Virus record (IMG/VR): IMGVR_UViG_3300046703_000100 | Coordinates: 27,573 to 91,572 of that record | From: a virus | DNA: 64,000 bases | Strand: one strand, 5' to 3' | Part shown: piece after piece, positions 1-64,000 of the stretch | How the letters are laid out: each line of letters opens with the position of its first letter | How positions within the stretch are numbered: position 1 is the first letter of the stretch | Position numbers and translations under genes: made by a program | The notes under the pieces: model-generated | Seen by the model: only the letters and a program-made list of their open reading frames with translations | The model's database searches: none | Told to the model about the DNA's origin: nothing

Positions 1-153
1 ATGGAAATATGTTCTGGAAGATTTACGAATGAACCACATGAAGAAATTTGTTATGAAGGTAAAAAATGTCCTTTATGCGAAACAATGCAAGAGGTAGTAA
101 AGTTACAGAAAACAATAGAGAATTTGGAAGATAGTTTAAAACAATACGAATAA
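1..153 (+). CDS. small CxxC protein
   Basis: A 50-residue reading frame that starts with the first base of the window, so its ribosome binding site (and possibly an N-terminal part) lies outside. It carries one CPLC zinc-binding-like pair (residues 23-26) followed by a charged helical tail. It ends 8 bases before the next start, whose ribosome binding site (AAGGAG) overlaps the stop codon, so it is part of the plus-strand operon. I recognise no family. Zinc binding by a single pair would need dimerisation. Confidence 0.6.
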   Translation: MEICSGRFTNEPHEEICYEGKKCPLCETMQEVVKLQKTIENLEDSLKQYE

Positions 154-161
154 GGAGACAT

Positions 162-368
162 ATGAAATTTAAAAGTTATTGCGATTGTAAGTTTCACATG
201 ATGGAAGTTGATACTACTCCGATATATGGAGAAGATTATATAGGAATAACAATATATAATCATATATCAGAAAACACAGGAAAATTATTAAAGAAACCTA
301 TTGAATTAGGTACAGTGGTTTTGATTGGTAAAGAAGCCAGAAAATTTAAAAAAGAGATAATGAAATGA
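162..368 (+). CDS. hypothetical small protein
   Basis: A 68-residue protein with a good ribosome binding site (AAGGAG, 5 bases before ATG). It is a mix of short beta-like segments and a lysine-rich C-terminal helix. The Cys-Asp-Cys and His near the N-terminus (residues 7-12) could bind metal, but no family is recognisable. Its TGA stop overlaps the ATG of the following gene (ATGA), indicating translational coupling. Confidence 0.6.
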   Translation: MKFKSYCDCKFHMMEVDTTPIYGEDYIGITIYNHISENTGKLLKKPIELGTVVLIGKEARKFKKEIMK

Positions 369-526
369 AAAAGAAAAAATTATTTAAAACTAAATGTAAT
401 TATTGTGGATGTCCTATTATAGAATGTCCAGAAAAAGAAGGTGTTATAAGAATTTTCGATATATGGTATAAAATAAATAAAAAGGAGATACAAAATGAGA
501 ATATTAGAAATCGAACAAGCGTTTAA
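365..526 (+). CDS. small zinc-ribbon-like protein
   Basis: A 53-residue frame that starts in an ATGA overlap with the previous gene. It has a cysteine cluster, CNYCGC then C (residues 11-21), reminiscent of a zinc knuckle, after a lysine-rich N-terminus. The 3' end overlaps the following gene by 32 bases, which is more than the usual few bases here, so the frame may end in this way by chance. The Cys pattern and coupling make it likely to be real. Confidence 0.5.
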   Translation: MKKKKLFKTKCNYCGCPIIECPEKEGVIRIFDIWYKINKKEIQNENIRNRTSV

Positions 527-944
527 AGATGAAGCGAAATTGAACACAGTATTAGAATTATGTAAGGAAGACATCGAATTGGTAGATTATTATGCCAGAG
601 ATATTCTGAAATCAAAATTGGCTAATAATGCCGAAGAAGCAAAGTCCGCAGTACTTGTTCTTGCTGGAGTATATTCGAATCTTACCACAGTTTTGTCAGT
701 AGCTATGACAGAAAAAAAGAATAGAGAAATTAGAGAATATAACAGAATTCGAATTGAAGCAGAAAATGCAGAGAAAAAATTTACTTCTGCTATTGGCGAA
801 GTACAAGCAAGCGAGTTTGTTGCTTCTTATAGACGTATTAGAAATATTATAGAGGGATATTGTAATGGTTGTGAAAAACAAATTTCTGCTTTACAGTCCA
901 CAATTAAAAATGAAAAAAGGACTTATAATGCCCCGACAGAATAA
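495..944 (+). CDS. hypothetical helical protein
   Basis: A 149-residue protein preceded by AAGGAG 7 bases before the ATG. It looks almost entirely alpha-helical and rich in Glu and Lys, with two long amphipathic helical stretches and a CNGC pair near residue 124-127. Its position just ahead of the DNA polymerase suggests a role in replication or recombination, for example as a DNA-annealing or accessory protein, but I do not recognise the family and context is the only argument. Confidence 0.7.
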   Translation: MRILEIEQAFKDEAKLNTVLELCKEDIELVDYYARDILKSKLANNAEEAKSAVLVLAGVYSNLTTVLSVAMTEKKNREIREYNRIRIEAENAEKKFTSAIGEVQASEFVASYRRIRNIIEGYCNGCEKQISALQSTIKNEKRTYNAPTE

Positions 945-1098
945 AAAAGAAGAATGTTTTTTTTATATGAGAGGTAAATGTGCCAGAGATGAAGAGAATC
1001 CTATTGCTATAATACCTTGTACAAAGAAATGTAAGTTTTTTCTTTCATGGGAACATATGTTGAATGGTTTATCAGAAAAGGATTATGATGCGAATTAA
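928..1098 (+). CDS. small Cys-rich protein
   Basis: A 56-residue protein. I chose the ATG at 928 because AAAAAAGG lies 7 bases upstream and the longer frame has no ribosome binding site. It contains four cysteines spaced in two groups (C10...C19, C32...C36) around a Tyr/Phe-rich segment, consistent with a small zinc fold. It overlaps the end of the upstream gene and the start of the polymerase gene, so it is translationally coupled to both. Confidence 0.55.
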   Translation: MPRQNKKEECFFYMRGKCARDEENPIAIIPCTKKCKFFLSWEHMLNGLSEKDYDAN

Positions 1099-4000
1099 TA
1101 ACTTATTTTCAGAACATAAAGACCTTTACGTATTTTATCGTGATGATTTATGTAATTTAAAGATTACAAAATTCACTGGTTTTTTCCCATATTTCTATGA
1201 ACCAGACCCTTCTGGAAATTTTGAATCTTTTAAAGGTGAAAAACTTCGTAAAATAATTATATCAAATCCTTCAGAAATTCGAAAACAAGCAAGTACAAAA
1301 GCTTTTGAATCAGATATATTATTTGTAAAAAGATTTATGATAGATAAAGTAGATGTTATCGAACCTGCTCCTATTAAATACTGTTTCATAGATATTGAAA
1401 CTCTTTCTCCCGAAATGCCAAATGTACAAGAAGCCAAATATCCAATTTCTTGTATTTCGATTTATAATTCATTATCTAAAGAAATTAAAACTTTCTATCT
1501 ACCAGATTATGAATCAGAATACATGATGTTGGTTGCCTTTACAACATATATGAAAAAAGAAAAGTTTGATATATGGTTTTCATGGAATGTAAAGTTCGAC
1601 TATAATTATTTATACAATCGCACTCTGTCGATATTCGATTTAGAAGGAATAAAAAACGCAGACTTGGCAGAATGTATAAGTCCAATAGATAAAAGTAGAT
1701 ATGGAGACGGAGAAGTAAAATATCCGGCAGGTACTTCGGTTGTAGATTATCTTGAATGGTTTAAAATAATTACATTAAAAAGAGAGAAAATGTATACTCT
1801 CGATTATATTGCACAGAAATTTTTAAAAGTTCCTCCAAAGGAAAAAGTAGATTTTAGTAAATTATCACCAAAATTAAAACAACATAATATTGATGATATA
1901 AAACTACTCGTAGGATTGGAAGAACTAATGCATTTAGTATCCTATTACGACGAAATTAGACGAATTACACAAGTTGAGTGGGAAGATTTTATATATAATA
2001 GTAGAAGTATTGATATGCTTATTTTAAAAGAAGCTAAACGAAGAAATATAGTATTGCCAAATAGACCTTCTGGAGAAGGAGATGAAGAGATTTTCGAGGG
2101 AGCCTTTAGAGAGATATACGAGACTGGTCGTCTGGAGAACGTTGGTAAGGCAGATTTAGGTTGTTATTCAGAAGATACTGATATTTTAACTATAGAAGGA
2201 TTTAAAAAATATAACGAATTAAAAATAGGAGAATCGGTAGCATCTTTTAATACAAAAATCAATAAAATCGAGTTTCAACCTATCCTTCATTTAAATATAC
2301 AAAATGTAAAAAACCTACCTATGATAAATCTGAAAAACTCTTATTCAACAGACCAACTTTTAACTTTAAATCATAAAGTTTTATTTAAAACTTCTTCAAA
2401 AAATCATAAAACGATAGAAAATACGACAAATGATTGGGAAATTTGTTACGCAAAAGATTTTCGAATTTCTCATTCTTTATTACCATTAACCGCTGAAATG
2501 AAAGATAAAGAGAATTATCCAATTTCTGATGATATAATAAAAATACATGCTTGGATTATAACAGAGGGTTATGCATCAGGTAAAAATAAAGATATTTATC
2601 ATATTAGTCAGAGCGAATCAATTAATCCTTTATTTTGTAAAGAAATTGATGAATCTTTCAAAAACCTAAATTGGAATGTAACTCGTTATGCAAGAATACG
2701 AAAAAATAATAGAATAGAAGTAGAATGGAATTTGAAATGGCTTTGGTCTACTTATATCGAGTTAGAAGAAAATTACAAAGCGATTCCTTTATGGATGCTC
2801 CAAAAATTATCAAAAAGACAATTAACCGTTTTATACGATACTTTAATGAAAGGGGATGGAGATAAAAAACGATATTGTTATTATGCTATTGACAAACTTG
2901 CTAAAGAAAGATTTCAATATTTATGTGCATTACTTGGAAAAGCTTCTTATCAAAATAATAGAAAAGAAGTTTATTGTAAACCTAATAAATTTACAAGTCT
3001 TGAATCTGCAAATTTTAAAACTCAACATAAAATTATAAATTATTCAGGTGTAGTATGGTGTCCTACAATTGCAAATGGATTTGTTTTAGTAAGAAGAAAA
3101 GGAAAGATATTTATTTCAGGAAATTCAGCCTATCCTTATGCTATTATAGAATTTTGTCTTGACCCTGCAAATGTAGTACAAGATAGCGGAGAAAATATTA
3201 TACAGGTAGGAGACAATTATTTTAAACAAGATTCTAAAGCACTTATACCAACTATTATTAAAAAATTACTTGTTTTAAAAGCCACAATTAAAAAAGAATT
3301 ATCAGAATGTTCAGTAGACGACCCAAACCACAAAAATATTAAATTAAAATACGATGCTATAAAATCATTATGTAATACCGCATATGGAGTTACCGCTTTG
3401 AAGTTTTTTAGATTGTTTGATGTGCGTGTTGCATCGGCTACAACCTTCGTTGTACGTTCTTTACTACATTATATTAAAGATAAATTAGATGGTTCTGGAC
3501 ATCCGGTAGTTTATATAGATACAGATGGTGTATTTTATAAGAACCCTTCGACAGAAATAAATACAAAATTAAACGAATGGATTCAACAATGGGTAAAAGA
3601 AACTTTTAAAAAAGAAAGTGTGCAAATTTCGTTTGATTTTGAAGGTGTATACGAAAGTATTCTTTTATTGGCAAAATGTAGATACGTAGGAAGATTAAGA
3701 AAAAATAATGGAGAACTTGAAATAGAAACAAAAGGTATTGAAGCAAAAAGAAAAGATTCTACCAAATATATGAGCAATTTTCAAAAGATATTAATAGATA
3801 AGATTTTAGACAACGAACCTAAAGAAAAAATATATGATTGGATAAAAGAAGAAATTAAAAATTTCCCAAAACAAAATATTATAGATATATCATTTCCTTG
3901 TAAAATGGCAAAATCAAAAATAGAATATAAGTCAGTTCCCATCTTCTCCAGAGCTTTAGATAATACTCCGGAATTTAAGACAAGGGTAGGAGATAATTTC

Positions 4001-4573
4001 TACTATATTTATATGGAAGGTCTGGATGAAACAAAAAAAGATAAGGTTCTTGCTTTTGATGAATATAGATATGAACATATAAACAGAGAAGAAGTCGATT
4101 GGCAGAGGATGTTGGAAAGAAACATAGTTGCAAAAATAGACGTAATCTTTACAGCTCTAAAATGGAACTTAACGGACATTTACGTAGCTCCGCCGACTTC
4201 AAAGATATGTGATAAATGCCTAAAAGACAAGTCGTTTTGTCGATTCCCATTAACCGGAAATACCTGCAAGGCGTGTATTACTCTCATAGAGAAGGCAAAT
4301 AAGCCAAAGAGGGTCAAAAAGACCATAGAATCCTCTATTAGCGACACCCTGCCGAGCGATAAGGCGGATAAGGTAGGTCAGGATACCCCCGATTTGACAG
4401 GAAATACCCCTATTTTAACACAAAGTACTGATAATAAAGGGGTTAAGATGGACAAAATCGATGACAAAGACCTCGTTACAGGCACTCCGGTCAAGTCCTT
4501 AAAAAAGAGGGGTAGACCACGAAAAATCAAGAAACCAGAAGACCTTAATTATGGGAAAGTAAAAAATGCATAG
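1085..4573 (+). CDS. family B DNA polymerase containing an intein
   Basis: Replicative DNA polymerase with proofreading. Seen, numbered from the ATG at 1085: exonuclease motif I DIE (103-105), motif II with N168/D172, and motif III as HNIDDI (267-272, with His where Tyr is usual). Polymerase motif A is DLG/SAYP, split by an intein (residues 360-680). Motif B has K..N..YG, and motif C is YIDTDG. After splicing the protein would be about 841 residues. The C-terminal ~120 residues are unusual: a CxxC...CxxC zinc module, a low-complexity linker, then an AT-hook-like RGRPRK. I prefer the start at 1085 or 1088, since AAAAGG lies just upstream; a longer frame starts at 1064 without a site. The GC content rises in the tail from about 4170. 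Confidence 0.95.
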   Translation: MMRINNLFSEHKDLYVFYRDDLCNLKITKFTGFFPYFYEPDPSGNFESFKGEKLRKIIISNPSEIRKQASTKAFESDILFVKRFMIDKVDVIEPAPIKYCFIDIETLSPEMPNVQEAKYPISCISIYNSLSKEIKTFYLPDYESEYMMLVAFTTYMKKEKFDIWFSWNVKFDYNYLYNRTLSIFDLEGIKNADLAECISPIDKSRYGDGEVKYPAGTSVVDYLEWFKIITLKREKMYTLDYIAQKFLKVPPKEKVDFSKLSPKLKQHNIDDIKLLVGLEELMHLVSYYDEIRRITQVEWEDFIYNSRSIDMLILKEAKRRNIVLPNRPSGEGDEEIFEGAFREIYETGRLENVGKADLGCYSEDTDILTIEGFKKYNELKIGESVASFNTKINKIEFQPILHLNIQNVKNLPMINLKNSYSTDQLLTLNHKVLFKTSSKNHKTIENTTNDWEICYAKDFRISHSLLPLTAEMKDKENYPISDDIIKIHAWIITEGYASGKNKDIYHISQSESINPLFCKEIDESFKNLNWNVTRYARIRKNNRIEVEWNLKWLWSTYIELEENYKAIPLWMLQKLSKRQLTVLYDTLMKGDGDKKRYCYYAIDKLAKERFQYLCALLGKASYQNNRKEVYCKPNKFTSLESANFKTQHKIINYSGVVWCPTIANGFVLVRRKGKIFISGNSAYPYAIIEFCLDPANVVQDSGENIIQVGDNYFKQDSKALIPTIIKKLLVLKATIKKELSECSVDDPNHKNIKLKYDAIKSLCNTAYGVTALKFFRLFDVRVASATTFVVRSLLHYIKDKLDGSGHPVVYIDTDGVFYKNPSTEINTKLNEWIQQWVKETFKKESVQISFDFEGVYESILLLAKCRYVGRLRKNNGELEIETKGIEAKRKDSTKYMSNFQKILIDKILDNEPKEKIYDWIKEEIKNFPKQNIIDISFPCKMAKSKIEYKSVPIFSRALDNTPEFKTRVGDNFYYIYMEGLDETKKDKVLAFDEYRYEHINREEVDWQRMLERNIVAKIDVIFTALKWNLTDIYVAPPTSKICDKCLKDKSFCRFPLTGNTCKACITLIEKANKPKRVKKTIESSISDTLPSDKADKVGQDTPDLTGNTPILTQSTDNKGVKMDKIDDKDLVTGTPVKSLKKRGRPRKIKKPEDLNYGKVKNA
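2162..3124 (+). other. LAGLIDADG intein in polymerase motif A
   Basis: An in-frame 321-residue insertion. It begins with Cys (CYSEDTDIL, typical block A). It ends in FISGN followed by the +1 extein Ser. Removing it joins DLG to SAYP and restores the catalytic motif DxxSxYP. The central part has two LAGLIDADG-like helices (AWIITEGY near 2550, and LYDTLMKGDGD near 2840), so it should also encode a homing endonuclease domain. The penultimate residue is Gly instead of the usual His, a known but less common variant. The insertion point corresponds to the pol-a site of archaeal polymerases. Confidence 0.93.
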
Positions 4574-5060
4574 CGGAGATATAGAAATAGCATTAGCAAA
4601 TCATTTAGGTACTAATTGTAATTTAATAGTTCCTAATATTTCTTATGGATTGGGTTTTCATTATGAATTAGATTTATTAGTAGTAACAAAAAGCGGATAT
4701 GCGGATGAGATAGAAATTAAGATTTCTAAATCTGATTTAAAAGCAGATGCGAAGAAAGAACATGGTCATCACAGTGAGAAGATTAAAAGATTATATTTTG
4801 CAGTACCAAAATTTATGGAAGAATATGCTTTAAAGAATATTCCTAAAAGAGCAGGGTTGTTTATAATAAATGAAAAGAACGGTTTTATATATGTTACTTG
4901 TGTAAAAGTAGCAGACCGAAACAAAACAGCAAGAAAGTTAAACGAAAAAGAAATTAATCATCTTTATGAACTTGTGGCTTTAAGAATGTGGTCGTTAAAA
5001 CGAGCATTATATAGTTTACAAAGAAGAAATAAGTCCGAGAACGAAGCAGTAAAATTCTAA
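4566..5060 (+). CDS. MmcB-like / PD-(D/E)XK-type nuclease-like protein
   Basis: A 164-residue protein overlapping the polymerase end by 8 bases. The N-terminal half reads as a compact restriction-endonuclease-like core: ELDLLVV (Asp/Glu position) then DEIEIKISKSDLKAD (E-x-K position), followed by a His-rich segment and an IKRLYFAVP strand. This is the arrangement of MmcB-like DNA-repair proteins. The family assignment is from motif memory; the catalytic Asp and Glu-x-Lys are visible. A role in DNA repair or nick processing together with the polymerase is inferred. Confidence 0.6.
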   Translation: MHSGDIEIALANHLGTNCNLIVPNISYGLGFHYELDLLVVTKSGYADEIEIKISKSDLKADAKKEHGHHSEKIKRLYFAVPKFMEEYALKNIPKRAGLFIINEKNGFIYVTCVKVADRNKTARKLNEKEINHLYELVALRMWSLKRALYSLQRRNKSENEAVKF

Positions 5061-5078
5061 AGAAAGGAGGATTATACC

Positions 5079-5300
5079 ATGATAAGGTCTGAACATGCGA
5101 AGGATGATTTCACAGTTCTGGAGACCAAAATTAAGGAAGGCAAGGTTGAAATAGCCGATGTAGCGAAGGTTGTTTTGACGCTCGGTAAGCTCCTTCTTTC
5201 TATTAGGTCAAATCAGATAGCTTCAATGAAAGCGTCTGGTGTAGAATTACAGAAGCCGAGAGTTACAACCGATGCGAAAGCACCGGAGAAAAAGGCGTAA
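5079..5300 (+). CDS. hypothetical small protein
   Basis: A 73-residue protein with an almost ideal ribosome binding site (AAAGGAGG) and higher GC content than its neighbours, a combination that suggests high expression. It has a central hydrophobic helix (VVLTLGKLLLSI) flanked by charged helices and a Lys/Ala-rich disordered tail. A strong terminator follows directly, so it is the last gene of the first transcription unit. Function unknown. Confidence 0.7.
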   Translation: MIRSEHAKDDFTVLETKIKEGKVEIADVAKVVLTLGKLLLSIRSNQIASMKASGVELQKPRVTTDAKAPEKKA

Positions 5301-5329
5301 GAAATTACATCAATCAGTGTAATAAAAAA

Positions 5330-5361
5330 GAGAGGGGTATATCCCCTCTCCCAAGTTTTTT
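5330..5361 (+). terminator. Rho-independent terminator
   Basis: Perfect 8-bp inverted repeat GAGAGGGG/CCCCTCTC around a 5-base loop, preceded by an A-tract and followed four bases later by TTTTTT. It separates the polymerase operon from the promoter at 5400. The same stem recurs, on the other strand, after the capsid gene (45193-45214). Confidence 0.85.
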
Positions 5362-5399
5362 AAAGACATGTTAAGTAGGAAAAAGTAAGCACAAAATAC

Positions 5400-5428
5400 T
5401 TGTAATCTATAATCAAATATGTTATACT
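5400..5428 (+). promoter_or_regulatory. sigma70-type promoter, family 1
   Basis: -35 TTGTAA (5400-5405), 17-base spacer, -10 TATACT (5423-5428) with an upstream TG (extended -10). The spacer starts ATCTAT-like and ends AAATATGT, as in the promoters at 33821, 56458 and 57714 on the minus strand. It drives the genes from 5456 onward. Confidence 0.8.
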
Positions 5429-5455
5429 TATAGTGTAGATAGAAAGAGAGATAAA

Positions 5456-5734
5456 ATGAAGAAGAATAAAGGCAGAAAATTTGAAGAGGAATGTCAGAAG
5501 ACAATTAATAGTGGTGCTTTTTTTAAAGACCACGATTTATCTACTGACCAATATTGTGTGGAATGTAAGTTTACCGAAAAAAAAGGATTTAAAATTACCA
5601 CCGCAATTTTAGATAAATTATGGGAAGATGCTTTTTCAGCAAATAAATTACCATTACTTTTGGTAGGAATTAAAGATAGAAATATACAATATAATTTACG
5701 AATAACAATTAACAAGGAGATAAAAAATGGGTAA
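5456..5734 (+). CDS. Holliday-junction-resolvase-like PD-(D/E)XK protein
   Basis: A 92-residue protein, first gene behind the promoter at 5400. It has an N-terminal KGRKFEEE helix, then DQYCVECKFTEKKGF (Asp ... Glu-Cys-Lys, the D...ExK signature), then a helix and the strand LPLLLVGI. This layout matches archaeal Hjc-like resolvases and small phage nucleases of the same fold. Active-site residues are visible; the exact substrate (branched DNA) is inferred. It overlaps the next gene by 8 bases. Confidence 0.6.
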   Translation: MKKNKGRKFEEECQKTINSGAFFKDHDLSTDQYCVECKFTEKKGFKITTAILDKLWEDAFSANKLPLLLVGIKDRNIQYNLRITINKEIKNG

Positions 5735-6869
5735 AATACATTGGAATGGAGATAAAGTACAATTATTGCTTAATTATTTAAATCAAAGTTTAAAAGTAAG
5801 CGATATTGCTATAAAAATGAATGAAACAGATGATAGTATAGACCATGCTATTCGACGTTATCATCTTCGTAAAAATATTACAAATAATTCTGAAGAAAAT
5901 GTATCTCCTACTTGTAAAATTAAGAAAACTGATATAGATGAACTTTCTCGACAACTTGGTGAAAAAATGTATGAAGGTTATAAATCTTTAAAATTAATAG
6001 AACCAAAAGTATACGAAAGTAAAGGAAAGAGAGAAGAAGTATCTATATTAACATTAAGTGATTGTCATATAGGCACATATAACACTGTTTTTGATAAAAA
6101 TTCAGGACAAAAATTAGTTACTTATAACGAAAAAATTTTTGAACAAGAATTACAAACACTTCAAGATTCTATTATAGAAATTCATAATATATTAAGTCAT
6201 TCTTATTCGTTAAAGAAATTGGTGATTTTTGTATTGGGAGATATTCTTACAAATGATAGAATATTTGAAGGACAACAATGGGAAATTGAAAAGACCGTAG
6301 GACTTCAATTATGGGATGGAGTAAATTATTTTACGAAGTTTTTTAATAATCTTTTAAAAGTTTATGATACAATCGAAGTGGTCGGAGTAGTCGGAAATCA
6401 TGGTAGAAGTCAACCACTTAAAGATTCAGACGATGAACCAGTTGAATCAAATTTCGAATATCATCTTTATCGTATTTGGCAAAAACAATTTGAAAACAGT
6501 AAAAGAATAAAAGTTATTGTTCCAAATACTCGTAGATATATTTATAATGTAAATGGTTGGAATCATATGATTGAACACGGAGATGCTATTAAAGGTATGT
6601 CAGAACAAGCACAAATAAAACAGATTAAAGACCTATATGTAAATACAGGAGTATTTGATGTATTTCAGATGGGTCATGTGCATAGCATTAAAGAAATAGA
6701 AGTATCTGATAAAATAATCGCAAAAATAAATGGAGCATGGATAGAAAAAGATAATTACGCTTATCGTAAATTTAAGACATATTCTATTCCGAAACAATGG
6801 TTTTTTGGATGTTCAAAATCTCGACCTGAAACATGGTCGTATAAGTTGGATTTAAGGAAAACAAAATAA
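5727..6869 (+). CDS. calcineurin-like metallophosphoesterase
   Basis: A 380-residue protein with an N-terminal helix-turn-helix-like segment (about residues 10-50) and a metallophosphoesterase domain. The metal ligands appear in order: SDCHIG, GDILTNDR, GNHGRS, EHGD and GHVHS. Such proteins in phages are annotated as DNA exonucleases or phosphoesterases. The combination with a DNA-binding-like N-terminus and neighbouring nucleases suggests DNA processing, which is inference. It is distinct from the SbcD-like protein at 8123. Its stop overlaps the following start. Confidence 0.85.
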   Translation: MGKIHWNGDKVQLLLNYLNQSLKVSDIAIKMNETDDSIDHAIRRYHLRKNITNNSEENVSPTCKIKKTDIDELSRQLGEKMYEGYKSLKLIEPKVYESKGKREEVSILTLSDCHIGTYNTVFDKNSGQKLVTYNEKIFEQELQTLQDSIIEIHNILSHSYSLKKLVIFVLGDILTNDRIFEGQQWEIEKTVGLQLWDGVNYFTKFFNNLLKVYDTIEVVGVVGNHGRSQPLKDSDDEPVESNFEYHLYRIWQKQFENSKRIKVIVPNTRRYIYNVNGWNHMIEHGDAIKGMSEQAQIKQIKDLYVNTGVFDVFQMGHVHSIKEIEVSDKIIAKINGAWIEKDNYAYRKFKTYSIPKQWFFGCSKSRPETWSYKLDLRKTK

Positions 6870-7006
6870 TGATACCAGATTACATTTATATTCTTTGTAT
6901 TTATTGTCATAGTAAAATTTTACAAATCTCTAAAGAATTAGAAGGTATTGTTTGTGATTGTGGAAACCATATAAAAAATCCATATTATAAGGAGGAAAAT
7001 ATATGA
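6869..7006 (+). CDS. small zinc-ribbon protein
   Basis: A 45-residue protein that starts on the stop codon of the phosphoesterase gene (TAATG overlap). It has two knuckles, CIYC (residues 10-13) and CDCG (29-32), the spacing of a minimal zinc ribbon. It contains the ribosome binding site (AAGGAGG) of the next gene near its end and overlaps that gene by four bases (ATGA). One of several CxxC microproteins in this operon. Confidence 0.6.
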   Translation: MIPDYIYILCIYCHSKILQISKELEGIVCDCGNHIKNPYYKEENI

Positions 7007-7284
7007 AAGGTGTGAGATTCGAAAAAGTTGATGACAATACTCTTAGAGTTATAATAGAAAAACCAGATGATGTACAAATTGAGAAGTTAATAGAAAATAG
7101 AGCAAAAGTATTAGAAAGTATAGAAGCAGAACAGAAAAGTCTTGATACTCATGAAGCAGAAACACAACAAAGAGCAAGTATAGAAGCACAGAAAAAAATA
7201 ATAGCAAACATCGACGAAATGCTTAAATATTGTAAGCTCAATGGTATTGTTCCTAAACCTAATGAAATCGCAAAGAAAGAATAA
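7003..7284 (+). CDS. coiled-coil hypothetical protein
   Basis: A 93-residue protein with a strong ribosome binding site (AAGGAGG). A short beta-like N-terminus (about 25 residues) is followed by a long Glu/Gln/Lys-rich helix that should form a coiled coil. No recognised family. Confidence 0.7.
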   Translation: MKGVRFEKVDDNTLRVIIEKPDDVQIEKLIENRAKVLESIEAEQKSLDTHEAETQQRASIEAQKKIIANIDEMLKYCKLNGIVPKPNEIAKKE

Positions 7285-7285
7285 T

Positions 7286-7456
7286 ATGAATTTCTGGAAG
7301 TATGTTTGGGTATCTATAGATGCAAGTAATCCTATTGATAGATTTTGGACTTTTATTGGTGGATTATTTGGTATGGGATTGATGATTTTAGCAATATTGA
7401 ATTTATTTGGAGGATTTGGTTATATTTTAGGAATGTTAATAGGAGTAATTAAATGA
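7286..7456 (+). CDS. small membrane protein
   Basis: A 56-residue protein. I chose the ATG at 7286, immediately after the previous stop, with AAGAAAG upstream. It has a Trp-rich amphipathic N-terminus and then one long or two short Gly-rich transmembrane segments (residues about 23-54). The stop overlaps the next start (ATGA). It could be a holin-like or host-membrane-modifying microprotein; no evidence favours either. Confidence 0.55.
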   Translation: MNFWKYVWVSIDASNPIDRFWTFIGGLFGMGLMILAILNLFGGFGYILGMLIGVIK

Positions 7457-7536
7457 TAACTTTAATACTTAGTCTTAGTATATTATTTACATTGTTTATT
7501 GCTTATATGCTTATTAAAAAAGGATATTTAAAATGA
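7453..7536 (+). CDS. single-span membrane microprotein
   Basis: A 27-residue frame. An almost purely hydrophobic helix (TLILSLSILFTLFIAYMLI) is followed by KKGYLK, the classic shape of a one-helix membrane peptide with positive cytosolic end. ATGA overlaps on both sides link it to its neighbours. It is too short for homology, so the case rests on composition and coupling. Confidence 0.45.
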   Translation: MITLILSLSILFTLFIAYMLIKKGYLK

Positions 7537-7700
7537 TATGGAAATTAAGAAAAGATGATGTTTTGAAATTAACAGGAGAAATCTGTCATTATAAAGTTAC
7601 AGATATGTATGGATGTCATATAATTTTAGAAAATTGTTTAACCCATGAAAAGAAAGATATTTTTAATTCAGAACTTATCGATGGTACAGTAATAAGGTGA
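7533..7700 (+). CDS. hypothetical small protein
   Basis: A 55-residue protein translationally coupled to the preceding microprotein by an ATGA overlap; AAAAAAGGA precedes the start. The pattern of short beta strands (VLKLTGEICHYKVTDMYG...GTVIR) suggests a small barrel of the kind seen in phage DUF proteins. Three Cys and three His are present but not in a clear zinc-knuckle spacing. Confidence 0.5.
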   Translation: MIWKLRKDDVLKLTGEICHYKVTDMYGCHIILENCLTHEKKDIFNSELIDGTVIR

Positions 7701-7708
7701 AAAGACTA

Positions 7709-7843
7709 ATGAGCAGATATTATGAAGACCATTCTGACCAATTATCAGAAAAATTTAAAGACCAATATGATTGCGATAAAGGCGATTTTGTATTTTTTGC
7801 TGTAATTGCAATTATTATTTTAATATTATTTATTATAGGATAA
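7709..7843 (+). CDS. tail-anchored membrane microprotein
   Basis: A 44-residue protein with an acidic soluble N-terminal half (about 27 residues) and a C-terminal hydrophobic helix (FFAVIAIIILILFIIG) that ends the protein. This is the topology of a tail-anchored protein facing the cytoplasm. Weak ribosome binding site. Function unknown. Confidence 0.45.
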   Translation: MSRYYEDHSDQLSEKFKDQYDCDKGDFVFFAVIAIIILILFIIG

Positions 7844-7847
7844 ATTT

Positions 7848-8021
7848 ATGATATGTGAATTATGTAAAATAAAAGAAGCTACTATTCATTTGAAAAGTAC
7901 GAGAGATTTACTTGATATATGCAATTCTTGTTTGGAAGACCTTCAGACAAGTCTTGGTTATTATATTGCAGGAGAGGAAGTCGTTAAAGAAGAATATGAC
8001 CAAAGAACCCAAAATACATAA
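7848..8021 (+). CDS. small zinc-ribbon protein
   Basis: A 57-residue protein with two CxxC pairs, CELC (residues 3-6) and CNSC (25-28), separated by a basic helix, and a Glu/Gln-rich tail. A zinc ribbon with a regulatory or adaptor role is plausible. It overlaps the next gene by 26 bases. Confidence 0.55.
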   Translation: MICELCKIKEATIHLKSTRDLLDICNSCLEDLQTSLGYYIAGEEVVKEEYDQRTQNT

Positions 8022-8130
8022 ATGCAGAAAATGTAAAATGTTAGTATGTTGGCTTTGTGATTATTGTAAAAATATACAATGTTCTGAATGTTATTGCTTT
8101 GACTCTGAGAAAGAGAAATACGATGTCTAA
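7996..8130 (+). CDS. Cys-rich microprotein
   Basis: A 44-residue protein. I chose the ATG at 7996 (AAAGAAG upstream) rather than longer upstream starts that would overlap the previous gene completely. Eight cysteines arranged as CRKC, CWLC, CKN..C, CYC indicate binding of two zinc ions, in a B-box- or RING-like miniature. It overlaps the SbcD-like gene by 8 bases. Confidence 0.5.
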   Translation: MTKEPKIHKCRKCKMLVCWLCDYCKNIQCSECYCFDSEKEKYDV

Positions 8131-9004
8131 AACTTTAATTATAGGCGATTTACATATAAATGAAAGAGCAATAGAGGAAATAGAAACTATCTTTGACAAA
8201 GATATTTGTCCTATTGATGCAGACCGATTAATACAATTGGGAGATTATTATGATTCTAATTTTCCAAGTGCTTTAGAATTAAAATTCGGTACAAACTTGG
8301 CAAAACGATTGTCTTCAAAATACAGAGAAGTTATTATTCTTTCTGGTACAGGAACACACGACCTATGCAGAGGATATTCGGTAATAGAATATTTACAGGA
8401 AGTAAAAGGTGTACATGCTAATAAAGGCGATTTTATAGAAGGTGTAGACTTATTTTGCGGTCATTTTATGTTGTACGAGTCCGCACTTGCTTTTGGGTCA
8501 GCAAACATGGGGATTGGTGATTTGTCGAAGTATGACAAAGTTTTTCTCGGACACCAACATTCGCCCCAAACGCTTGTAAAAAATAATATATATCATCTTG
8601 GTTCAGTAAGATATTGCAGTTTTAATGAAGTAAATGATAAGAAACACGTCGTCCTTCTGGAAGATAGTAAGATGTCATTTATAGCATTAAAACACTGTAT
8701 TCCTATGTTAGATGTATCAGATGTGAGCCAATTGGAACAAATAGATGCCAGAACAAAGGTCAGAGTTATATTTAATTCTTTTGAAGATTATAAGAAGAAC
8801 GCTTCTTATGTTAATAAATTAGGTAAGAAGTTTTTTCAGTTTAAACTGAAATTAAATTTTGAAGAATCTAAAATAATAATCAATCAATCTAATAAATTAG
8901 ACACAAATATAAATAAAAGTAACATTATAAAAGATTATATAACAAAGATAGAAGATAAAGATGTCAGGCAAATGCTCGAACAACAATTTAAGGAGAACAT
9001 ATAA
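8123..9004 (+). CDS. SbcD/Mre11-like nuclease subunit
   Basis: A 293-residue metallophosphoesterase and probable partner of the Rad50-like ATPase at 9593, as gp47 is of gp46 in T4. Motifs: GDLHIN (residues 8-13), GDYYD (42-46), SGTGTHD (where GNHD is usual), FCGH, and GHQHSP. The Asn that normally follows Gly in motif III is not at the standard spot, which may lower activity or reflect a different family branch. I chose the start at 8123 because MSKTLIIGD is the natural N-terminal strand; a longer frame from 8057 would run through the previous gene. Confidence 0.85.
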   Translation: MSKTLIIGDLHINERAIEEIETIFDKDICPIDADRLIQLGDYYDSNFPSALELKFGTNLAKRLSSKYREVIILSGTGTHDLCRGYSVIEYLQEVKGVHANKGDFIEGVDLFCGHFMLYESALAFGSANMGIGDLSKYDKVFLGHQHSPQTLVKNNIYHLGSVRYCSFNEVNDKKHVVLLEDSKMSFIALKHCIPMLDVSDVSQLEQIDARTKVRVIFNSFEDYKKNASYVNKLGKKFFQFKLKLNFEESKIIINQSNKLDTNINKSNIIKDYITKIEDKDVRQMLEQQFKENI

Positions 9005-9291
9005 TGTATTGTTATTGTGGAAAAGAAATAAAATCTATTACAAGTAATACAGTTGTTTGGCAAAGATGTGCTTACAATGATAAAGGTAAAATAATATATG
9101 CTATTTGTATGCATGGTATAGTTTGTATTGATGAAAATAATGACATCCTAAATAAAATTGATATTTTAGAAGATTTAAAAATCTCTGTGCAAAATGAAAT
9201 AGTAGGATATGAACCTTGTGACAGAGAGAAGGATAGAATTGATGCTTTAGAAAAAGCTATTGAAATATTAAAAGAGGAGATAAAACAATGA
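9004..9291 (+). CDS. hypothetical protein with N-terminal Cys pair
   Basis: A 95-residue protein starting on the last base of the SbcD-like stop codon, behind AAGGAG. The N-terminus has CYCG and further Cys at 23, 36 and 42. The C-terminal third is a Glu/Lys-rich helix. Located between the two subunits of the nuclease complex, so it may be an accessory factor; no family recognised. Confidence 0.6.
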   Translation: MYCYCGKEIKSITSNTVVWQRCAYNDKGKIIYAICMHGIVCIDENNDILNKIDILEDLKISVQNEIVGYEPCDREKDRIDALEKAIEILKEEIKQ

Positions 9292-9461
9292 CACTTGAAT
9301 CTAAGATACGAAAAATATTAAAAGAAGGTTTAGTATCTCCAGTATTAAAACTTAAAGAAACACATCCTGACCATTATTTTACAGAAAAAGGATACGAAAC
9401 TTTATTATCTAATACTATAGAAGAGATTATGACATTATTAAGAAGGGGAGACTATGAATAA
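9288..9461 (+). CDS. hypothetical small protein
   Basis: A 57-residue, mostly helical protein that starts in an ATGA overlap and has AGGAG 8 bases before the start. It has no cysteines and no transmembrane segment. Function not inferable. Confidence 0.5.
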   Translation: MTLESKIRKILKEGLVSPVLKLKETHPDHYFTEKGYETLLSNTIEEIMTLLRRGDYE

Positions 9462-9603
9462 CGATATTTATACATTTGGTAAATGCGAAGAATGTGGAGA
9501 AGATAAACCATTAAAAAATGATTTATGTAATAATTGTAATAATAAGAATTTTCCAGATATATTAAAAGATTTATTTAGAAAAAAGGACGACCATGATTCT
9601 TAA
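9454..9603 (+). CDS. small zinc-ribbon protein
   Basis: A 49-residue protein with AGGGGAG upstream and two knuckles, CEEC (11-14) and CNNC (25-28), 10 residues apart: a classic minimal zinc ribbon. It overlaps the Rad50-like gene by 11 bases. Confidence 0.55.
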   Translation: MNNDIYTFGKCEECGEDKPLKNDLCNNCNNKNFPDILKDLFRKKDDHDS

Positions 9604-11308
9604 AAAGATTTCACTCAAGAATTTTAAATGCTTCGAAGATTGTTCTGTAGAATTTTCTAAAATTAATCTTATACAAGGAGCAATAGGTATTGGCAAATCT
9701 ACTATTTTACAGGCACTAATCTTTGCTCTTTATGGTTATAGCGAAAGTACTCTCGCAGACCTGCCTACACGTGGAAAAGCAATTTCTTGTAAGATAACAG
9801 CGATTATAGAAGATTCAGGACATATTATTGAGATATGTAGAGAATATCCTCTTAAATTGATAATCAAAGAGGACAGTAAGACTCTTAAAATGTCTACATC
9901 AGAAGGTAACTCTTATTTAATAGATAGATTTGGTAGTAGACAGGATTTTTTCCAGTTTCGCATTGTTGATGCATATTCAAAGGAAACTAATTTACTCGAA
10001 CAAGGTAATGTAGTATTTAAGAAGATTCTTTTTGCCGGAACGGATGAAAAATTTAATGAAGTTCGAAATAATCTTAATATAATCAAATTAGAACGAGAAA
10101 AACTTAATAAAGATTCTGTGGTTATTTATAAACATCATCCTTCTGAAAAAAGATTAGAAATATTGAAAAAAGGATATAAAGAAATTAACGAACTTGTTAT
10201 AAGTCATGAAAATACTGTAGGAGAATTACAAAATAGTATAAATAAGAAAACTTCAAATTTTTCTAAAAACGAAAGTAGACAAGAATCTAATAAACAAACT
10301 ATAGAACGACTTCAAAAACAAGTTAATAATATAGATACAATCAAATCTTCTTATGACAGTAAATTATATCAATCAGAATCAAGACATACTGAAATACAAA
10401 GAACCGTTGGAGATTTAAATAAACAATTTATGGAAGTTATTAAAAATACTGAAACTATTAAAAAAGATAAAAAATGTTATGTGTGTCAACAATCTATATT
10501 AGATACTTCAAATATTGTTATAGAACAAAAATTAAAAGAAGAAAAACTTCAAAAACAATTTGAAAATATAAAAAACGAAGATATTGAACTTTGTAGTCAG
10601 ATACCTATTTTAAAGGAAAATATTTTAGAAGAAAGAAAAAAGAAAATAGAAGAATATAAAATAGAAATAGAGGGATTAAATCAAGAGATTATATCTTTGT
10701 CAGAAGAAAATTCTAATATTAAAACTGAAATAGATATGGACAAAGAAATTATAACACAGTATCTTAATGATAGAGATAATTATAGGAAAGAAAAAGAAAG
10801 TATTCAATCATTGGTTATTAAATTAGAAGGACGATTGCAACAAAAAGAGTATATTTATACAGAACAAGATGTCATTATCGTTAAAAAAGCTTTAACCGAA
10901 CTCGACAATCTTTCAAGTATTTATTTATGTGAAACAGTAAGAAGTTTAGAACCAATTATAAATTCAGTCTTGGAAAAGATAGGTTTCCAAATTACTTTTG
11001 ACGTGGACATTAAAGGCAAATTTAATATTCTTTTAAGTAAAGATGATATACAATATAAATATACCGATTTAAGTTGTGGTCAACGCCTTATTTTACAAAT
11101 AGCATTAAAACTATCGTTGCTCCTTCAACAGAGCAAAACAGGTATAATTTTGAGCGATGAAGGGTTGAGTGCCCTTGAGAATAACAACCTTGAGGATATT
11201 ATCAATCTATTTAAAGAATTAAATTTTCAATTAGTCTTCGTCTTGCACAGAGCAAGTATAGAAGACCCCGAAATTAATGTAATTAAATTAGGAGGAAATG
11301 ATGAGTAA
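9593..11308 (+). CDS. SbcC/Rad50-like ATPase
   Basis: A 571-residue SMC-like recombination ATPase. Walker A is GAIGIGKST (residues 29-37). A long coiled coil is interrupted by a zinc-hook CYVC near residue 295. The ABC signature is LSCGQRLILQ near residue 493, and Walker B/D-loop is IILSDEGLSALE near 516. This is the order expected of T4 gp46-type proteins, and the length is typical for phages. With the nuclease at 8123 it would resect DNA ends for recombination-dependent replication; that role is from family knowledge. Confidence 0.92.
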   Translation: MILKKISLKNFKCFEDCSVEFSKINLIQGAIGIGKSTILQALIFALYGYSESTLADLPTRGKAISCKITAIIEDSGHIIEICREYPLKLIIKEDSKTLKMSTSEGNSYLIDRFGSRQDFFQFRIVDAYSKETNLLEQGNVVFKKILFAGTDEKFNEVRNNLNIIKLEREKLNKDSVVIYKHHPSEKRLEILKKGYKEINELVISHENTVGELQNSINKKTSNFSKNESRQESNKQTIERLQKQVNNIDTIKSSYDSKLYQSESRHTEIQRTVGDLNKQFMEVIKNTETIKKDKKCYVCQQSILDTSNIVIEQKLKEEKLQKQFENIKNEDIELCSQIPILKENILEERKKKIEEYKIEIEGLNQEIISLSEENSNIKTEIDMDKEIITQYLNDRDNYRKEKESIQSLVIKLEGRLQQKEYIYTEQDVIIVKKALTELDNLSSIYLCETVRSLEPIINSVLEKIGFQITFDVDIKGKFNILLSKDDIQYKYTDLSCGQRLILQIALKLSLLLQQSKTGIILSDEGLSALENNNLEDIINLFKELNFQLVFVLHRASIEDPEINVIKLGGNDE

Positions 11309-11690
11309 ATGTAAGCAGTGTAAAAAGAATAAAAACATTCTCTGGTTTTTTGATGAGATATATCGACAAGAATTCATGGTTATATTCGCTCCTAATCATC
11401 GAAAATTTGCAGAACTTCTTAAAAAAGAAACTGGATTTGTTGTAGAACCTTGTGAAGAAGAATGTGTTGCTGGACAATTTAATGAATTAAAAAGTAAACA
11501 TGGAGATTTAGCAGTAATTTGGGCAAGCGATAAAAACTTGGTATTAATGCATGAGACCTTCCATGCTTGTTCCTGCATTTTACAACAAAGAGATATTTGG
11601 CTTAATCCTGAAACAGAAGAAAGTTATTCATATTATTATTGTTATATAATGCGTAGTATACAAGAACGACTTAGAGAGGGAGGAAAATAA
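11301..11690 (+). CDS. HExxH metalloprotease-like protein
   Basis: A 129-residue protein. GGAGG lies 5 bases before the second of two adjacent ATGs (11298, 11301). The N-terminus has a CKQCKKNK knuckle. The key feature is MHETFHAC (HExxH), followed about 20 residues later by a Glu-rich ETEESYSYYYCYIM helix. This matches the layout of small phage zinc-peptidase-like proteins (H-E-x-x-H plus downstream Glu and a Tyr-rich helix). Activity is inferred from the motif alone. Confidence 0.55.
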   Translation: MSKCKQCKKNKNILWFFDEIYRQEFMVIFAPNHRKFAELLKKETGFVVEPCEEECVAGQFNELKSKHGDLAVIWASDKNLVLMHETFHACSCILQQRDIWLNPETEESYSYYYCYIMRSIQERLREGGK

Positions 11691-11691
11691 C

Positions 11692-11970
11692 ATGATGGAC
11701 GCTCTCTTTGTAATTGGTTTTTTATGTTTACTTTTAGTACCTTTTATTGTTTATAAACTTTGGTGGTGGGTTGGTACTCTTGCTATCATAGCAATTATAT
11801 TAGGGTCTGGCGAAGGAATAAGTGCTTTAATTACTGGACGAACTTTAAGTCAAGAATTTTGGAAACTCTCGCAAGAAAATCAAATGGGTGCAATGATAAT
11901 TACTATTTGTATTACGATTGCTTGGATATTTTTACTTTGTCATCTCAATTGGAAAATAATGACTAAATAA
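11692..11970 (+). CDS. polytopic membrane protein
   Basis: A 92-residue protein with GGGAGG upstream. Three hydrophobic segments (about residues 3-20, 24-40 and 68-86) with aromatic WWW at a boundary; the loop between segments 2 and 3 is soluble. It starts a group of membrane proteins that precedes the glycan cassette. Function unknown; a holin is possible but there is no endolysin next to it. Confidence 0.65.
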   Translation: MMDALFVIGFLCLLLVPFIVYKLWWWVGTLAIIAIILGSGEGISALITGRTLSQEFWKLSQENQMGAMIITICITIAWIFLLCHLNWKIMTK

Positions 11971-11981
11971 AGGAGAAATCA

Positions 11982-12305
11982 ATGGACAAAAACGAAGACC
12001 TTGTTACAGGAACGCCTGTTACTAAAACTCCCTTAGCATTAAGAGCAGTGTTGGCTGTTCCTGAATATTGGAAAGAAATTTTTATATATTTCCAACGATT
12101 AATTATGGTTATTTTAACTGTCGCTGTAGTATTAAGTCTTTATAAAGCTTCAGAAGAAATTAAAGCCCTAAGAGTACAAACAACTCGTATTGCAAATATA
12201 GCTGAAAATGGTTGTAGAATAGCAGAAGAAACACGAACAGAAATTTATCGACAGATAGAAGAGATTCAAAGAGATGGTATTAAATTACATTTTCGTATTT
12301 TTTAA
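11982..12305 (+). CDS. single-pass membrane protein
   Basis: A 107-residue protein with AAAGGAG upstream, one transmembrane helix (FQRLIMVILTVAVVLSLY, about 36-54) and a long helical, probably coiled-coil, C-terminal domain. Its first residues (MDKNEDLVTGTPV) are strikingly similar to a segment in the C-terminal tail of the DNA polymerase (MDKIDDKDLVTGTPV), including the underlying DNA. This suggests that a short module was shared between the genes. Confidence 0.65.
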   Translation: MDKNEDLVTGTPVTKTPLALRAVLAVPEYWKEIFIYFQRLIMVILTVAVVLSLYKASEEIKALRVQTTRIANIAENGCRIAEETRTEIYRQIEEIQRDGIKLHFRIF

Positions 12306-12325
12306 CTAACAAAAGGAGGTAGTAA

Positions 12326-12814
12326 ATGAAGTTTTTAGCAAATCTATGTACGAAATATATGACTCATTTGCAGAAGAAGGGTCAAAAGATTCAGAAACAA
12401 ATACAAGATAAGAAGTTAGAAGAAGCTGGTAATCAATTAAAAGCATTATATGAATTTGTTAAATTTATTAATGAAAAATGCTTGTTAAAACGTCATGAAC
12501 GTAAGACTTTTTGGAGAAACGTATCAGAAGGTCAGCCATTAGTTGAGAAAACTCTTTTAGATATGCTCCGAAAATATGGAGTAAAAGAAGAGAGTATTAA
12601 AGAGATAGAACAAGCGAAATATAGAGCACAAAAACAGGCAGAAGCACAAGAAGTAGTAGCAAAAAGAGAAAAAGAAGAACAACAAAAAGTAAATGGGAAA
12701 ATATGTGCTCCCGATTGTTCTGCTGAATGTTCAGAATGTTATCATAAACCTGTAAAAAGTGAAGACACTCAGAGAGCAGAAGATTATAGAAACAATATGA
12801 ATGGACAGATATAA
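12326..12814 (+). CDS. helical protein with C-terminal Cys cluster
   Basis: A 162-residue protein with a strong ribosome binding site (AAAGGAGG). The first 120 residues are Lys/Glu/Gln-rich helices. The C-terminus carries CAPDCSAECSECYH (four Cys and one His), a compact zinc site. No family recognised. Confidence 0.65.
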   Translation: MKFLANLCTKYMTHLQKKGQKIQKQIQDKKLEEAGNQLKALYEFVKFINEKCLLKRHERKTFWRNVSEGQPLVEKTLLDMLRKYGVKEESIKEIEQAKYRAQKQAEAQEVVAKREKEEQQKVNGKICAPDCSAECSECYHKPVKSEDTQRAEDYRNNMNGQI

Positions 12815-12817
12815 ATA

Positions 12818-12988
12818 ATGTTACATAATCTTTTAATTGCTGTTTATAGTGGAACTCTTACTGGAATATTGATTGTCTTTCTTTTAATACCGATAGCGTT
12901 CTTATTAGGGCTTAATTGCCCTTTAACATTATCGAATTTTAGAAAGATATGGTACATTATATTTGTAGGATATAAACATGACAAATAA
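12818..12988 (+). CDS. small membrane protein
   Basis: A 56-residue protein beginning three bases after the previous stop. A hydrophobic stretch (LIAVYSG...GILIVFLLIPIAFLLGL, residues 6-33) could form one long or two tight transmembrane helices, followed by a basic/aromatic tail. It overlaps the first glycosyltransferase gene by 11 bases, linking it to the glycan cassette. Confidence 0.5.
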   Translation: MLHNLLIAVYSGTLTGILIVFLLIPIAFLLGLNCPLTLSNFRKIWYIIFVGYKHDK

Positions 12989-14762
12989 TCTTGAATATTG
13001 CGAACATTGTAATAAAGAAACTTCATTTCAATATATCCAACATATTAAAGGATATACGATTAAAAAATGTTTAGATTGTTATACTATTACTAAAATAGAA
13101 TCTAATTCAGAAGAGATTGATTCTAATAAAATTTTATTAAGTATAATAATTCCTTCTTATAAAAGACCTGAATTATTAAAATGGGGATTGTATTCTTTAA
13201 GTCAACAGATAACTACTTTTCCATTTGAAATAATAGTTTTAAATGACGGTATTAAGGACGAGACTGAAAATATATGTAACTCTTATCAAGATAAATTAAA
13301 TATTCGATATATTTATATTGGACATCGTAATGAAAAAGAAGACCATTGGAGAATTCCAGGATATGCTATAAATATTGGAGTTAAACAATCATTAGGAGAA
13401 AATATAATTTTGTCATGTCCTGAAATTTTTATCATGGATAATTGTTTACAAGAAATTATAAATTTACTTTCTAAAAATAAAAAATTATTGATAAATACTA
13501 ACGGATTTCATGAAAAAAGAGATAATTATATTAATCAATTAAAAACAACTGGAAAAATAAATTTAGATTTATCTACTATGACATCTTTAGATACTGAATT
13601 ACCTTTTTTTATAGCAATGAATAAAGAAGAATTTATTAATATTGGAGGATACGATGAAGATTTTATTGGTTATTGTTGGGATGATAATGATATAATAAGT
13701 AGATTAAAATTAAATAAATGCACTTTTCTAAAACTTAATAAAACAATTATTCATTTATGGCATGATAAATTAAATTATAACAATCCTAAAATTATGGACA
13801 TGTGGCGTTATAATAAGAATTTATACGATACTCGAAGAAATATGATTATAAGAAATGAAAGTAAAGAATGGGGAGTATTAAAAGTTCCTCCGCCAGAAGA
13901 TATTTGGGTTTTAAAGAATATACCAAAAATCGCTCATTTTTATTGGGGTCATCCTTATATTTCTTATTTAAATTATTTATCAATTTATACTTTTCAAAAA
14001 TATAATCCAGATTGGGATATTAGACTTTATTATCCTAAAAAAGCATTTTTAGAACAAACATGGAAAGACCCAAATCAAAAATTTACTTTTAAAGGTAAAG
14101 ATTATTGTTCTGAACTCAAAAAACTTCCAATAAAATTTATAGAATTTGATATGAAAAGTATTGAAATAAGTAACGATATTGCAGAAGTATTTAAATCTGA
14201 ATATTTAAAAAATTATCTATTAAGTACAATAGGCGGTTTATGGTCAGATATGGATATTCTATATTTTAAACCAATGAATAAAATTAACGTTAATATAAAA
14301 TATAATGAAGATATTACAAATGTAGTATCAATTGATACTAAATATACTAATAAATGGTTTCATTCAATAGGCTTTTTATTATCCTCTCCTAATAACGAAT
14401 ATCATGATTTCTTTTTTAAAGAAGGAAAAAAACAATTTGACCCTACAAGTTATCAAAGTCTTGGAGCAGTATTATTTAATAAGATTTGTCCAAGTATAAT
14501 ATCTATTCATGCTAAATTTCCTAATACTAAAGCAGTTAATATGTCTTATGATACCGTTTATGCTTATGGTTATATTAATAGACGATGGGGTTTAATATAT
14601 AATAGTAATAATACTGTATATTATACAAATGAATCAATTGGTTGTCATTGGTATGGAGGATGGAAAGAAGCGGAAAAATATATAAACGAAGTAAATGATA
14701 CTAATTATAAAAAATATAATAATGTATTATGTAAAACAATTAGGATGGCATTAAATGACTAA
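12978..14762 (+). CDS. two-domain glycosyltransferase (GT2-like + GT32-like)
   Basis: A 594-residue fusion. Residues about 8-38 form a zinc-ribbon-like CEHC...CLDC. Next is a GT-A domain of family 2 type (SIIIPSYKRPE, then EIIVLNDG, then a YDEDFIGYCWDDND acceptor region). The C-terminal half begins IPKIAHFYWG and contains GGLWSDMDILYF, the DXD sugar-binding motif of GT32-like (Och1/capsular) transferases. Two active sites on one chain would add two sugars in succession. It overlaps the next gene by 8 bases; acceptor unknown. Confidence 0.85.
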   Translation: MTNNLEYCEHCNKETSFQYIQHIKGYTIKKCLDCYTITKIESNSEEIDSNKILLSIIIPSYKRPELLKWGLYSLSQQITTFPFEIIVLNDGIKDETENICNSYQDKLNIRYIYIGHRNEKEDHWRIPGYAINIGVKQSLGENIILSCPEIFIMDNCLQEIINLLSKNKKLLINTNGFHEKRDNYINQLKTTGKINLDLSTMTSLDTELPFFIAMNKEEFINIGGYDEDFIGYCWDDNDIISRLKLNKCTFLKLNKTIIHLWHDKLNYNNPKIMDMWRYNKNLYDTRRNMIIRNESKEWGVLKVPPPEDIWVLKNIPKIAHFYWGHPYISYLNYLSIYTFQKYNPDWDIRLYYPKKAFLEQTWKDPNQKFTFKGKDYCSELKKLPIKFIEFDMKSIEISNDIAEVFKSEYLKNYLLSTIGGLWSDMDILYFKPMNKINVNIKYNEDITNVVSIDTKYTNKWFHSIGFLLSSPNNEYHDFFFKEGKKQFDPTSYQSLGAVLFNKICPSIISIHAKFPNTKAVNMSYDTVYAYGYINRRWGLIYNSNNTVYYTNESIGCHWYGGWKEAEKYINEVNDTNYKKYNNVLCKTIRMALND

Positions 14763-15834
14763 AATAATGACAATTTGCGGAACTAGACCCGAAATAATAC
14801 GTCTTTCTTGTATTATTCCTAAATTAGACAAGATATGTGAACATATATTAGTCTATACCGGACAAAATTTTAATACTCGTTTAAAAGATATATTTTTTCA
14901 AGATTTAGGAATACGTACTCCTAATTATGATTTAGGTGCTATGGGATGTTTTGGAGAACAAATAGGTGTAATGTTCACTAAACTTGAATGTATATTAAAG
15001 ACTGAACATCCTGATAAAGTTCTCATTCTTGGTGATACAAACAGTGCATTATGTTGCATTGTCGCTGAGAGATTGGGTATTCCGGTTTATCATATGGAAG
15101 CAGGAAATAGATGCGGAGATAAAATTGCAGAAGAGATTAACAGAAAAATAGTAGATAATACCTGTACAATTAATCTACCGTATACTAAAAGAAGCAGAGA
15201 TAATCTTATTAATGAAGGGTTCGATTTAAAACGAATATTTGTTACTGGTAATCCAATCAAAGAAGTAATAGAATTTTATCAAAATCAAATAATTGATAGT
15301 ACAATATTAACAACTTTAAATTTAAAACATGAAAATTATATATTAGCAACGCTCCACCGTAGTGAAAACGTCGATGATTTAAAACGATTAACTGATATAA
15401 TATCTGCTTATAATCAAATTTCAGTTACAACTGGTAAAGAAATTATTGTATCTACACATCCTCGAACACAAAGTAAATTATCGCAATTAATGATAACTAT
15501 TTATGATAAAGTAAGATTCTTACCTGCTTTTGGATTTTTTGATTTTATTAGATTAGAAAAAAGTGCTTCATGTTTATTGACAGATTCTGGTACTTGTCAG
15601 GAAGAAGCAGGACTACTTCATATTTCTTGTGTAGTTACTCGCAGAGCAACTGAAAGAACAGAATTAATAGAATGTGGAGCAAGTATATTAGGAGGTATTG
15701 AATTTTCATCTATTTTAGAATCTTATCAATATGCTAGTAAAATAGACAGAAATTGGGAATTACCGAAAGAATATTTAGACCTTAATGTTTCTAATAAAGT
15801 AATTTCAATATTAATGGGAGAAATCAATGTTTAA
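14755..15834 (+). CDS. wecB: UDP-N-acetylglucosamine 2-epimerase-like
   Basis: A 359-residue protein, close to the usual length of non-hydrolysing UDP-GlcNAc 2-epimerases. N-terminal MTICGTRPEIIRL, then LVYTGQN, VLILGDTNSAL, VYHMEAGNRCGD, TLHRSENVD, and the C-terminal LTDSGTCQEEA (active-site region). The reaction would be C2 inversion of a UDP-HexNAc. It overlaps the CapE-like dehydratase by 8 bases, so the three sugar-nucleotide enzymes form one translation block. Confidence 0.9.
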   Translation: MTKIMTICGTRPEIIRLSCIIPKLDKICEHILVYTGQNFNTRLKDIFFQDLGIRTPNYDLGAMGCFGEQIGVMFTKLECILKTEHPDKVLILGDTNSALCCIVAERLGIPVYHMEAGNRCGDKIAEEINRKIVDNTCTINLPYTKRSRDNLINEGFDLKRIFVTGNPIKEVIEFYQNQIIDSTILTTLNLKHENYILATLHRSENVDDLKRLTDIISAYNQISVTTGKEIIVSTHPRTQSKLSQLMITIYDKVRFLPAFGFFDFIRLEKSASCLLTDSGTCQEEAGLLHISCVVTRRATERTELIECGASILGGIEFSSILESYQYASKIDRNWELPKEYLDLNVSNKVISILMGEINV

Positions 15835-16789
15835 AGACAAAATTATAACAATTTCGGGGGGTACAGGTTCTTGGGGAAATGAATTAACAACTCAGTTATT
15901 AACTTATAATCCGAAAGAAATACGAATATATTCAAGAGGAGAATTTGCTCAAGTTACGATGCAGAGAAAGTTCAATAATCCTAAATTAAAATTTATTATC
16001 GGTGATGTAAGGGATTTCGGAGCTTTAAAAAAAGCAACAAAAAATGTAAATTATCTTTTTCATTTAGCAAGCTTAAAACATGTGCCGATTTGTGAATTAC
16101 AACCTGATGAAGCTATTAAAACTAATATTATCGGTATTCAAAATATAATCGAATGTGCAATAGAAAATAATATTCAAAAAGTAATAGATGTATCAACTGA
16201 TAAAGCTTGTAATCCTTTCTGTTTTTATGGTATGACAAAAGCTGTTGGAGAAAAACTTACACAAGAAGCTTCAAGACAAACGACTAATACTCAATTTTTA
16301 GTTATTAGAGGAGGCAATGCTCTTGGTTCAAGCGGAAGCGTTTTAGGATATTTTATTGACCAAATTAAACGGTATAATAAGATTACAATTACAGATATTG
16401 AAATGACCAGATATTTTATTACTTTACAAGAAGCAATCAAACTTCTTTTTGTTTCAATAGCAAGTGAATATTCTGGTAGTATCTTGGTTATGAAAATGCC
16501 AGCTTGTAAAATTATAGATTTAGCAAGGGTGTTAATTCAAGAATACGGAAATACATATACAAAGATAGAAATAATTGGAGTTCGTCCTGGAGAAAAACTT
16601 CATGAATCTCTTGTTTCTACTTATGAATCAGTTAATTGTTATGAATATAATAAAGATTATTATCTTGTTTATCCTTATGGTAAACTTGATTTACCTAAAG
16701 TTGAATTTAAAGAATATTCTTCTAATGACAAACTTATGAACACAGGTGAAATAATGAATATGTTAAAAAAAGGTGGATTTATAAAATGA
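15827..16789 (+). CDS. UDP-GlcNAc 4,6-dehydratase-like (CapE/PseB family)
   Basis: A 320-residue short-chain dehydrogenase of the extended type: SGGTGSWG (NAD(P) Rossmann Gly motif, residue ~9), FHLASLKHVPICE, DVSTDKACNPFCFYGMTK (Ser/Thr...Tyr-x-x-x-Lys, with Met after Gly as in CapE/WbjB/PseB). The first step of UDP-L-FucNAc and UDP-L-RhaNAc pathways is catalysed by this family (dehydration plus C5 epimerisation). The product cannot be read from the sequence alone. Confidence 0.88.
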   Translation: MFKDKIITISGGTGSWGNELTTQLLTYNPKEIRIYSRGEFAQVTMQRKFNNPKLKFIIGDVRDFGALKKATKNVNYLFHLASLKHVPICELQPDEAIKTNIIGIQNIIECAIENNIQKVIDVSTDKACNPFCFYGMTKAVGEKLTQEASRQTTNTQFLVIRGGNALGSSGSVLGYFIDQIKRYNKITITDIEMTRYFITLQEAIKLLFVSIASEYSGSILVMKMPACKIIDLARVLIQEYGNTYTKIEIIGVRPGEKLHESLVSTYESVNCYEYNKDYYLVYPYGKLDLPKVEFKEYSSNDKLMNTGEIMNMLKKGGFIK

Positions 16790-17640
16790 AAAAAATTCTT
16801 ATCTTAGGTTCAAATGGAATGGCAGGTCATTGTATTTATAATTATTTAAAATCTTTAAATAAATACGATATTTACGCCACTCGCCAAAAAGATAGTGATG
16901 AATCTCAACATATTTATGCTTGTAATGTTAAATCACAATTATATTTCTTAGAACCTTTAATAAAACGTATTCAACCAGATATTATAATTAATTGTATTGG
17001 GATACTTGTTAAAGCCAGTGAAGATAACTCTGAAACTGCTATTTTCATTAATGCGTATTTTCCTCATTGGCTTGAAAAAATAACTAAAAATACTCAAACA
17101 AAAATTATTCATTTGAGTACTGATTGTGTTTTTGATGGTAAAAAAGGTAATTATCTTGATACTGATATACCTGATGGGATAGGATTTTATGCTCGTAGTA
17201 AAGCATTGGGAGAGATTATCAATAAGAAGGATTTAACCCTTAGAATGAGCATTATAGGCAAAGAACTTAAAATTGATGGCACAGGGCTATTTGAGTGGTG
17301 TTTGAGGCAAGAAGGAGTCATTTCGGGCTATTCTAAGGCATATTTTAATGGGATTTCGACCTTAGAATTGGTAAAAGCGATAGATAAACTTATAGAGTCG
17401 AATATAATAGGTCTTTATCAATTAGCTCCTAATTATAAAATAAATAAATATCATTTGTTACAATTATTACAAAAAATTTGGAATAAACAAAATATAACTA
17501 TTCATCCCGATTCAAGTTTAGACCAAGACAAAACTTTAATAAATAGCGAACCCCCAATACCTAATTATATTATGCCTTCTTCTTATGAAATAATGCTTAA
17601 AGAATATAAGGAATATTTAGATGCAAACGAATCTAACTGA
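16786..17640 (+). CDS. RmlD-like NDP-4-keto-sugar reductase
   Basis: A 284-residue protein with ILGSNGMAGH (Rossmann Gly motif), DIIINCIGI, HLSTDCVFDG and GFYARSKALGE (Tyr-x-x-x-Lys). It is of RmlD/WbvR length and lacks the C-terminal cupin that CapF/WbjC carries. In the known pathways the cupin-less reductase (WbvR) acts after a WbvB/CapE-type dehydratase to give UDP-L-RhaNAc, which a WbvD-type 2-epimerase turns into UDP-L-QuiNAc. By analogy this set may make that sugar; this is inference. ATGA overlap with the gene before. Confidence 0.85.
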   Translation: MKKILILGSNGMAGHCIYNYLKSLNKYDIYATRQKDSDESQHIYACNVKSQLYFLEPLIKRIQPDIIINCIGILVKASEDNSETAIFINAYFPHWLEKITKNTQTKIIHLSTDCVFDGKKGNYLDTDIPDGIGFYARSKALGEIINKKDLTLRMSIIGKELKIDGTGLFEWCLRQEGVISGYSKAYFNGISTLELVKAIDKLIESNIIGLYQLAPNYKINKYHLLQLLQKIWNKQNITIHPDSSLDQDKTLINSEPPIPNYIMPSSYEIMLKEYKEYLDANESN

Positions 17641-18175
17641 AATACAAAATTATCTTAAAGATAAACAAATTTGTCTATTAGGTAATGCTCGGTCTATTTT
17701 AAATAATCCTAAAGATATAGATAAATATGAAATTATAATTAGAATGAATAGAGGAATACCTAAAGGTAAAGAAAAATATATAGGTAGTAGAACAGATGTT
17801 TTATGTACTTCTACTAAAAATACTCTTTACGAAATTCATCAATTTAATCCAATGTTTATAATTTGGATGACAAAAGACCAAAATTTAAAAAATCCTATGA
17901 TAGATTATTATATTCAAAATCCTCCTGAAGATTGGCAAGAATTAAAAGACAGTTATCCTGATAAATATTTACCTTCTACTGGATGTATTGTTATTAATTT
18001 TTTATTAAAACATGTTGAATTTAAATCTTTAACTCTTATGGGTTACGATTTTTTCTGTACAGGAACGTTTTACCACAATTTAAAAAATCAGTCGTGGCAT
18101 CCTGCCGAATTTGAAGAATATTTTATTAAAGATATGATATTTCCTTATAAAAATGTGGAGTTAATAATCAAATGA
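17621..18175 (+). CDS. GT29-like (sialyltransferase-fold) glycosyltransferase
   Basis: A 184-residue protein. ICLLGNARSILNNPKDID is followed by YEIIIRMNRG and GSRTDVLCTS, the L-motif pattern of family 29 (VGNS...D.VIRMN). Later TGCIVINFLL and LTLMGYDFF...YHNLKNQSWH fit the S/VS-motif region with its His. Such short GT29-like proteins occur in phages. Donor and acceptor are unknown. It overlaps the reductase by 20 bases. Confidence 0.75.
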   Translation: MQTNLTEIQNYLKDKQICLLGNARSILNNPKDIDKYEIIIRMNRGIPKGKEKYIGSRTDVLCTSTKNTLYEIHQFNPMFIIWMTKDQNLKNPMIDYYIQNPPEDWQELKDSYPDKYLPSTGCIVINFLLKHVEFKSLTLMGYDFFCTGTFYHNLKNQSWHPAEFEEYFIKDMIFPYKNVELIIK

Positions 18176-18768
18176 TAATAGTTTCCTTCGCCACAAAAAA
18201 TACGCCCTATGAAGGCGTGATAAAAGAATTTTTGTTATCTTCTTTGGAACAACTGAAACTTTCTTACGATATTGCTTATCCAGAAGATAGAGGTTCTTGG
18301 CAATTAAATACTCAATGGAAACCTACTATAATTAAAGAAATGCTTCTTAAACATAAAGAAGCTATTACTTATATAGATTCAGATGCTACTATAATGCTTT
18401 ATCCTGAATTATTATATAAATTACAAAAGTATGATATTGGGGTACATTATTTTGATTGGTATTATTTCTGGAAAAATATAGAAGGAAATCCTAAACGAGA
18501 AATTTTAGGAGGAACTTTATATTTTAATTATAACGATAAGACATTAGCATTTGTAGATGAATGGATAAAAGTAACTAAAGAAAAAAGTTATAATGACCAA
18601 CAAAGTTTAAATGAGTTAGTTCCAAAATGTAACCAACTGAAAATTTATTCGTTACCAATAGAATATTGTGCGATTTGTAAAAGTACAAAAGTTCCTGATT
18701 GGCTTATTAATCCAGTAATCGTACATCATCAGTGTTCCAGAAAATACAAAGGATGGAGAAAGAAATGA
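18172..18768 (+). CDS. nucleotide-diphospho-sugar transferase-like protein
   Basis: A 198-residue GT-A-like protein that begins with a MIIVSFATKN strand and contains TYIDSDATIML (a DxD metal/sugar-nucleotide site) and a GGTLYFNYND acceptor-side strand, ending in HHQCSRKYKG. The layout matches small phage sugar transferases related to GT8/GT77-type domains. It starts in an ATGA overlap and runs into the next gene by four bases. Confidence 0.7.
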   Translation: MIIVSFATKNTPYEGVIKEFLLSSLEQLKLSYDIAYPEDRGSWQLNTQWKPTIIKEMLLKHKEAITYIDSDATIMLYPELLYKLQKYDIGVHYFDWYYFWKNIEGNPKREILGGTLYFNYNDKTLAFVDEWIKVTKEKSYNDQQSLNELVPKCNQLKIYSLPIEYCAICKSTKVPDWLINPVIVHHQCSRKYKGWRKK

Positions 18769-19457
18769 ATAAACCTTCTCAAATCGTAATTGTAGGCGGA
18801 GGGTCAAGTATTTCTGAAGGCATTAACTTAGGACTTTGGGAAAAACTTAAAGAAAAATTTACTTTTGGTATTAATTATTCCTACAAATACTTTAATGCCA
18901 CTGCACAATTATATTGCGACAATTCGTTCTATAATAATGAATCTCCTAAAATGACTAATATACCTCTTATTATAGGAACAACTTATCAGGTAAAACAAAG
19001 AATAAATAATTCTATTCATCTTACCGCTACAAATAAATATTCTAGAGACCTTTCTAATGGAGTATATTCACCACGTTTAACAGGTATGTTCGCTTTAACA
19101 TTAGCGATATATTTATTAAATGTTGGAGAAATATTTCTTTTAGGTTATGATAATGGCAATATTACCGAAGAAAAAGATGATAAAGGACGAGCGATAACAC
19201 ATTTCTACCAAAAAGAATTGATTCATGGAGGCAGTGGAAAAATTTATTACTATAACAGGAAATCCGCAGAAGAGACCGATTATGGAGTATATAAACAAGA
19301 AAAAAACGTTAAAATTTTTAACGTTTCTTTAAATAGTAAATTAAATATATTTCCTAAAATATCTTATGAAGAATTTTTTAAACAATTAAATAACGAAACT
19401 TATGACCAAAATCTTTTAAGACAAGAAATTTTATCAAAATTAAAAGGTAAATATTAA
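18765..19457 (+). CDS. glycosyltransferase-like / DUF115-like protein
   Basis: A 230-residue protein. I chose the ATG at 18765 (AGAAAG upstream, ATGA overlap) over a longer frame from 18732. It opens with QIVIVGGGSSISEG, a Gly-rich nucleotide-binding strand-loop, then FTFGINYSYKYF and AQLYCDNSF, and later FLLGYDNGN. This is the pattern of CstII/DUF115-like proteins that handle CMP- or nucleotide-linked sugars. Assignment is by motif resemblance only. Confidence 0.55.
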   Translation: MNKPSQIVIVGGGSSISEGINLGLWEKLKEKFTFGINYSYKYFNATAQLYCDNSFYNNESPKMTNIPLIIGTTYQVKQRINNSIHLTATNKYSRDLSNGVYSPRLTGMFALTLAIYLLNVGEIFLLGYDNGNITEEKDDKGRAITHFYQKELIHGGSGKIYYYNRKSAEETDYGVYKQEKNVKIFNVSLNSKLNIFPKISYEEFFKQLNNETYDQNLLRQEILSKLKGKY

Positions 19458-19964
19458 ATGAAAGATACTAATACCTCTAATACTTTTTGGGGTTCAATTA
19501 TTGCAGGATTTTTAGGTGCATTAGGAGGTGCTGAAAATTCTAATAAAAACTTTCGAAGAATTGGATTACCTCTATTTCTTGCTGGTATCGCTTGGCAACA
19601 ATTTCATAATTGGTATATTTTTAGTATCTTCTTAATGATTCCTATATTATGTATAGGATATGGGTTAAACTCTCTATTATATAGGGTATTTTATGCCTTA
19701 TTTGGTCATAATGGCCTATTAGCCGATATATTTACAAGAAGTACGTTAGGATGTCTTCTTTCTTGTACTTTAGCTCCTATAGCCCTTATAACACAAAATT
19801 ACCTACTGTTTATAGTAGGTATGTTAACGATTATTTTAGTTTTTGGGTCGTTAAGTTGGAGAGATTTAGGTAGTTTTAAATTTCAAGGAAAACAATTGAT
19901 TTGGTCAGAATTCATCCCTTATGCTAGTATAGGAATTGTTTCTCTAATTTTAATCTATTTTTAG
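19458..19964 (+). CDS. polytopic membrane protein of the glycan cassette
   Basis: A 168-residue protein starting directly at the stop of the preceding transferase. About five hydrophobic segments (near residues 12-25, 35-48, 52-70, 98-115, 118-135 and 148-168). Last gene of the plus-strand block, converging with the minus-strand virion module 19 bases later. Its place suggests a partner of the transferases (membrane acceptor, flippase or anchoring), but nothing in the sequence proves this. No clear terminator separates the two convergent blocks. Confidence 0.6.
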   Translation: MKDTNTSNTFWGSIIAGFLGALGGAENSNKNFRRIGLPLFLAGIAWQQFHNWYIFSIFLMIPILCIGYGLNSLLYRVFYALFGHNGLLADIFTRSTLGCLLSCTLAPIALITQNYLLFIVGMLTIILVFGSLSWRDLGSFKFQGKQLIWSEFIPYASIGIVSLILIYF

Positions 19965-19982
19965 ATAAGTAGTTCTATTTAG

Positions 19983-20441
19983 TTAAACCTTAATAACTTT
20001 CCATTTCAACCATTTAATCTTTAGATTTAATTCCGCATCAAACCATCTGCTTTTAATTTGTTCAAAGATAGATTTGTGGATTAATCGCAATCCCGATTCA
20101 GTAATAAATATTTTATATTCTTCTTCATGCCAAAATAAAGCATTATCTAACCGTTGAATATCTTCTGTCAACGGATTTTTTATTTGATTTACAAGTAAAA
20201 TCCAATCGTAACCTTCTTGGGAGAATGTTCTCGCTCCTAATTGAATTATAAAAGATTTATTTCGTCTTGGATAAATACATACTGCTGGAATCTCTTTTAA
20301 CCAAAGATTAGTTGCTGTTTTATCTTTTGAACCATTATCTATAAAAACATAAGGAACTTCTAATTTATCTAATTCATCGGCTAATCTTTCAACATTATTT
20401 TCTTCATTATAGACAGGAATTAAAACTGCAAATTTATCCAT
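19983..20441 (-). CDS. short GT2 glycosyltransferase
   Basis: A 152-residue protein with the N-terminal half of a family 2 transferase: AVLIPVYNEENNV, then VPYVFIDNGSKDKT. It lacks the full acceptor domain and the usual DxD segment is replaced by LLVNQIKN, so it may be truncated or catalytically altered. Last gene of the minus-strand virion module, behind tail proteins. A role in modifying virion or host surface glycans, with the plus-strand cassette that ends 19 bases away, is an inference. Confidence 0.7.
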   Translation of the reverse strand: MDKFAVLIPVYNEENNVERLADELDKLEVPYVFIDNGSKDKTATNLWLKEIPAVCIYPRRNKSFIIQLGARTFSQEGYDWILLVNQIKNPLTEDIQRLDNALFWHEEEYKIFITESGLRLIHKSIFEQIKSRWFDAELNLKIKWLKWKVIKV

Positions 20442-20450
20442 ATGTACCCC

Positions 20451-20552
20451 TTATAGTTCATGAGTTACATTACGACCACGTTTACACCTATTAAAGTCTT
20501 CCGGTGTAATAAATTTATAATGAATTTTGTTAATGTAATAACCTTGTTTCAT
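20451..20552 (-). CDS. microprotein
   Basis: A 33-residue frame with a good ribosome binding site (AAAGGAA, 6 bases before ATG) between two well-supported genes. It is basic (KRGRNV near the C-terminus). Composition and spacing, not homology, support it. Confidence 0.4.
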   Translation of the reverse strand: MKQGYYINKIHYKFITPEDFNRCKRGRNVTHEL

Positions 20553-20562
20553 AAAATTCCTT

Positions 20563-21684
20563 TTAAGAAATAAAAGACATTTGACTTACTATTAATGTAC
20601 CTGAACATACAAAACTTTCTGGAGAGAAATCGGGGTGATTCCACTCGATAAATGGAGGAGGATTAAGACCTACAGTTGCTTTTGCTAAACAATGTACAGA
20701 AAATACTTTATCTAAAGCAGTTGGTACACGACCCATAGAACTTGTAAAAAATGAATATATATTAGTACCAGATGGAGGCATAAAAAAGAAATTTGTAGTT
20801 CCATTGTTTATAAATGTAATATATTTTTCAAGTAGTCCACCAGAATTGGAAACACTATGATATAAAGTTAATGTTGGAGTAATTGGAATATAAGGAGTAT
20901 AATTTTGAAAATATCTTAAATATACTAAAGTATAATATACAGTATCCGGGTCATACATTCCAATCCAGTAATGTGTTGCAGAAACGACTCCTGAAGCATT
21001 GCCAATGTATCTGCCTTTGGAAGTAACTGATGCAGAAGCATCTACAAAAGGTACATATACAGCAGAATCAGTTTTGTTTCCAAGTGTTACTTGAGCTGTT
21101 CCAGAATTGATACCAAGATATACATACACTTGATGTCCTGCTGTGCAATCCATCATCGCTACATCTTGTGTTGTAAATTTTCTTAAATCTTCAATGTGCA
21201 TATGTGTAATATTCCCCTGCCAAAGAGGAGAAGTTAAAGTTGGGTCTATCCAATCTAATTGATGAGGTTTTTGACGTTCTATTCCATCTACATCGTAATT
21301 CAGATATTGTTCCATAATTGCAGTACGCTCTATTGGAGTCGTACTTCCTGTAATACCTAAACCTTTTTCTATAGCATCTCTTAATTCTTTTATATGTATT
21401 TTATTAGGAATCCAAAAACTACCTGGTGCTCCTTCAACTGGAGTCCATCCAGCAATAGGTTTATTATCATCGTTGGCATCTTGTAATTCTTTTATATGTT
21501 TATTTTTAACAATTGTAAATCCTTGATAAAGATTTTTTGTAGGGTCTGTTTGAGGCACTAATAAACCAGAAATTTCATCATAAATAAACTTAGACCCACC
21601 TTTTACAAGTAGTGGGTCTTCTGTATATTTTAAATCTGCAAATTTACTGAAACAATAAGGGCAAAGGTCTGAATTAAGAGACAT
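20563..21684 (-). CDS. tail-tip/receptor-binding-type structural protein
   Basis: A 373-residue protein with an N-terminal CPYC knuckle and three related helical motifs in the first half (KHIKELQDA, IHIKELRDAI, MHIEDLRKF), each at the end of a short repeat with a PxW or WIP element. The C-terminal half is Thr/Ser/Tyr-rich beta structure typical of fibre heads. Order behind the tail hub gene suggests a tail-tip appendage. No specific family recognised. Confidence 0.6.
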   Translation of the reverse strand: MSLNSDLCPYCFSKFADLKYTEDPLLVKGGSKFIYDEISGLLVPQTDPTKNLYQGFTIVKNKHIKELQDANDDNKPIAGWTPVEGAPGSFWIPNKIHIKELRDAIEKGLGITGSTTPIERTAIMEQYLNYDVDGIERQKPHQLDWIDPTLTSPLWQGNITHMHIEDLRKFTTQDVAMMDCTAGHQVYVYLGINSGTAQVTLGNKTDSAVYVPFVDASASVTSKGRYIGNASGVVSATHYWIGMYDPDTVYYTLVYLRYFQNYTPYIPITPTLTLYHSVSNSGGLLEKYITFINNGTTNFFFMPPSGTNIYSFFTSSMGRVPTALDKVFSVHCLAKATVGLNPPPFIEWNHPDFSPESFVCSGTLIVSQMSFIS

Positions 21685-21698
21685 AATTATTCCTTATT

Positions 21699-22565
21699 TT
21701 AATCCATTCTTTCGTCAGGAATTAAAGTAAAAGTTTGATGAATTTTTACCCATTCATCTGAATGTACTGGAGCTACATATGCAGGAGAATCATGAACAGC
21801 AGGTTGTCCTGGTGCTGGACTAACAGGAGTTATATCTTCAGCATAAACAGCATAAAATCTCCAACATTTTGCTGTTTTATCCCAAACTACAGAATTTTTT
21901 GCATCATCTTGTGCTATTTCATTTTGTTTTGATATTGAATTTATCTGTCCTTTTGGAATATATAGTAAGGATTTCATTTCGTTTCCGTTTACATCTTTTA
22001 AAAGATTACCGTCTTTATCTCTTAAAACAAAATAACATTTAGCTAAATCTATTTCGAATGTAGAAACTCCCCATTTTTGAGCATTTGGGTTAAAAATAAA
22101 ATCAATATTTCCTATTTTATCTACACTTGTACTTTTTCCTGTTTCATCAATAGCATCTGCTTTTTTTATTGGCGGATTATCTTTCCAAAATTGTTGAGAA
22201 TGTTGTCCATGAGTAATATCTGTTGACCAATTAGTGTCGTATTCTACAATCTCTAAAGATTTAATATCTAAAGCTCCACCAGAATAACGTGTATGAAAAT
22301 GACAATTATAACCTTTGGTGGGTTCTGGTGGTTTTGTATATAACGGAGGATTTTTTAATTCGGAGTCATTCCAAGCTATACTTCCATCACTATTTGTACC
22401 TATATCTGAAATACGAAAAGCTTTTGTTTCTGTTCCTCCTAATGAATAAGGAACAGGGTCTTTTTCTTCAGTATTTGTTGAAAAATCTTCTACTTTATTT
22501 TCTAATCCAGCTATTTTAAGATATATTTCCTCTAATTGTTCACTTAAAGTTTTAAATTCTTCCAT
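21699..22565 (-). CDS. tail-associated structural protein
   Basis: A 288-residue protein, starting on the last base of the hub gene's stop (overlap of one base). Short N-terminal coiled coil (LEEIYLKIAGLENKVEDF), then beta-rich, Pro/Lys-rich sequence with KDGNLLKDVNGNE and a PVSPAPGQPAVHDSPAYVAP linker. It looks like an accessory baseplate or fibre protein. Assignment is by context. Confidence 0.55.
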   Translation of the reverse strand: MEEFKTLSEQLEEIYLKIAGLENKVEDFSTNTEEKDPVPYSLGGTETKAFRISDIGTNSDGSIAWNDSELKNPPLYTKPPEPTKGYNCHFHTRYSGGALDIKSLEIVEYDTNWSTDITHGQHSQQFWKDNPPIKKADAIDETGKSTSVDKIGNIDFIFNPNAQKWGVSTFEIDLAKCYFVLRDKDGNLLKDVNGNEMKSLLYIPKGQINSISKQNEIAQDDAKNSVVWDKTAKCWRFYAVYAEDITPVSPAPGQPAVHDSPAYVAPVHSDEWVKIHQTFTLIPDERMD

Positions 22566-25500
22566 TAGAAATAATCCTCTCCTCTTGACTGTATTGAAAC
22601 ACTTCGTATATAAGTTCTATTATTTTCTAATTGTAAAGTAACTTGAAAATCTGATAATCGATAAGTCATATTTATAATATTCAAAGGAGTATTCATAACT
22701 CCAGGAATTTGTATACGTTTAGATAAATCAATATTATAAAAACAAACTGCATCTAATGTTAAATTAATATTTCCTATTATTTTTTCATCGCAAGTTTTAC
22801 TTAGTTGCCAATTAGCATAATCAATTGCAAAAGTAGTATCGTTCCAAGTGGGTATATATTGTACATTTCCATTATCGTCTGTATAAAAACCACCTTTTTG
22901 TATACTTAATCCAGATAATGATAAATCTCCATAATATGTAGTGGGATATGTTCCCATTTTACCAGTATAAAACCATAGTGGATAAGGATAAGTAGTAGGT
23001 GATTGATGTACTTTTTTATATAACGTTACAAATACAGTAGGACGTTGAACTGCAATACATTCTCCATGTTCGTTATATTTTTTAAAATATATTCGTTCAT
23101 TAAATGTAAGTGTCGAATTTTTATAATCTATTGAATAACCGTCTTTTTGTACACCTATTGTTTTGTTACATATCCAACCAAATCCACCTCCGTTTATTTC
23201 AACTCTAGGAGCATATCGGTCAGACCAAGTATCGTCTGGAGAATTTAAAGTTCCATAAGCGTCTAAACTATATTTTTTAAATACATCGTTATATAAATGT
23301 TCTTTTCCTGTTTCAGGATGATTAAAATCATATCCTAATTGATTTTCGGGTGTTGCCAGAATTTCGAGGGAATTTTCCCATGTAGGATTGGGTTGAAAAT
23401 AAACATTTTCATAATAATAAGATTGATAACTTCTATTACCTAAAGTATCTACATAAATCCCCATTTGAACACGTAAATCGTTTATTATATTAGTAGCGTC
23501 TGATTTGAAAGATTGACTTAATACATCGTACAATCCTAAATTTTGATTAAATTGTTGAGCGTTTAACTTAACAATACTGCCTTGTCCTGCTCGCCAAAGA
23601 ATAGGATTATCGCTTTCATTATAAAACCAGCCATAATTACCGCAATTATTAATTAATTCGGTAATACTTTCTGATTTAGCTTTTCCCCAACAATTTACAG
23701 TTTGAGGAATAAAATTACCAAATTCTACAGGAACTCCTAAAGCAGAAAGAGCTACAGCAGGAGTTTTATAATATAATTCTCCTGGAACTGCTCCATAAGG
23801 TAAATGTCCAACAAGAAAATATACTCTTGTTTTATTTTGTTTCCACATTTCGTCTGCACAAGAAAGTTGTATATGTTCTGGATTATCTGTAGGAGTTATT
23901 TGTGTAATATAACCTTTAAATAATGTCCATATATGATATTTTATTTCAATTACCGATTCTATTGCAGGAATAGTATCGTCATAAGGTCTAGCTAAAACTA
24001 CATTAGCAGTATGAGCATTATTAAGACCTTTAGTAATAGAAATAGAATCTACATCAACATCTGTGGTTTCTATAGTATTAATGTATACTTTGATATAGTC
24101 TTTTCCTAATGATTGTATTTCTCCAGTTGCAGGAACTTGCCAAGATGCTCTCATTCTAAAATCGTTGTTACAAGAATATACTCCAGGACTACGAAAAAGA
24201 ATTTTATTAGTCCAATTAATAAAAGTACTTTGTAACATTGAAAATTTATTGTTTATATTTGAAATAATTTGAGACATGAAACTAAATTTGTTATGTATAA
24301 ATGCAAGTGGTAAACGTGCTTCTATTTCATCGGATAAATTCAAAGTATCTATTTCTTCTTCAGAAATAGTTTGTGATAAATCTATCATATCTGATAAACT
24401 TAAAAGGTCTGTTTCAATTGCTTTTTGTGGTCTTTCTATAACTAAAATATCATCTGATAAAGAAAAAGAATCTGTATCTTCTTCGTCTTCATTTAACCAA
24501 TGTATGTTATCTGCTAAAGTTAAAGTATCTGATTTAATTACGTTTTCAAGTGGTATATTTGCATAGATTTCATCTGATAATGTTAATGTATCTGTTTCAA
24601 TTACTTGTTCCACTACAGGCAAAGAAAATTTTTCAAAATATTCTTCATTGGCACTACTTTTTTTATAAGTATAATATAAATATGGAGTATTAAATAATAA
24701 ATTAGGTAATTGTAAATTACAATTTGTTGCAGATGCTAATAAAAGAGTTTCAATAGACCAAGAAGAACCGTTCCATAATACATAATAAAGATTTGAAGTA
24801 CCGTTTATTTCATAAACTAAATAAATATTATTTCCGTAAGTCATTATACTCTGAAAATTTTGATAATTATTGGTAGTATTAGTAATTATAGTTGTCCAAC
24901 TACCCCAAGAACCTTCAGATTTCTTTTTATATTGTAATTGATAATCTGAACCTGTTTTATATGACCTAAACATCCATATAGTATCTGAATCTCTTTCTGC
25001 TACAATAGATAAAGCTCTATAAAGGGTTGTATCGCTTATATCTATAGTTTCTACAACCCAAGAATCAGGACTGTTTTCAGTTTTAGTAATTTTTGTTTCT
25101 TTGATTAATGTAGAACTATTTAACCACATAGCATATAAATGAGAATTAAAAGCTAAACAAAAACTTCCTTGATAATTATAAACGCCAACATTTAAAGTTT
25201 TAGAGTCTATTTCTTCAACCCAAGTAGTACCTCCATCAATACTTGTATGACAACAATAATAATAATATCCAGAATCATTGCCTCCACCAAAAAGAATTAA
25301 ATTATTGTCTGAATCTATTTCAGCGTTTATACTTGCTCTATAATTAGTAGCTCCTGTAATGGATGTAACGCTTCCCCATGTTCCAGAAATTTTTTGAAAA
25401 AATTTAACTTGTCCTGAATCTGTATAAAAAACAGAAATATTACCCAAAGAATCTACTACAATTGCAGGATTTGTATTAGGGAATCCAAGAGTAACTAATG

Positions 25501-25702
25501 TTTTATAAGTTCCGCTACCACCTCCATCACCATCTTTAAATGTAGTTCCTCCATCGATAGAAACTGCATAATACAAATGACTAGTAGAAGCTCTAGCATC
25601 CCACCCACATATATGAATATAACCAGAAGAATCTATAAAAATAGAATTACTAACGAAGAATCCTGCTCCATAAAATGTAGTGTTCCATAATTTAACAGCC
25701 AT
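22565..25702 (-). CDS. tail hub protein fused to sialidase-like propeller
   Basis: A 1045-residue protein of three parts. Residues about 1-375 are beta-propeller-like repeats with two Asp-box motifs (SIDGGTTFKD, SIDGGTTWVEE), as in sialidase/BNR proteins. Residues about 375-465 contain five copies of a linker of the type ETDTLTLSDEI. The remainder resembles a baseplate hub (late-control/gp27-like): DSISITKGLNNAHTANVVL, IEIKYHIWTLFKGYI, then an extended C-terminal domain. This would put a host-glycan-binding or cleaving propeller on the tail tip. Catalytic sialidase residues (Arg triad) are not evident, so binding is as likely as cleavage. Confidence 0.7.
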   Translation of the reverse strand: MAVKLWNTTFYGAGFFVSNSIFIDSSGYIHICGWDARASTSHLYYAVSIDGGTTFKDGDGGGSGTYKTLVTLGFPNTNPAIVVDSLGNISVFYTDSGQVKFFQKISGTWGSVTSITGATNYRASINAEIDSDNNLILFGGGNDSGYYYYCCHTSIDGGTTWVEEIDSKTLNVGVYNYQGSFCLAFNSHLYAMWLNSSTLIKETKITKTENSPDSWVVETIDISDTTLYRALSIVAERDSDTIWMFRSYKTGSDYQLQYKKKSEGSWGSWTTIITNTTNNYQNFQSIMTYGNNIYLVYEINGTSNLYYVLWNGSSWSIETLLLASATNCNLQLPNLLFNTPYLYYTYKKSSANEEYFEKFSLPVVEQVIETDTLTLSDEIYANIPLENVIKSDTLTLADNIHWLNEDEEDTDSFSLSDDILVIERPQKAIETDLLSLSDMIDLSQTISEEEIDTLNLSDEIEARLPLAFIHNKFSFMSQIISNINNKFSMLQSTFINWTNKILFRSPGVYSCNNDFRMRASWQVPATGEIQSLGKDYIKVYINTIETTDVDVDSISITKGLNNAHTANVVLARPYDDTIPAIESVIEIKYHIWTLFKGYITQITPTDNPEHIQLSCADEMWKQNKTRVYFLVGHLPYGAVPGELYYKTPAVALSALGVPVEFGNFIPQTVNCWGKAKSESITELINNCGNYGWFYNESDNPILWRAGQGSIVKLNAQQFNQNLGLYDVLSQSFKSDATNIINDLRVQMGIYVDTLGNRSYQSYYYENVYFQPNPTWENSLEILATPENQLGYDFNHPETGKEHLYNDVFKKYSLDAYGTLNSPDDTWSDRYAPRVEINGGGFGWICNKTIGVQKDGYSIDYKNSTLTFNERIYFKKYNEHGECIAVQRPTVFVTLYKKVHQSPTTYPYPLWFYTGKMGTYPTTYYGDLSLSGLSIQKGGFYTDDNGNVQYIPTWNDTTFAIDYANWQLSKTCDEKIIGNINLTLDAVCFYNIDLSKRIQIPGVMNTPLNIINMTYRLSDFQVTLQLENNRTYIRSVSIQSRGEDYF

Positions 25703-25749
25703 AAAAACACTTCTCCCTACTTATATAATTAAAATTATTATATTTTCTT

Positions 25750-26187
25750 TTAAGATACCGTTACAGTAATTTTTACATAAAGATTCGTAGAAATATCTAC
25801 ATTCTTTGCAGAAAATGTAAAACTATCTAACATAATAGAACCAGAAGGAACCTCTGAATTAAAAGTTCCTGCTTCTATAATAGCATAAGATTCTGCCGTT
25901 CCAAATGTAAAAGTATGTTCAAATACTGCTTTAGCAGATGCTAAATAACTTAAAGTAGCAAGAGAACGTGCAACCTCTGTACCTAATGCACTTGAACCTG
26001 GAGTACTTGTTCCTATAGCAATAGCTCTAAAATAAGTAGAATCTACACCATTAAGTAGTTTAGCTACTTCTACTTTACCATCAGTGGTTATTGTATTATC
26101 TGTTTCCCATCTGTCTAAAATTTTACCTGTAACTGCATCTCTTATTTCAAACTCTCCATGACCTTTTAAAACAATCTTATCTTTCAT
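25750..26187 (-). CDS. tail structural protein, fibre-like
   Basis: A 145-residue protein of a type often seen in phage tails: a short N-terminal strand-rich part (GEFEIRDAVTGKILDRWETDN), then FRAIAIGTSTPGSSALGTEVAR and a beta-rich C-terminus. AGGAGG-like ribosome binding site upstream. Probably part of the baseplate or a fibre. Confidence 0.55.
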   Translation of the reverse strand: MKDKIVLKGHGEFEIRDAVTGKILDRWETDNTITTDGKVEVAKLLNGVDSTYFRAIAIGTSTPGSSALGTEVARSLATLSYLASAKAVFEHTFTFGTAESYAIIEAGTFNSEVPSGSIMLDSFTFSAKNVDISTNLYVKITVTVS

Positions 26188-26200
26188 GACTTTATTCCTC

Positions 26201-26572
26201 CTATTTTTTCCAACCTATTTTATTTAAAGACTTTACATATTCGTTATTTTCGTCAAATAAATGAACTTTTATATCTCCCGACAAAACATGTATTTTATAT
26301 TCTATCACTTTATCTTTTTTTTGACCTAATATATGAATATTTTGTATTTGGGTTTTTCCTGCACTTTCTCCTGATAAAATTTTTGTACATTCTATATACT
26401 GATAATACCGAGAATATTCTGACATAATAAAATAATCTCCTGTAGGCATACGAAAGAATATTTTTTTAATAGATTTATCAGGTATTTCTTTCCATCCACT
26501 ATTAAAATAATCTTTTTTTCCATAATAAGTATCGTTATCAGCAAAAAGAATTATAAATAAAGGTGTGTTCAT
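26201..26572 (-). CDS. hypothetical tail-region protein
   Basis: A 123-residue protein with strong beta composition and many aromatic residues, located among tail genes. No family recognised. Confidence 0.55.
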   Translation of the reverse strand: MNTPLFIILFADNDTYYGKKDYFNSGWKEIPDKSIKKIFFRMPTGDYFIMSEYSRYYQYIECTKILSGESAGKTQIQNIHILGQKKDKVIEYKIHVLSGDIKVHLFDENNEYVKSLNKIGWKK

Positions 26573-26586
26573 ATTTATCCTTTCGC

Positions 26587-27246
26587 TTAGATGAAGGAAA
26601 ATCTCACGACGAGAGAGAATGTCTCAATCGCAGGAATTGAATAATTTGCAGGTATTACAATTTTAATATTTGCGTATAACTCTTGTGAAGTTTCAGCAGA
26701 AATTAAAACAGGTAATGCTCCAATTCCATCATTTAAAGGAACAACTCTTGTAGCACCACTTCCTGCAATAGCAGTACCAACCCAAGCAGAACCAGGTAAT
26801 GCAGAAGTAGTACAAACTGCTGTAACCATTGAATTAGCTGGTGTACCTGCTCCTAATACATTTTTATTAGTAGTAAGCATTGTATCATCATCCCACGCTT
26901 CTAATTGTGGTTCAGTTGCAGTCGCACCGTCAAAAGAAAAACAAAATACATATTGTGCGTTATCGCCCATGCCTTTAACTTCTCTTGTATAAATTCCTCC
27001 TGGAGCAGAATAATCCATCAACAAACATAAAGCAACCATAACATCTACACTCGGACTAATAATTGGAGAAGCATTTGTTAATTCAGTTTGAGATGGTTCA
27101 TGTGTCATTCCATCTTTTACAATTGTATTACCTGCCGTCCATATAAGGTAATCCAACAAGAGGTCGACATCAAGATAATCTCCTGGAGTTGTTGAAAAAG
27201 GTATATCTGCATCTACGGTATTGACTTTGAATATTAAATCTGTCAT
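26587..27246 (-). CDS. tail structural protein
   Basis: A 219-residue protein with Gly/Ala/Thr-rich beta-like segments and conspicuous alternation typical of virion proteins. Located between the candidate distal-tail protein and the hub. Function within the tail is not determinable from sequence. Confidence 0.55.
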   Translation of the reverse strand: MTDLIFKVNTVDADIPFSTTPGDYLDVDLLLDYLIWTAGNTIVKDGMTHEPSQTELTNASPIISPSVDVMVALCLLMDYSAPGGIYTREVKGMGDNAQYVFCFSFDGATATEPQLEAWDDDTMLTTNKNVLGAGTPANSMVTAVCTTSALPGSAWVGTAIAGSGATRVVPLNDGIGALPVLISAETSQELYANIKIVIPANYSIPAIETFSLVVRFSFI

Positions 27247-27265
27247 ATATTTATCTCCTTACTTT

Positions 27266-27694
27266 CTAAAAACTTGTAATTAAAAATTTTACATTATATT
27301 CCAAACTTTCGGTTCTCATACTCGTTCCAAAAGTTATATCTTCAGTTCTTATTACTGCAAAACTCCAAGAAGTAATCCATTGACCTCCGCCAGAAGCATT
27401 AGGGTCGTAATACTGGAGTGTAAGAGTAGCTGGTAAAGTAGTTATATTAGTTCGCAATTCACCTTGTTTTGTCATTAAATCTACATAACCATCGTTTGAC
27501 CATAATATTCCTTTAACATCTATGTCTACAGATTTCTTACCCCCTTTGATGACAATACTTCCATCTGCTCTTATACCTCTTATAACATTAGCTTTCATTC
27601 CAGGAACAGGGTCAGAAATATTTTGAACATATGGTAAATCATGGTCTCCACCACCGTCATTAAATGTAAGTTTTACAGAATAATCTTGATACAT
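27266..27694 (-). CDS. candidate distal tail / tail-tip protein
   Basis: A 142-residue protein directly downstream of the tape measure gene, the standard place of the distal tail (Dit) or an equivalent. It has IDVKGILW and a symmetric beta-sandwich composition; other residues are not diagnostic. The assignment rests on gene order. Confidence 0.5.
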   Translation of the reverse strand: MYQDYSVKLTFNDGGGDHDLPYVQNISDPVPGMKANVIRGIRADGSIVIKGGKKSVDIDVKGILWSNDGYVDLMTKQGELRTNITTLPATLTLQYYDPNASGGGQWITSWSFAVIRTEDITFGTSMRTESLEYNVKFLITSF

Positions 27695-27706
27695 ATATTA
27701 CTCCTT

Positions 27707-30007
27707 TTAAGGCTTCGTATTTGTTACAATTTTTGTCATTGTTCTTTGTAATTGAGGGTCTGTTTCTAGTAAAGCTTTTACTCTTTTACGTACTTCGGCT
27801 TCCCATTCAGTATGTGCACCACCAAAAGGAATATTAACGTTTATTTCCATTTGAGTATTTACACCTTCTCCTTTATGTACACCAGAAGTACCTTCTGTAA
27901 GTTTCTTGAATAATTCACTGAGTCCATTAACATTAGTACCTATATTGCCTAATCCTGCAAATTCGTTCATTGCTGATTGAGCAAAATCTTTACCAAATGT
28001 TTTTGCTTTATCGTGTTCAAGTCTATCCCATTCATCCCAAAATTGAGATGCTCCTGTTTTAAATCCTTTAATTGCTTCTTCGGGAACTTTTGTTATTCCT
28101 TCTTCGGGCATACCTGTAGGAAGTTTGTTTTTTTCGGCTATTAATCCACCAATCGTTTCTTGTTGTTGTTTAGTAAAATTTTTGCGATATTGTTCAATTA
28201 TTCCAGTATCATAAGGATTTGTTTGATATTGTTTTTGTATATCTTCGCCAGACATTAAACGTAATTCCATCATTCTACGTAATCTACCTTTTTCCATATC
28301 GTCTGCTTTTTCATATTGAAAAGCCAAATCAGATTCCGCAGATTTTTCTTTCTCTTTTTCTTTAGCAATTGCAATAACTTGTTGAAGTCTTAATTTTTCT
28401 AATTCTAATCTATCTACTTCGATACCTTTTGAGGAAGCATCTATTTGTAATTGTTGCATTTTTACTTCAAGAATTTGAGTTTCAGAAGCTCCCATTGTTT
28501 GTAATAATGCACCAAGTTCTTTAGCATATTGGGTTTCTTCTTTTTTAGAATCTAATTTTATTCCTTGTTGAACTGCTTCCTCACTGGCAACTCCTTGACT
28601 ACGTTTTTGATGTTCTTCCATTGTTCTTTGAGACTTTAACCATTCGTCTACATAGGCAGTAAAGCCTATATTATGAACCTGAAGTCCACCTGTTATATTA
28701 CCATGTAAAAATTTATCATATATTTCTACATATCTTTTAAAATTTTCTGTTAAAAAACCTAATCCTATTCCCAATCCTTGTACATTAGGTCTTATACTTA
28801 CAAGCCAATCATTCAAACTTTGTAAAAATCCTTGATATTTTGTAACGTGTCCTGCTCCATTTGTAAATTCAATTGATAATGCTCCTAAATCTGCTTTAAA
28901 TTGTTTAAATTGAGCTGAAATAGTGTTATCTACTATTTTTTTAGTTTTGTCAGCAAATCCAGTGGCGTTCATTTCAGCATCTTGTAATTTAGCAATTAAT
29001 TCATCAAAGAATGTTAAAATTTCTCTTGAAGGAGCTGAAGTTCTTGCACCGCCAAAAACTTTAGACAATGCATCCGACTGAGAAGCTGACAAAGTTGTGG
29101 AATTTTTTAGTTTTTCTCGAAGTTGTGTAAAAGTATCTATTATACTAATAGGTTTATTTGGATTTAATTGTAAATTAAAGACATTGGCTAATTCTTTTGA
29201 ATTTTTACTTAAATTAACAATTTCTTGAGATAATGATTGACCTGCACGACCACCTTCCACAAAATGAGTATTCAACATACCTAATAAAGTAATCATATTT
29301 TCAAATTTATCGCTTGTACCAGTTAAAAAAGGAGCTAATTTAGAATATCCTTGTGCAACACTGTCTACAGATGCTCCTTGACGAAATTCTGTAAAAGTTA
29401 AAATATCAACAATTTTATTAAATTTTTCAGCAGGTGTAAGTGCTTTGTCCATTTTATCAGCAACTTGTAAATAAGTTTGTGCTATTAATTTTCCTGCTTT
29501 TTCAGCTCCCATTCCAGTATCAGTCATTAAAGCTTCTGTAGCTTTTAATCCTGACATTGCAATACTTGTATCTCCTATAATTCGTTGTAAAGGAATAAAA
29601 GCTTTCGATAATTCCGCAACTCCAAATCTACTATTCATAGAGGTATCTAAAATTTCTTTTTGAATAGAATTTAATTGGGCAGAAATTTCTGAAGTAGTTC
29701 CACGCAAAGAGGCTTGTAATTTAGCCATATTATCTTCTAATTCAATATTTGCTTGTATCATGTCTTTAATAGTAGTTAATACTGCTAACATAACTGTTCT
29801 TATTGCCATCCATATAGGAGCTACTATTAAAGCACGTTGTCCAGCTTTTTCAATTATATTGCCAAAATCGTTAGTTTTTGCTCCTGCTATTTGAGCAGTG
29901 TCCCCTACTTGAGAAGTTACCGTTCCAAGTCCTTGTAAACCAGAAAGAACAGCTTGTTGCCCTTTTAATTGAGCTAAAATTGATAATATATATTCTTTGG
30001 CTTCCAT
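27707..30007 (-). CDS. tail tape measure protein
   Basis: A 766-residue, Ala/Gln/Lys-rich helical protein. Near the N-terminus a hydrophobic segment (IVAPIWMAIRTVMLAVLTTI) is followed by a TP901-type helical domain (LQRIIGDTSIAMSGLKATEAL...GAEKAGKLIAQTY). With the general figure of about 0.15 nm of tail per residue, the tail would be near 115 nm, an inference. It follows two candidate tail-assembly chaperones. Confidence 0.88.
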   Translation of the reverse strand: MEAKEYILSILAQLKGQQAVLSGLQGLGTVTSQVGDTAQIAGAKTNDFGNIIEKAGQRALIVAPIWMAIRTVMLAVLTTIKDMIQANIELEDNMAKLQASLRGTTSEISAQLNSIQKEILDTSMNSRFGVAELSKAFIPLQRIIGDTSIAMSGLKATEALMTDTGMGAEKAGKLIAQTYLQVADKMDKALTPAEKFNKIVDILTFTEFRQGASVDSVAQGYSKLAPFLTGTSDKFENMITLLGMLNTHFVEGGRAGQSLSQEIVNLSKNSKELANVFNLQLNPNKPISIIDTFTQLREKLKNSTTLSASQSDALSKVFGGARTSAPSREILTFFDELIAKLQDAEMNATGFADKTKKIVDNTISAQFKQFKADLGALSIEFTNGAGHVTKYQGFLQSLNDWLVSIRPNVQGLGIGLGFLTENFKRYVEIYDKFLHGNITGGLQVHNIGFTAYVDEWLKSQRTMEEHQKRSQGVASEEAVQQGIKLDSKKEETQYAKELGALLQTMGASETQILEVKMQQLQIDASSKGIEVDRLELEKLRLQQVIAIAKEKEKEKSAESDLAFQYEKADDMEKGRLRRMMELRLMSGEDIQKQYQTNPYDTGIIEQYRKNFTKQQQETIGGLIAEKNKLPTGMPEEGITKVPEEAIKGFKTGASQFWDEWDRLEHDKAKTFGKDFAQSAMNEFAGLGNIGTNVNGLSELFKKLTEGTSGVHKGEGVNTQMEINVNIPFGGAHTEWEAEVRKRVKALLETDPQLQRTMTKIVTNTKP

Positions 30008-30010
30008 TTT

Positions 30011-30361
30011 TTATTTACCTGACTTTCTACGAAAAACTATACTTCCCTCTCCATAATTACTATCGATATGTTTCTGAGTTTCATCTTCTGATTTTTTAAG
30101 TCTTTTTTCTTTTCTATATAATAAATAAGCTTCGGTACGTATATCATCCTCTATAACTGCTTCTGATATGTATTTTTCTTGTAAATTTAAATCGTTAAAT
30201 AATACTCCATAAATTTCTAAATAATAAAGATACATAATTTGTATTTTAGATAAATCTTTATCATTCTCAAATAAATGAAGAGTTCCGATTTCTTTTGCTC
30301 TGTTATAATATATTTGAGCATAATGGGAACGAGCTAATTTTTGTAAATGTTCAATATTCAT
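30011..30361 (-). CDS. candidate tail assembly chaperone
   Basis: A 116-residue helical protein lying immediately before the tape measure gene and two bases after the preceding gene. Position, size and Tyr/Leu/Lys-rich helices fit the second tail-assembly chaperone (gpT-like). There is no strong slippery heptamer at the junction, so frameshift fusion is not supported. Confidence 0.5.
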   Translation of the reverse strand: MNIEHLQKLARSHYAQIYYNRAKEIGTLHLFENDKDLSKIQIMYLYYLEIYGVLFNDLNLQEKYISEAVIEDDIRTEAYLLYRKEKRLKKSEDETQKHIDSNYGEGSIVFRRKSGK

Positions 30362-30363
30362 TT

Positions 30364-30996
30364 TTATTTCTTTTCGTTATAGGAATATATCAAATAGGAA
30401 AGATAATAAAAAGCTTCGTTAATAACTTTTGAATCTGATTTCTTAAATTCTTCATAATTACTATAAACTCTCTTCCAATCAGTATCTGTTTTTTCTTCAA
30501 GAACAAGAAAGGTAGTATAAGAATTCACATAAAGTAATGATTGGTTTTCGATACTGTAAGAAAGAAGGTCTGTAACTTCCATTGAAATGCCAAATTGTTC
30601 TTCTCTCAAACGATGAATTTCTTTCTTTAATGATTCTATATCTTTAGACAATTCAGCAGTGGCTAATCTAAGTAATGTGCTCTTGATGTCTTCTTGTAAA
30701 GAAAGTATTCTTTTTTCTTTTTCAACGATATTAATACCTTTTGCAAGATATTTTGTTATCCATTGATTTTTAAACATATAACTATCATCGTTAATCATTT
30801 CTAAATATTTTTTACGACGAACCGTATCCATTTCTTGATGTTCTGTAAAAGTAGGTTTGCGAACTCTATAAGTTTTATTCTCAATAATAAATTCTATTTT
30901 ATTATCTTTAACTAAATTTTCCATCTTTATCGTATCTTCGAGGTCATTAAGAGCTTTCATCGCTTCAAGTGCTATCTCTTTTTTATTCTTATCCAT
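30364..30996 (-). CDS. candidate tail assembly chaperone
   Basis: A 210-residue protein with AAGGAG upstream. It begins with an acidic helical segment, then KTYRVRKPTFTEHQEMDTVRR, a pattern familiar from tail-assembly chaperones, and a Glu-rich coiled coil. Gene order (tube, this, next, tape measure) supports the assignment. Confidence 0.55.
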   Translation of the reverse strand: MDKNKKEIALEAMKALNDLEDTIKMENLVKDNKIEFIIENKTYRVRKPTFTEHQEMDTVRRKKYLEMINDDSYMFKNQWITKYLAKGINIVEKEKRILSLQEDIKSTLLRLATAELSKDIESLKKEIHRLREEQFGISMEVTDLLSYSIENQSLLYVNSYTTFLVLEEKTDTDWKRVYSNYEEFKKSDSKVINEAFYYLSYLIYSYNEKK

Positions 30997-31040
30997 TTTA
31001 TTCTCCTTACGTTTAATTGTTACATAAAAAATAGCAAAGA

Positions 31041-31256
31041 CTATTTTATTGTGTCTTTGCTCTTAAATTGCACACTTCCATTTATTAATGTTTTTATATT
31101 TCTAATCCATTCATAACAATGCTCTTTAACCAAAGCCTTGTATAAATTTGGGGTTAAAGCATTTTCTTTTTCGAGCAATTCTATCCGTTTTAACAACACT
31201 CCGACAAGTACTTTACTTTGGTTGTCAAGTATTTCAAAAATTTCTTTAGTTTCCAT
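31041..31256 (-). CDS. hypothetical small protein
   Basis: A 71-residue helical protein between the tail tube gene and the chaperones; an AAGGAAATGTAAG-like ribosome binding site precedes the start. No family recognised. Confidence 0.55.
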   Translation of the reverse strand: METKEIFEILDNQSKVLVGVLLKRIELLEKENALTPNLYKALVKEHCYEWIRNIKTLINGSVQFKSKDTIK

Positions 31257-31293
31257 CTTACATTTCCTTACATAAAATTATTTTGAAATGCGG

Positions 31294-31330
31294 AGGGAGA
31301 ACTTCAGTTTTATTTGCTGAAGTCTCCCTT
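31294..31330 (-). terminator. stem-loop after the tail tube gene
   Basis: Long near-perfect inverted repeat (AGGGAGAACTTCAG on one arm, CTGAAGTCTCCCT on the other, one bulged A) between the tail tube gene and the next gene. There is no clear U-run on the minus transcript, so it may protect or attenuate the abundant tube mRNA rather than end it. Confidence 0.55.
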
Positions 31331-31397
31331 CGCCACTGCTATAACCCAAAAAGAACTCTATCGCTAAATAGAGAATCTCTCTGGGGGTAAATAAAAA

Positions 31398-32651
31398 TTA
31401 AATTCCTATAATCGTAGGGTCGGCACTAATGGTTAATTCTTGCCCCTCTAACTGATTTTCGGCTTTGACATACTCTTTCACTGTGATGCCCCCTCTTACT
31501 TCTTTAGGAGCGAGTTTTGTTGCTTTCATTCCATATTTGAAATGAGTTTTTGTATTATCAGAGAATATCTTTATGATAAGAGTAGCGTTATCTGTAAATT
31601 TTTCTATATCTATTTGACCAATATTGCCAGCCCCTCTCATAACTTCTTCAATCGTGAATTCTTCAAGAATTCTACCTAATGTAATGGTTACTGCCTTATC
31701 TCTAATGCCTCTCTGAACTACGTTTTTATTACCTAATTCTTTTAAATCCTCTCGTGTGTATTTTACATCAATTTTACAACTCTGCAATGTATAAAGATAA
31801 TCCTGAGCATCTGGATGAGCAGTTGCGGGTATGTACAAATAAATAGATACGCAATCTCCTAAAATACCAGCTATGTCTGTATCATTTAATACAAATACTT
31901 CTGGTGAAGTAGCAGATGTATACCAATATTTTATAACATCGGAAGTATAACAATGGTCAACTGTAATTATTCCTGCTGAACCATAAGTAACCTGCCCTAA
32001 ATCTATAGAAGTTTTCAAATCTAATAGAATAGTTGACACTCCTGCTCTAACTCTAACAACTCTTAATATATATTTGTCAGTATTATCAGGAAGTTCAACA
32101 GGCATATAAGACGAAACATCTATTACCACAGATTCATCGCTAACACTGCTTCCAACTATTTCTTGATTATTTATAATGTACTGATTTGCTCCTCTAAAAA
32201 TTTCACCAGCTTCTCCAATAAAGTCAAAAGTTCTTTCTGCCTTTGTCTCTGGTGCTCCTATATTAAGACCCCATGAATTCGTTCTTAAATTAGGATACCA
32301 ATATGTACCTTCGAATGTTCCATCATCATTTGTTAAATAAGCGGAAATATCGAAAATAGATGTTTTGAAATCGTTCATTACTATTCCGTCTTCTCCGTCA
32401 TTTCCTTTTACTTCATCATTAATTAATTTCTGCCAAAACTCTATATTACCATATTCTAACTGTGTTAAACGATAAGTAACATTTGGTGTTTTGTTCAAAT
32501 AACCAACTAAATCTTCTCTACCAATTTCATCAACACGCTCTCTATTAAGAGCGATAGCAGGGTCTATGGCTTGGGCACGGTCTATATTAGCAGACGCACC
32601 TATACCTAAAACCGGCGTTAATTTTGGTGCATAAAACGAACTGTGAATCAT
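31398..32651 (-). CDS. major tail (tube) protein
   Basis: A 417-residue protein. I place the start at 32651, where AAAGGAGGG sits about 9 bases upstream; a longer frame from 32699 has none. Acidic, Thr/Val/Tyr-rich beta composition, SSYMPVELPDNTDKYILRVVRVRAG, and a C-terminal beta domain with QRGIRDKAVTITLGRILEEFTIEEV resemble tail-tube proteins with a surface-exposed extra domain. Position before the chaperones and tape measure agrees. The 5' leader holds a hairpin (32672-32690). Confidence 0.65.
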   Translation of the reverse strand: MIHSSFYAPKLTPVLGIGASANIDRAQAIDPAIALNRERVDEIGREDLVGYLNKTPNVTYRLTQLEYGNIEFWQKLINDEVKGNDGEDGIVMNDFKTSIFDISAYLTNDDGTFEGTYWYPNLRTNSWGLNIGAPETKAERTFDFIGEAGEIFRGANQYIINNQEIVGSSVSDESVVIDVSSYMPVELPDNTDKYILRVVRVRAGVSTILLDLKTSIDLGQVTYGSAGIITVDHCYTSDVIKYWYTSATSPEVFVLNDTDIAGILGDCVSIYLYIPATAHPDAQDYLYTLQSCKIDVKYTREDLKELGNKNVVQRGIRDKAVTITLGRILEEFTIEEVMRGAGNIGQIDIEKFTDNATLIIKIFSDNTKTHFKYGMKATKLAPKEVRGGITVKEYVKAENQLEGQELTISADPTIIGI

Positions 32652-32671
32652 ATTATTTGCCCTCCTTTGGC

Positions 32672-32690
32672 AATCTCTCTTTCGGAGATT
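32672..32690 (-). promoter_or_regulatory. leader hairpin of tail tube gene
   Basis: AATCTC/GAGATT inverted repeat with a 7-base loop, ending just before the ribosome binding site of the tail tube gene. A 5' hairpin can stabilise an abundant mRNA; this is inference from position only. Confidence 0.35.
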
Positions 32691-32784
32691 TTTCTTCACC
32701 TTTAAGAAAAACCAAGAGATATACTTCTAATACTTCATACAATTATTACAATTAGCATTTTATCTAATGCTACTTACATATTCT

Positions 32785-33045
32785 TTATCTATTTTTCTTT
32801 ATTGCTTTTATTTTTCGATTAAATCTTTGATTTTTTGTTCTTTCATCTACTCTTGCAAACCCGACTTCAAGTTTTGCAATACGTTCTTCTTCTTTTTCTT
32901 GTGATTTTTTAATTTCTTTAACGTCTAATGTAAGATGTTTGAGGTCATTTGCGATAATTTTAACAAATCCTGCAACAGTTATAATTATACCAAGTATTTG
33001 TAATATCGTTAAAGACGCTCCAAGTATCCAATAAGAATTTGGCAT
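32785..33045 (-). CDS. small membrane protein, holin/XhlA-like
   Basis: An 86-residue protein with one N-terminal hydrophobic helix (ASLTILQILGIIITVAGFVKII) and a coiled-coil plus strongly basic tail (RFNRKIKAIKKNR). The fold type resembles XhlA-like membrane proteins often found near lysis or tail genes. Strong ribosome binding site upstream. Lysis function is a guess. Confidence 0.5.
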   Translation of the reverse strand: MPNSYWILGASLTILQILGIIITVAGFVKIIANDLKHLTLDVKEIKKSQEKEEERIAKLEVGFARVDERTKNQRFNRKIKAIKKNR

Positions 33046-33057
33046 ATTATTTTCTCC

Positions 33058-33786
33058 TTATATTAACTGATAAATTTTATTTATTATTTCTGTAAAATAA
33101 GCGAACCAAAAGTCTCTATTAAAATTGCTTTTGCAGTGACATTTATCGCATAAACTAACTAAATTTTCTTCTTTACAGTTTGTTTTATTATAATCTATAT
33201 GATGTATACTTAATTTTCTATTATTGTCTTTAAGTTCTTGTTTTTGTATTTTGTCACAGTATTGACATTTGTAATTATCTCTGTTTCTAATCGAGTCCTT
33301 AAAATCGTTTGTAAATTCAAAAGTATAAGGTTCTAAAGAACTCCAATTATTAAAATTGGGATTGTTTTCCCCCATCATTAATTTACTGTGTTCTGGACGT
33401 TTTTTACCTTTATGACTTTCAGTTTTTGTTCGAATTGGAATATCTAATTTTAATAACCAAGCATATATATTTTCATTAGAACAATTATATTCTTTTGCTA
33501 TTTGAACAATGGATTTATTTTCATCTATATAATCTTTAGATAATTGTTCTATAGTAATATGAAATTTATTTTTGCAACAACTACGGCATAACGCTGTGCC
33601 ATATAACGCCGAAGACCAACTTATTTTACTATTACATTGTATACAATAATAATTTTGTTTATCTCGTCTTTGTCCGATTTTTAATAATTGTTTATTAGCA
33701 CATTTTCGACATCTTGTAGATTGATAATGTATTAATTTATTACATTCAATACAATGATTTTTTAAATAATATTTTTTCTTCTTCAT
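33058..33786 (-). CDS. free-standing HNH homing endonuclease with zinc ribbons
   Basis: A 242-residue protein. Two N-terminal ribbons (CIEC...CRKC and CIQC...CRSC), a helix-turn-helix (about 78-115: IVQIAKEYNCSNENIYAW), a NUMOD-like segment GENNPNFNNW, then the HNH core KCQYC...SIHHIDYNK...ENLVSLCDKCH. Same architecture as the proteins at 44521, 49493 and 52375. It lies between a neck gene and the tail tube gene and has its own promoter, whose predicted start falls on the ATG (leaderless). Confidence 0.9.
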   Translation of the reverse strand: MKKKKYYLKNHCIECNKLIHYQSTRCRKCANKQLLKIGQRRDKQNYYCIQCNSKISWSSALYGTALCRSCCKNKFHITIEQLSKDYIDENKSIVQIAKEYNCSNENIYAWLLKLDIPIRTKTESHKGKKRPEHSKLMMGENNPNFNNWSSLEPYTFEFTNDFKDSIRNRDNYKCQYCDKIQKQELKDNNRKLSIHHIDYNKTNCKEENLVSLCDKCHCKSNFNRDFWFAYFTEIINKIYQLI

Positions 33787-33792
33787 ACTACT

Positions 33793-33821
33793 ATTATACC
33801 ATATTTTATGATAGATTGCAA
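33793..33821 (-). promoter_or_regulatory. promoter of homing endonuclease gene, family 1
   Basis: On the minus strand: TTGCAA (33821-33816), 17-base spacer beginning TCTAT and ending AAATATGG, then TATAAT (33798-33793). The predicted start about 7 bases downstream coincides with the endonuclease ATG at 33786, and no ribosome binding site fits in between. Confidence 0.8.
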
Positions 33822-33840
33822 GTTTTTTACACTCTTAATT

Positions 33841-34338
33841 TTATTCTAACTTTCCTCGATTAACGGTAAGTGTGATAAGATGTCTGTATCTATCTATTGT
33901 CTCTAATTTCGATTTTTCTGTATCGAATTTAATTGAAGTATCTCCAATTTTTAATACTCTTATTCTTCCTTCAGCAGTTTTTGATTGTATAATTGTACTT
34001 CTACCATCAGAAGATTTTTGAGTTATATATTTATAATAAGGACATCCGACTTTCATAATATCTATTATAAAATCTTTTAAATCCAATCTTTGTCCATCTG
34101 ACGTACTAAACAGATTAATTAATACTTGATAATCTCTTACTTCAGCATTGTCTCCCAATTCTCCATGATTAGTAACTGAACTTTCGCTTCTTACCGCAAT
34201 TACTGGAAGATTTAATCCATATGCTTCTTCAAATCCTTTAACAACTGCAATTCCTGTCCATGAGGCAGATGCAAGTTGAGCAATGATGTAGTCGATTACA
34301 CTCGCCTCGATATTGCGTGTTCTTCTGTAAATAGCCAT
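33841..34338 (-). CDS. candidate tail terminator / neck protein
   Basis: A 165-residue protein with VIDYIIAQLASASWTGIAVVKGFEEAYGLNLPVIAVRSE and a following beta sheet (DYQVLINLFSTSDGQRLDLKDFI), the alpha/beta arrangement of tail-completion proteins (gpU-like). It follows the gp10-like gene as expected in this module. Assignment by size, fold impression and order. Confidence 0.55.
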   Translation of the reverse strand: MAIYRRTRNIEASVIDYIIAQLASASWTGIAVVKGFEEAYGLNLPVIAVRSESSVTNHGELGDNAEVRDYQVLINLFSTSDGQRLDLKDFIIDIMKVGCPYYKYITQKSSDGRSTIIQSKTAEGRIRVLKIGDTSIKFDTEKSKLETIDRYRHLITLTVNRGKLE

Positions 34339-34340
34339 TA

Positions 34341-34910
34341 TTAAACTCCTGATTTAATTACTTTTATAAGATTTTGTAATTCATTGTCGAGCATTAATGT
34401 AGTACTTTCGATGTAGTTAATTCCTTTTATTGGAGAATGTACGTGCATAAAATAATTGCCTTCTTTACCATGTTCATTTTTAATATAAGGAGAGTGTGTA
34501 AATCTTTCATTTCCAACACCTGTTCCTGCCATATTAAAATCGGGGGCGTGTCCATCAAAAGAACCTGGTACTGCTTTACCAGTTAAACCTGCCCAAGACA
34601 TACCACCAAAATTTAGCAATGTCCAATATTTTGCTATACTATTTAATTCAGGAATGTGCCCAATACCCCACCAAATTTGTGCTGTACCTGCTCCTGCTTG
34701 ACCATATAATTTTATTGCTTGTATTAAATTTCCAGTTTTACCACTTCTTTTAGAATTATCGGCAATATAATTTCTCATATACGCTAACATTTTTTCACCT
34801 AAAGAATAAGCTTCTGATTGAAAAATCATCCAGTCTTTTTCAATAGTTTCGTGATAAATTATTTTAGAATCAAATTGGGGCGTTATAGATGCTGTTATGG
34901 AAAATTGCAT
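34341..34910 (-). CDS. candidate HK97 gp10-like neck protein
   Basis: A 189-residue protein whose middle has LLNFGGMSW...KAVPGSFDGHAPDF and LGEKMLAYMRNYIADNSKRSGKTGNL, typical of gp10-like connectors with a long helix followed by a loop. Located next to the adaptor-like gene (35537) and the candidate terminator. Confidence 0.55.
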   Translation of the reverse strand: MQFSITASITPQFDSKIIYHETIEKDWMIFQSEAYSLGEKMLAYMRNYIADNSKRSGKTGNLIQAIKLYGQAGAGTAQIWWGIGHIPELNSIAKYWTLLNFGGMSWAGLTGKAVPGSFDGHAPDFNMAGTGVGNERFTHSPYIKNEHGKEGNYFMHVHSPIKGINYIESTTLMLDNELQNLIKVIKSGV

Positions 34911-34916
34911 ATTAAT

Positions 34917-35537
34917 TTACTTTCTTATAGCAATTCCTAATTCTTTTAAATCTTTTTCCATTATTAATTGTATTTTTATCTCTGGATAAAATATTTTCGT
35001 TAAATCAAATTTAAATTTAGCATCATCTATCCAGTAACCTTTTATTTCTATATATTCATTGGTTTCAGGTAAATAAAAATCAGGTGTATAAGTAGTATCG
35101 CCTAAGTCAAATGCTTTTGGTTCGTATATCCATTTAATATCATTGTCGTCTAAAAATTGAGCGAAATTAACTTCCCATTGTGAATGAAAACAATTATCTT
35201 TATACCAAATTCGTTTACCATGAAAAAGAACTTTACCGAAATGAGGATGTTTTCTTCCTTGCATTTCTTTATGAAAACAATCTGCACATCTTCCTTTACC
35301 AGCGAAAACAGTTTGATGACTTGTTTCTTTACCGCATTTACAATAATAATGTTTATCTTGACAAGTTAATCCATGAATAAATTGATTATTATTACTGCCT
35401 CCATGTATTATTTTATTTTCTGGTCTTTTTTTACCAAACATAGAATTTAAAGAACCTTTATGAGAACAAGATTTACATCTTATCGATTTTGACCAAATTA
35501 ATGTTCCACAATCAATACATTTATTATGTTTATGCAT
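34917..35537 (-). CDS. PD-(D/E)XK homing endonuclease with zinc ribbons and NUMOD3
   Basis: A 206-residue free-standing endonuclease unlike its HNH neighbours. Zinc ribbons CIDC...CKSC and CKCGKE...CADC flank two NUMOD3-like segments (GKKRPENK, GRKHPHFGK). The C-terminal nuclease core is WEVNFAQFLDDN...YEPKAF...TYTPDFYL...YIEIKGYW, i.e. E...Y-x-PDF...E-x-K. This is the Vsr/archaeal-HJR-like fold seen in some phage homing enzymes. It lies between the adaptor and gp10-like genes. Confidence 0.8.
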   Translation of the reverse strand: MHKHNKCIDCGTLIWSKSIRCKSCSHKGSLNSMFGKKRPENKIIHGGSNNNQFIHGLTCQDKHYYCKCGKETSHQTVFAGKGRCADCFHKEMQGRKHPHFGKVLFHGKRIWYKDNCFHSQWEVNFAQFLDDNDIKWIYEPKAFDLGDTTYTPDFYLPETNEYIEIKGYWIDDAKFKFDLTKIFYPEIKIQLIMEKDLKELGIAIRK

Positions 35538-35899
35538 TATACTAATTTCCTATATATATATGCTCTGATAAAATGATAGGGTGATTCTCCTTCTAATTTA
35601 TATTGAAGACGACCTGAAATACGCCATCCTTCAAAATATTCCTCTCCAACTTGTATTTTATAAGAATTAAGAAGTATTGAAAGATTTCTTGCTTCGATGA
35701 TAATTTGTTTAGCATTGTCGGTAACTATTCCTGGCATTGCCCAGGTAACTTTTTCAAATGCTAAATCAGTTACTATTGCTTTTATAGTGATTGGATTTAA
35801 TTCTATATCGGTTTTGTTGTGTTCGTATGGGTCATTATCGCTTGATATAGAAGGATATAATCTAATTGGTTGTGAATGGTCTCTGAAAACGGTTTTCAT
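35537..35899 (-). CDS. candidate head-tail adaptor
   Basis: A 120-residue, beta-rich protein. Its 3' end overlaps the start of the endonuclease by one base. Position after the fibre island and before gp10-like suggests a head closure or adaptor protein. Confidence 0.5.
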   Translation of the reverse strand: MKTVFRDHSQPIRLYPSISSDNDPYEHNKTDIELNPITIKAIVTDLAFEKVTWAMPGIVTDNAKQIIIEARNLSILLNSYKIQVGEEYFEGWRISGRLQYKLEGESPYHFIRAYIYRKLV

Positions 35900-35990
35900 A
35901 TATTTACTTTCTTTTAATATTTATTTCTTATATTGTTCCATCGAATAATATTTTATAGTTTACTCCTTATGCACATATATCCCCTTTATA

Positions 35991-36134
35991 CTATTTCCGC
36001 AGGTCTTTATATTTTTCTTGGCACTCTACGCATTTCATATTCTTATCACCAGAAAATATACCTTTATCATGGTCGCAAGGAATATACGGTGTCTGTGCAC
36101 CTACTACAATACAAGTTACGCCTTTATCTTTCAT
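35991..36134 (-). CDS. small zinc-binding protein
   Basis: A 47-residue frame with an ideal ribosome binding site (AAAGGAG, 6 bases before ATG). It contains Cys at 8 and 20, His-22, and a CVEC pair near residues 37-40. One of the many Cys microproteins, here inside the virion module. Confidence 0.55.
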   Translation of the reverse strand: MKDKGVTCIVVGAQTPYIPCDHDKGIFSGDKNMKCVECQEKYKDLRK

Positions 36135-36143
36135 ATATCTCCT

Positions 36144-38006
36144 TTAAGCTGAAGCTTTCAATCTAATGGTTGCTATAACAGCAGTAATACTTGTTCCCAT
36201 TTTATTCTCAACTCTGTAATAAGAGCTTGCATAGCAACCAACATTTATTTTGTTATCTGTGCCCAAAGTAGTTGTAAAATCAGCCCCATTTTGCCATAGT
36301 ATAGCTTGTTCTCCACTAAAACCGATAACCAATGCACAAGAGCCAGTAGCAGCAACTGTAACTGAAATAAGTCCAGCACCAGTTGACAAAGTGCAAGTTC
36401 CATCATCAGCCAATATAACAGTATTAGCAACTCCAACTAAATCTAATCCCCATTGGACAGTTGGAACATTACTTATTGATATGCCATTTGTGAAACTTGG
36501 AGCTGACAATGAAGCTGGCTTATCACTAAACGCAAAGGCAGATGAGCCTTCTACACACATAGCACCGTCAAACCAGATTACATCTCCAGCAGTTGGGGAA
36601 TAGAAGTATAATATTACATTTGTTCCTGAAGCATCAGTCGTAAACTTTCCAATTTTAGTTTCCCAAGTTGTAGAGGTAGAATCTGTAGCTGGCATATTAA
36701 CTGCTGCGTCAGTAGTAGCAACTCTTGAAGTATCTCCTGCTGTAACTTTAGTTCTATAAGAAACTGAATATGTGGTTGATGCCTTTAATCCTGTTAAGAT
36801 AATATGTATATCTTCACCTGGTGCATTTAATGTAATCTTTTGTGAAACAGCACCATAACCAATATCACCTGTATCAACAGCTAATGTTGGTGAACCGCCT
36901 TTGGCAAAGCCATCAGGAGCTGCCGTAACTCCTGCCGAATGACACTCTAAACTACCATTAAAGATGAGATTGGTGGGGTTGACTGTACCATCTGATTTCG
37001 GAAAAAATCCATAAAAATATGTTAAAAGAGTTGCTTTAATATTTGCCCATGTAAGTTTTCGTTTAGCATTAGAATTTGCGTCTGATTCTATTAAAGTAAC
37101 ATCAGCATCTAATGGTGTAGGTTTGTCTGTCATTGCAAAAATTTCACCAGCAGTTGTTTTGGATATTTTTCCATCAGCATAGGTTTTTACTGCACTTTGC
37201 GAAGGATATTTTGTAGTAGAATTATCTGTTAATGCTCCATCAGTAGATTTATTTGCTTGGTCTTCAGGAACATAACCTATATTAGTATTTAAAATATTCC
37301 AATTAGTAGGAGTTTGGTCAGGGTTATCTACTATAGCAATAAGAGCATCGCCTACTGTAACAGGAATACCGTCTAAGACACCTGCTACTGATATAGCCCA
37401 TGTATCTCCTTTTAAAATTGTTTCTCCACTACCTGAACCACCTGTTACTGGATAAGTATTACCTGAAGCATTAAAAGCTCCTCGATAGTCGAGTAATCCA
37501 ATAACTAAATTATCTGCATAATCTTTTGTAGCTTTTACAGAAGGATATTTGGTATCTGATGAACCGTCTGTAACAACATTTGTGGATTTATTTGCTACAT
37601 CTTCTGCTGTGTAAGCGAAAGTCGCTTTATAAAGAGTATCAAAATATGTTTTAAGTGTTGCTTCGGATAATCCATTACATACTGTCCAAGTATTAGTATC
37701 TACTTTTAATAGAGAAATTATAGCATATTGTCCATTAGTTGCAAGTCCATTTTCAGAATTAACCGTTACATCACCATCTATAGGAGTTATAGTTATTGCT
37801 CCTACTCCACTTTGTCTTACTGCAATTGTGGTTCCTATACCAAAAGCAACAGCAGAATTCTTAGGAATAGTTAAAGTCATTGCAGAAGATTTGTTCATAT
37901 CTATTATTTTATCTGCATCTCCTATAATTAATGTATAACTATCTGTCTGAGAATTTATTATTATATCTTTTATCTGACTTGCACTTAATTGAGTATTACG
38001 TTTCAT
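36144..38006 (-). CDS. fibre protein with carbohydrate-binding-like domain
   Basis: A 620-residue protein. The N-terminus (MKRNTQLSASQIKDIIINSQTD) resembles the start of the proteins at 40118 and 40757. The middle has fibre-type repeats including two variants of AEDVANKSTNVVTDGSSDTK/EDQANKSTDGALTDNSTTK. The C-terminal third (about 370-470) looks like a CBM-type beta sandwich (GYGAVSQKITL, TTYSVSYRTK, VILYFYSP), followed by a Gly/Thr-rich head. It probably binds host glycans; location in the capsid-proximal island suggests a head fibre. Confidence 0.7.
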   Translation of the reverse strand: MKRNTQLSASQIKDIIINSQTDSYTLIIGDADKIIDMNKSSAMTLTIPKNSAVAFGIGTTIAVRQSGVGAITITPIDGDVTVNSENGLATNGQYAIISLLKVDTNTWTVCNGLSEATLKTYFDTLYKATFAYTAEDVANKSTNVVTDGSSDTKYPSVKATKDYADNLVIGLLDYRGAFNASGNTYPVTGGSGSGETILKGDTWAISVAGVLDGIPVTVGDALIAIVDNPDQTPTNWNILNTNIGYVPEDQANKSTDGALTDNSTTKYPSQSAVKTYADGKISKTTAGEIFAMTDKPTPLDADVTLIESDANSNAKRKLTWANIKATLLTYFYGFFPKSDGTVNPTNLIFNGSLECHSAGVTAAPDGFAKGGSPTLAVDTGDIGYGAVSQKITLNAPGEDIHIILTGLKASTTYSVSYRTKVTAGDTSRVATTDAAVNMPATDSTSTTWETKIGKFTTDASGTNVILYFYSPTAGDVIWFDGAMCVEGSSAFAFSDKPASLSAPSFTNGISISNVPTVQWGLDLVGVANTVILADDGTCTLSTGAGLISVTVAATGSCALVIGFSGEQAILWQNGADFTTTLGTDNKINVGCYASSYYRVENKMGTSITAVIATIRLKASA

Positions 38007-38033
38007 TTTATTTCTCCTTATAATATTTTAAAA

Positions 38034-39176
38034 TTAATTAGTACTTCCCCATGCACTAGGTATAGAAGCATAATTATCTAAACTTGTAAGACTGTTTCCT
38101 GCTCCTGCAAAACAAGAAGTTTTTGTAGGCGTTCCTGTTCCGAAATTACAGTTCCAAAGGTCAGGAGCTGTTCCTTGTGTACCGGTAAATGTACTACGAT
38201 AAAAACATTGATTAAAATCAACACTTTGATTTAAGAATCTTGTTCCTGAATCTCCAATAGAATAAAAAATAGTATCGTTTAATTGTAATTTCTTACAACC
38301 ACTGAATGTACTAAGAAAAGTAGTAGCCTCCGTATTGTATTTGAATAATAATGAGGGAACGGTTGTCAACCCAATACAACCAGAGAACGCATTATTAAAA
38401 TCCGTAACTAATGTATTGTATTGAAATAGATTAGCATTTAACGATGTTATTCTAATACAAGATGCAAATATGCCACTAAATTCTCTAACCCCTATATTAT
38501 ATCTAAATATATCATTAGGTATTGATATTAAACTTATGTTATTACACCCATTAAATATACCACTAAAAATAGTAACTGCTGTATTATATTTAAATAAATC
38601 TGATACTATAGCAGTTAATGCACTGCACCCCATAAATATACTTTCAAAAATAGTAACTGCTATACAGTTATCAAACATTCCACTTGGTATAGAAGTTATA
38701 GAGATACAATTTCTAAATGTATTCACAGCAGATGTTAAAGAAGCAAAATTACCTAAAGGAACAATCGTATTAAGATTTGAACAACCATAAAAACTTAATT
38801 TTTTAAATCCCATATCTCCTGTAAAAGAAATCATTTTAGTGATTTTTAATATACTATTGTTTTCATTAATATTGTTAAAAGAAAATGCTTCGCATAATCC
38901 TGCCATAATAATTTGATAAGTTCCAGTAGAAGTATAAACATGAGTTCTATCTGCATCATTATAAGAAGTAATATTACTTTCTGCTCCGCCGTCTCCCCAA
39001 TCTATTACAAAATTATGAGAATAACTAGCACCAGCATTATTAGTAGGTATTGTAAAAGTTTTTCCAGCAGTTGTGTTAACTGTAAGAGAAATTTCAAAAG
39101 TAAATGTATTATTATATATAGGAATTTTTGCAATACTATTATTATTTAATCCTAAATTTAAAAGTTTAAGAGACAT
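38034..39176 (-). CDS. PKD-like plus BspA-type leucine-rich repeat adhesin
   Basis: A 380-residue protein. Residues about 28-95 are PKD-like (FVIDWGDGGAESN...THVYTSTGTYQIIM). Then at least six repeats of the BspA/DUF285 type, about 28 residues each, built on F..C..LT.IP..LF.YNT (for example NCISITSIPSGMFDN, GCIGLTTVPSLLFKYN). Such repeats serve as surface adhesins in gut bacteria, so a phage copy could bind host or mucus. Ends with a C-terminal Cys-containing cap. Confidence 0.78.
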   Translation of the reverse strand: MSLKLLNLGLNNNSIAKIPIYNNTFTFEISLTVNTTAGKTFTIPTNNAGASYSHNFVIDWGDGGAESNITSYNDADRTHVYTSTGTYQIIMAGLCEAFSFNNINENNSILKITKMISFTGDMGFKKLSFYGCSNLNTIVPLGNFASLTSAVNTFRNCISITSIPSGMFDNCIAVTIFESIFMGCSALTAIVSDLFKYNTAVTIFSGIFNGCNNISLISIPNDIFRYNIGVREFSGIFASCIRITSLNANLFQYNTLVTDFNNAFSGCIGLTTVPSLLFKYNTEATTFLSTFSGCKKLQLNDTIFYSIGDSGTRFLNQSVDFNQCFYRSTFTGTQGTAPDLWNCNFGTGTPTKTSCFAGAGNSLTSLDNYASIPSAWGSTN

Positions 39177-39177
39177 A

Positions 39178-39474
39178 TTATTCTTTCTTTTCTTCTGGTT
39201 TTTCTGGTTCTAAAAGTTGTATTAATACTAAGATTATTCCGTCTAATTTTAAAAGGGTTTCCTTATTGTCTTTAATTTGAGCATATTGTTTATCTAATAC
39301 TTCTAAACCTTTTTTCTTTTCAGCTTTTGCCCAAACAAGTTTGTCTTCTATAACTTTTCTTAAATTTCGAGAATCTTCTACTCGACGTTCAACCATTTTA
39401 TCTAATGTTTTTTGCATCTTTTCTTTTTTCTCTTCAGGAAGATTTGCGATTGCCTTACCTCTTAACTTAGACAT
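39178..39474 (-). CDS. coiled-coil protein
   Basis: A 98-residue Lys/Glu-rich coiled-coil protein. It ends two bases before the next gene begins. Could be a fibre stalk or chaperone. No family recognised. Confidence 0.6.
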   Translation of the reverse strand: MSKLRGKAIANLPEEKKEKMQKTLDKMVERRVEDSRNLRKVIEDKLVWAKAEKKKGLEVLDKQYAQIKDNKETLLKLDGIILVLIQLLEPEKPEEKKE

Positions 39475-39502
39475 TGTATTTCTCCTTATTTTAGTTTTAT
39501 TT

Positions 39503-39531
39503 GGGGGAGGAGTTGTACTCCCCCCTTTTTT
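39503..39531 (+). terminator. GC-rich hairpin with plus-strand U-run
   Basis: GGGGGAG/CTCCCCC stem, 8-base loop, then TTTTTT reading on the plus strand, although the genes here are on the minus strand. It would stop antisense transcripts entering from the left; on the minus transcript it is a stable stem-loop without a U-run. Confidence 0.6.
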
Positions 39532-39572
39532 CTATATAACTTAATGTATGTTTTGGGTTTTTTAATTAACTT

Positions 39573-40118
39573 TTAAGCTTGTGCAATATAATGCACAACA
39601 ATTATATCATCTGCCTCAGTTGCCTCTGCAAAAGTAATCTGCTTACCACTAATCGTATAATCTTTTGCGGAACCTTCCTCTTGCAACAGACCTCTAAGAT
39701 ATACCTGAACTGAATTCGCTACAGGAGTATCTGTAAGAGGTGCAGGGGTAGTATCTGAACTACCTGTTAAATCTTCAACTTTGAACGCACTTTCTAAAAT
39801 ACCAACCGCATCTGTAATGGTATAAAACTCTAAGCCATCTGCACCAGCAGTAACTCTTACACCTTTAAGAGATGCGTCAGCATATGTAGAAGGAGCATCT
39901 GTTAAACCAATAAATGCTAATTCCTGTAACGCACTATCAGCTTTACCCAATGAGCTAACTACACCTGCATCTAAATCAGCAGTTGTAATACCGCTACCAG
40001 GTTTCTGATAAGCAGAATCAGCTAATCCTAATGAAATGCCAATCGCTGATGTCAACTGGTCTAAACCGACATCACCATCTTTGATTTGAATACCACGTAT
40101 GGCAGTATTTCTGTTCAT
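39573..40118 (-). CDS. fibre/decoration protein, paralogue of 40200
   Basis: A 181-residue protein closely similar to its neighbour at 40200-40757 along its whole length: NRNTAIRGIQIKDGDV at the start, LADSAYQ, AFIGLTDAPSTYADA, DGLEFYTITD, and the C-terminal unit VQVYLRGLLQEEGSAKDY...DDIIVVHYIAQA. This terminal domain (NG.. Q ..G.DY...F....GD...V.Y) is common in phage fibres. The two genes clearly arose by duplication. Confidence 0.65.
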   Translation of the reverse strand: MNRNTAIRGIQIKDGDVGLDQLTSAIGISLGLADSAYQKPGSGITTADLDAGVVSSLGKADSALQELAFIGLTDAPSTYADASLKGVRVTAGADGLEFYTITDAVGILESAFKVEDLTGSSDTTPAPLTDTPVANSVQVYLRGLLQEEGSAKDYTISGKQITFAEATEADDIIVVHYIAQA

Positions 40119-40199
40119 TTTATTTCTCCTTGATTCTATTTTTTTATTTCTTATCCATCAAGGTTCATATTTCAATTTATTATTTTCAAATTTAATTGT

Positions 40200-40757
40200 T
40201 TAAGCTTTTGTGATAGAATGAATAACAACTATATCACCAACTGCTGTTGCTTCGGCGAAAGTAATAACTGTAAATCCGCCAGCTTCTGTAGCAACATAAT
40301 CTTTACCAGAACCCTCTTCCTGTAAAAGACCGTTGAGATAAACTTCAACAGAATTTACAACAGCAAGAGTAGTCATAGTATATTCTACTTTTGCACTTAC
40401 AACAGGAACTTCTACCGCAACTGCTGACTCTAATACACCAGTGTTATCGGTAATAACATAATACTCCAATGCACTCATTCCAACATTAACTCTTAATGCT
40501 TCTCCAGCATGACCTGAATAAGCACCAGCAGTATCTGTCAAAGCAGTAAATGCTAATGACTGAAGAGCTGTATCCGCTAAATCTAACGAATCCTGAACAC
40601 CTTCTGCTAAATCAGCATAAGGAATTCCACCAACAGGTAACTGATAAGCACTGTCAGCTAATACTAATGAAGCATTAACACCAACAGACAACTGTGCAGT
40701 ATCAACATCGTTATCCTTAATCTGAATACCTCTGATTGCTGTATTTCGATTTGCCAT
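40200..40757 (-). CDS. fibre/decoration protein, paralogue of 39573
   Basis: A 185-residue protein. I chose the start at 40757 because AAAAGAGA precedes it and it begins with MANRNTAIRGIQIKD, the same sequence as the paralogue. Contents as in the neighbour; GLLQEEGSGKDYV...GDIVVIHSITKA is the terminal domain. A longer frame from 40808 has an unrelated N-terminal extension and is less likely. Confidence 0.65.
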   Translation of the reverse strand: MANRNTAIRGIQIKDNDVDTAQLSVGVNASLVLADSAYQLPVGGIPYADLAEGVQDSLDLADTALQSLAFTALTDTAGAYSGHAGEALRVNVGMSALEYYVITDNTGVLESAVAVEVPVVSAKVEYTMTTLAVVNSVEVYLNGLLQEEGSGKDYVATEAGGFTVITFAEATAVGDIVVIHSITKA

Positions 40758-40881
40758 TTTAAGTCTCTTTTCTTGACTTTTTGTACTTCTTATCTCGTCA
40801 AGTGTCAAATTTAAATTTTCAAGTATTTGAAATTCTTTACCCAGAATTTCTACATTAAGTCAAACAAGTTTCAGTAAAGTG

Positions 40882-41154
40882 TTAAATATTTGTATATCCT
40901 GAACCATTACAAAATTCACATTTTGTGTATCCCTGACGAATCGAGCATTTATTTTTACAACGAACAATTAATCCTTCTGCTTCTAATTTCTTAAATAATT
41001 TTTGAATATCAGAATAATAATAATCGAAAAGCATCTTCTTTAAATAAACGAATTCTTCTGATTCTTTTCCAAATTTTAATTGTAATAAATCAAGAATTCT
41101 CTTGACAGTATTTAATTGTTCTAAATATATCACAGAAGCTAAATTAATTTTCAC
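40882..41154 (-). CDS. hypothetical protein with DnaJ-like Cys motif
   Basis: A 90-residue protein. I chose the GTG at 41154 because AAGG lies 8 bases before it; another GTG at 41211 would overlap the previous gene by 38 bases. Mostly helical, with a C-terminal CKNKC...CEFCNGSGY, i.e. a zinc knuckle of the CxxCxGxG type. Sits within the fibre island; role unknown. Confidence 0.55.
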   Translation of the reverse strand: MKINLASVIYLEQLNTVKRILDLLQLKFGKESEEFVYLKKMLFDYYYSDIQKLFKKLEAEGLIVRCKNKCSIRQGYTKCEFCNGSGYTNI

Positions 41155-41173
41155 GATTTTATCCTTACTTTTT

Positions 41174-41764
41174 TTATGCCTTGATGTATTCGACTTGGAT
41201 GATATCTCCACTTAAAATATCGATTTCAAATGCAAAGGTATTTGGAGACACTTCAGTAATATATTCTTCTTCTAATCCATTTAAAGTAACTTCTAATGAA
41301 CCTGATTGATAATTAAATGCTGTTTGAAAAGTAGTTAAATTTAATTGAGTAGGTATTTCATCTTCTATATGAGCATGTTTTTGGGCAACCGCATTATCAA
41401 TATCAGCAACAGATGAAGACGGTCTTCCTTCAATTAAATCCCAATCCAAATCTACTACTTGTCCTTGATTCATCCAATCAGAACCATCCCATACCCATAA
41501 ATCTCCAGTAGCATTTACTATTCTTGCATCACCTTGAACGTTTCCACTCATAGGTAGGTCGCCAACAGTTTCTACACCTGAACAAAATTTTAGAACAATA
41601 TTTGTGCTTTCATATAATAAGGTAACTAAATATTGCCATGTAGTACCGTTCCAAATATATACTTTATTGGTATCTATTGTAACACAGCCTCTACCTACAT
41701 AATTTCCAGTAACAGGTAAACTGGCATAAGAGGCAACTGGTTTGTACAAATAATAATTGCTCAT
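41174..41764 (-). CDS. fibre protein with W-rich repeats
   Basis: A 196-residue protein with two repeats of a motif common in phage fibre proteins: SLPVTGNYVGRGCVTID...VYIWNGTTWQ and DLPMSGNVQGDARIVN...LWVWDGSDW. It ends with a beta domain of the LNGLEEEY...GDIIQVEYIKA type, the same as the C-terminus of the 39573 and 40200 proteins. Confidence 0.7.
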   Translation of the reverse strand: MSNYYLYKPVASYASLPVTGNYVGRGCVTIDTNKVYIWNGTTWQYLVTLLYESTNIVLKFCSGVETVGDLPMSGNVQGDARIVNATGDLWVWDGSDWMNQGQVVDLDWDLIEGRPSSSVADIDNAVAQKHAHIEDEIPTQLNLTTFQTAFNYQSGSLEVTLNGLEEEYITEVSPNTFAFEIDILSGDIIQVEYIKA

Positions 41765-41792
41765 ATTAATTCTCCTTTTTTAAATTTTTATA

Positions 41793-42575
41793 TTATCCGA
41801 TTGACATCCATCTTATTCCGAATAATGTATTAATATTAGTAAAATTTAATGTAAACCCATCTTCATTCATAGAAACTAATGTTGCCATTACTTGAATAGC
41901 TCCTGAAGCATTAAAAAGATATATACATCTATCTTGTTTAGCATCTCCTCTAAATGTATTGCTATAATTTCCACAAAAAGAAGACACATTTTGATTTAAA
42001 AATTCATCGACAAATCCATTACTTTGCATAAACCAAGTTTGCATACCATCGTTCTTATGTCCGACAAAATGTATTGCTTTTGGTTTAAATCCTAATCCAC
42101 TTACAGAATAATTACCAATAGAACTTGGACTTGTAAAATAACCTACTTTAGTATGTATTGAAGCATTTGTACCAGGTGTTCCAGAAATACCTTGATTACC
42201 TGTATCTCCTTTATCGCCTTTTAAACCTTGTTCGCCTTGAATACCCTGTTGTCCGTCATTGCCATTCGCTCCATTAATACCGTCAATTCCGTCTTTTCCA
42301 TCTATTCCATTTATACCATTGACTCCATCTAAACCATTATTTCCTGGCAATCCTTGCTCACCTTGAAGACCAGTTTCGCCTTGAATTCCTTGCTCGCCTT
42401 TGTCTCCTTTTACACCTTGAGCATTTATTTCTTCCCAATCACCTTCTGTTAAACTTCGTGCTATATATGTTTTATTGCCTACTGTATCTCTATAAGTTTG
42501 TCCTTCAAATTCAGGAGTTATTAAAGTAGGAGGAACAATCCCTGATTGACTGGATTGTTTTCGATGTCCTTTCAT
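41793..42575 (-). CDS. collagen-like fibre protein, start ambiguous
   Basis: A 260-residue protein: a 53-residue head, 28 uninterrupted Gly-X-Y triplets (residues 54-137) that should form a collagen-like trimeric stalk, and a C-terminal globular domain. The ribosome binding site GAGAGGAG is placed exactly for an ATG at 42594, 19 bases upstream of the annotated start, but that ATG is out of frame because of a run of ten G. With nine G (or twelve) it would read MGGGSYMKGHRK into this gene. Thus expression may depend on the length of the tract; reinitiation at 42575 (ATGA overlap) is the alternative. Confidence 0.72.
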   Translation of the reverse strand: MKGHRKQSSQSGIVPPTLITPEFEGQTYRDTVGNKTYIARSLTEGDWEEINAQGVKGDKGEQGIQGETGLQGEQGLPGNNGLDGVNGINGIDGKDGIDGINGANGNDGQQGIQGEQGLKGDKGDTGNQGISGTPGTNASIHTKVGYFTSPSSIGNYSVSGLGFKPKAIHFVGHKNDGMQTWFMQSNGFVDEFLNQNVSSFCGNYSNTFRGDAKQDRCIYLFNASGAIQVMATLVSMNEDGFTLNFTNINTLFGIRWMSIG

Positions 42576-42582
42576 ATAACTG

Positions 42583-42592
42583 CCCCCCCCCC
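42583..42592 (-). repeat. G10 homopolymer tract at fibre gene start
   Basis: Ten consecutive G on the minus strand (C on the plus strand) between a well-placed ribosome binding site/ATG and the collagen-like gene. Homopolymer runs of this length are prone to slippage and to sequencing error. Confidence 0.85.
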
Positions 42593-42608
42593 ATAAAATA
42601 CTCCTCTC

Positions 42609-43067
42609 TTATGCAGTTAATTCTACAGATACTTGGTCTGCTGTTCCTCTTTTAAATATTAAAAAAATTCTATTTAATCCTAAACAAGTGTTAATCCATA
42701 TCGCAATTGCATTAGTATTATCTAAAATAGGTTCTGTATCTTGTGTATATACTTTTATTTTAATTTCGCTATATTCTGTTAATTTTGTAATATATAAATC
42801 GTCTAATTCATCTTGAACTGTTTTTCCTGTTTGATATGTAGTAACCTCTGAAGCAATTGTCGTTCCAGGTTCGCCAGTATCACCTTTATCACCCTTCATA
42901 CCTTTAGCAACTGGAATAATATCTATTGATTGAAAATTAATGTTTATAGTTTCGCTTCCAAATAAATCCCCAAACTTAACTTCTATAGAATCTTTCTCTA
43001 TAAAAGATACATTTAAAAACTCTAATATTGGAAGAGGTATATCACTTTGACCCCAATTATAACCCAT
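42609..43067 (-). CDS. fibre-related protein with short collagen-like segment
   Basis: A 152-residue beta-rich protein with four Gly-X-Y triplets in the middle (GMKGDKGDTGEPG) and a helical region after them. It precedes the collagen-like gene and could be its adaptor to the virion. The first bases of the next gene's ribosome binding site abut its stop. Confidence 0.6.
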   Translation of the reverse strand: MGYNWGQSDIPLPILEFLNVSFIEKDSIEVKFGDLFGSETININFQSIDIIPVAKGMKGDKGDTGEPGTTIASEVTTYQTGKTVQDELDDLYITKLTEYSEIKIKVYTQDTEPILDNTNAIAIWINTCLGLNRIFLIFKRGTADQVSVELTA

Positions 43068-43069
43068 TG

Positions 43070-43435
43070 TTAAACTCCATGAATTACTGTATTTTGTATT
43101 GATAATCTACCGTTCCAAATAACACCCTCATCTGGAGGAGTAGAATCGGTTATAAATTTTACTGCATAATAATAATTTTGACAAGGAATATTAGTATCTT
43201 CGGCAGTAAGTTGAATTAACATTCTACCATTGGTAGGTTGAATAAAATCTGCTGTCTGATATAATTTATAAATAACTGCACTACTGTCAGGGTCTACTAA
43301 TTGTTCTTTAGCCATAAATATAACAGACCATCCTGTAATATTAATAGGAGCATTAGATTTAGTAAATTTTAATTCATAAGTTTTAGAACATTTTCGTAAT
43401 ATTACAATGTTCATATTAACAGGTATACTTTGCAT
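43070..43435 (-). CDS. BppU N-terminal-like / immunoglobulin-like protein
   Basis: A 121-residue protein: RKCSKTYELKFTKSNAPINITGWSVIFMAKE...GRMLIQLTAEDT...YYAVKFIT. This strand pattern matches the N-terminal immunoglobulin-like domain of phage baseplate upper proteins (BppU-N), here as a stand-alone protein. It may be a base for the fibres encoded next to it. Confidence 0.65.
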   Translation of the reverse strand: MQSIPVNMNIVILRKCSKTYELKFTKSNAPINITGWSVIFMAKEQLVDPDSSAVIYKLYQTADFIQPTNGRMLIQLTAEDTNIPCQNYYYAVKFITDSTPPDEGVIWNGRLSIQNTVIHGV

Positions 43436-43449
43436 AAATTCTCCTTATA

Positions 43450-44043
43450 TTAATAAATATATATATTAAATTGGAGGGTGTCTGTGATTCCAACGCCCAT
43501 CTCCCATTTCGCAATTAATTTTTCTATTCTTTCATACTTCGGAATCTCTCTTCTATATGTAACGGTGAGGTTCGGTAATCTGTACGATGTGTAATCCGGT
43601 TTTAAAATTATAGAAGCAATTAAAGCAATCAAATCTGCTTCTTGTGCGGTCGGAGTTGGTTCAATTGTGTCTACATCATTATCTATTTCAAATTGTAAAT
43701 TATTATGAGAATAAACTGAATACCAACATGCTGATGCACGAATATAACCATTCATTTCATCGTCGGTATATTGATGATAATTATAATTTATTTGAATTAT
43801 GTCTCCTGAAAGAAGAGAATTAATACCTGATTGATTTGTAACTGTAATTTCATTAGTAGTAGAATCAAAGGAATATAAACTGGGTTCTAAAATTATTCCA
43901 TTTTGTAATACATTATTAATGGTTATATTTTGTTCTGCAATTGTAAAGATATTACTGACAGAGAAAGTAAATAACTCCGTACCGGTTTTAGAAAAGTCTT
44001 CCACTAATGAATATATTTTAGTCCTTATGTCTTCTAGTATCAT
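43450..44043 (-). CDS. candidate virion connector with fibre-type domain
   Basis: A 197-residue protein. The start at 44043 has GAGGAAG upstream; a longer frame from 44202 overlaps the previous gene heavily. It contains a NVLQNGIILEP...GDIIQINYN domain, as in the fibre proteins nearby, and a helical region EADLIALIASIILKP reminiscent of head-tail adaptors. It could be an adaptor that carries a fibre-like insertion; context-based. Confidence 0.5.
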   Translation of the reverse strand: MILEDIRTKIYSLVEDFSKTGTELFTFSVSNIFTIAEQNITINNVLQNGIILEPSLYSFDSTTNEITVTNQSGINSLLSGDIIQINYNYHQYTDDEMNGYIRASACWYSVYSHNNLQFEIDNDVDTIEPTPTAQEADLIALIASIILKPDYTSYRLPNLTVTYRREIPKYERIEKLIAKWEMGVGITDTLQFNIYIY

Positions 44044-44044
44044 T

Positions 44045-44518
44045 TTAGTCTTCCTCTTCTTTAGAAATAATTCGTTCTGGTCGATAAATATAAGTTCGAT
44101 AGAGCAATAATTCGCTTCCCCTATCACCTTTAAATAAAAATCCGTTCTTTTGAATAACTTTAAGTAGTTTATTATTTTTCTTAATCTTAATCCATAAATC
44201 ACTTTTAACGTTCCACAATATTATTTTCAAAAGTCTGTCAGCAAGATGTTCATCATTTGTAAGTAGTTTCACATATTTACGAGGAGAATTGTCCGACCAA
44301 CCAGTAACAAACCCCATACCATTTAAATTTTCTTCGTCGTATGCCCAACCATCTCCTTTATTTAAACAATCTAAAAGAACGTCAATATTATCTCTTAAAT
44401 AAATTCTCACATTATCTTTTGTTAAATAAAAATCACCCATAAGGTCAACCGTTTCAAATAAAATATTCTCAATTATTCTTTGTTCTTTTTGTGTATAGCC
44501 TTCCTTACAAATCAACAT
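44045..44518 (-). CDS. GNAT-like hypothetical protein
   Basis: A 157-residue protein with a helix-strand pattern and a C-terminal KVIQKNGFLFKGDRGSELLLYR, which resembles the end of N-acetyltransferase-like phage proteins. It is not certain: no Arg/Gln-x-x-Gly-x-Gly/Ala motif is visible. Followed directly by an HNH gene on its upstream side. Confidence 0.4.
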   Translation of the reverse strand: MLICKEGYTQKEQRIIENILFETVDLMGDFYLTKDNVRIYLRDNIDVLLDCLNKGDGWAYDEENLNGMGFVTGWSDNSPRKYVKLLTNDEHLADRLLKIILWNVKSDLWIKIKKNNKLLKVIQKNGFLFKGDRGSELLLYRTYIYRPERIISKEEED

Positions 44519-44520
44519 TA

Positions 44521-45174
44521 CTATACTCCTATAGTTATAAGTTCAGTAAAATAAGAATACCAATAATCTCTATTAGCATTTACTTCTGTATTACATTTAC
44601 TGCAAAGAGAAATTAGATTTTCGGGTAAACAATTCTCTTTACAATAATCTATATGATGAATTGATAAAACCTTATCTAAATCTTTAAGTTCTTGTTCTTC
44701 ATTCTTACCACATTTTTGGCATTTATGATTATCTCTATCACGAATTAAATCCTTGAGCTGTTTATTAAACTCAATAGTATAGGGAAATCTGCTCAAGCCA
44801 CCTAACCATTGAGGATGATTCTCTGGATTCTTATATTCTTCTTTACGAGCACAGGATTTACAACGGGTGTTAGGTTTTTCATCTCCATGATTTTTATAAC
44901 AAGCATTATTATTTAATTCTTTTTTACAATCAATACAAAATTTTTTACGAGATTCTAATCCACCTTGCCAAACAGGACTTAATTTTCCAGATTTACCAAA
45001 TTGATGATTTAATTTACCTTGTTGAAAACATTCTCGGCAATATTTTGCTCGTCTATCAATTTTTTGACCACAAATGCAATAATTTATTTCATGTGTCGCT
45101 TCAATAATATAGCATTTACGACATAATTTTACATGTTTTGCACTAAGTTTTTTACCACACTTACATTTATGCAT
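44521..45174 (-). CDS. free-standing HNH homing endonuclease with zinc ribbons
   Basis: A 217-residue protein with ribbons CKCGK...CRKC, CICGQ...CREC and CIDC...CKSC, a segment GKLSPVWQGG and NHPQWLGGLSRFPYTIEF, then the HNH core KCQKC...SIHHIDYCKENCLPENLISLCSKCN. Inserted immediately downstream of the capsid gene; the G/C-rich stem left of its start may be the capsid terminator whose U-run was displaced. Confidence 0.9.
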   Translation of the reverse strand: MHKCKCGKKLSAKHVKLCRKCYIIEATHEINYCICGQKIDRRAKYCRECFQQGKLNHQFGKSGKLSPVWQGGLESRKKFCIDCKKELNNNACYKNHGDEKPNTRCKSCARKEEYKNPENHPQWLGGLSRFPYTIEFNKQLKDLIRDRDNHKCQKCGKNEEQELKDLDKVLSIHHIDYCKENCLPENLISLCSKCNTEVNANRDYWYSYFTELITIGV

Positions 45175-45192
45175 TTTATCTTACCTTTTTGG

Positions 45193-45214
45193 GAGAGGGG
45201 AATATACCCCTCTC
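45193..45214 (-). terminator. stem-loop after capsid gene
   Basis: GAGAGGGG/CCCCTCTC, the same stem as the terminator at 5330, preceded by AAAA on the minus strand. Here it is followed by CCCAAAAAGG instead of a U-run, so it is probably leaky. It stands between the capsid gene and the HNH gene. Confidence 0.6.
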
Positions 45215-45233
45215 TTTTAAACTGTAATCAAGT

Positions 45234-46223
45234 TTAGTTCGTAGGAATATTACTATCCGCAACGACTACACCTGTTAAATCTGCTGAACATATAGCTTTG
45301 GTGTTGGTTATGGCGAAAATTATCGATTCGTAGCCAAAGACACCGTAGGCTAAAGTATTTGTTCCACCAACGTTTACAGGTACTGGATTAACAACGATAG
45401 CTCTCTGAGCTTCATTGACTTCCGCACCCATCAACTTTGCTATCTCAGGCGTAATCTGCCTTCTAACGAACTTAATCGGCTTGCCTTCTGCTATTCTTGA
45501 ATCTTTAGCAACCATTATACACTTAAATGGGTCTAACATATAAGCAGTGGCTTCTGTATCTGTAGCATCAACGGAAACTTTTCCGTATATCTTTATAACT
45601 TCTATGCCAAGCTCTTTCAGCTTCGCAGGTAGAGTTACATTATATCTGAAAGCCTGTACATTCGACTTATCATAAAGGTCGATGGCTTCTTTTACTCTTG
45701 AACCAGCCAATAGAACATAATCTGTACCATAATCCTCAAGGGCGTGTTTCATACCTATGAGCACATCGTACAAATCCGCACCTGTCTTCGCATAAGCGAA
45801 GGGCAGTTCCGCACCTGGCATATAAGTTGCAGTGCCAGCTACGATTGCATCCAATATAATCTTCATCTCTCTCTTATCCATACCACGTGTGATGGATTCT
45901 TTACGTCTTGAGAGGATGTCTGTATCAGGTGATGCCAATACAGCGTCAAGCAACACATATTCCAACTTCGAGTTCAAACCCTTAAACGTTATCTCTACGA
46001 TTCCGAGTGGGTCTCTCTTTTTGGGTACGATTGCTCCGGTGCTTACGTCTACATCAAGAATAACATCAGCGTACTGTTCCAAAGCGTTAAACTTCCATAT
46101 CTTCTCTCCAGGCTTCGCAACGAAAGTATCTGCAATTGCCTGTAGTTCCACTGGAACTGGAAGCTGGATGTTAATCGGCTGTCCTATTAAGGACGCTATC
46201 TCTAATACCATATCTCTATCCAT
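45234..46223 (-). CDS. major capsid protein (HK97-like)
   Basis: A 329-residue protein, AGGAG upstream, with higher GC and more uniform codon choice than most of the window, consistent with very high expression. Acidic alpha/beta composition; central DREMKIILDAIVAGTA, YVLLAGSRVKEAIDLYD, and a C-terminal beta domain NVGGTNTLAYGVFGYESIIFAITNT fit a HK97-fold capsid subunit. Its N-terminus LIGQPINIQLPVPVEL resembles a segment of the prohead protease (IIGEPINVQLPSPITV). Placed directly after the protease gene. Confidence 0.8.
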   Translation of the reverse strand: MDRDMVLEIASLIGQPINIQLPVPVELQAIADTFVAKPGEKIWKFNALEQYADVILDVDVSTGAIVPKKRDPLGIVEITFKGLNSKLEYVLLDAVLASPDTDILSRRKESITRGMDKREMKIILDAIVAGTATYMPGAELPFAYAKTGADLYDVLIGMKHALEDYGTDYVLLAGSRVKEAIDLYDKSNVQAFRYNVTLPAKLKELGIEVIKIYGKVSVDATDTEATAYMLDPFKCIMVAKDSRIAEGKPIKFVRRQITPEIAKLMGAEVNEAQRAIVVNPVPVNVGGTNTLAYGVFGYESIIFAITNTKAICSADLTGVVVADSNIPTN

Positions 46224-46328
46224 TTTAAATCTCCTATTACTATTTATTTTTTTTTCTTATAAATAAATCCGTATCTTTATTGACTTATTTATATTTTTTA
46301 CTATATCTTTTTATTACCGTATCTTCTA

Positions 46329-49300
46329 TTAAGTCTTTCTTGCTTTTCTTCCAAATGCTTTAGCGTCTATTTCTGCTCTAACGTCTTTGTTAGGGTCGCC
46401 AGCTTCTTCGGATTTAGAACCAATAACTTTACCTTTTGTCGCAACTTCAAGATTTGCTTTTTCTAATTTCAAATCTGCAAATTTTGTATTATCTAATATA
46501 TCTCTATCAGATATTTTGCTTGCTATTTCAAGACCAACTTCTCTCTGACGCTTTCCTATTTCTTCAGCATTAACTTTATAAAATTCAATCTGAGAAGCCA
46601 TTTCTCTATGCATTTCACAAGCTTTTTCTTTTGATATTTTTCTGGCTTCTTGAAGTTTCTTATGAGCTTTTTTGACAGATGCAACATGACGAGCGATACA
46701 AGCTTTTGCTTGAGCTAATTTTTCAGCAAGTTTATCAGAATCATCACCTGGCAATGGAACTTGGTATCCTTTTAATTCAGCTATATTACGATTCATATCG
46801 GGTTTACCAGTTTTCAAGTCAGCTACAGTTCTATCCATATCGGGTTTTCCTGTCTTTAAATCTGCAACAGTTCTATCAATGTCAGGCTTACCTGATTTTA
46901 GGTCTGCAACTGTTCTATCCATATCTGGTTTACCGCTCTTCAAATCCGCTACTGTCCTATCTATGTCGGGTTTGCCAGTTTTTAAATCAGCTACATCGGT
47001 ATGTTTTTCATCTTTCACCGGCTTTTTAAGGTCAGCATTTTCGGTATTTGCAATATTTCTATTCATATCTGGTTTGCCTCCTTTCAAGTCGGCTTTTTCT
47101 TTACTTCCTCTTACTCCTAATATCGAAGTAGGCTCATCAGAGGCTTTGTTTTTATTTTCTTTTGTTTCTTCTTTTTCCTCTTTAATAGTTTCTAATTTCT
47201 CTTCTTCTTCTGCCATCTTTTGTTCTTTAAGTGTTTTATCCTGTAAGAATAAAGCATCATCATGAGATTTTATAAGTTTTTCTGCTACTTTTTCAGCATT
47301 TTTATCATCCATAACATCTGTATCATAAGAGTCTGCATCGGCTTTATTCATATTCATATGCATATTAAGTTCTTTTGCTCTACGAAGAACTTTTGCTCTT
47401 ACTGATTCAGGAGAAACTCCTAATGATTTTAATCCAGCTTTCGGAGCTTCTTGTCCAAGACGAGACAATGCATTACGCACATGTGCAGGGTCTTTTATAG
47501 GATATTTACGAATTGTTTTTCCATCTTTATGAATAACAACTGCAAAATCCTTATCTGATAAGCTTTGTCTTTGCTCATATGTTAGTTTCTTTGCTACTTC
47601 GAATCCATCTTCATAACTATCGTCAATTGATGCCTCGACAGGAGATTCTATCTCGGCAGACGGCTTTACATCTTTCTTTTCCATGTCTTTTTCTCCTTCT
47701 GTTTCTATTATATTAGCAGATTTATCTATTAACTCGTCTGCTGTCGAGATTAGTTCTTTTTCACTGACTATAAAAATACCTTCTATGCCAGCTACTTCTA
47801 AATTATATAAATTAAGACCTGAAGGATTTTCGTTTATTATTTTCCCTTCAAGTACGATTTCTCCACCATTTGAAAGTGGATAGTTAAATTCTACTAAACC
47901 AGCTTTATGAACATAATTATCTATCTTATTAATCACAGTTGGGTCTGAATTAACTCTTGGAGTTGTTACTGTATTAAGGTCTGTCGGTGCTCCATATTTA
48001 GTTTCATAATCGGCTTTTGTCATTTCGTTAATAGAAGAAATTCTACGAACCATTTCATTAGTAATGTCATGACTAAATCTTAAATTACATTCGCCACATG
48101 ATACTTCGTATTTATTATTCTTAGAAGTACCTGCATAACCTACTCTATGACCACATTGTGCACAAGGTGCCGTTCCTATATGTAGAAAATGTAAATTAGA
48201 CATTACTGTAGCTTTTGGGTCTTCTTGATAACTAATAACATAAGCTCTTTGACAAGACATACATTTTATATCAGCATTTTTATTATCTGATTTTAGAATT
48301 CTCCAATTACGAGATGAACATGCTGGACAAGACATTTTAAAATCTATATGTTGAGGAGGATATTTTGTCTCACCTTTTTCATTTAATATTGCTTTACATT
48401 CTGGACATTTAATTTCGTTTGCTGTAACAAAAGGTTTATCAATTATGTAAGAACAATTCGCACATTTTACTGATGAAAAAGGAGTTGAAATATTATCTAA
48501 TAAACCACCGCATTTCATACAAGCATACGTATAAGTATTTGTACCATCTCCAACAACTTTCTTATTAGGTATACCTTTATAAGCACATTTAGGACATTCT
48601 ACTTCCTTATCCATAGACGCTACTGAATGAGGAGGATTATTTCTTGGTTTAACACCAACTACATCTTTATTCTCTGGTTTCTCTTTATCAGATATTGCAA
48701 AAGGAGCGACCAATACTGGTTTAGTTCCTACACTATCTTTACCTGATACTGTTATAGGAGAAGGAAGTTGTACATTAATCGGTTCTCCGATAATTTTTGC
48801 TTCTTCTGGTTCTTGGCATTTACCGCATTTACGACAAATTGTTTCGCCATGAATAATCATTTCTTCACAAGGGTGAAAATGTTTAGAAGCGTATACCATA
48901 TCTTCTTCGTTAATTTTTGCCATCTCAAGAACATGAGCATCAGCAAATGCTGGTTTAGTTTTAAATAAAATTGCTCCACCAGCTATTTCCATTTCTGTTA
49001 ATAGATATGTGCCATCGCTCAAATATTTACGTTTATTCTTGGCACACCAGATTTCGTAACTACATGTTAATTTTCCTGCTCTAAATAATGCTTGAGCTTG
49101 TTTCCATTCGTCTGCAAAATTTGATTTAAATATAATGCCATATGCTATTACTGATTCATCTTTTACTATATATTTATAATCAATATAATACCCTATAACT
49201 CTTGACCTATTGTGGTCAATGTCGATACTTTTTCCACAAATTCCAGGTAATGCACGTAGAAGAATCTTCTTAGGTAATCGAGCACGATTTCCGTTAGCTT

Positions 49301-49505
49301 TATCAGCAAAAGTATATACCATTTTTATGCCAGCAAGGTCTCTACTATCTTGAAGAAGTATCCCTCTTGCTTTAGCGATTTGAAATAATTCATTCTCTTC
49401 TTTCGAACCTTCTTCTAATAATTGAAGAGAAACGGATTCTTCATAATCAGTTAAAAATTCTTGACATTGTATAGAAGTTATAAATTCTTCTTTTATTTCT
49501 GGCAT
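46329..49505 (-). CDS. prohead protease with zinc ribbons, DUF6582-like domain and scaffold repeats
   Basis: A 1058-residue multidomain protein. N-terminal about 220 residues: prohead protease (SIDIDHNRSRVIGYY with the catalytic His; KLTCSYEIWC with the catalytic Ser). Then CxxC zinc ribbons: CRKCGKC; CPKC...CMKC; CANC...CPEC; CPAC...CMSC; CAQC...CGEC. Then an acidic region, a DUF6582-like domain (FAVVIHKDGKTIRKYPIKDPAHVRNAL), a Lys/Glu-rich coiled coil, five tandem 14-residue repeats, and a helical C-terminus that looks like a scaffold. The multi-ribbon insertion is unusual for a prohead protease. Confidence 0.82.
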   Translation of the reverse strand: MPEIKEEFITSIQCQEFLTDYEESVSLQLLEEGSKEENELFQIAKARGILLQDSRDLAGIKMVYTFADKANGNRARLPKKILLRALPGICGKSIDIDHNRSRVIGYYIDYKYIVKDESVIAYGIIFKSNFADEWKQAQALFRAGKLTCSYEIWCAKNKRKYLSDGTYLLTEMEIAGGAILFKTKPAFADAHVLEMAKINEEDMVYASKHFHPCEEMIIHGETICRKCGKCQEPEEAKIIGEPINVQLPSPITVSGKDSVGTKPVLVAPFAISDKEKPENKDVVGVKPRNNPPHSVASMDKEVECPKCAYKGIPNKKVVGDGTNTYTYACMKCGGLLDNISTPFSSVKCANCSYIIDKPFVTANEIKCPECKAILNEKGETKYPPQHIDFKMSCPACSSRNWRILKSDNKNADIKCMSCQRAYVISYQEDPKATVMSNLHFLHIGTAPCAQCGHRVGYAGTSKNNKYEVSCGECNLRFSHDITNEMVRRISSINEMTKADYETKYGAPTDLNTVTTPRVNSDPTVINKIDNYVHKAGLVEFNYPLSNGGEIVLEGKIINENPSGLNLYNLEVAGIEGIFIVSEKELISTADELIDKSANIIETEGEKDMEKKDVKPSAEIESPVEASIDDSYEDGFEVAKKLTYEQRQSLSDKDFAVVIHKDGKTIRKYPIKDPAHVRNALSRLGQEAPKAGLKSLGVSPESVRAKVLRRAKELNMHMNMNKADADSYDTDVMDDKNAEKVAEKLIKSHDDALFLQDKTLKEQKMAEEEEKLETIKEEKEETKENKNKASDEPTSILGVRGSKEKADLKGGKPDMNRNIANTENADLKKPVKDEKHTDVADLKTGKPDIDRTVADLKSGKPDMDRTVADLKSGKPDIDRTVADLKTGKPDMDRTVADLKTGKPDMNRNIAELKGYQVPLPGDDSDKLAEKLAQAKACIARHVASVKKAHKKLQEARKISKEKACEMHREMASQIEFYKVNAEEIGKRQREVGLEIASKISDRDILDNTKFADLKLEKANLEVATKGKVIGSKSEEAGDPNKDVRAEIDAKAFGRKARKT
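46782..46991 (-). repeat. five tandem 42-base repeats in protease/scaffold gene
   Basis: Five units encoding ADLK[ST]GKPD[MI][DN]R[TN][VI], in direct succession; one more distant copy lies upstream. Codons differ between units, so the peptide sequence rather than recent copying maintains the repeat. Part of the scaffold region. Confidence 0.85.
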
Positions 49506-50098
49506 AAATATAAAGCCTCCATTACTTTACTAAAATAAGCAAACCAATAGTCTCTATTATAATTTGCTAAACAATTACATTTATTACAAAGAGTAATTAA
49601 ATTTTCTTCTTTGCAATTATTTTTACTATAATCTATATGATGAATCGATAATTTTTTATTAATTTCTTTTATTTGTTGGTCTTCAATTTTGAAACAATAT
49701 TGACATTCGTGATGGTCTCGGTCTCTTATTTGTTCTTTTAAATTATCGTTAAATTCTATCGAATAGAGATTATTCCAAATACCGCCTTGCCAATTGGGGT
49801 TATCTTCGCCAATATTTTTACCAATATGTTTTTCACTTATTTGTTGTTTGGTTTCTTTCGTATGATGTTTACCATACATACCGTTATTTTCTGGTTTAGA
49901 TAATCTTTTTATTGCTCTATTTTTAATATCGATTATCAATTGTGGATTTTCTTTAAAAGCATGTTTTGTAGCACAAGAAGGACATCTTCCTCCACCAAAT
50001 CTTGCTGTTTTTCTACATATGTTCTCTCCACAATCGGTACAATGACCTTTGTGCATTATTTCATATTGTTTTGAATATTCTTTACGATATTTATTCAT
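49493..50098 (-). CDS. free-standing HNH homing endonuclease with zinc ribbon
   Basis: A 201-residue protein with N-terminal CTDCGENIC...CPSC, a NUMOD3-like GMYGKHHTKETKQQISEKH, NPNWQGG, and the HNH core ECQYC...SIHHIDYSKNNCKEENLITLCNKCN. Overlaps the protease gene by 13 bases. Very similar in its last 90 residues to the enzyme at 33058. Confidence 0.9.
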   Translation of the reverse strand: MNKYRKEYSKQYEIMHKGHCTDCGENICRKTARFGGGRCPSCATKHAFKENPQLIIDIKNRAIKRLSKPENNGMYGKHHTKETKQQISEKHIGKNIGEDNPNWQGGIWNNLYSIEFNDNLKEQIRDRDHHECQYCFKIEDQQIKEINKKLSIHHIDYSKNNCKEENLITLCNKCNCLANYNRDYWFAYFSKVMEALYLCQK

Positions 50099-50100
50099 AT

Positions 50101-50340
50101 TTATAATTTATCTACTTCTTCAGAACCTTTAGTATAATATTTCTCTTCTTCGGGGTCTAACATAATTAATAAAGAAATAAATTCTCCAGCATGTACACGT
50201 TCTTCATTCGCTATAGATATTAAAACTTTCTTTGCAAGTTCATCATCACATTGTTCAGCAAGGGTTGTATAATCGGCAATTGCTCCGTATTCTGCTGTAA
50301 TCATTTTACGAATCTGACGAATAAGTTCTTGTTTAGTCAT
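50101..50340 (-). CDS. ferritin-like / rubrerythrin-like small protein
   Basis: A 79-residue two-helix protein: MITAEYGAIADYTTLAEQC...LAKKVLISIANEERVHAGEFISLLIMLDPEEEKYY. E17...Y21 and EExxH (E47-E48-x-x-H51) are the di-iron-type ligands of a half ferritin-like bundle, such as occurs as cargo of encapsulins. It lies between the portal and the protease genes and starts on the last base of the portal stop codon. Confidence 0.7.
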   Translation of the reverse strand: MTKQELIRQIRKMITAEYGAIADYTTLAEQCDDELAKKVLISIANEERVHAGEFISLLIMLDPEEEKYYTKGSEEVDKL

Positions 50341-52358
50341 TATTTTTTACCTTTGAATTTTCCTGCCAAACGTTCCCAAAGAGAAAGATTGCTTTTTGCT
50401 AATCCTGATTTTCGTACTGCACTATACGCAACCCGAAAGGCATATTGTTCAACTGCTTTAATAGGTTTTCCTTTAGCCATCATATATCTAAACGCTCCAT
50501 TAAATGCTCCCCGAAAAACTTTTTGTTTCTCTTCTGACATTTTCTTTATAGCAGGAGGTAGTGAATTTAAACTTGTGTATGGTGCAGTAACTAAATCATT
50601 CTCTGAAGCAGTCTTGGCATATGCTGGATGATTTTCTCCGACCCATGTTTTTGCTTCTGATTGTTTCCAAGTATTTTTATCGAATAAATAAGATTGTATT
50701 GTTGTTGTCTTTTGACCTTTTATTTTCCCTATAATTGCTTTAATGTGTTTTGAAGGTGAAAGAACTATTGTTCTAAAAGATTTATCATCAAATTGTTTCG
50801 GGTCTTTTTGACGATAGCGAAGATAATTTTCTGTAATTCTTACTCCTGATTTTCTTGCTAATTCTAATTCATCTGAATCAAAATTAACTATCTCTGCTGT
50901 AATTACATCATTATCTTCTTCTTCAAATGCACTATAATTCCAATTCTGTGTTTCTGTTCCTGTTCGGTCTTGAAGAGTTTCTTTGCCATCTTTATTAGTA
51001 GCTGTTGGAGGAATAACCTCTGTATTTGTTCCTTGTATATCTATTCCTTTTCCTTCTTGATTTTGAGTAATAGGAGGATACATTGTAATTGAATCACCAG
51101 ATTTTTCTTCTTTTTCTCTTCGGAATTTCTCGGTTTCATAATCTCCTTCACCAACTAATTCTACAAAAGTTCTCTTAGATAACAAACCTCTATCATAAAG
51201 AGTTCTTAATTTCTCTTTAAATTCGTCAGTCATAAAAGAACGAACTGGGGAAGATGATATATATAATTTTGATGCGTTATATTTAATGTGCGAATCGTTT
51301 TTCTCGGCAATAAGATAAAGAAGGGTATTTAAAATATGCTTAAAATCTTCAATAGCTGAATTAATTTCTTGAATAAACGCTTTAGGATTTAGGACAGATT
51401 CTCGACGATTAGAAACTACGCCCTGAACTATATCTATAAAACCAAGACCTGAAAGAATATTTCTTTCGGCTTGTTCGAAGAGTTCTGCCTGAAATAATGT
51501 CTTTAAATCTGGAATTAAATGTTTTATCTCTTCATCAAAATTTGTAACTCTCATCGGTGTCTTAACCTGTTTATCATCCAAATGCATTACACGAAGATTC
51601 TCATACAACTGTTGGAATTGATTTACAACTTCTTGTAATTCAGGTTGTGAATAAGTCTTCTGTTGATTTAAAGCAAGACCTTCAGTACCTTTCTGCACTA
51701 ATAGCATATAAGGAATAATCTGGTCAAGAACTTCTATTTCTTTTTTCTTTAACGATTCTATAATTTTATAATTATAATAAACACCACGCTTAATTGTATA
51801 AGGAATAGGATATTTATCAAACCATCTACAATAAGGACGATTAACTATATGAGTGCCTGGCGTAATTTTATTCTCAGAATCTTTACCTATATAATAAGAC
51901 CATGAATCTACTGTAAGAACATCAGTGTTTTTATCTTTTTCTAAAGCATGAATTGAACCACCATCTACAAAAATCATTTGGTCAGGAAGAAGAAGATTTG
52001 TAGTAGGGTCTTTTTTCCAATGAGCTATCTGAAGAACACAGAATGAAGAGTATTTCCACCTCTCCTGCATATACTCTTTTGCTAATGCTTTAATACCCAT
52101 TGGAATTGTTCCATAGGGAGCATTAATGGTATTGAGCCAATTATTTAATACTTCATCAAGTTGGTCATTCTCAGCTTCGATACGGTAAGAAACTGAAGCA
52201 GATTGCACTGCAAAATCGGTAAGCACATCAACCAACCCTGTCATATCATTACGAAACATACTCGCTACTACCTCACATTGATTGTGGAAATCTGCCGGAA
52301 CTACGATTTTCCGGAGGAGGAGCGATAATATATACGTCATAATCATGCTTGAATCCAC
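50340..52358 (-). CDS. portal protein with C-terminal ChaB-like domain
   Basis: A 672-residue protein. The first about 430 residues have portal character: GLVDVLTDFAVQSASVSYRI, a long crown helix, and KTLFQAELFEQAERNILSGLGF. The rest is a linker and two accessory parts; the last is a ChaB-like domain (YTSLNSLPPAIKKMSEEKQ...FNGAFRYMMAKG...AYSAVRKSG). Position between TerL and the protease agrees. The ChaB-like domain may contact DNA or the internal scaffold; this is inference. Confidence 0.78.
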   Translation of the reverse strand: MDSSMIMTYILSLLLRKIVVPADFHNQCEVVASMFRNDMTGLVDVLTDFAVQSASVSYRIEAENDQLDEVLNNWLNTINAPYGTIPMGIKALAKEYMQERWKYSSFCVLQIAHWKKDPTTNLLLPDQMIFVDGGSIHALEKDKNTDVLTVDSWSYYIGKDSENKITPGTHIVNRPYCRWFDKYPIPYTIKRGVYYNYKIIESLKKKEIEVLDQIIPYMLLVQKGTEGLALNQQKTYSQPELQEVVNQFQQLYENLRVMHLDDKQVKTPMRVTNFDEEIKHLIPDLKTLFQAELFEQAERNILSGLGFIDIVQGVVSNRRESVLNPKAFIQEINSAIEDFKHILNTLLYLIAEKNDSHIKYNASKLYISSSPVRSFMTDEFKEKLRTLYDRGLLSKRTFVELVGEGDYETEKFRREKEEKSGDSITMYPPITQNQEGKGIDIQGTNTEVIPPTATNKDGKETLQDRTGTETQNWNYSAFEEEDNDVITAEIVNFDSDELELARKSGVRITENYLRYRQKDPKQFDDKSFRTIVLSPSKHIKAIIGKIKGQKTTTIQSYLFDKNTWKQSEAKTWVGENHPAYAKTASENDLVTAPYTSLNSLPPAIKKMSEEKQKVFRGAFNGAFRYMMAKGKPIKAVEQYAFRVAYSAVRKSGLAKSNLSLWERLAGKFKGKK

Positions 52359-52374
52359 TTTTAGTCTCCTTTAA

Positions 52375-53148
52375 TTAATTGCACAATAAATTTTTTTGAA
52401 TTAAATTTTGAAATAATTTTATCCAATTTTCCCGATTATAATTAACTTTAATATTACAAGTATTACATAAACTAATAAGATTTTCTTCTTTACAATTTTG
52501 TTTATTGTAATCAATATGATGAACATCTAAAACACGACCACGTAAAACTTTATAATCAACTTCTGCTATACCACACTTTTGACAAATATGATTATCTCGT
52601 TGTCGAATGGCTTCTTTTAAAGATTCGTTAAATTCTTTAGTATAAGGAAGAAAACTACGTCCGTCAACATAAGAAGGATGGTTTTCTGGATTCGCTAATC
52701 GTATTTTGGTACTACAAGAATGACATAATTCTGTACCGTATAATCCATTTAGTAAACTAATTTTTTTTCCGCAATCTTTACAATAGTATTGTTTTAAACA
52801 TTGTCCTGTTTTGTAATTAGGATTATTTTTACCTGTTAACTTTTGTCTATTTTTAGCAATATTCTTAGCATTGCAAACACGACATCTGGTCGCACGATTG
52901 TTTATTTTCATATCACAATCAATACAATATTTTTCTCCACAACATTTACCATGTTTATAACCAGGAGCATTTTTGCCTTTATAACAATCTGGATGGTCTG
53001 CATGATATTGTTTTAGTCCACAAGAATGACATCTACCACTACGATATAAAGCAGTTGAAAAATGAATCTTTTTCTGGCAGTCTATACAAAAATATTCTTT
53101 TTGTGTTATACCGCCTTTCCAATTTGGATTTTCTTTGTTCTTATTCAT
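52375..53148 (-). CDS. free-standing HNH homing endonuclease with zinc ribbons
   Basis: A 257-residue protein with four ribbons (CIDC...CHSC, CIDC...CRVC, CKDC...CHSC, plus a final ribbon in the HNH part), NPNYKTG segments, and the HNH core KCGIAEVDYK...VHHIDYNKQNCKEENLISLCNTCN. Longest member of the group, mainly by repetition of N-terminal ribbons. Lies between DUF5662-like and portal genes. Confidence 0.9.
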   Translation of the reverse strand: MNKNKENPNWKGGITQKEYFCIDCQKKIHFSTALYRSGRCHSCGLKQYHADHPDCYKGKNAPGYKHGKCCGEKYCIDCDMKINNRATRCRVCNAKNIAKNRQKLTGKNNPNYKTGQCLKQYYCKDCGKKISLLNGLYGTELCHSCSTKIRLANPENHPSYVDGRSFLPYTKEFNESLKEAIRQRDNHICQKCGIAEVDYKVLRGRVLDVHHIDYNKQNCKEENLISLCNTCNIKVNYNRENWIKLFQNLIQKNLLCN

Positions 53149-53312
53149 TTTTCCTCATTCTCATCAGTTATTACGTATATCGGATTCGTTGCTTTATTAA
53201 AATAAATTTGTATTTTATAATTTTCTTTTTCTAAAATTTTATAAGTTTCTTTAGAATCAATTTCTTTATAACCTTGTAGTATTAATCCTTTAATTATTAT
53301 ATCTATATTCAT
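53145..53312 (-). CDS. hypothetical small protein
   Basis: A 55-residue frame between two well-supported genes that starts inside the stop of the preceding one and overlaps the next by four bases. Alternating beta-helix-beta pattern; no recognised family. Confidence 0.5.
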   Translation of the reverse strand: MNIDIIIKGLILQGYKEIDSKETYKILEKENYKIQIYFNKATNPIYVITDENEEK

Positions 53313-53797
53313 TATTCTTTTTCTTCAATTACTTTAACATTCTTCTTCAATAATTCTATAGTATTTTTATAAGCTTTTTCTAAAATTTTTGTGTCAAGTA
53401 CTTCGTCGTATATTTTTCCAGACCTTGCCATTCCTGCCATAACTATATCTGCCACTCTTTCAAGTACATCAAATAAATTTACATCATCTGGAACTCTATC
53501 TGTAAGATGATGACGTTCTGATAAATGAATATCTTTAAACCAATGCATCTTTTTAAAACTATCTGTTAAATCTTTATTTTCTTGAGTTGTAGAAAAATCT
53601 TTATAAAATTCATTTATATTTTCTAATTTTGTATGGTCATGGTTTAATGCAGAATAAATGATATTATAAGCCATCCATTGCATTGCTTTTTGTACGTCAT
53701 CAATATGTTGTTTTGAATCTGCTAACAAAGATTCTTTTGTAACTTTTTTAGTAGCAGTTCTTGAATCGGCATTTTGAGATTTTTTTATATTAATCAT
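53312..53797 (-). CDS. DUF5662-like protein
   Basis: A 161-residue protein with HDHTKL, then ERHHLTDRVPDDVNLFDVLERVADIVMAGMARSG, a pattern known from phage proteins of the DUF5662 type (an HD-like His/Asp set). Metal binding is likely; function unknown. It sits between TerL and portal genes. Confidence 0.65.
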   Translation of the reverse strand: MINIKKSQNADSRTATKKVTKESLLADSKQHIDDVQKAMQWMAYNIIYSALNHDHTKLENINEFYKDFSTTQENKDLTDSFKKMHWFKDIHLSERHHLTDRVPDDVNLFDVLERVADIVMAGMARSGKIYDEVLDTKILEKAYKNTIELLKKNVKVIEEKE

Positions 53798-53800
53798 AAT

Positions 53801-55615
53801 TTATCCTTGAAATAAAATTGCTAATCTTCTAATTTCTTTATTAATCCATCCAGCGTTTTCTACATCTCCTCGACTATCGTTTTCCATCCATTTAGCATTT
53901 AGATAATTTGCTACATATTTATTATATTCTTCTTTAGAACACTTAATTAATTTTCGATTTAAAATTGCTGACTCTATTATTAATTTATCAACAGAATTTA
54001 CGGTTTTAGTTTCGAAATTCATCGCACCTAATCCACCATTACTTATTCCTAATTTTGGGGTGGAGTTGAAATCTTTCTTTGTCCAAACTGCTATCGCAAA
54101 AACTTTAAAAGCGTCAAACACGTGGTCGCCGTCTTCTGATACGCAAGCATAGACCGTTCTACTGCCGACTGTTCGGGCAATTACACTGTTTATTTGTTTC
54201 TCTAATTTGAAATCGTTTGGCATTAATATTCTGCCTTCATACAAAAGACTTTTTAAATGCCTAACGCCCCACTCTGACATAAATTCATCAAGTGGTATTG
54301 GTTTTCCATTTTCTAATATTACTTTACCGTTATCGTCTTTCTTCCAATCAACACCAATTTTTTCTTGACCTGAATAATATACTAAACTATTTTTTGGATA
54401 TTTCTTTTCAAGACGACGATATATTGCTCGACCAGTTCCATCTCCACAATCCAACCCAATTACGTTTGCTTGTAGTTTCTGGATTAACCAATCGAATATT
54501 TCAAATTGTTCTTCGTCTTTTAATGAATATAGTGCAATTCTATATAGATAATGATATTTATTTCCTACTTCACTTAAAATTACAAGTTCGCTTCCACCAG
54601 CACCATCTCCTATATCACTTGCTATAAATATTCTGTCAGCATTTTTAGGTCTTTCAACTACAATCAAATTTTTAAAGTATGTGAAAGATTCTTTTTTAAT
54701 TTCAAAAACTTTTAATTCTGTTTTGCTGTCTATATAAGGTTCTATACGAGAAATATCAAACTCTGATATTCCGTCTTCGCAAACCTCACCGTTAACAAAT
54801 ATTCTATAATTAAGCGAATCAGTACCGCCGTATTCTTTTTGTCTATTCTTTTCTTCTTTATCATCAAATGTTGGATTAACTGATTGAGGCAAATTTAATA
54901 TTTTATTTTTATCTTCTGGATTGTAGAATGATTTTCCTGCTGGTGTAAATCTTGTAAAATTTGTCATACCACTAAGTCTAAGTACCGCACCGAGTTCCGA
55001 CAAAGAATCTTTTCTTTTGTCATAAGCTTTGTCAGTCTCTAAAGATGCTTCTTCAATCCATAGTTTACGAACATGTTTACCGAACCATTGTCTGCCAGCA
55101 TCTTTCGATGCGACATTCATATTAATTCCTTGAAGCAACCAGCCATTCTTTGCTTCCAACTCATATTTTGGGGAAGCTCTGAATCTTCTTTTGTACATAT
55201 GCAAAATCGGATTAAATGAAATAGCTCTCGTTACAACGTCTAATATATCCTGAAGGTGGATTGCGTCGGCAGAACTAAATCCACACCAACTATTTGCGTC
55301 GTGTAACATAGATAAGCATATATCTACTTTTTCAGTTACGAGAGATTTACCAAATTTTCTTCCGCCGTAATTATATAAATCTCCAGCCCCTTTTCGAAGT
55401 TCAAAACATTCTTTGGGGGAAAGACCTTTGACTTCGAAATCTATAAAAGGTTCTGACGATAACATCGGATATTGATACATTCTCAATAAACTAAGATTCT
55501 CTTTAAACTCACTAAGATTATCAAGACAACTAAAAAGACACTCGCTCATTGCAATAGGGGTATGCCAGTTTTGCATGAACAAAAGTTCTTTTTCTGTAAG
55601 CTTCTCTGTTATCAT
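53801..55615 (-). CDS. terminase large subunit
   Basis: A 604-residue protein. Walker A-like GGRKFGKS (residues 84-91), Walker B-like KLWIEEAS, and the C-terminal RNase H-type nuclease with FIASDIGDGAGGSE and IGLDCGDGTGRA as acidic clusters. It packages DNA at the portal with the small subunit encoded immediately upstream (overlap of 4 bases). Confidence 0.9.
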   Translation of the reverse strand: MITEKLTEKELLFMQNWHTPIAMSECLFSCLDNLSEFKENLSLLRMYQYPMLSSEPFIDFEVKGLSPKECFELRKGAGDLYNYGGRKFGKSLVTEKVDICLSMLHDANSWCGFSSADAIHLQDILDVVTRAISFNPILHMYKRRFRASPKYELEAKNGWLLQGINMNVASKDAGRQWFGKHVRKLWIEEASLETDKAYDKRKDSLSELGAVLRLSGMTNFTRFTPAGKSFYNPEDKNKILNLPQSVNPTFDDKEEKNRQKEYGGTDSLNYRIFVNGEVCEDGISEFDISRIEPYIDSKTELKVFEIKKESFTYFKNLIVVERPKNADRIFIASDIGDGAGGSELVILSEVGNKYHYLYRIALYSLKDEEQFEIFDWLIQKLQANVIGLDCGDGTGRAIYRRLEKKYPKNSLVYYSGQEKIGVDWKKDDNGKVILENGKPIPLDEFMSEWGVRHLKSLLYEGRILMPNDFKLEKQINSVIARTVGSRTVYACVSEDGDHVFDAFKVFAIAVWTKKDFNSTPKLGISNGGLGAMNFETKTVNSVDKLIIESAILNRKLIKCSKEEYNKYVANYLNAKWMENDSRGDVENAGWINKEIRRLAILFQG

Positions 55616-56262
55616 TCTTTCTTTCTTAAATAAATTTTATTCTCAAGCCATGCTATATATTTTTCTGAACAACCCAATACTTCAGCAATTTCTTTTAATG
55701 TTAGTTTGTTTGTTTTATATAATTCCCACAGTTTTTTATTACCGAGTACTTTTGATTCAAAGAAGGGATGCTTCATTGTTTCCCAATATTCGCTTTTCAT
55801 ATAAAGCAAAATCATCTTTGAACAGTGAGGGCAACTAAAAGTTCTATCTTGATTTTCTTGACACCAATTTTTAAACTTGGCTTCTAATTGTTGTATATAT
55901 TTAAACCCATCATCACCTTCCTGATTATTCAGGAGTCCTAATTTTTCTTTAAGTACAAGTACCTGCTCTAAGTTAGCATTCATCGCTTCAACAACATATT
56001 TAGGAACACTTATTTCTTTTTGGTTCTCGTCGGATAATGTTTTATTCTTTTTTTCTGTAGAGGCTTTTTTCTCTTCTATTTCTATCTTAAATCTTTCCTG
56101 AGTTATTTCACGATAAATTAATTCTTCTAGCAGTTGTAGGTCGGAGAATTGTGTTATATGGTAGATACTACAGTACTCGTCAAACTTCTTTTGTCCATGA
56201 ATTTTTTCGTATCTACCTAATCCCACGCCCTGATACAAATATTTTTCTTTAGATTCTTCCAT
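55612..56262 (-). CDS. candidate terminase small subunit
   Basis: A 216-residue protein. The C-terminus is a helix-turn-helix (LYKTNKLTLKEIAEVLGCSEKYIAWLEN), the middle a CPHC zinc half-site and a coiled coil. Overlap with TerL and the DNA-binding C-terminus support TerS. A terminator lies between its promoter and its start. Confidence 0.65.
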   Translation of the reverse strand: MEESKEKYLYQGVGLGRYEKIHGQKKFDEYCSIYHITQFSDLQLLEELIYREITQERFKIEIEEKKASTEKKNKTLSDENQKEISVPKYVVEAMNANLEQVLVLKEKLGLLNNQEGDDGFKYIQQLEAKFKNWCQENQDRTFSCPHCSKMILLYMKSEYWETMKHPFFESKVLGNKKLWELYKTNKLTLKEIAEVLGCSEKYIAWLENKIYLRKKE

Positions 56263-56282
56263 ACGTTTTTCTTTTGGTTATG

Positions 56283-56306
56283 AAAAAAGAACCGATTTCT
56301 CGGTTC
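56283..56306 (-). terminator. Rho-independent terminator upstream of TerS
   Basis: On the minus strand: GAACCGA / TCGGTTC stem with a 4-base loop followed by TTTTTT. It stands between the promoter at 56458 and the TerS start at 56262, after a 27-codon ORF, so TerS transcription needs read-through or antitermination. Confidence 0.8.
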
Positions 56307-56315
56307 GGTTAAATT

Positions 56316-56399
56316 TTATCCCAAACTATATATAAAAGATAAATAATATTCCATCTCTTGTAATTCATTAATGTTAACAATAAAAAAGTCAATAGACAT
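56316..56399 (-). CDS. 27-codon leader ORF of the TerS transcript
   Basis: A 27-residue frame with an excellent ribosome binding site (AGGGGGAA) starting about 25 bases after the predicted transcription start, ending 10 bases before the terminator. Sequence is acidic with aromatic residues (MSIDFFIVNINELQ at the start). It may be a leader peptide controlling termination or simply a small gene of a short transcript. Confidence 0.5.
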   Translation of the reverse strand: MSIDFFIVNINELQEMEYYLSFIYSLG

Positions 56400-56429
56400 A
56401 TTATTCCCCCTATTATATCTTATACTATA

Positions 56430-56458
56430 AGTATACCACATCTTTACCTAGATTGCAA
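56430..56458 (-). promoter_or_regulatory. promoter of the TerS leader, family 1
   Basis: TTGCAA (56458-56453), 17-base spacer starting TCTA and ending GATGTGG, TATACT (56435-56430) with an extended -10 TG. Member of the conserved group described at 5400. Confidence 0.82.
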
Positions 56459-56485
56459 GTAATTTACATATTTATTTTCTTAACA

Positions 56486-56550
56486 TGGAATGGGGTAGTG
56501 GGTTACGGTTTAAGTGAACTAAGTGTTCATGCCTTTAACCTTGCCCCATT
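56486..56550 (-). ncRNA. tRNA-sized structured element next to the tRNA
   Basis: Begins at the base after the tRNA CCA. Outer 7-bp perfect stem AATGGGG (56550-56544) / CCCCATT (56495-56489), directly followed by CCA (56488-56486). Inside, GGTTAAAG pairs with CTTAAACC with one mismatch and TGAAC pairs with GTTCA around a 5-base loop. There is no canonical T-arm or anticodon arm, so it is not a normal tRNA; it may be a degenerate tRNA or another structured RNA. Confidence 0.5.
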
Positions 56551-56625
56551 TGGTAGCGGAGGCGAGAGTCGAACTCGCTATCTCTTGGTTATGAGCCAAG
56601 CAACCTTCCGATGGTCTGCTCCGCA
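56551..56625 (-). tRNA. tRNA-Met (CAT), initiator-like
   Basis: A full 75-base cloverleaf on the minus strand with encoded CCA. Acceptor TGCGGAG/CTCCGCT with an unpaired first position (U1:U72), D-stem GACC/GGTT with A11:U24, anticodon stem CTTGG/CCAAG with loop CTCATAA (anticodon CAT), T-arm GCGAG-TTCGACT-CTCGC. The 1:72 mismatch and purine-11:pyrimidine-24 are two hallmarks of bacterial initiator tRNA; of the three G:C pairs expected next to the anticodon loop, two are present. Position 8 is C rather than U. Confidence 0.85.
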
Positions 56626-56630
56626 ATTTT

Positions 56631-56780
56631 TTATTCTTCTTTTGTTATTCTTCCGTTAAAATAATCTTCAACTTTATCTCTTAGCATATTATTTTTTATC
56701 TCTATATAATTCTTTAACAGTTTTTTATCGTTTTTATCTAAATCTAAAAAACGGAAGAATTTGTTACGTCCATCGTTCAT
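56631..56780 (-). CDS. hypothetical small protein
   Basis: A 49-residue helical, charged frame with AAAGGA before ATG; it stops 5 bases before the tRNA. No family recognised. Confidence 0.5.
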   Translation of the reverse strand: MNDGRNKFFRFLDLDKNDKKLLKNYIEIKNNMLRDKVEDYFNGRITKEE

Positions 56781-56791
56781 GTATTAATCCT

Positions 56792-57529
56792 TTACTTTTT
56801 ACGAATCGTCCAGAAGTCTGATGCTAATTTATTTAAATATTCATATGGGAGAGTTCCGTATCCTTTATCGCCATAACTTTCCCCCCATGAATTTCTAAAG
56901 ATTATTCTCTTTTTATCTTGGTCATATCCTACTGCTAAAATTGCATGACCTCCTGCCGGAGATTCATTTGGTTTTGGCATATTTACTGTTCCAGATTTCA
57001 TTACTGTCTGTGTCATAAATCCGTCATAGACTGTAATTCCAAATATCACCGGATAGCCTTCTGCCAAGCATTTTAACATTTCATTTAAATTTGCTACAGA
57101 ATGATAAGAAGTTATAATATGTTTCTTAGCTTCTTTATATGCTTTTGTCGACGGACGTTGTGTAAAATCTTTTGTAATATATGGACATAATTCTTCTGAA
57201 CAATATCCCCATCTTACTAAAGTTTTTATTCCATCTCTTATCATTGCTCCAGAATCTTCCTGTACTGAACCTTCGAGAACTCTTTCATTATAATAAATAA
57301 AAAGACGAGATATATCATAAAAATTTGTATGATTCATAATTTCTAAATATTCTAATCCACCTACGATAGCATTTGCTGTACAAGACCCTATATCTTCTTG
57401 ATTTTCTACTTTAGAACAAGAAGAACGTAAATCTATCTTCTTAGGTAAAGATATTTTTGGCTGGATTGTTTTATAAAGATAATCTCGATTATCCGGTAAG
57501 TCTGGTTTCCAACCCCATTTAATTTTCAT
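56792..57529 (-). CDS. papain-like (C1A) cysteine protease
   Basis: A 245-residue protein without signal peptide. Active-site elements in order: QEDIGSCTANA (Gln and Cys), GGHAILAVGYD (His), FRNSWGESYGDKGYG (Asn). The N-terminal 40 residues (WGWKPDLPDNRDY) resemble the propeptide-like start of bacterial/viral C1A peptidases. Lies behind promoter 57714 together with a small membrane protein. Possible roles are host-protein or peptidoglycan-crosslink attack during lysis, or virion maturation; no evidence chooses between them. Confidence 0.88.
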   Translation of the reverse strand: MKIKWGWKPDLPDNRDYLYKTIQPKISLPKKIDLRSSCSKVENQEDIGSCTANAIVGGLEYLEIMNHTNFYDISRLFIYYNERVLEGSVQEDSGAMIRDGIKTLVRWGYCSEELCPYITKDFTQRPSTKAYKEAKKHIITSYHSVANLNEMLKCLAEGYPVIFGITVYDGFMTQTVMKSGTVNMPKPNESPAGGHAILAVGYDQDKKRIIFRNSWGESYGDKGYGTLPYEYLNKLASDFWTIRKK

Positions 57530-57662
57530 ATGTTTCCTTTTTTAGAACTGTAAAAATATTTAAGACTATTGCACTAATAGCTAAAAAGATAACAACTAAA
57601 AAACCTACTATAATAGCTAAGAAGCCTACAATCAATGCTAAAATGTCTTCTAATAGTTTCAT
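57519..57662 (-). CDS. small membrane protein, holin-like
   Basis: A 47-residue protein with a long hydrophobic core (ILALIVGFLAIIVGFLVVIFLAISAIVL, residues 7-34), long enough for one or two spans, charged termini, and a start preceded by GAGAAAG. First gene behind promoter 57714; overlaps the protease by 11 bases. A holin is plausible, not shown. Confidence 0.5.
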   Translation of the reverse strand: MKLLEDILALIVGFLAIIVGFLVVIFLAISAIVLNIFTVLKKETYEN

Positions 57663-57685
57663 ATCTTTCTCACCTTCATACAATA

Positions 57686-57714
57686 AGTATACCATATTTT
57701 TAGATAGATGTCAA
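57686..57714 (-). promoter_or_regulatory. promoter of protease/tRNA operon, family 1
   Basis: TTGACA (57714-57709), 17-base spacer starting TCTAT and ending AAATATGG, TATACT (57691-57686). Same extended pattern as the promoters at 5400, 33821 and 56458. It reads left into the membrane protein, the protease and the tRNA. Confidence 0.85.
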
Positions 57715-57719
57715 GTATC

Positions 57720-59170
57720 TTACATTCTTAACAAAATTATTTGCCCTAACTGTTTTAGTTTCTCGGCTCGTACCTTCGCCTCAAAACCGCCAAATCGGAT
57801 ATTAACTTTCTAAATATCTTTTAAAACTCTTTTCAAAAGGAATAAAAAACCTATACCCTCTGCCCAATGACCATATTTCCCTAACGGTCAAAATGGTCTC
57901 TATATATTTACAATTAATCAATATGATATATTAATCAATACATTATTGAATTGTAACGTTGTCTTACTCGCTTTTCTTACTGATGTAAGAAAAGCTCGTA
58001 GAAAAAAGCTTTTCGAAAGCCTTTACTTTCGAGCTAACGCTCTCAAGAGAGTTCGTAAAAACTCACTCTTATCCAAAATCTCTTTAATCTCTTAAAACCA
58101 CTACATGCTTAAAACCTTCCTTAGCTAAAAATCAATTTCCCATCTAACTTTTGAATTCTTAACATACTTCTTAAATAACTTATTAAAAGTCTTTCTAAAG
58201 ATATTTACTAAGTAATTATCACCTACTTATCATTATACTTATTAAATCTTTTTAAGAAGTACTCAATGCGGAGAATACAATCGCTAATCACCGCATCTAA
58301 TAGTGTCAGAAATACTATATACTGTTTCACTGAATCTTGTCTCAAAAAGGTACTACTATTTGCGACAAATACTAATTAACTACTAATAATTACCGAATTA
58401 GTATTTCGCTCTATAAGAAGCTAAAAACAAAACCTATCACCAAAACTGATAATCTTATCACTCAAACAGATATTACTGCTCAAGCCATTATGCGTAGGAT
58501 GACCCCTGCTGAACGAAACCCCCCTATATGACAATACATATGCTTTTAAAAATAAAATGTCTCTAATGCCCTATTATGACGATTTATTGCTCCGTAACAG
58601 TTTTTAGCAGGTTTTAGCATTATTTAGTAAGAGAACAGCAGAATTTAGTTAAAAAAAGTAAAAAAAGGTAAATGGGGGTTTTTGGGTAGGAAAAAAGAAT
58701 ATAAGTATAATAATGACAAAGTGTTAGGAAAAGATGGTGGAGTAAAATATTGCTAACATCTGACTTTTTGCTAATCTTAACCCCTCATGCCTATAACATT
58801 GTAAGTCTTTATTAGTCAAGGACTTATGATATAATAGTTTACTTTCGATTATACTTATACGATATTGATATAAGTATAAATGAGCTTGTTTTTTGAGCAT
58901 AAAAAATTCCAACTTTTTATAATTCCTAACATTAGTTTATTATTTTATTATTTTATTATAGCATGATATAATTCTTTTTATCTTTTGTCTTATCTTATAA
59001 AGCCTTTTGTTATAGTCTTAGCATAGTATTTTGTAGTCTTTTTGATTATACGCTCTTGTGATAGTTTATCGACTATTATGTTTTTATAATCTTATTATGT
59101 AGTGCCAGACGATTTTATCTTATCCGGTATTGTGTTTTGTCTTTATAGATTATAACTACCTTTTGTATTT
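57720..59170. other. divergent non-coding control region
   Basis: About 1.45 kb without a convincing gene, flanked by promoters pointing outward (57714 leftward, 59177 rightward). Seen: direct repeat ATTAATCAATA (57913-57923 and 57930-57940); perfect 11-bp hairpin GCTTTTCTTAC/GTAAGAAAAGC (57970-57995); palindromic CTCTCAAGAGAG; inverted repeat AATACTAATT/AATTAGTATT (58368-58377/58396-58405). Runs of TATCTTAT/GTCTTA-like words occur near 58980-59060. This could be a replication origin, an operator region or a source of small RNAs; nothing decides between these. Confidence 0.55.
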
Positions 59171-59176
59171 CTACTC

Positions 59177-59205
59177 TTGACAAAGTATGAATTGCGTGGT
59201 ATAAT
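59177..59205 (+). promoter_or_regulatory. promoter of right-arm genes
   Basis: TTGACA (59177-59182), 17-base spacer ending TGG, TATAAT (59200-59205). Nearly perfect sigma70 consensus, upstream of the gene at 59233 (start 27 bases after the -10). Confidence 0.88.
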
Positions 59206-59232
59206 AGTATTGTAAATAAAGGGGATATTAAA

Positions 59233-59379
59233 ATGTTAAACAATTATAGACTTGACGAAATAGATTTTTTCTTTTGGGCATATAAGAACGCCAGAACCTT
59301 ATTATTATATTATCATTATAAGGCGATTTTTGAGGATTTAATTTCAGAATATAAAAATATTGAGGCGATACCATGTTAA
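59233..59379 (+). CDS. hypothetical small protein
   Basis: A 48-residue frame with GGGG-containing ribosome binding site behind the promoter at 59177. Rich in Tyr and Phe with two helices. It overlaps the next frame by 7 bases. No family recognised. Confidence 0.55.
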   Translation: MLNNYRLDEIDFFFWAYKNARTLLLYYHYKAIFEDLISEYKNIEAIPC

Positions 59380-59480
59380 GAATATCAAAAAGTACCTGTA
59401 ATTTGGCTTGTACTGCATTATTTTGGAACGGTGCATATACTATCATGGCGGATTTTGAGCTTGACTATAAAAAGAGGTAA
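59373..59480 (+). CDS. hypothetical microprotein
   Basis: A 35-residue frame overlapping the previous one. It has Cys, Ala and aromatic residues and ends with a basic tail; its last codons hold AAAGAGG, the ribosome binding site of the next gene. Support is moderate. Confidence 0.4.
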   Translation: MLRISKSTCNLACTALFWNGAYTIMADFELDYKKR

Positions 59481-59486
59481 ACAAAA

Positions 59487-59864
59487 ATGAACCGCTACCA
59501 TAAAAAAGTTTATATACCAGACAAGGACAAAAAACGCCTTGAAACGTTAACGGTACGCCTTAACGCCTTGAAATGGACGTATACGGTACATTGTCTTGAC
59601 AATTTGAAATATAGGACTATCAGACAAGCGGATATACTTTTATTTATTAAAAATACGGTTTTACAGTCAAAAAATATTTTTGAATATTATACAGACGAAA
59701 AAAATGATATAATCAAAATATGTTATAGATTGCAATATACAAGCGGTATTGATTTAATTTTGATATTATCCGAAGTAAAAAATATCATCACAATATATAC
59801 GAATAATACAGAAGATAATCATATAACCTTGAATAAAAAGCTATATACACAAAAAGAGGTATAA
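59487..59864 (+). CDS. DUF4258/RelE-like hypothetical protein
   Basis: A 125-residue protein. VHCLDNLKYRTIRQADILLFIKN, then KNIFEYYTD...IIKICYRLQY...DLILILSEVKNIITIYTNNTEDNHITLNK: the final strand with Thr-x-x-Asn and the earlier His/Arg resemble the DUF4258 or BrnT/RelE-like RNase fold. No antitoxin partner can be recognised, so toxin function is uncertain. Confidence 0.5.
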   Translation: MNRYHKKVYIPDKDKKRLETLTVRLNALKWTYTVHCLDNLKYRTIRQADILLFIKNTVLQSKNIFEYYTDEKNDIIKICYRLQYTSGIDLILILSEVKNIITIYTNNTEDNHITLNKKLYTQKEV

Positions 59865-59868
59865 TACA

Positions 59869-60051
59869 ATGTATAAAAAAGGCGATTTTGTTATATATGA
59901 TATATGCGGACAAAAAAGAGAAGTTAAAATTTTATCCGGCAAGGTTATTTTGGCATATAACGCCGGACAAGGATTTAAAATATTATTGCCGGACGGTAAA
60001 CGAATTTATGCAAGCGAAAAAAATCTATATGTTAAGGAAACAAAAGTTTGA
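59869..60051 (+). CDS. small beta-barrel-like protein
   Basis: A 60-residue protein: YKKGDFVIYDICGQ...FKILLPDGKRIYASEKNLYV, alternating strands typical of a small barrel (SH3/KOW-like). Ribosome binding site AAGAGG upstream. Role unknown. Confidence 0.55.
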   Translation: MYKKGDFVIYDICGQKREVKILSGKVILAYNAGQGFKILLPDGKRIYASEKNLYVKETKV

Positions 60052-60060
60052 TTTTGTCTA

Positions 60061-60088
60061 TTGACAAAATAAAAATATCGTGTATGCT
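60061..60088 (+). promoter_or_regulatory. promoter, family 2
   Basis: TTGACA (60061-60066), 16-base spacer, TATGCT (60083-60088) preceded by TG. Shares CTATTGACAAAA and GTGTAT with the promoter at 61974. Upstream of the higher-GC genes 60131-61067. Confidence 0.65.
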
Positions 60089-60130
60089 TATATATAGGAA
60101 GGCGGAAGGACAACGAAAGGAACGGAAAAA

Positions 60131-60457
60131 ATGAAAACGAAAATTTTAACATGCGAAATAATGGAAGCCGGAATTGAAGCCGTCCGGCAAGGGATAAAAG
60201 CCGGATACGTTAACGCCTATATATCAACGCTCGGCGGACGTGATAATGCTTCGATAATGATAAAAATATCCCTTGACAAGCCGGACACGTGGACGAACGG
60301 AATTTTTGAAAATAGCCGGACGGTTTATTTTTCGCTTGACTTATGCGGAACGCTCGAAAATTTCAATGGCAGAATTCCGCATATAAGACAAAAAAATGTT
60401 AAGACGTTAACGGAAGCGGTAAACTATATCAACGAAAAAATATCGGTTGGCAGTTAA
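60131..60457 (+). CDS. hypothetical protein
   Basis: A 108-residue alpha/beta protein in a tract with strongly raised GC and many CCGG words. AAAGGAACGG precedes the start. No family recognised; composition suggests recent transfer. Confidence 0.6.
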   Translation: MKTKILTCEIMEAGIEAVRQGIKAGYVNAYISTLGGRDNASIMIKISLDKPDTWTNGIFENSRTVYFSLDLCGTLENFNGRIPHIRQKNVKTLTEAVNYINEKISVGS

Positions 60458-60494
60458 CCGTTGAAATTGCCGAAAGTAACGAAAGGCGGATACC

Positions 60495-61067
60495 ATGAAA
60501 GCATTATATAAGGCGGTGAAGGACGGCGACGAAAATGTTTTTAAATGCGGTAAAATAATCGGAGAAAATAATACTCCGGTTGGGTACAAGGTTACAGACG
60601 TTTATTTTGTGGACAATTCCGGCTTCGGCTCGGAAAATGAACCTGCATTGACCGCTTCGCAATTTTTGGCGAAAGTAAAATCCGGCAAATATTACGCTAT
60701 AACCGGACAAGGACAATTTCAGGTATACGTTACCGAATACGAAAAAATTGCCGGAAGCCGGAAAGCATTATATAAGGAACTCGGAATTTTGAAATCGAAA
60801 CTCGTCCGGAATAATACACGCTTGACGGAATACGTGGACGGACGGCGGACGCTTCGGCTTCATGCAACGGATATTATAACATGGAAGCCGGACGGAAAAA
60901 TTATTTTGAATTCCGGCGGTTGGCGGACGCATACGACAAAAGAGCGTTTAAATGCTTATATCAATATGTACAATACGACAAATTATTGTATATATCAACG
61001 CCGTTTTGAATGGTTTTTGCAGGACGGCGACGAAACAATCGAATTTTCGGACGGCATGGAATTATAA
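60495..61067 (+). CDS. hypothetical phage protein with GGWRTxTTKxRxN motif
   Basis: A 190-residue protein. Its C-terminal part (RLHATDIITWKPDGKIILNS, GGWRTHTTKERLNAY) matches a motif that I have seen in many uncharacterised phage proteins, but no function is known for it. Higher GC than the rest of the genome; GAAAGG upstream. Confidence 0.65.
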   Translation: MKALYKAVKDGDENVFKCGKIIGENNTPVGYKVTDVYFVDNSGFGSENEPALTASQFLAKVKSGKYYAITGQGQFQVYVTEYEKIAGSRKALYKELGILKSKLVRNNTRLTEYVDGRRTLRLHATDIITWKPDGKIILNSGGWRTHTTKERLNAYINMYNTTNYCIYQRRFEWFLQDGDETIEFSDGMEL

Positions 61068-61186
61068 TCCGAAAAAATCGCTTGACGTTGCGATATAAGA
61101 GGCGAACTCGAAGCCGGACATATTCCGGCATGGACTAAAAAGAAGCACAAAGCCGGACAAGGCAAGGCGAGAAAAAGAGGCGTACC

Positions 61187-61312
61187 ATGTACACGTTTAT
61201 ATATAAAATTATGGAACTTATGGACGGCGAACGTATACGGCATTTTGTTTTATTGCCGTACCGTATAGCGGAAGCGATAAAGATATTTTGTTTGTTACAT
61301 ATGAGGGGATAA
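61187..61312 (+). CDS. hypothetical microprotein
   Basis: A 41-residue frame with AAAAAGAGG 6 bases before ATG. Basic, with hydrophobic helices. Spacing fits the local operon. Between 61068 and 61186 I see no gene that I can support. Confidence 0.4.
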   Translation: MYTFIYKIMELMDGERIRHFVLLPYRIAEAIKIFCLLHMRG

Positions 61313-61318
61313 AATACC

Positions 61319-61429
61319 ATGATAAAATATACTATATGGGAACGGCTTATATCACGATTTTGTTTTGCCGTATATATGGGTAGTATATTTGGATTTAAAG
61401 TTGCTATAAAGACATTATTTAAAGGATAA
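61319..61429 (+). CDS. hypothetical microprotein
   Basis: A 36-residue frame 6 bases after the previous one with GAGGGG upstream. Aromatic and basic, possibly membrane-associated. Ends one base before the next start, with AAAGGA as ribosome binding site of the following gene. Confidence 0.4.
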   Translation: MIKYTIWERLISRFCFAVYMGSIFGFKVAIKTLFKG

Positions 61430-61430
61430 A

Positions 61431-61904
61431 ATGAATAAATACAGTAACAAAATAAAATTGGTATTGGATTGCGACGTACTCGATAAAACGCAGGACGACT
61501 TCGAAATTTTGGACTATTATCCGCAATTACGACTAATAAAAAGCGATAAATATTATTTAAAAAAATATGGAGATTATCATTTTTGCTATAACTACGCTTT
61601 CAAAAAATCATATAAAAAACTATATGAAGTAGAGGACGCTTTCAAAATACTTCTATATGAATATACTCCGGTAGAGAAAAAGAACGCAAGGCAGGGCGAT
61701 ATTATATCATTTCATAGCATAAGACAAAACAACGGCAGAATATTTAAAACTCCGAACGATTTAAACTGTAACCATTTTGCTATTATATCCGGAATACAAA
61801 ACGGAAAAATTAATATCAAAAGCAAGTTTGGTACTCTCGGCGTTTTTGAGGGTACTATATACGACTTGCCGAAAAGTTATGGAAATTGTTTTGCTATATG
61901 GTGA
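61431..61904 (+). CDS. NlpC/P60-like or CHAP-like fold candidate
   Basis: A 157-residue protein. FCYNYAFKKS supplies a possible nucleophile Cys, RQGDIISFHS is the first strand of this fold, NHFAIISG holds the His, and IKSKFGTLGVFEGTI...LPKSYGN the last part, which is similar to NlpC/P60-type proteins (SKWG...H...P..YG). It could be a peptidoglycan hydrolase or an amidase-like factor; the motif match is partial. Confidence 0.45.
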   Translation: MNKYSNKIKLVLDCDVLDKTQDDFEILDYYPQLRLIKSDKYYLKKYGDYHFCYNYAFKKSYKKLYEVEDAFKILLYEYTPVEKKNARQGDIISFHSIRQNNGRIFKTPNDLNCNHFAIISGIQNGKINIKSKFGTLGVFEGTIYDLPKSYGNCFAIW

Positions 61905-61973
61905 CGACAAAATAAAATTTCTCCGACGGAGAATACAAAATTGTTAAAGAGAAAATAGATAGATAATTTGCTA

Positions 61974-62002
61974 TTGACAAAACGAAAAACATAGTGTATA
62001 CT
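61974..62002 (+). promoter_or_regulatory. promoter, family 2
   Basis: TTGACA (61974-61979), 17-base spacer, TATACT (61997-62002). Resembles the promoter at 60061 in both hexamers and in the flanking CTATTGACAAAA. Upstream of the gene at 62033. Confidence 0.8.
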
Positions 62003-62032
62003 TCTTATATGAATAGAAAAGGAGAAACGAAA

Positions 62033-62185
62033 ATGAAAAATAAAATCGCATATGATTATGAAAAACAGGTTTGGATTATAAACGGAAAATACGAGGATTG
62101 CGGACATAAAGACGTTTTAAATTGTAAATGTTATGGAAGGTTACACAAAAACGAAACGGCAATTTTAACCAACCATTGTGAATAA
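62033..62185 (+). CDS. small Cys-rich protein
   Basis: A 50-residue protein, AAAGGAG upstream. Contains CGH, CKC, and a C-terminal HC: a likely single zinc site. No family recognised. Confidence 0.55.
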   Translation: MKNKIAYDYEKQVWIINGKYEDCGHKDVLNCKCYGRLHKNETAILTNHCE

Positions 62186-62200
62186 TAAAGGAGAACTAAA

Positions 62201-62347
62201 ATGGTAACAATAAAAATAGATTTAAGAGATATAAAAAGCATAAGACAGGCAGAAATAAAAAAAGAAAATCTCGAAAAAGCCGGATATGAAGTTATAGCCG
62301 AAGATGTAGGTTTTGTTTCAGCGACATTATTTATGAAAAAAATATAA
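62201..62347 (+). CDS. hypothetical small protein
   Basis: A 48-residue alpha/beta protein with an AAAGGAGAACTAAAATG start region that is repeated identically before the gene at 63218. No family recognised. Confidence 0.55.
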   Translation: MVTIKIDLRDIKSIRQAEIKKENLEKAGYEVIAEDVGFVSATLFMKKI

Positions 62348-62362
62348 AAAGGAGAAGATAAA

Positions 62363-62968
62363 ATGATACAGAAAATTGTAAAATATATTAATGAGGACGG
62401 ATTTGTTTTTACGTTTGAACCGATAGAGGATACATTAAAAATTGTCAATCATAGAAACAAGGACGGAAAAGCCGGATTTATGGCGAAGTATTTAATACAG
62501 GATACGAACGTGGGCGACCCTTGCGAGGACGACGAGGGCATGGGGAATTTTTACCATTGGAAAGACTGCGAGGCACTCGGATATGATATAGATACGCACG
62601 AACCGAACGGCAAGCCGGAAAATCCGGACGCAGTACGTATTGACAAGTACGAGCATAGTCAGATTTTTTATTCTGTACATGGCGAGGGTACACAATGCCG
62701 TTGGGATACGTCCTCGACTTGGGCGGTTTGGTTGCCGTCCGCTTGCCTCTTGGACGAATTAAAGGCGTATAAGGGCAAGGCAAGGCGAAATAGTTGTATT
62801 GAGTACGCAAGACAGGCGTGTACGACCATTAATCAATGGCAAAACGGCGACGTTTATTGTTTGGTTAAAGAAACGTACAATGCAAAAAAAGAGTATATAG
62901 ACCATGATACCGTAGGCGGTTATTTTGGATATAGTGAAGCAGTAAAGGCATTAGAAACAGAAATATAA
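62363..62968 (+). CDS. hypothetical protein
   Basis: A 201-residue protein, AAAGGAG upstream, GC-rich centre. Acidic, Trp-rich (YHWKDCEALG, SSTWAVWLPSAC, NQWQNGDVYCLVKE). Several Cys and His; no family that I recognise with a known function. Confidence 0.6.
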   Translation: MIQKIVKYINEDGFVFTFEPIEDTLKIVNHRNKDGKAGFMAKYLIQDTNVGDPCEDDEGMGNFYHWKDCEALGYDIDTHEPNGKPENPDAVRIDKYEHSQIFYSVHGEGTQCRWDTSSTWAVWLPSACLLDELKAYKGKARRNSCIEYARQACTTINQWQNGDVYCLVKETYNAKKEYIDHDTVGGYFGYSEAVKALETEI

Positions 62969-63016
62969 TTGAACGTTTTGGAAGTTTTAGACACTATATA
63001 TAAGGAGAGGGCAAAA

Positions 63017-63205
63017 ATGAAAATTAAAACAGTAACGGAAATTAAAACAAAAGAAGAAGCACGACAAGTTGCTATTGATTATCAAAATTGGGCGAGTGAA
63101 CAATCATTAAGTTATTTAGAATTATCACAATGGCAAGAATATTTTGAAACACTTGCCGACAAGTTTAATTTAACAGAAGAATTTAAAGAAAATTGTGTAA
63201 TATAA
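63017..63205 (+). CDS. hypothetical small protein
   Basis: A 62-residue helical protein; I chose the ATG at 63017 (AAGGAGAGG upstream) over a TTG at 62969 that has no ribosome binding site. No family recognised. Confidence 0.6.
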   Translation: MKIKTVTEIKTKEEARQVAIDYQNWASEQSLSYLELSQWQEYFETLADKFNLTEEFKENCVI

Positions 63206-63217
63206 AGGAGAACTAAA

Positions 63218-63469
63218 ATGAAAATTGAAACTTTACAAAAATGCGATAAAAGTAAATATTATAAATTAACAAATTTTATTTATTCTTTATTGCGAGATAA
63301 AGAATTGAATAGACAAACACCTTTAGAATATATTGATATTAATGATTGGGAATGTAATACAAAACCTTCTATATATATTCACAATAAGAAAAATATGTTT
63401 AAAATAAAAAGATATTCAAGATGTAGCGAATATGATGTGAAATTAGCTATAAAATTTTATAATAGTTAA
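63218..63469 (+). CDS. hypothetical small protein
   Basis: An 83-residue Lys/Tyr-rich protein with AAAGGAG upstream. Low GC like the left arm. No family recognised. Confidence 0.6.
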   Translation: MKIETLQKCDKSKYYKLTNFIYSLLRDKELNRQTPLEYIDINDWECNTKPSIYIHNKKNMFKIKRYSRCSEYDVKLAIKFYNS

Positions 63470-63482
63470 AGGAGATATTTTT

Positions 63483-63635
63483 ATGATTAATTCATGGACA
63501 TTAGCTTTTAAACAAATGGAAATCGAAGGACGAAAAACAAGCGATAAAAATTATGCTACAATATGGCAAAGACGTATGTATAAGATTGATAAATTTTTTG
63601 CAAAAATAGACAGTAATATTAAAAGGAGACAATAA
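63483..63635 (+). CDS. hypothetical small protein
   Basis: A 50-residue basic helical protein, AAAGGAG upstream; it ends with AAAAGGAGAC, the ribosome binding site for the next gene. No family recognised. Confidence 0.5.
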   Translation: MINSWTLAFKQMEIEGRKTSDKNYATIWQRRMYKIDKFFAKIDSNIKRRQ

Positions 63636-63636
63636 C

Positions 63637-63993
63637 ATGGGTAGACTTAAAGGCTCGAAGAATAAACCGAAGATAGCAATATCGAGGCAAGAGAAGGCTA
63701 TTCCGCTTGATAATAAGGACATTAAAAGACAAATACGCATGTTACGAAAATTAAATCGTGATATAAAAAAGCATACACCAGAACGTAGAGAGATAAACGA
63801 AAAAATACGAGCATTAAAAGAGCAGTTGATACCTTTACATATAGAAGTTACGCCGGAGAAATCAGAAATAATACAGAAAATTTTAAAAAAGCGACCAGAA
63901 TATACAATTTTAAATATAGAATTAGAAAAATATACAATGGAACAATTAATAAAACATTATGAAGCGATATTGCACAAGCCGACATTAATATAA
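63637..63993 (+). CDS. hypothetical protein with AT-hook-like N-terminus
   Basis: A 118-residue basic protein. It opens with GRLKGSKNKPK, which resembles the GRPKGSKNK-type DNA-binding start of many phage and bacterial proteins, and continues as a Lys/Glu-rich helix. Possibly a DNA-binding regulator. Stop 7 bases before the end of the window. Confidence 0.6.
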   Translation: MGRLKGSKNKPKIAISRQEKAIPLDNKDIKRQIRMLRKLNRDIKKHTPERREINEKIRALKEQLIPLHIEVTPEKSEIIQKILKKRPEYTILNIELEKYTMEQLIKHYEAILHKPTLI

Positions 63994-64000
63994 AGAGATA

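Follow-up and report, generated by a model that had tools for sequence, protein, structure and literature searches.

The DNA analysed here (the window, 64,000 nucleotides) was taken from a virus record of 91,572 bases with a GC content of 30% and corresponds to its positions 27573-91572. On its minus strand, a gene for a collagen-like fibre is preceded by a tract of ten G, and the first G of this tract also completes an upstream ATG. The minus-strand sequence across the tract and both ATGs is ATAAGAGAGGAGTATTTTATGGGGGGGGGGCAGTTATATGAA, and the features of the locus are collected in Table 1. The initial annotation had placed a G10 tract at the start of this minus-strand gene and GAGAGGAG six bases 5' of the ATG at 42594; both positions proved exact. 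In the whole 91,572-base record this tract is the sole G or C run longer than 6, all others having a length of 6 or less. The number of runs of ten expected by chance in the record is between 0.0004 and 0.06, varying with the Markov order used, and the tract is not a product of chance.

Table 1. Features of the fibre locus. Coordinates are those of the window; the pairing energy assumes an E. coli-type 16S tail.
Feature	Position	Strand	Basis or remark
G10 tract (C10 on the plus strand)	42583..42592	-	read directly from the sequence
Upstream ATG, the G of which is the first G of the run	42592..42594	-	read from the sequence
GAGAGGAG, Shine-Dalgarno-like site for ATG 42594	42601..42608	-	predicted pairing -8.6 kcal/mol
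The fibre's own ATG, homologous to the L061/L099 fibre start	42573..42575	-	sequence comparison
27-codon dead-end frame from ATG 42594 at ten G	42511..42594	-	frame reading
Collagen-like fibre gene, 260 aa, opened by ATG 42575	41793..42575	-	
Fibre N-terminal module, 51 aa, common to the tract-bearing L061/L122 fibre	42423..42575	-	37% identity
Collagen-like stalk, about residues 53-136	42168..42419	-	Pfam Collagen, E 1.2e-15
Partner gene directly 5' of the fibre	42609..43067	-	C-terminal domain also found 5' of the L061/L099 fibre
Variable surface-protein region containing the fibre, flanked by conserved structural genes	36144..42575	-	comparison with family loci

The number of G determines what is read from the ATG at 42594, and reading of the frames shows that single-base changes in length put this ATG in or out of the fibre frame. 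With 9 G it opens a product of 266 aa continuous with the fibre (MGGGSYMKGHRK...), and with 12 G a product of 267 aa (MGGGGSYMKGHRK...), as had been claimed in the initial annotation. In the assembled state of ten G, the frame continues for 27 codons, past the ATG at 42575, and is closed by a TGA whose last base is 42511. The stop after seven codons that had been assigned to ten G is found at 11 G, where the 7-aa product ends at the TGA of an ATGA overlapping ATG 42575. Re-initiation at the fibre start, which had been proposed as a further route, would be possible at 11 G, and not at the assembled ten. The site GAGAGGAG had also been called the only well-placed ribosome binding site. It is present, but that it is the only one is doubtful, as the G run is itself a strong potential Shine-Dalgarno sequence. 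Its spacing to ATG 42575 is 7 bases, and the predicted anti-Shine-Dalgarno pairing is -11.1 kcal/mol compared to -8.6 kcal/mol for GAGAGGAG, both computed with an assumed E. coli-type 16S tail that may differ in the host.

The 260-aa frame of the fibre is otherwise intact. A profile search with the N-terminal module matched only L061/L122-type fibres among the family loci searched, and PHROGs tail-fibre matches fall on the collagen stalk. The C-terminus of the partner gene is 51% identical over 49 aa to the gene preceding the L061/L099 fibre. Structure models were poor, with a mean pLDDT of 48 for the C-terminal domain of the window fibre and 42 for the L061 head. The window fibre may be a receptor-binding virion protein.

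Other genes of the window were recorded as well. Two neighbouring similar genes in the variable surface region (39573-40118 and 40200-40808, minus strand; MNRNTAIRGIQIKD...) are apparently a tandem duplication. Related putative HNH endonuclease genes (33058-33786, 34917-35537, 44521-45174, 49493-50098 and 52375-53148, minus strand) are scattered among the structural genes and occupy other positions in relatives. On the plus strand, Glycosyltransferase, UDP-GlcNAc 2-epimerase, Polysacc_synt_2 and RmlD-like genes follow each other in a row (12978-17640); together they are a phage-borne set of surface-sugar genes.

Using the putative capsid (45234-46223) and putative portal (50340-52358) proteins as queries, we found an uncultured phage family with the same gene order. 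Both names were given by gene order and size, as searches of Pfam and PHROGs gave no match for either protein. Whole records were then scanned for G runs in a set of 30 related records including the window, a total of 1,664,721 bases. Six runs of 10-12 G were found, one per record in 6 of the 30 records, together with none of 8-9 and seven of G7; given the seven G7 runs, the expected number of runs of ten or longer is 0.27 at most. All six long runs are located on the coding strand of genes of the structural region, whereas the G7 runs are spread over unrelated genes, some of them in antisense orientation. Thirteen unrelated phages, chosen as low-GC from general knowledge and covering 2,241,737 bases, were used as controls and contain no G run longer than 8. 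Comparing the rates of family and controls (six runs versus none) results in p = 0.006, and if only four runs are counted as independent, in a one-sided p = 0.03.

Five relatives thus carry a long run as well. In L033, a small gene flanked by the putative portal gene and a 408-aa gene contains a G12, 38 bases downstream of its ATG. Its 12 G give a product of 19 codons, and 11 or 14 G would give a protein of 94-95 aa. The orthologues of L037 and L031 (48% identity) have no tract and an intact frame, and the downstream frame of L033 is therefore a real gene. The G12 of L035 is in frame in a 173-aa gene; the gene before it has a lectin-like match below threshold. In L061 (G10) and L122 (G12), the runs are in fibre genes with a sub-threshold C1q-like head. 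The sixth run is a G10 in L067, where it occupies the final codons of a 770-aa gene encoding a Laminin_G_3 domain, directly before the next start. This run fits a switch less well, because slippage near the end of a gene would change little. In three of the six long runs, CAGT is found directly 3' of the tract (window 42579-42592, L033 4494-4509, L061 124-137).

L061 and L122 originate from the same metagenome and offer a pair of closely similar tract-bearing genes. The ends of the L061 record share a 99-base repeat, and the L061 fibre gene was joined across this repeat (MHKRQGHKQGESSPIGIITPEYITQLYMDIINKKIYVSTGLTSSDWTISAPDGGGAV...); the first codons of the L122 gene lie beyond the contig end and were taken from L099. 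In the N-terminal module, the L061 and window fibres share 37% identity, and the G10 of L061 sits 156 bases into the gene. The L061 and L122 fibre genes are 94% identical over 574 bases, and the DNA 3' of them is 71-84% identical, a pattern suggesting that the fibre was probably exchanged recently between two phages of one sample. Gaps in the fibre alignment occur at the tract only (GAC + G10 + CAGT in L061 versus GACGGA + G12 + CGAACCAGT in L122), and the tract is therefore a hot spot of length difference. The L061 fibre is in frame, and translation of the L122 fibre would terminate after 67 codons; a tract of 11 or 14 G would put it in frame. Additionally, L122 has a nonsense change in the head. 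As it differs from L061 by more than the number of G, and because of this nonsense change, L122 may be a decayed copy.

The closest relative of the window is L058, with 65% in the capsid protein. At the fibre position of L058, no homologue of the window fibre or of its upstream partner was found; for this reason the lack of a tract in L058 was discarded as a test of the switch. The collection searched, from which very near records may be missing, yielded no near relative of the window fibre, and an exact search with the window flanks and variable tract length gave no match. Another relative, L039 (62% in the capsid protein), is a contig binned in a Lokiarchaeota MAG. It has identical scores to L003 in the blocks compared, and the L039 stretch is without a tract. 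The MAG was rejected as host evidence, as binning does not show the host; its assignment may reflect a binning error or hint at the host. A pattern scan for AGGAG-N4..9-ATG-G9 over viral contigs resulted in 22 matches. The single collagen-like match, L014, was not kept as an analogue: the tract is inside a 1673-aa ORF, and the Shine-Dalgarno sequence and ATG are incidental.

Descriptions of phase variation mostly concern bacteria that escape phages. For Fletchervirus (Campylobacter phage), receptor-binding proteins that vary in phase through poly-G tracts were reportedly presented by Sorensen et al. in 2021 in Cell Rep. Two of the several receptor-binding proteins encoded by Fletchervirus phages are expressed phase-variably (PMC8713573). 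Hypermutable poly-G tracts have been named as a phage strategy (PMC10579305), and a 2025 review regards phase variation in Fletchervirus phages as an exceptional case (PMC11959909). The initial annotation had regarded such a tract as new in the stalk of a likely head fibre; for phages in general, these reports of poly-G phase-variable receptor-binding proteins show that the idea already existed.

Like the window, Fletchervirus combines a low-GC phage genome with a G run of some 9-12 bases that sets the frame by its length and is placed within a surface-protein gene or at its 5' part. Of the two Fletchervirus genomes that we scanned, NCTC12673 has a G9 and a G11, and CP81 a G12 and a G7. The G12 of CP81 ORF109, 87 bases in, resembles the G10 of L061, the comparison being one of position. 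The window differs in that the run is fused to the start codon, with three predicted outcomes, and we found no description of such a fusion in the literature. Furthermore, switching has been demonstrated in Fletchervirus, whereas in the window virus, which is uncultured, it is a prediction. Searching 50,697 phage records, including Fletchervirus, with the putative window capsid protein and the fibre (tblastn) gave no match.

Similar tracts are also found elsewhere. Surface-glycan genes of Campylobacter jejuni are poly-G contingency loci (PMC10877375); their hypermutable G runs in genes for surface structures, turned on and off by frameshift, resemble what is proposed for the window, but they are cellular genes and not part of a phage structural region. 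Variable or long homopolymers in phage genomes are shared by Klebsiella phage MMNM, with poly-G indels of which one shifts a frame (PMC11633184), and by N4-like vibriophages, with homopolymers up to 12 (PMC3670811). In contrast to the window, the frameshifted gene of MMNM is not a virion component, and the homopolymers of the vibriophages are not tied to fibre genes.

We consider it likely that the window tract is a slippage (contingency) locus controlling a virion fibre. Six long runs in 30 records, together with the L061/L122 pair, make phase variation, as originally proposed, the best-supported reading, although the account given for ten G was wrong. In the mechanism that we propose, DNA-replication slippage would add or remove G at the tract. 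With 9 or 12 G, the strong site GAGAGGAG and ATG 42594 would produce the fibre with a short MGGGSY extension. With 10 or 13 G, ribosomes would enter a dead-end frame of 27-28 codons. As this frame covers the fibre's own ATG, little fibre would be made, or its synthesis would depend on independent initiation at 42575; the G run may be a Shine-Dalgarno sequence for 42575, and "off" at ten G may therefore mean "lower". With 11 G, the dead-end frame would end in the ATGA at the fibre ATG and allow re-initiation. The phage population would then be a mixture of particles differing in fibre content. We infer that slippage takes place in the window genome itself and affects the amount of fibre.

The predicted pairing and the 7-base spacing would also agree with the G run being an overlong Shine-Dalgarno sequence for ATG 42575, with an incidental upstream ATG and a length that tunes the initiation rate and not the frame. 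The L061/L099 homologue starts at the ATG equivalent to 42575, which is in line with this. We nevertheless find this explanation unlikely, since no other gene of the window phage has a G-run site, and the runs of L033, L035, L061 and L122 are inside frames, 38-166 bases past the start, where they cannot serve their own start. The polymerase could also stutter on the run, so that unchanged DNA would yield in-frame and out-of-frame messages in a fixed proportion. Bacterial transcription slippage is best known on A or T runs, which counts against such RNA-level slippage, as does the difference between L061 and L122 at the tract in the DNA. It would explain why out-of-frame runs are kept in L033 and the window, and homopolymer slippage has been suggested for N4-like phages (PMC3670811). 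On balance, slippage at the RNA level appears quite improbable.

Homopolymer length is prone to error, and the true run could be 9 or 12 G and always in frame, or the run could be a poly-G artefact of the instrument. Three of the six tract records come from closely numbered metagenomes (3300033148, 3300033153 and 3300033156), with four family contigs carrying runs in all, and the thirteen controls do not test an artefact because they are from other, mostly older sequencing. The runs are, however, embedded in continuous sequence on either side and share both the coding strand and one genome part, while instrument error would not select strand or gene. An artefact is thus very unlikely, although a technical cause shared by the closely numbered metagenomes keeps some residual weight against the switch. 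Loss of the fibre by gene decay, with the run as a byproduct, could account for L122, which is out of frame and has its nonsense change, and for the window and L033, which are out of frame too. The otherwise intact window fibre and the in-frame genes of L061 and L035 argue against decay, which would hardly explain the repeated origin of runs in non-homologous genes of one genome region; we give it very little credence.

A wider proposal, that poly-G contingency loci are a lasting strategy of the whole uncultured family, that runs recur in non-homologous surface genes and move with exchangeable fibre cassettes, and that the window run selects among three outcomes, is put forward tentatively. 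If it is true, the fusion of the run to the start codon means that its length selects an extended, a blocked or a re-initiated fibre. Viruses of the window family probably switch surface proteins on and off by miscopying a G run, and by analogy the best reading is a poly-G switch like that of Fletchervirus, of presumably independent origin in a phage family unrelated to it. Repeated tracts in such a second family, together with a pair of in-frame and out-of-frame copies from one metagenome, would suggest a more general phage strategy for changing surface proteins.
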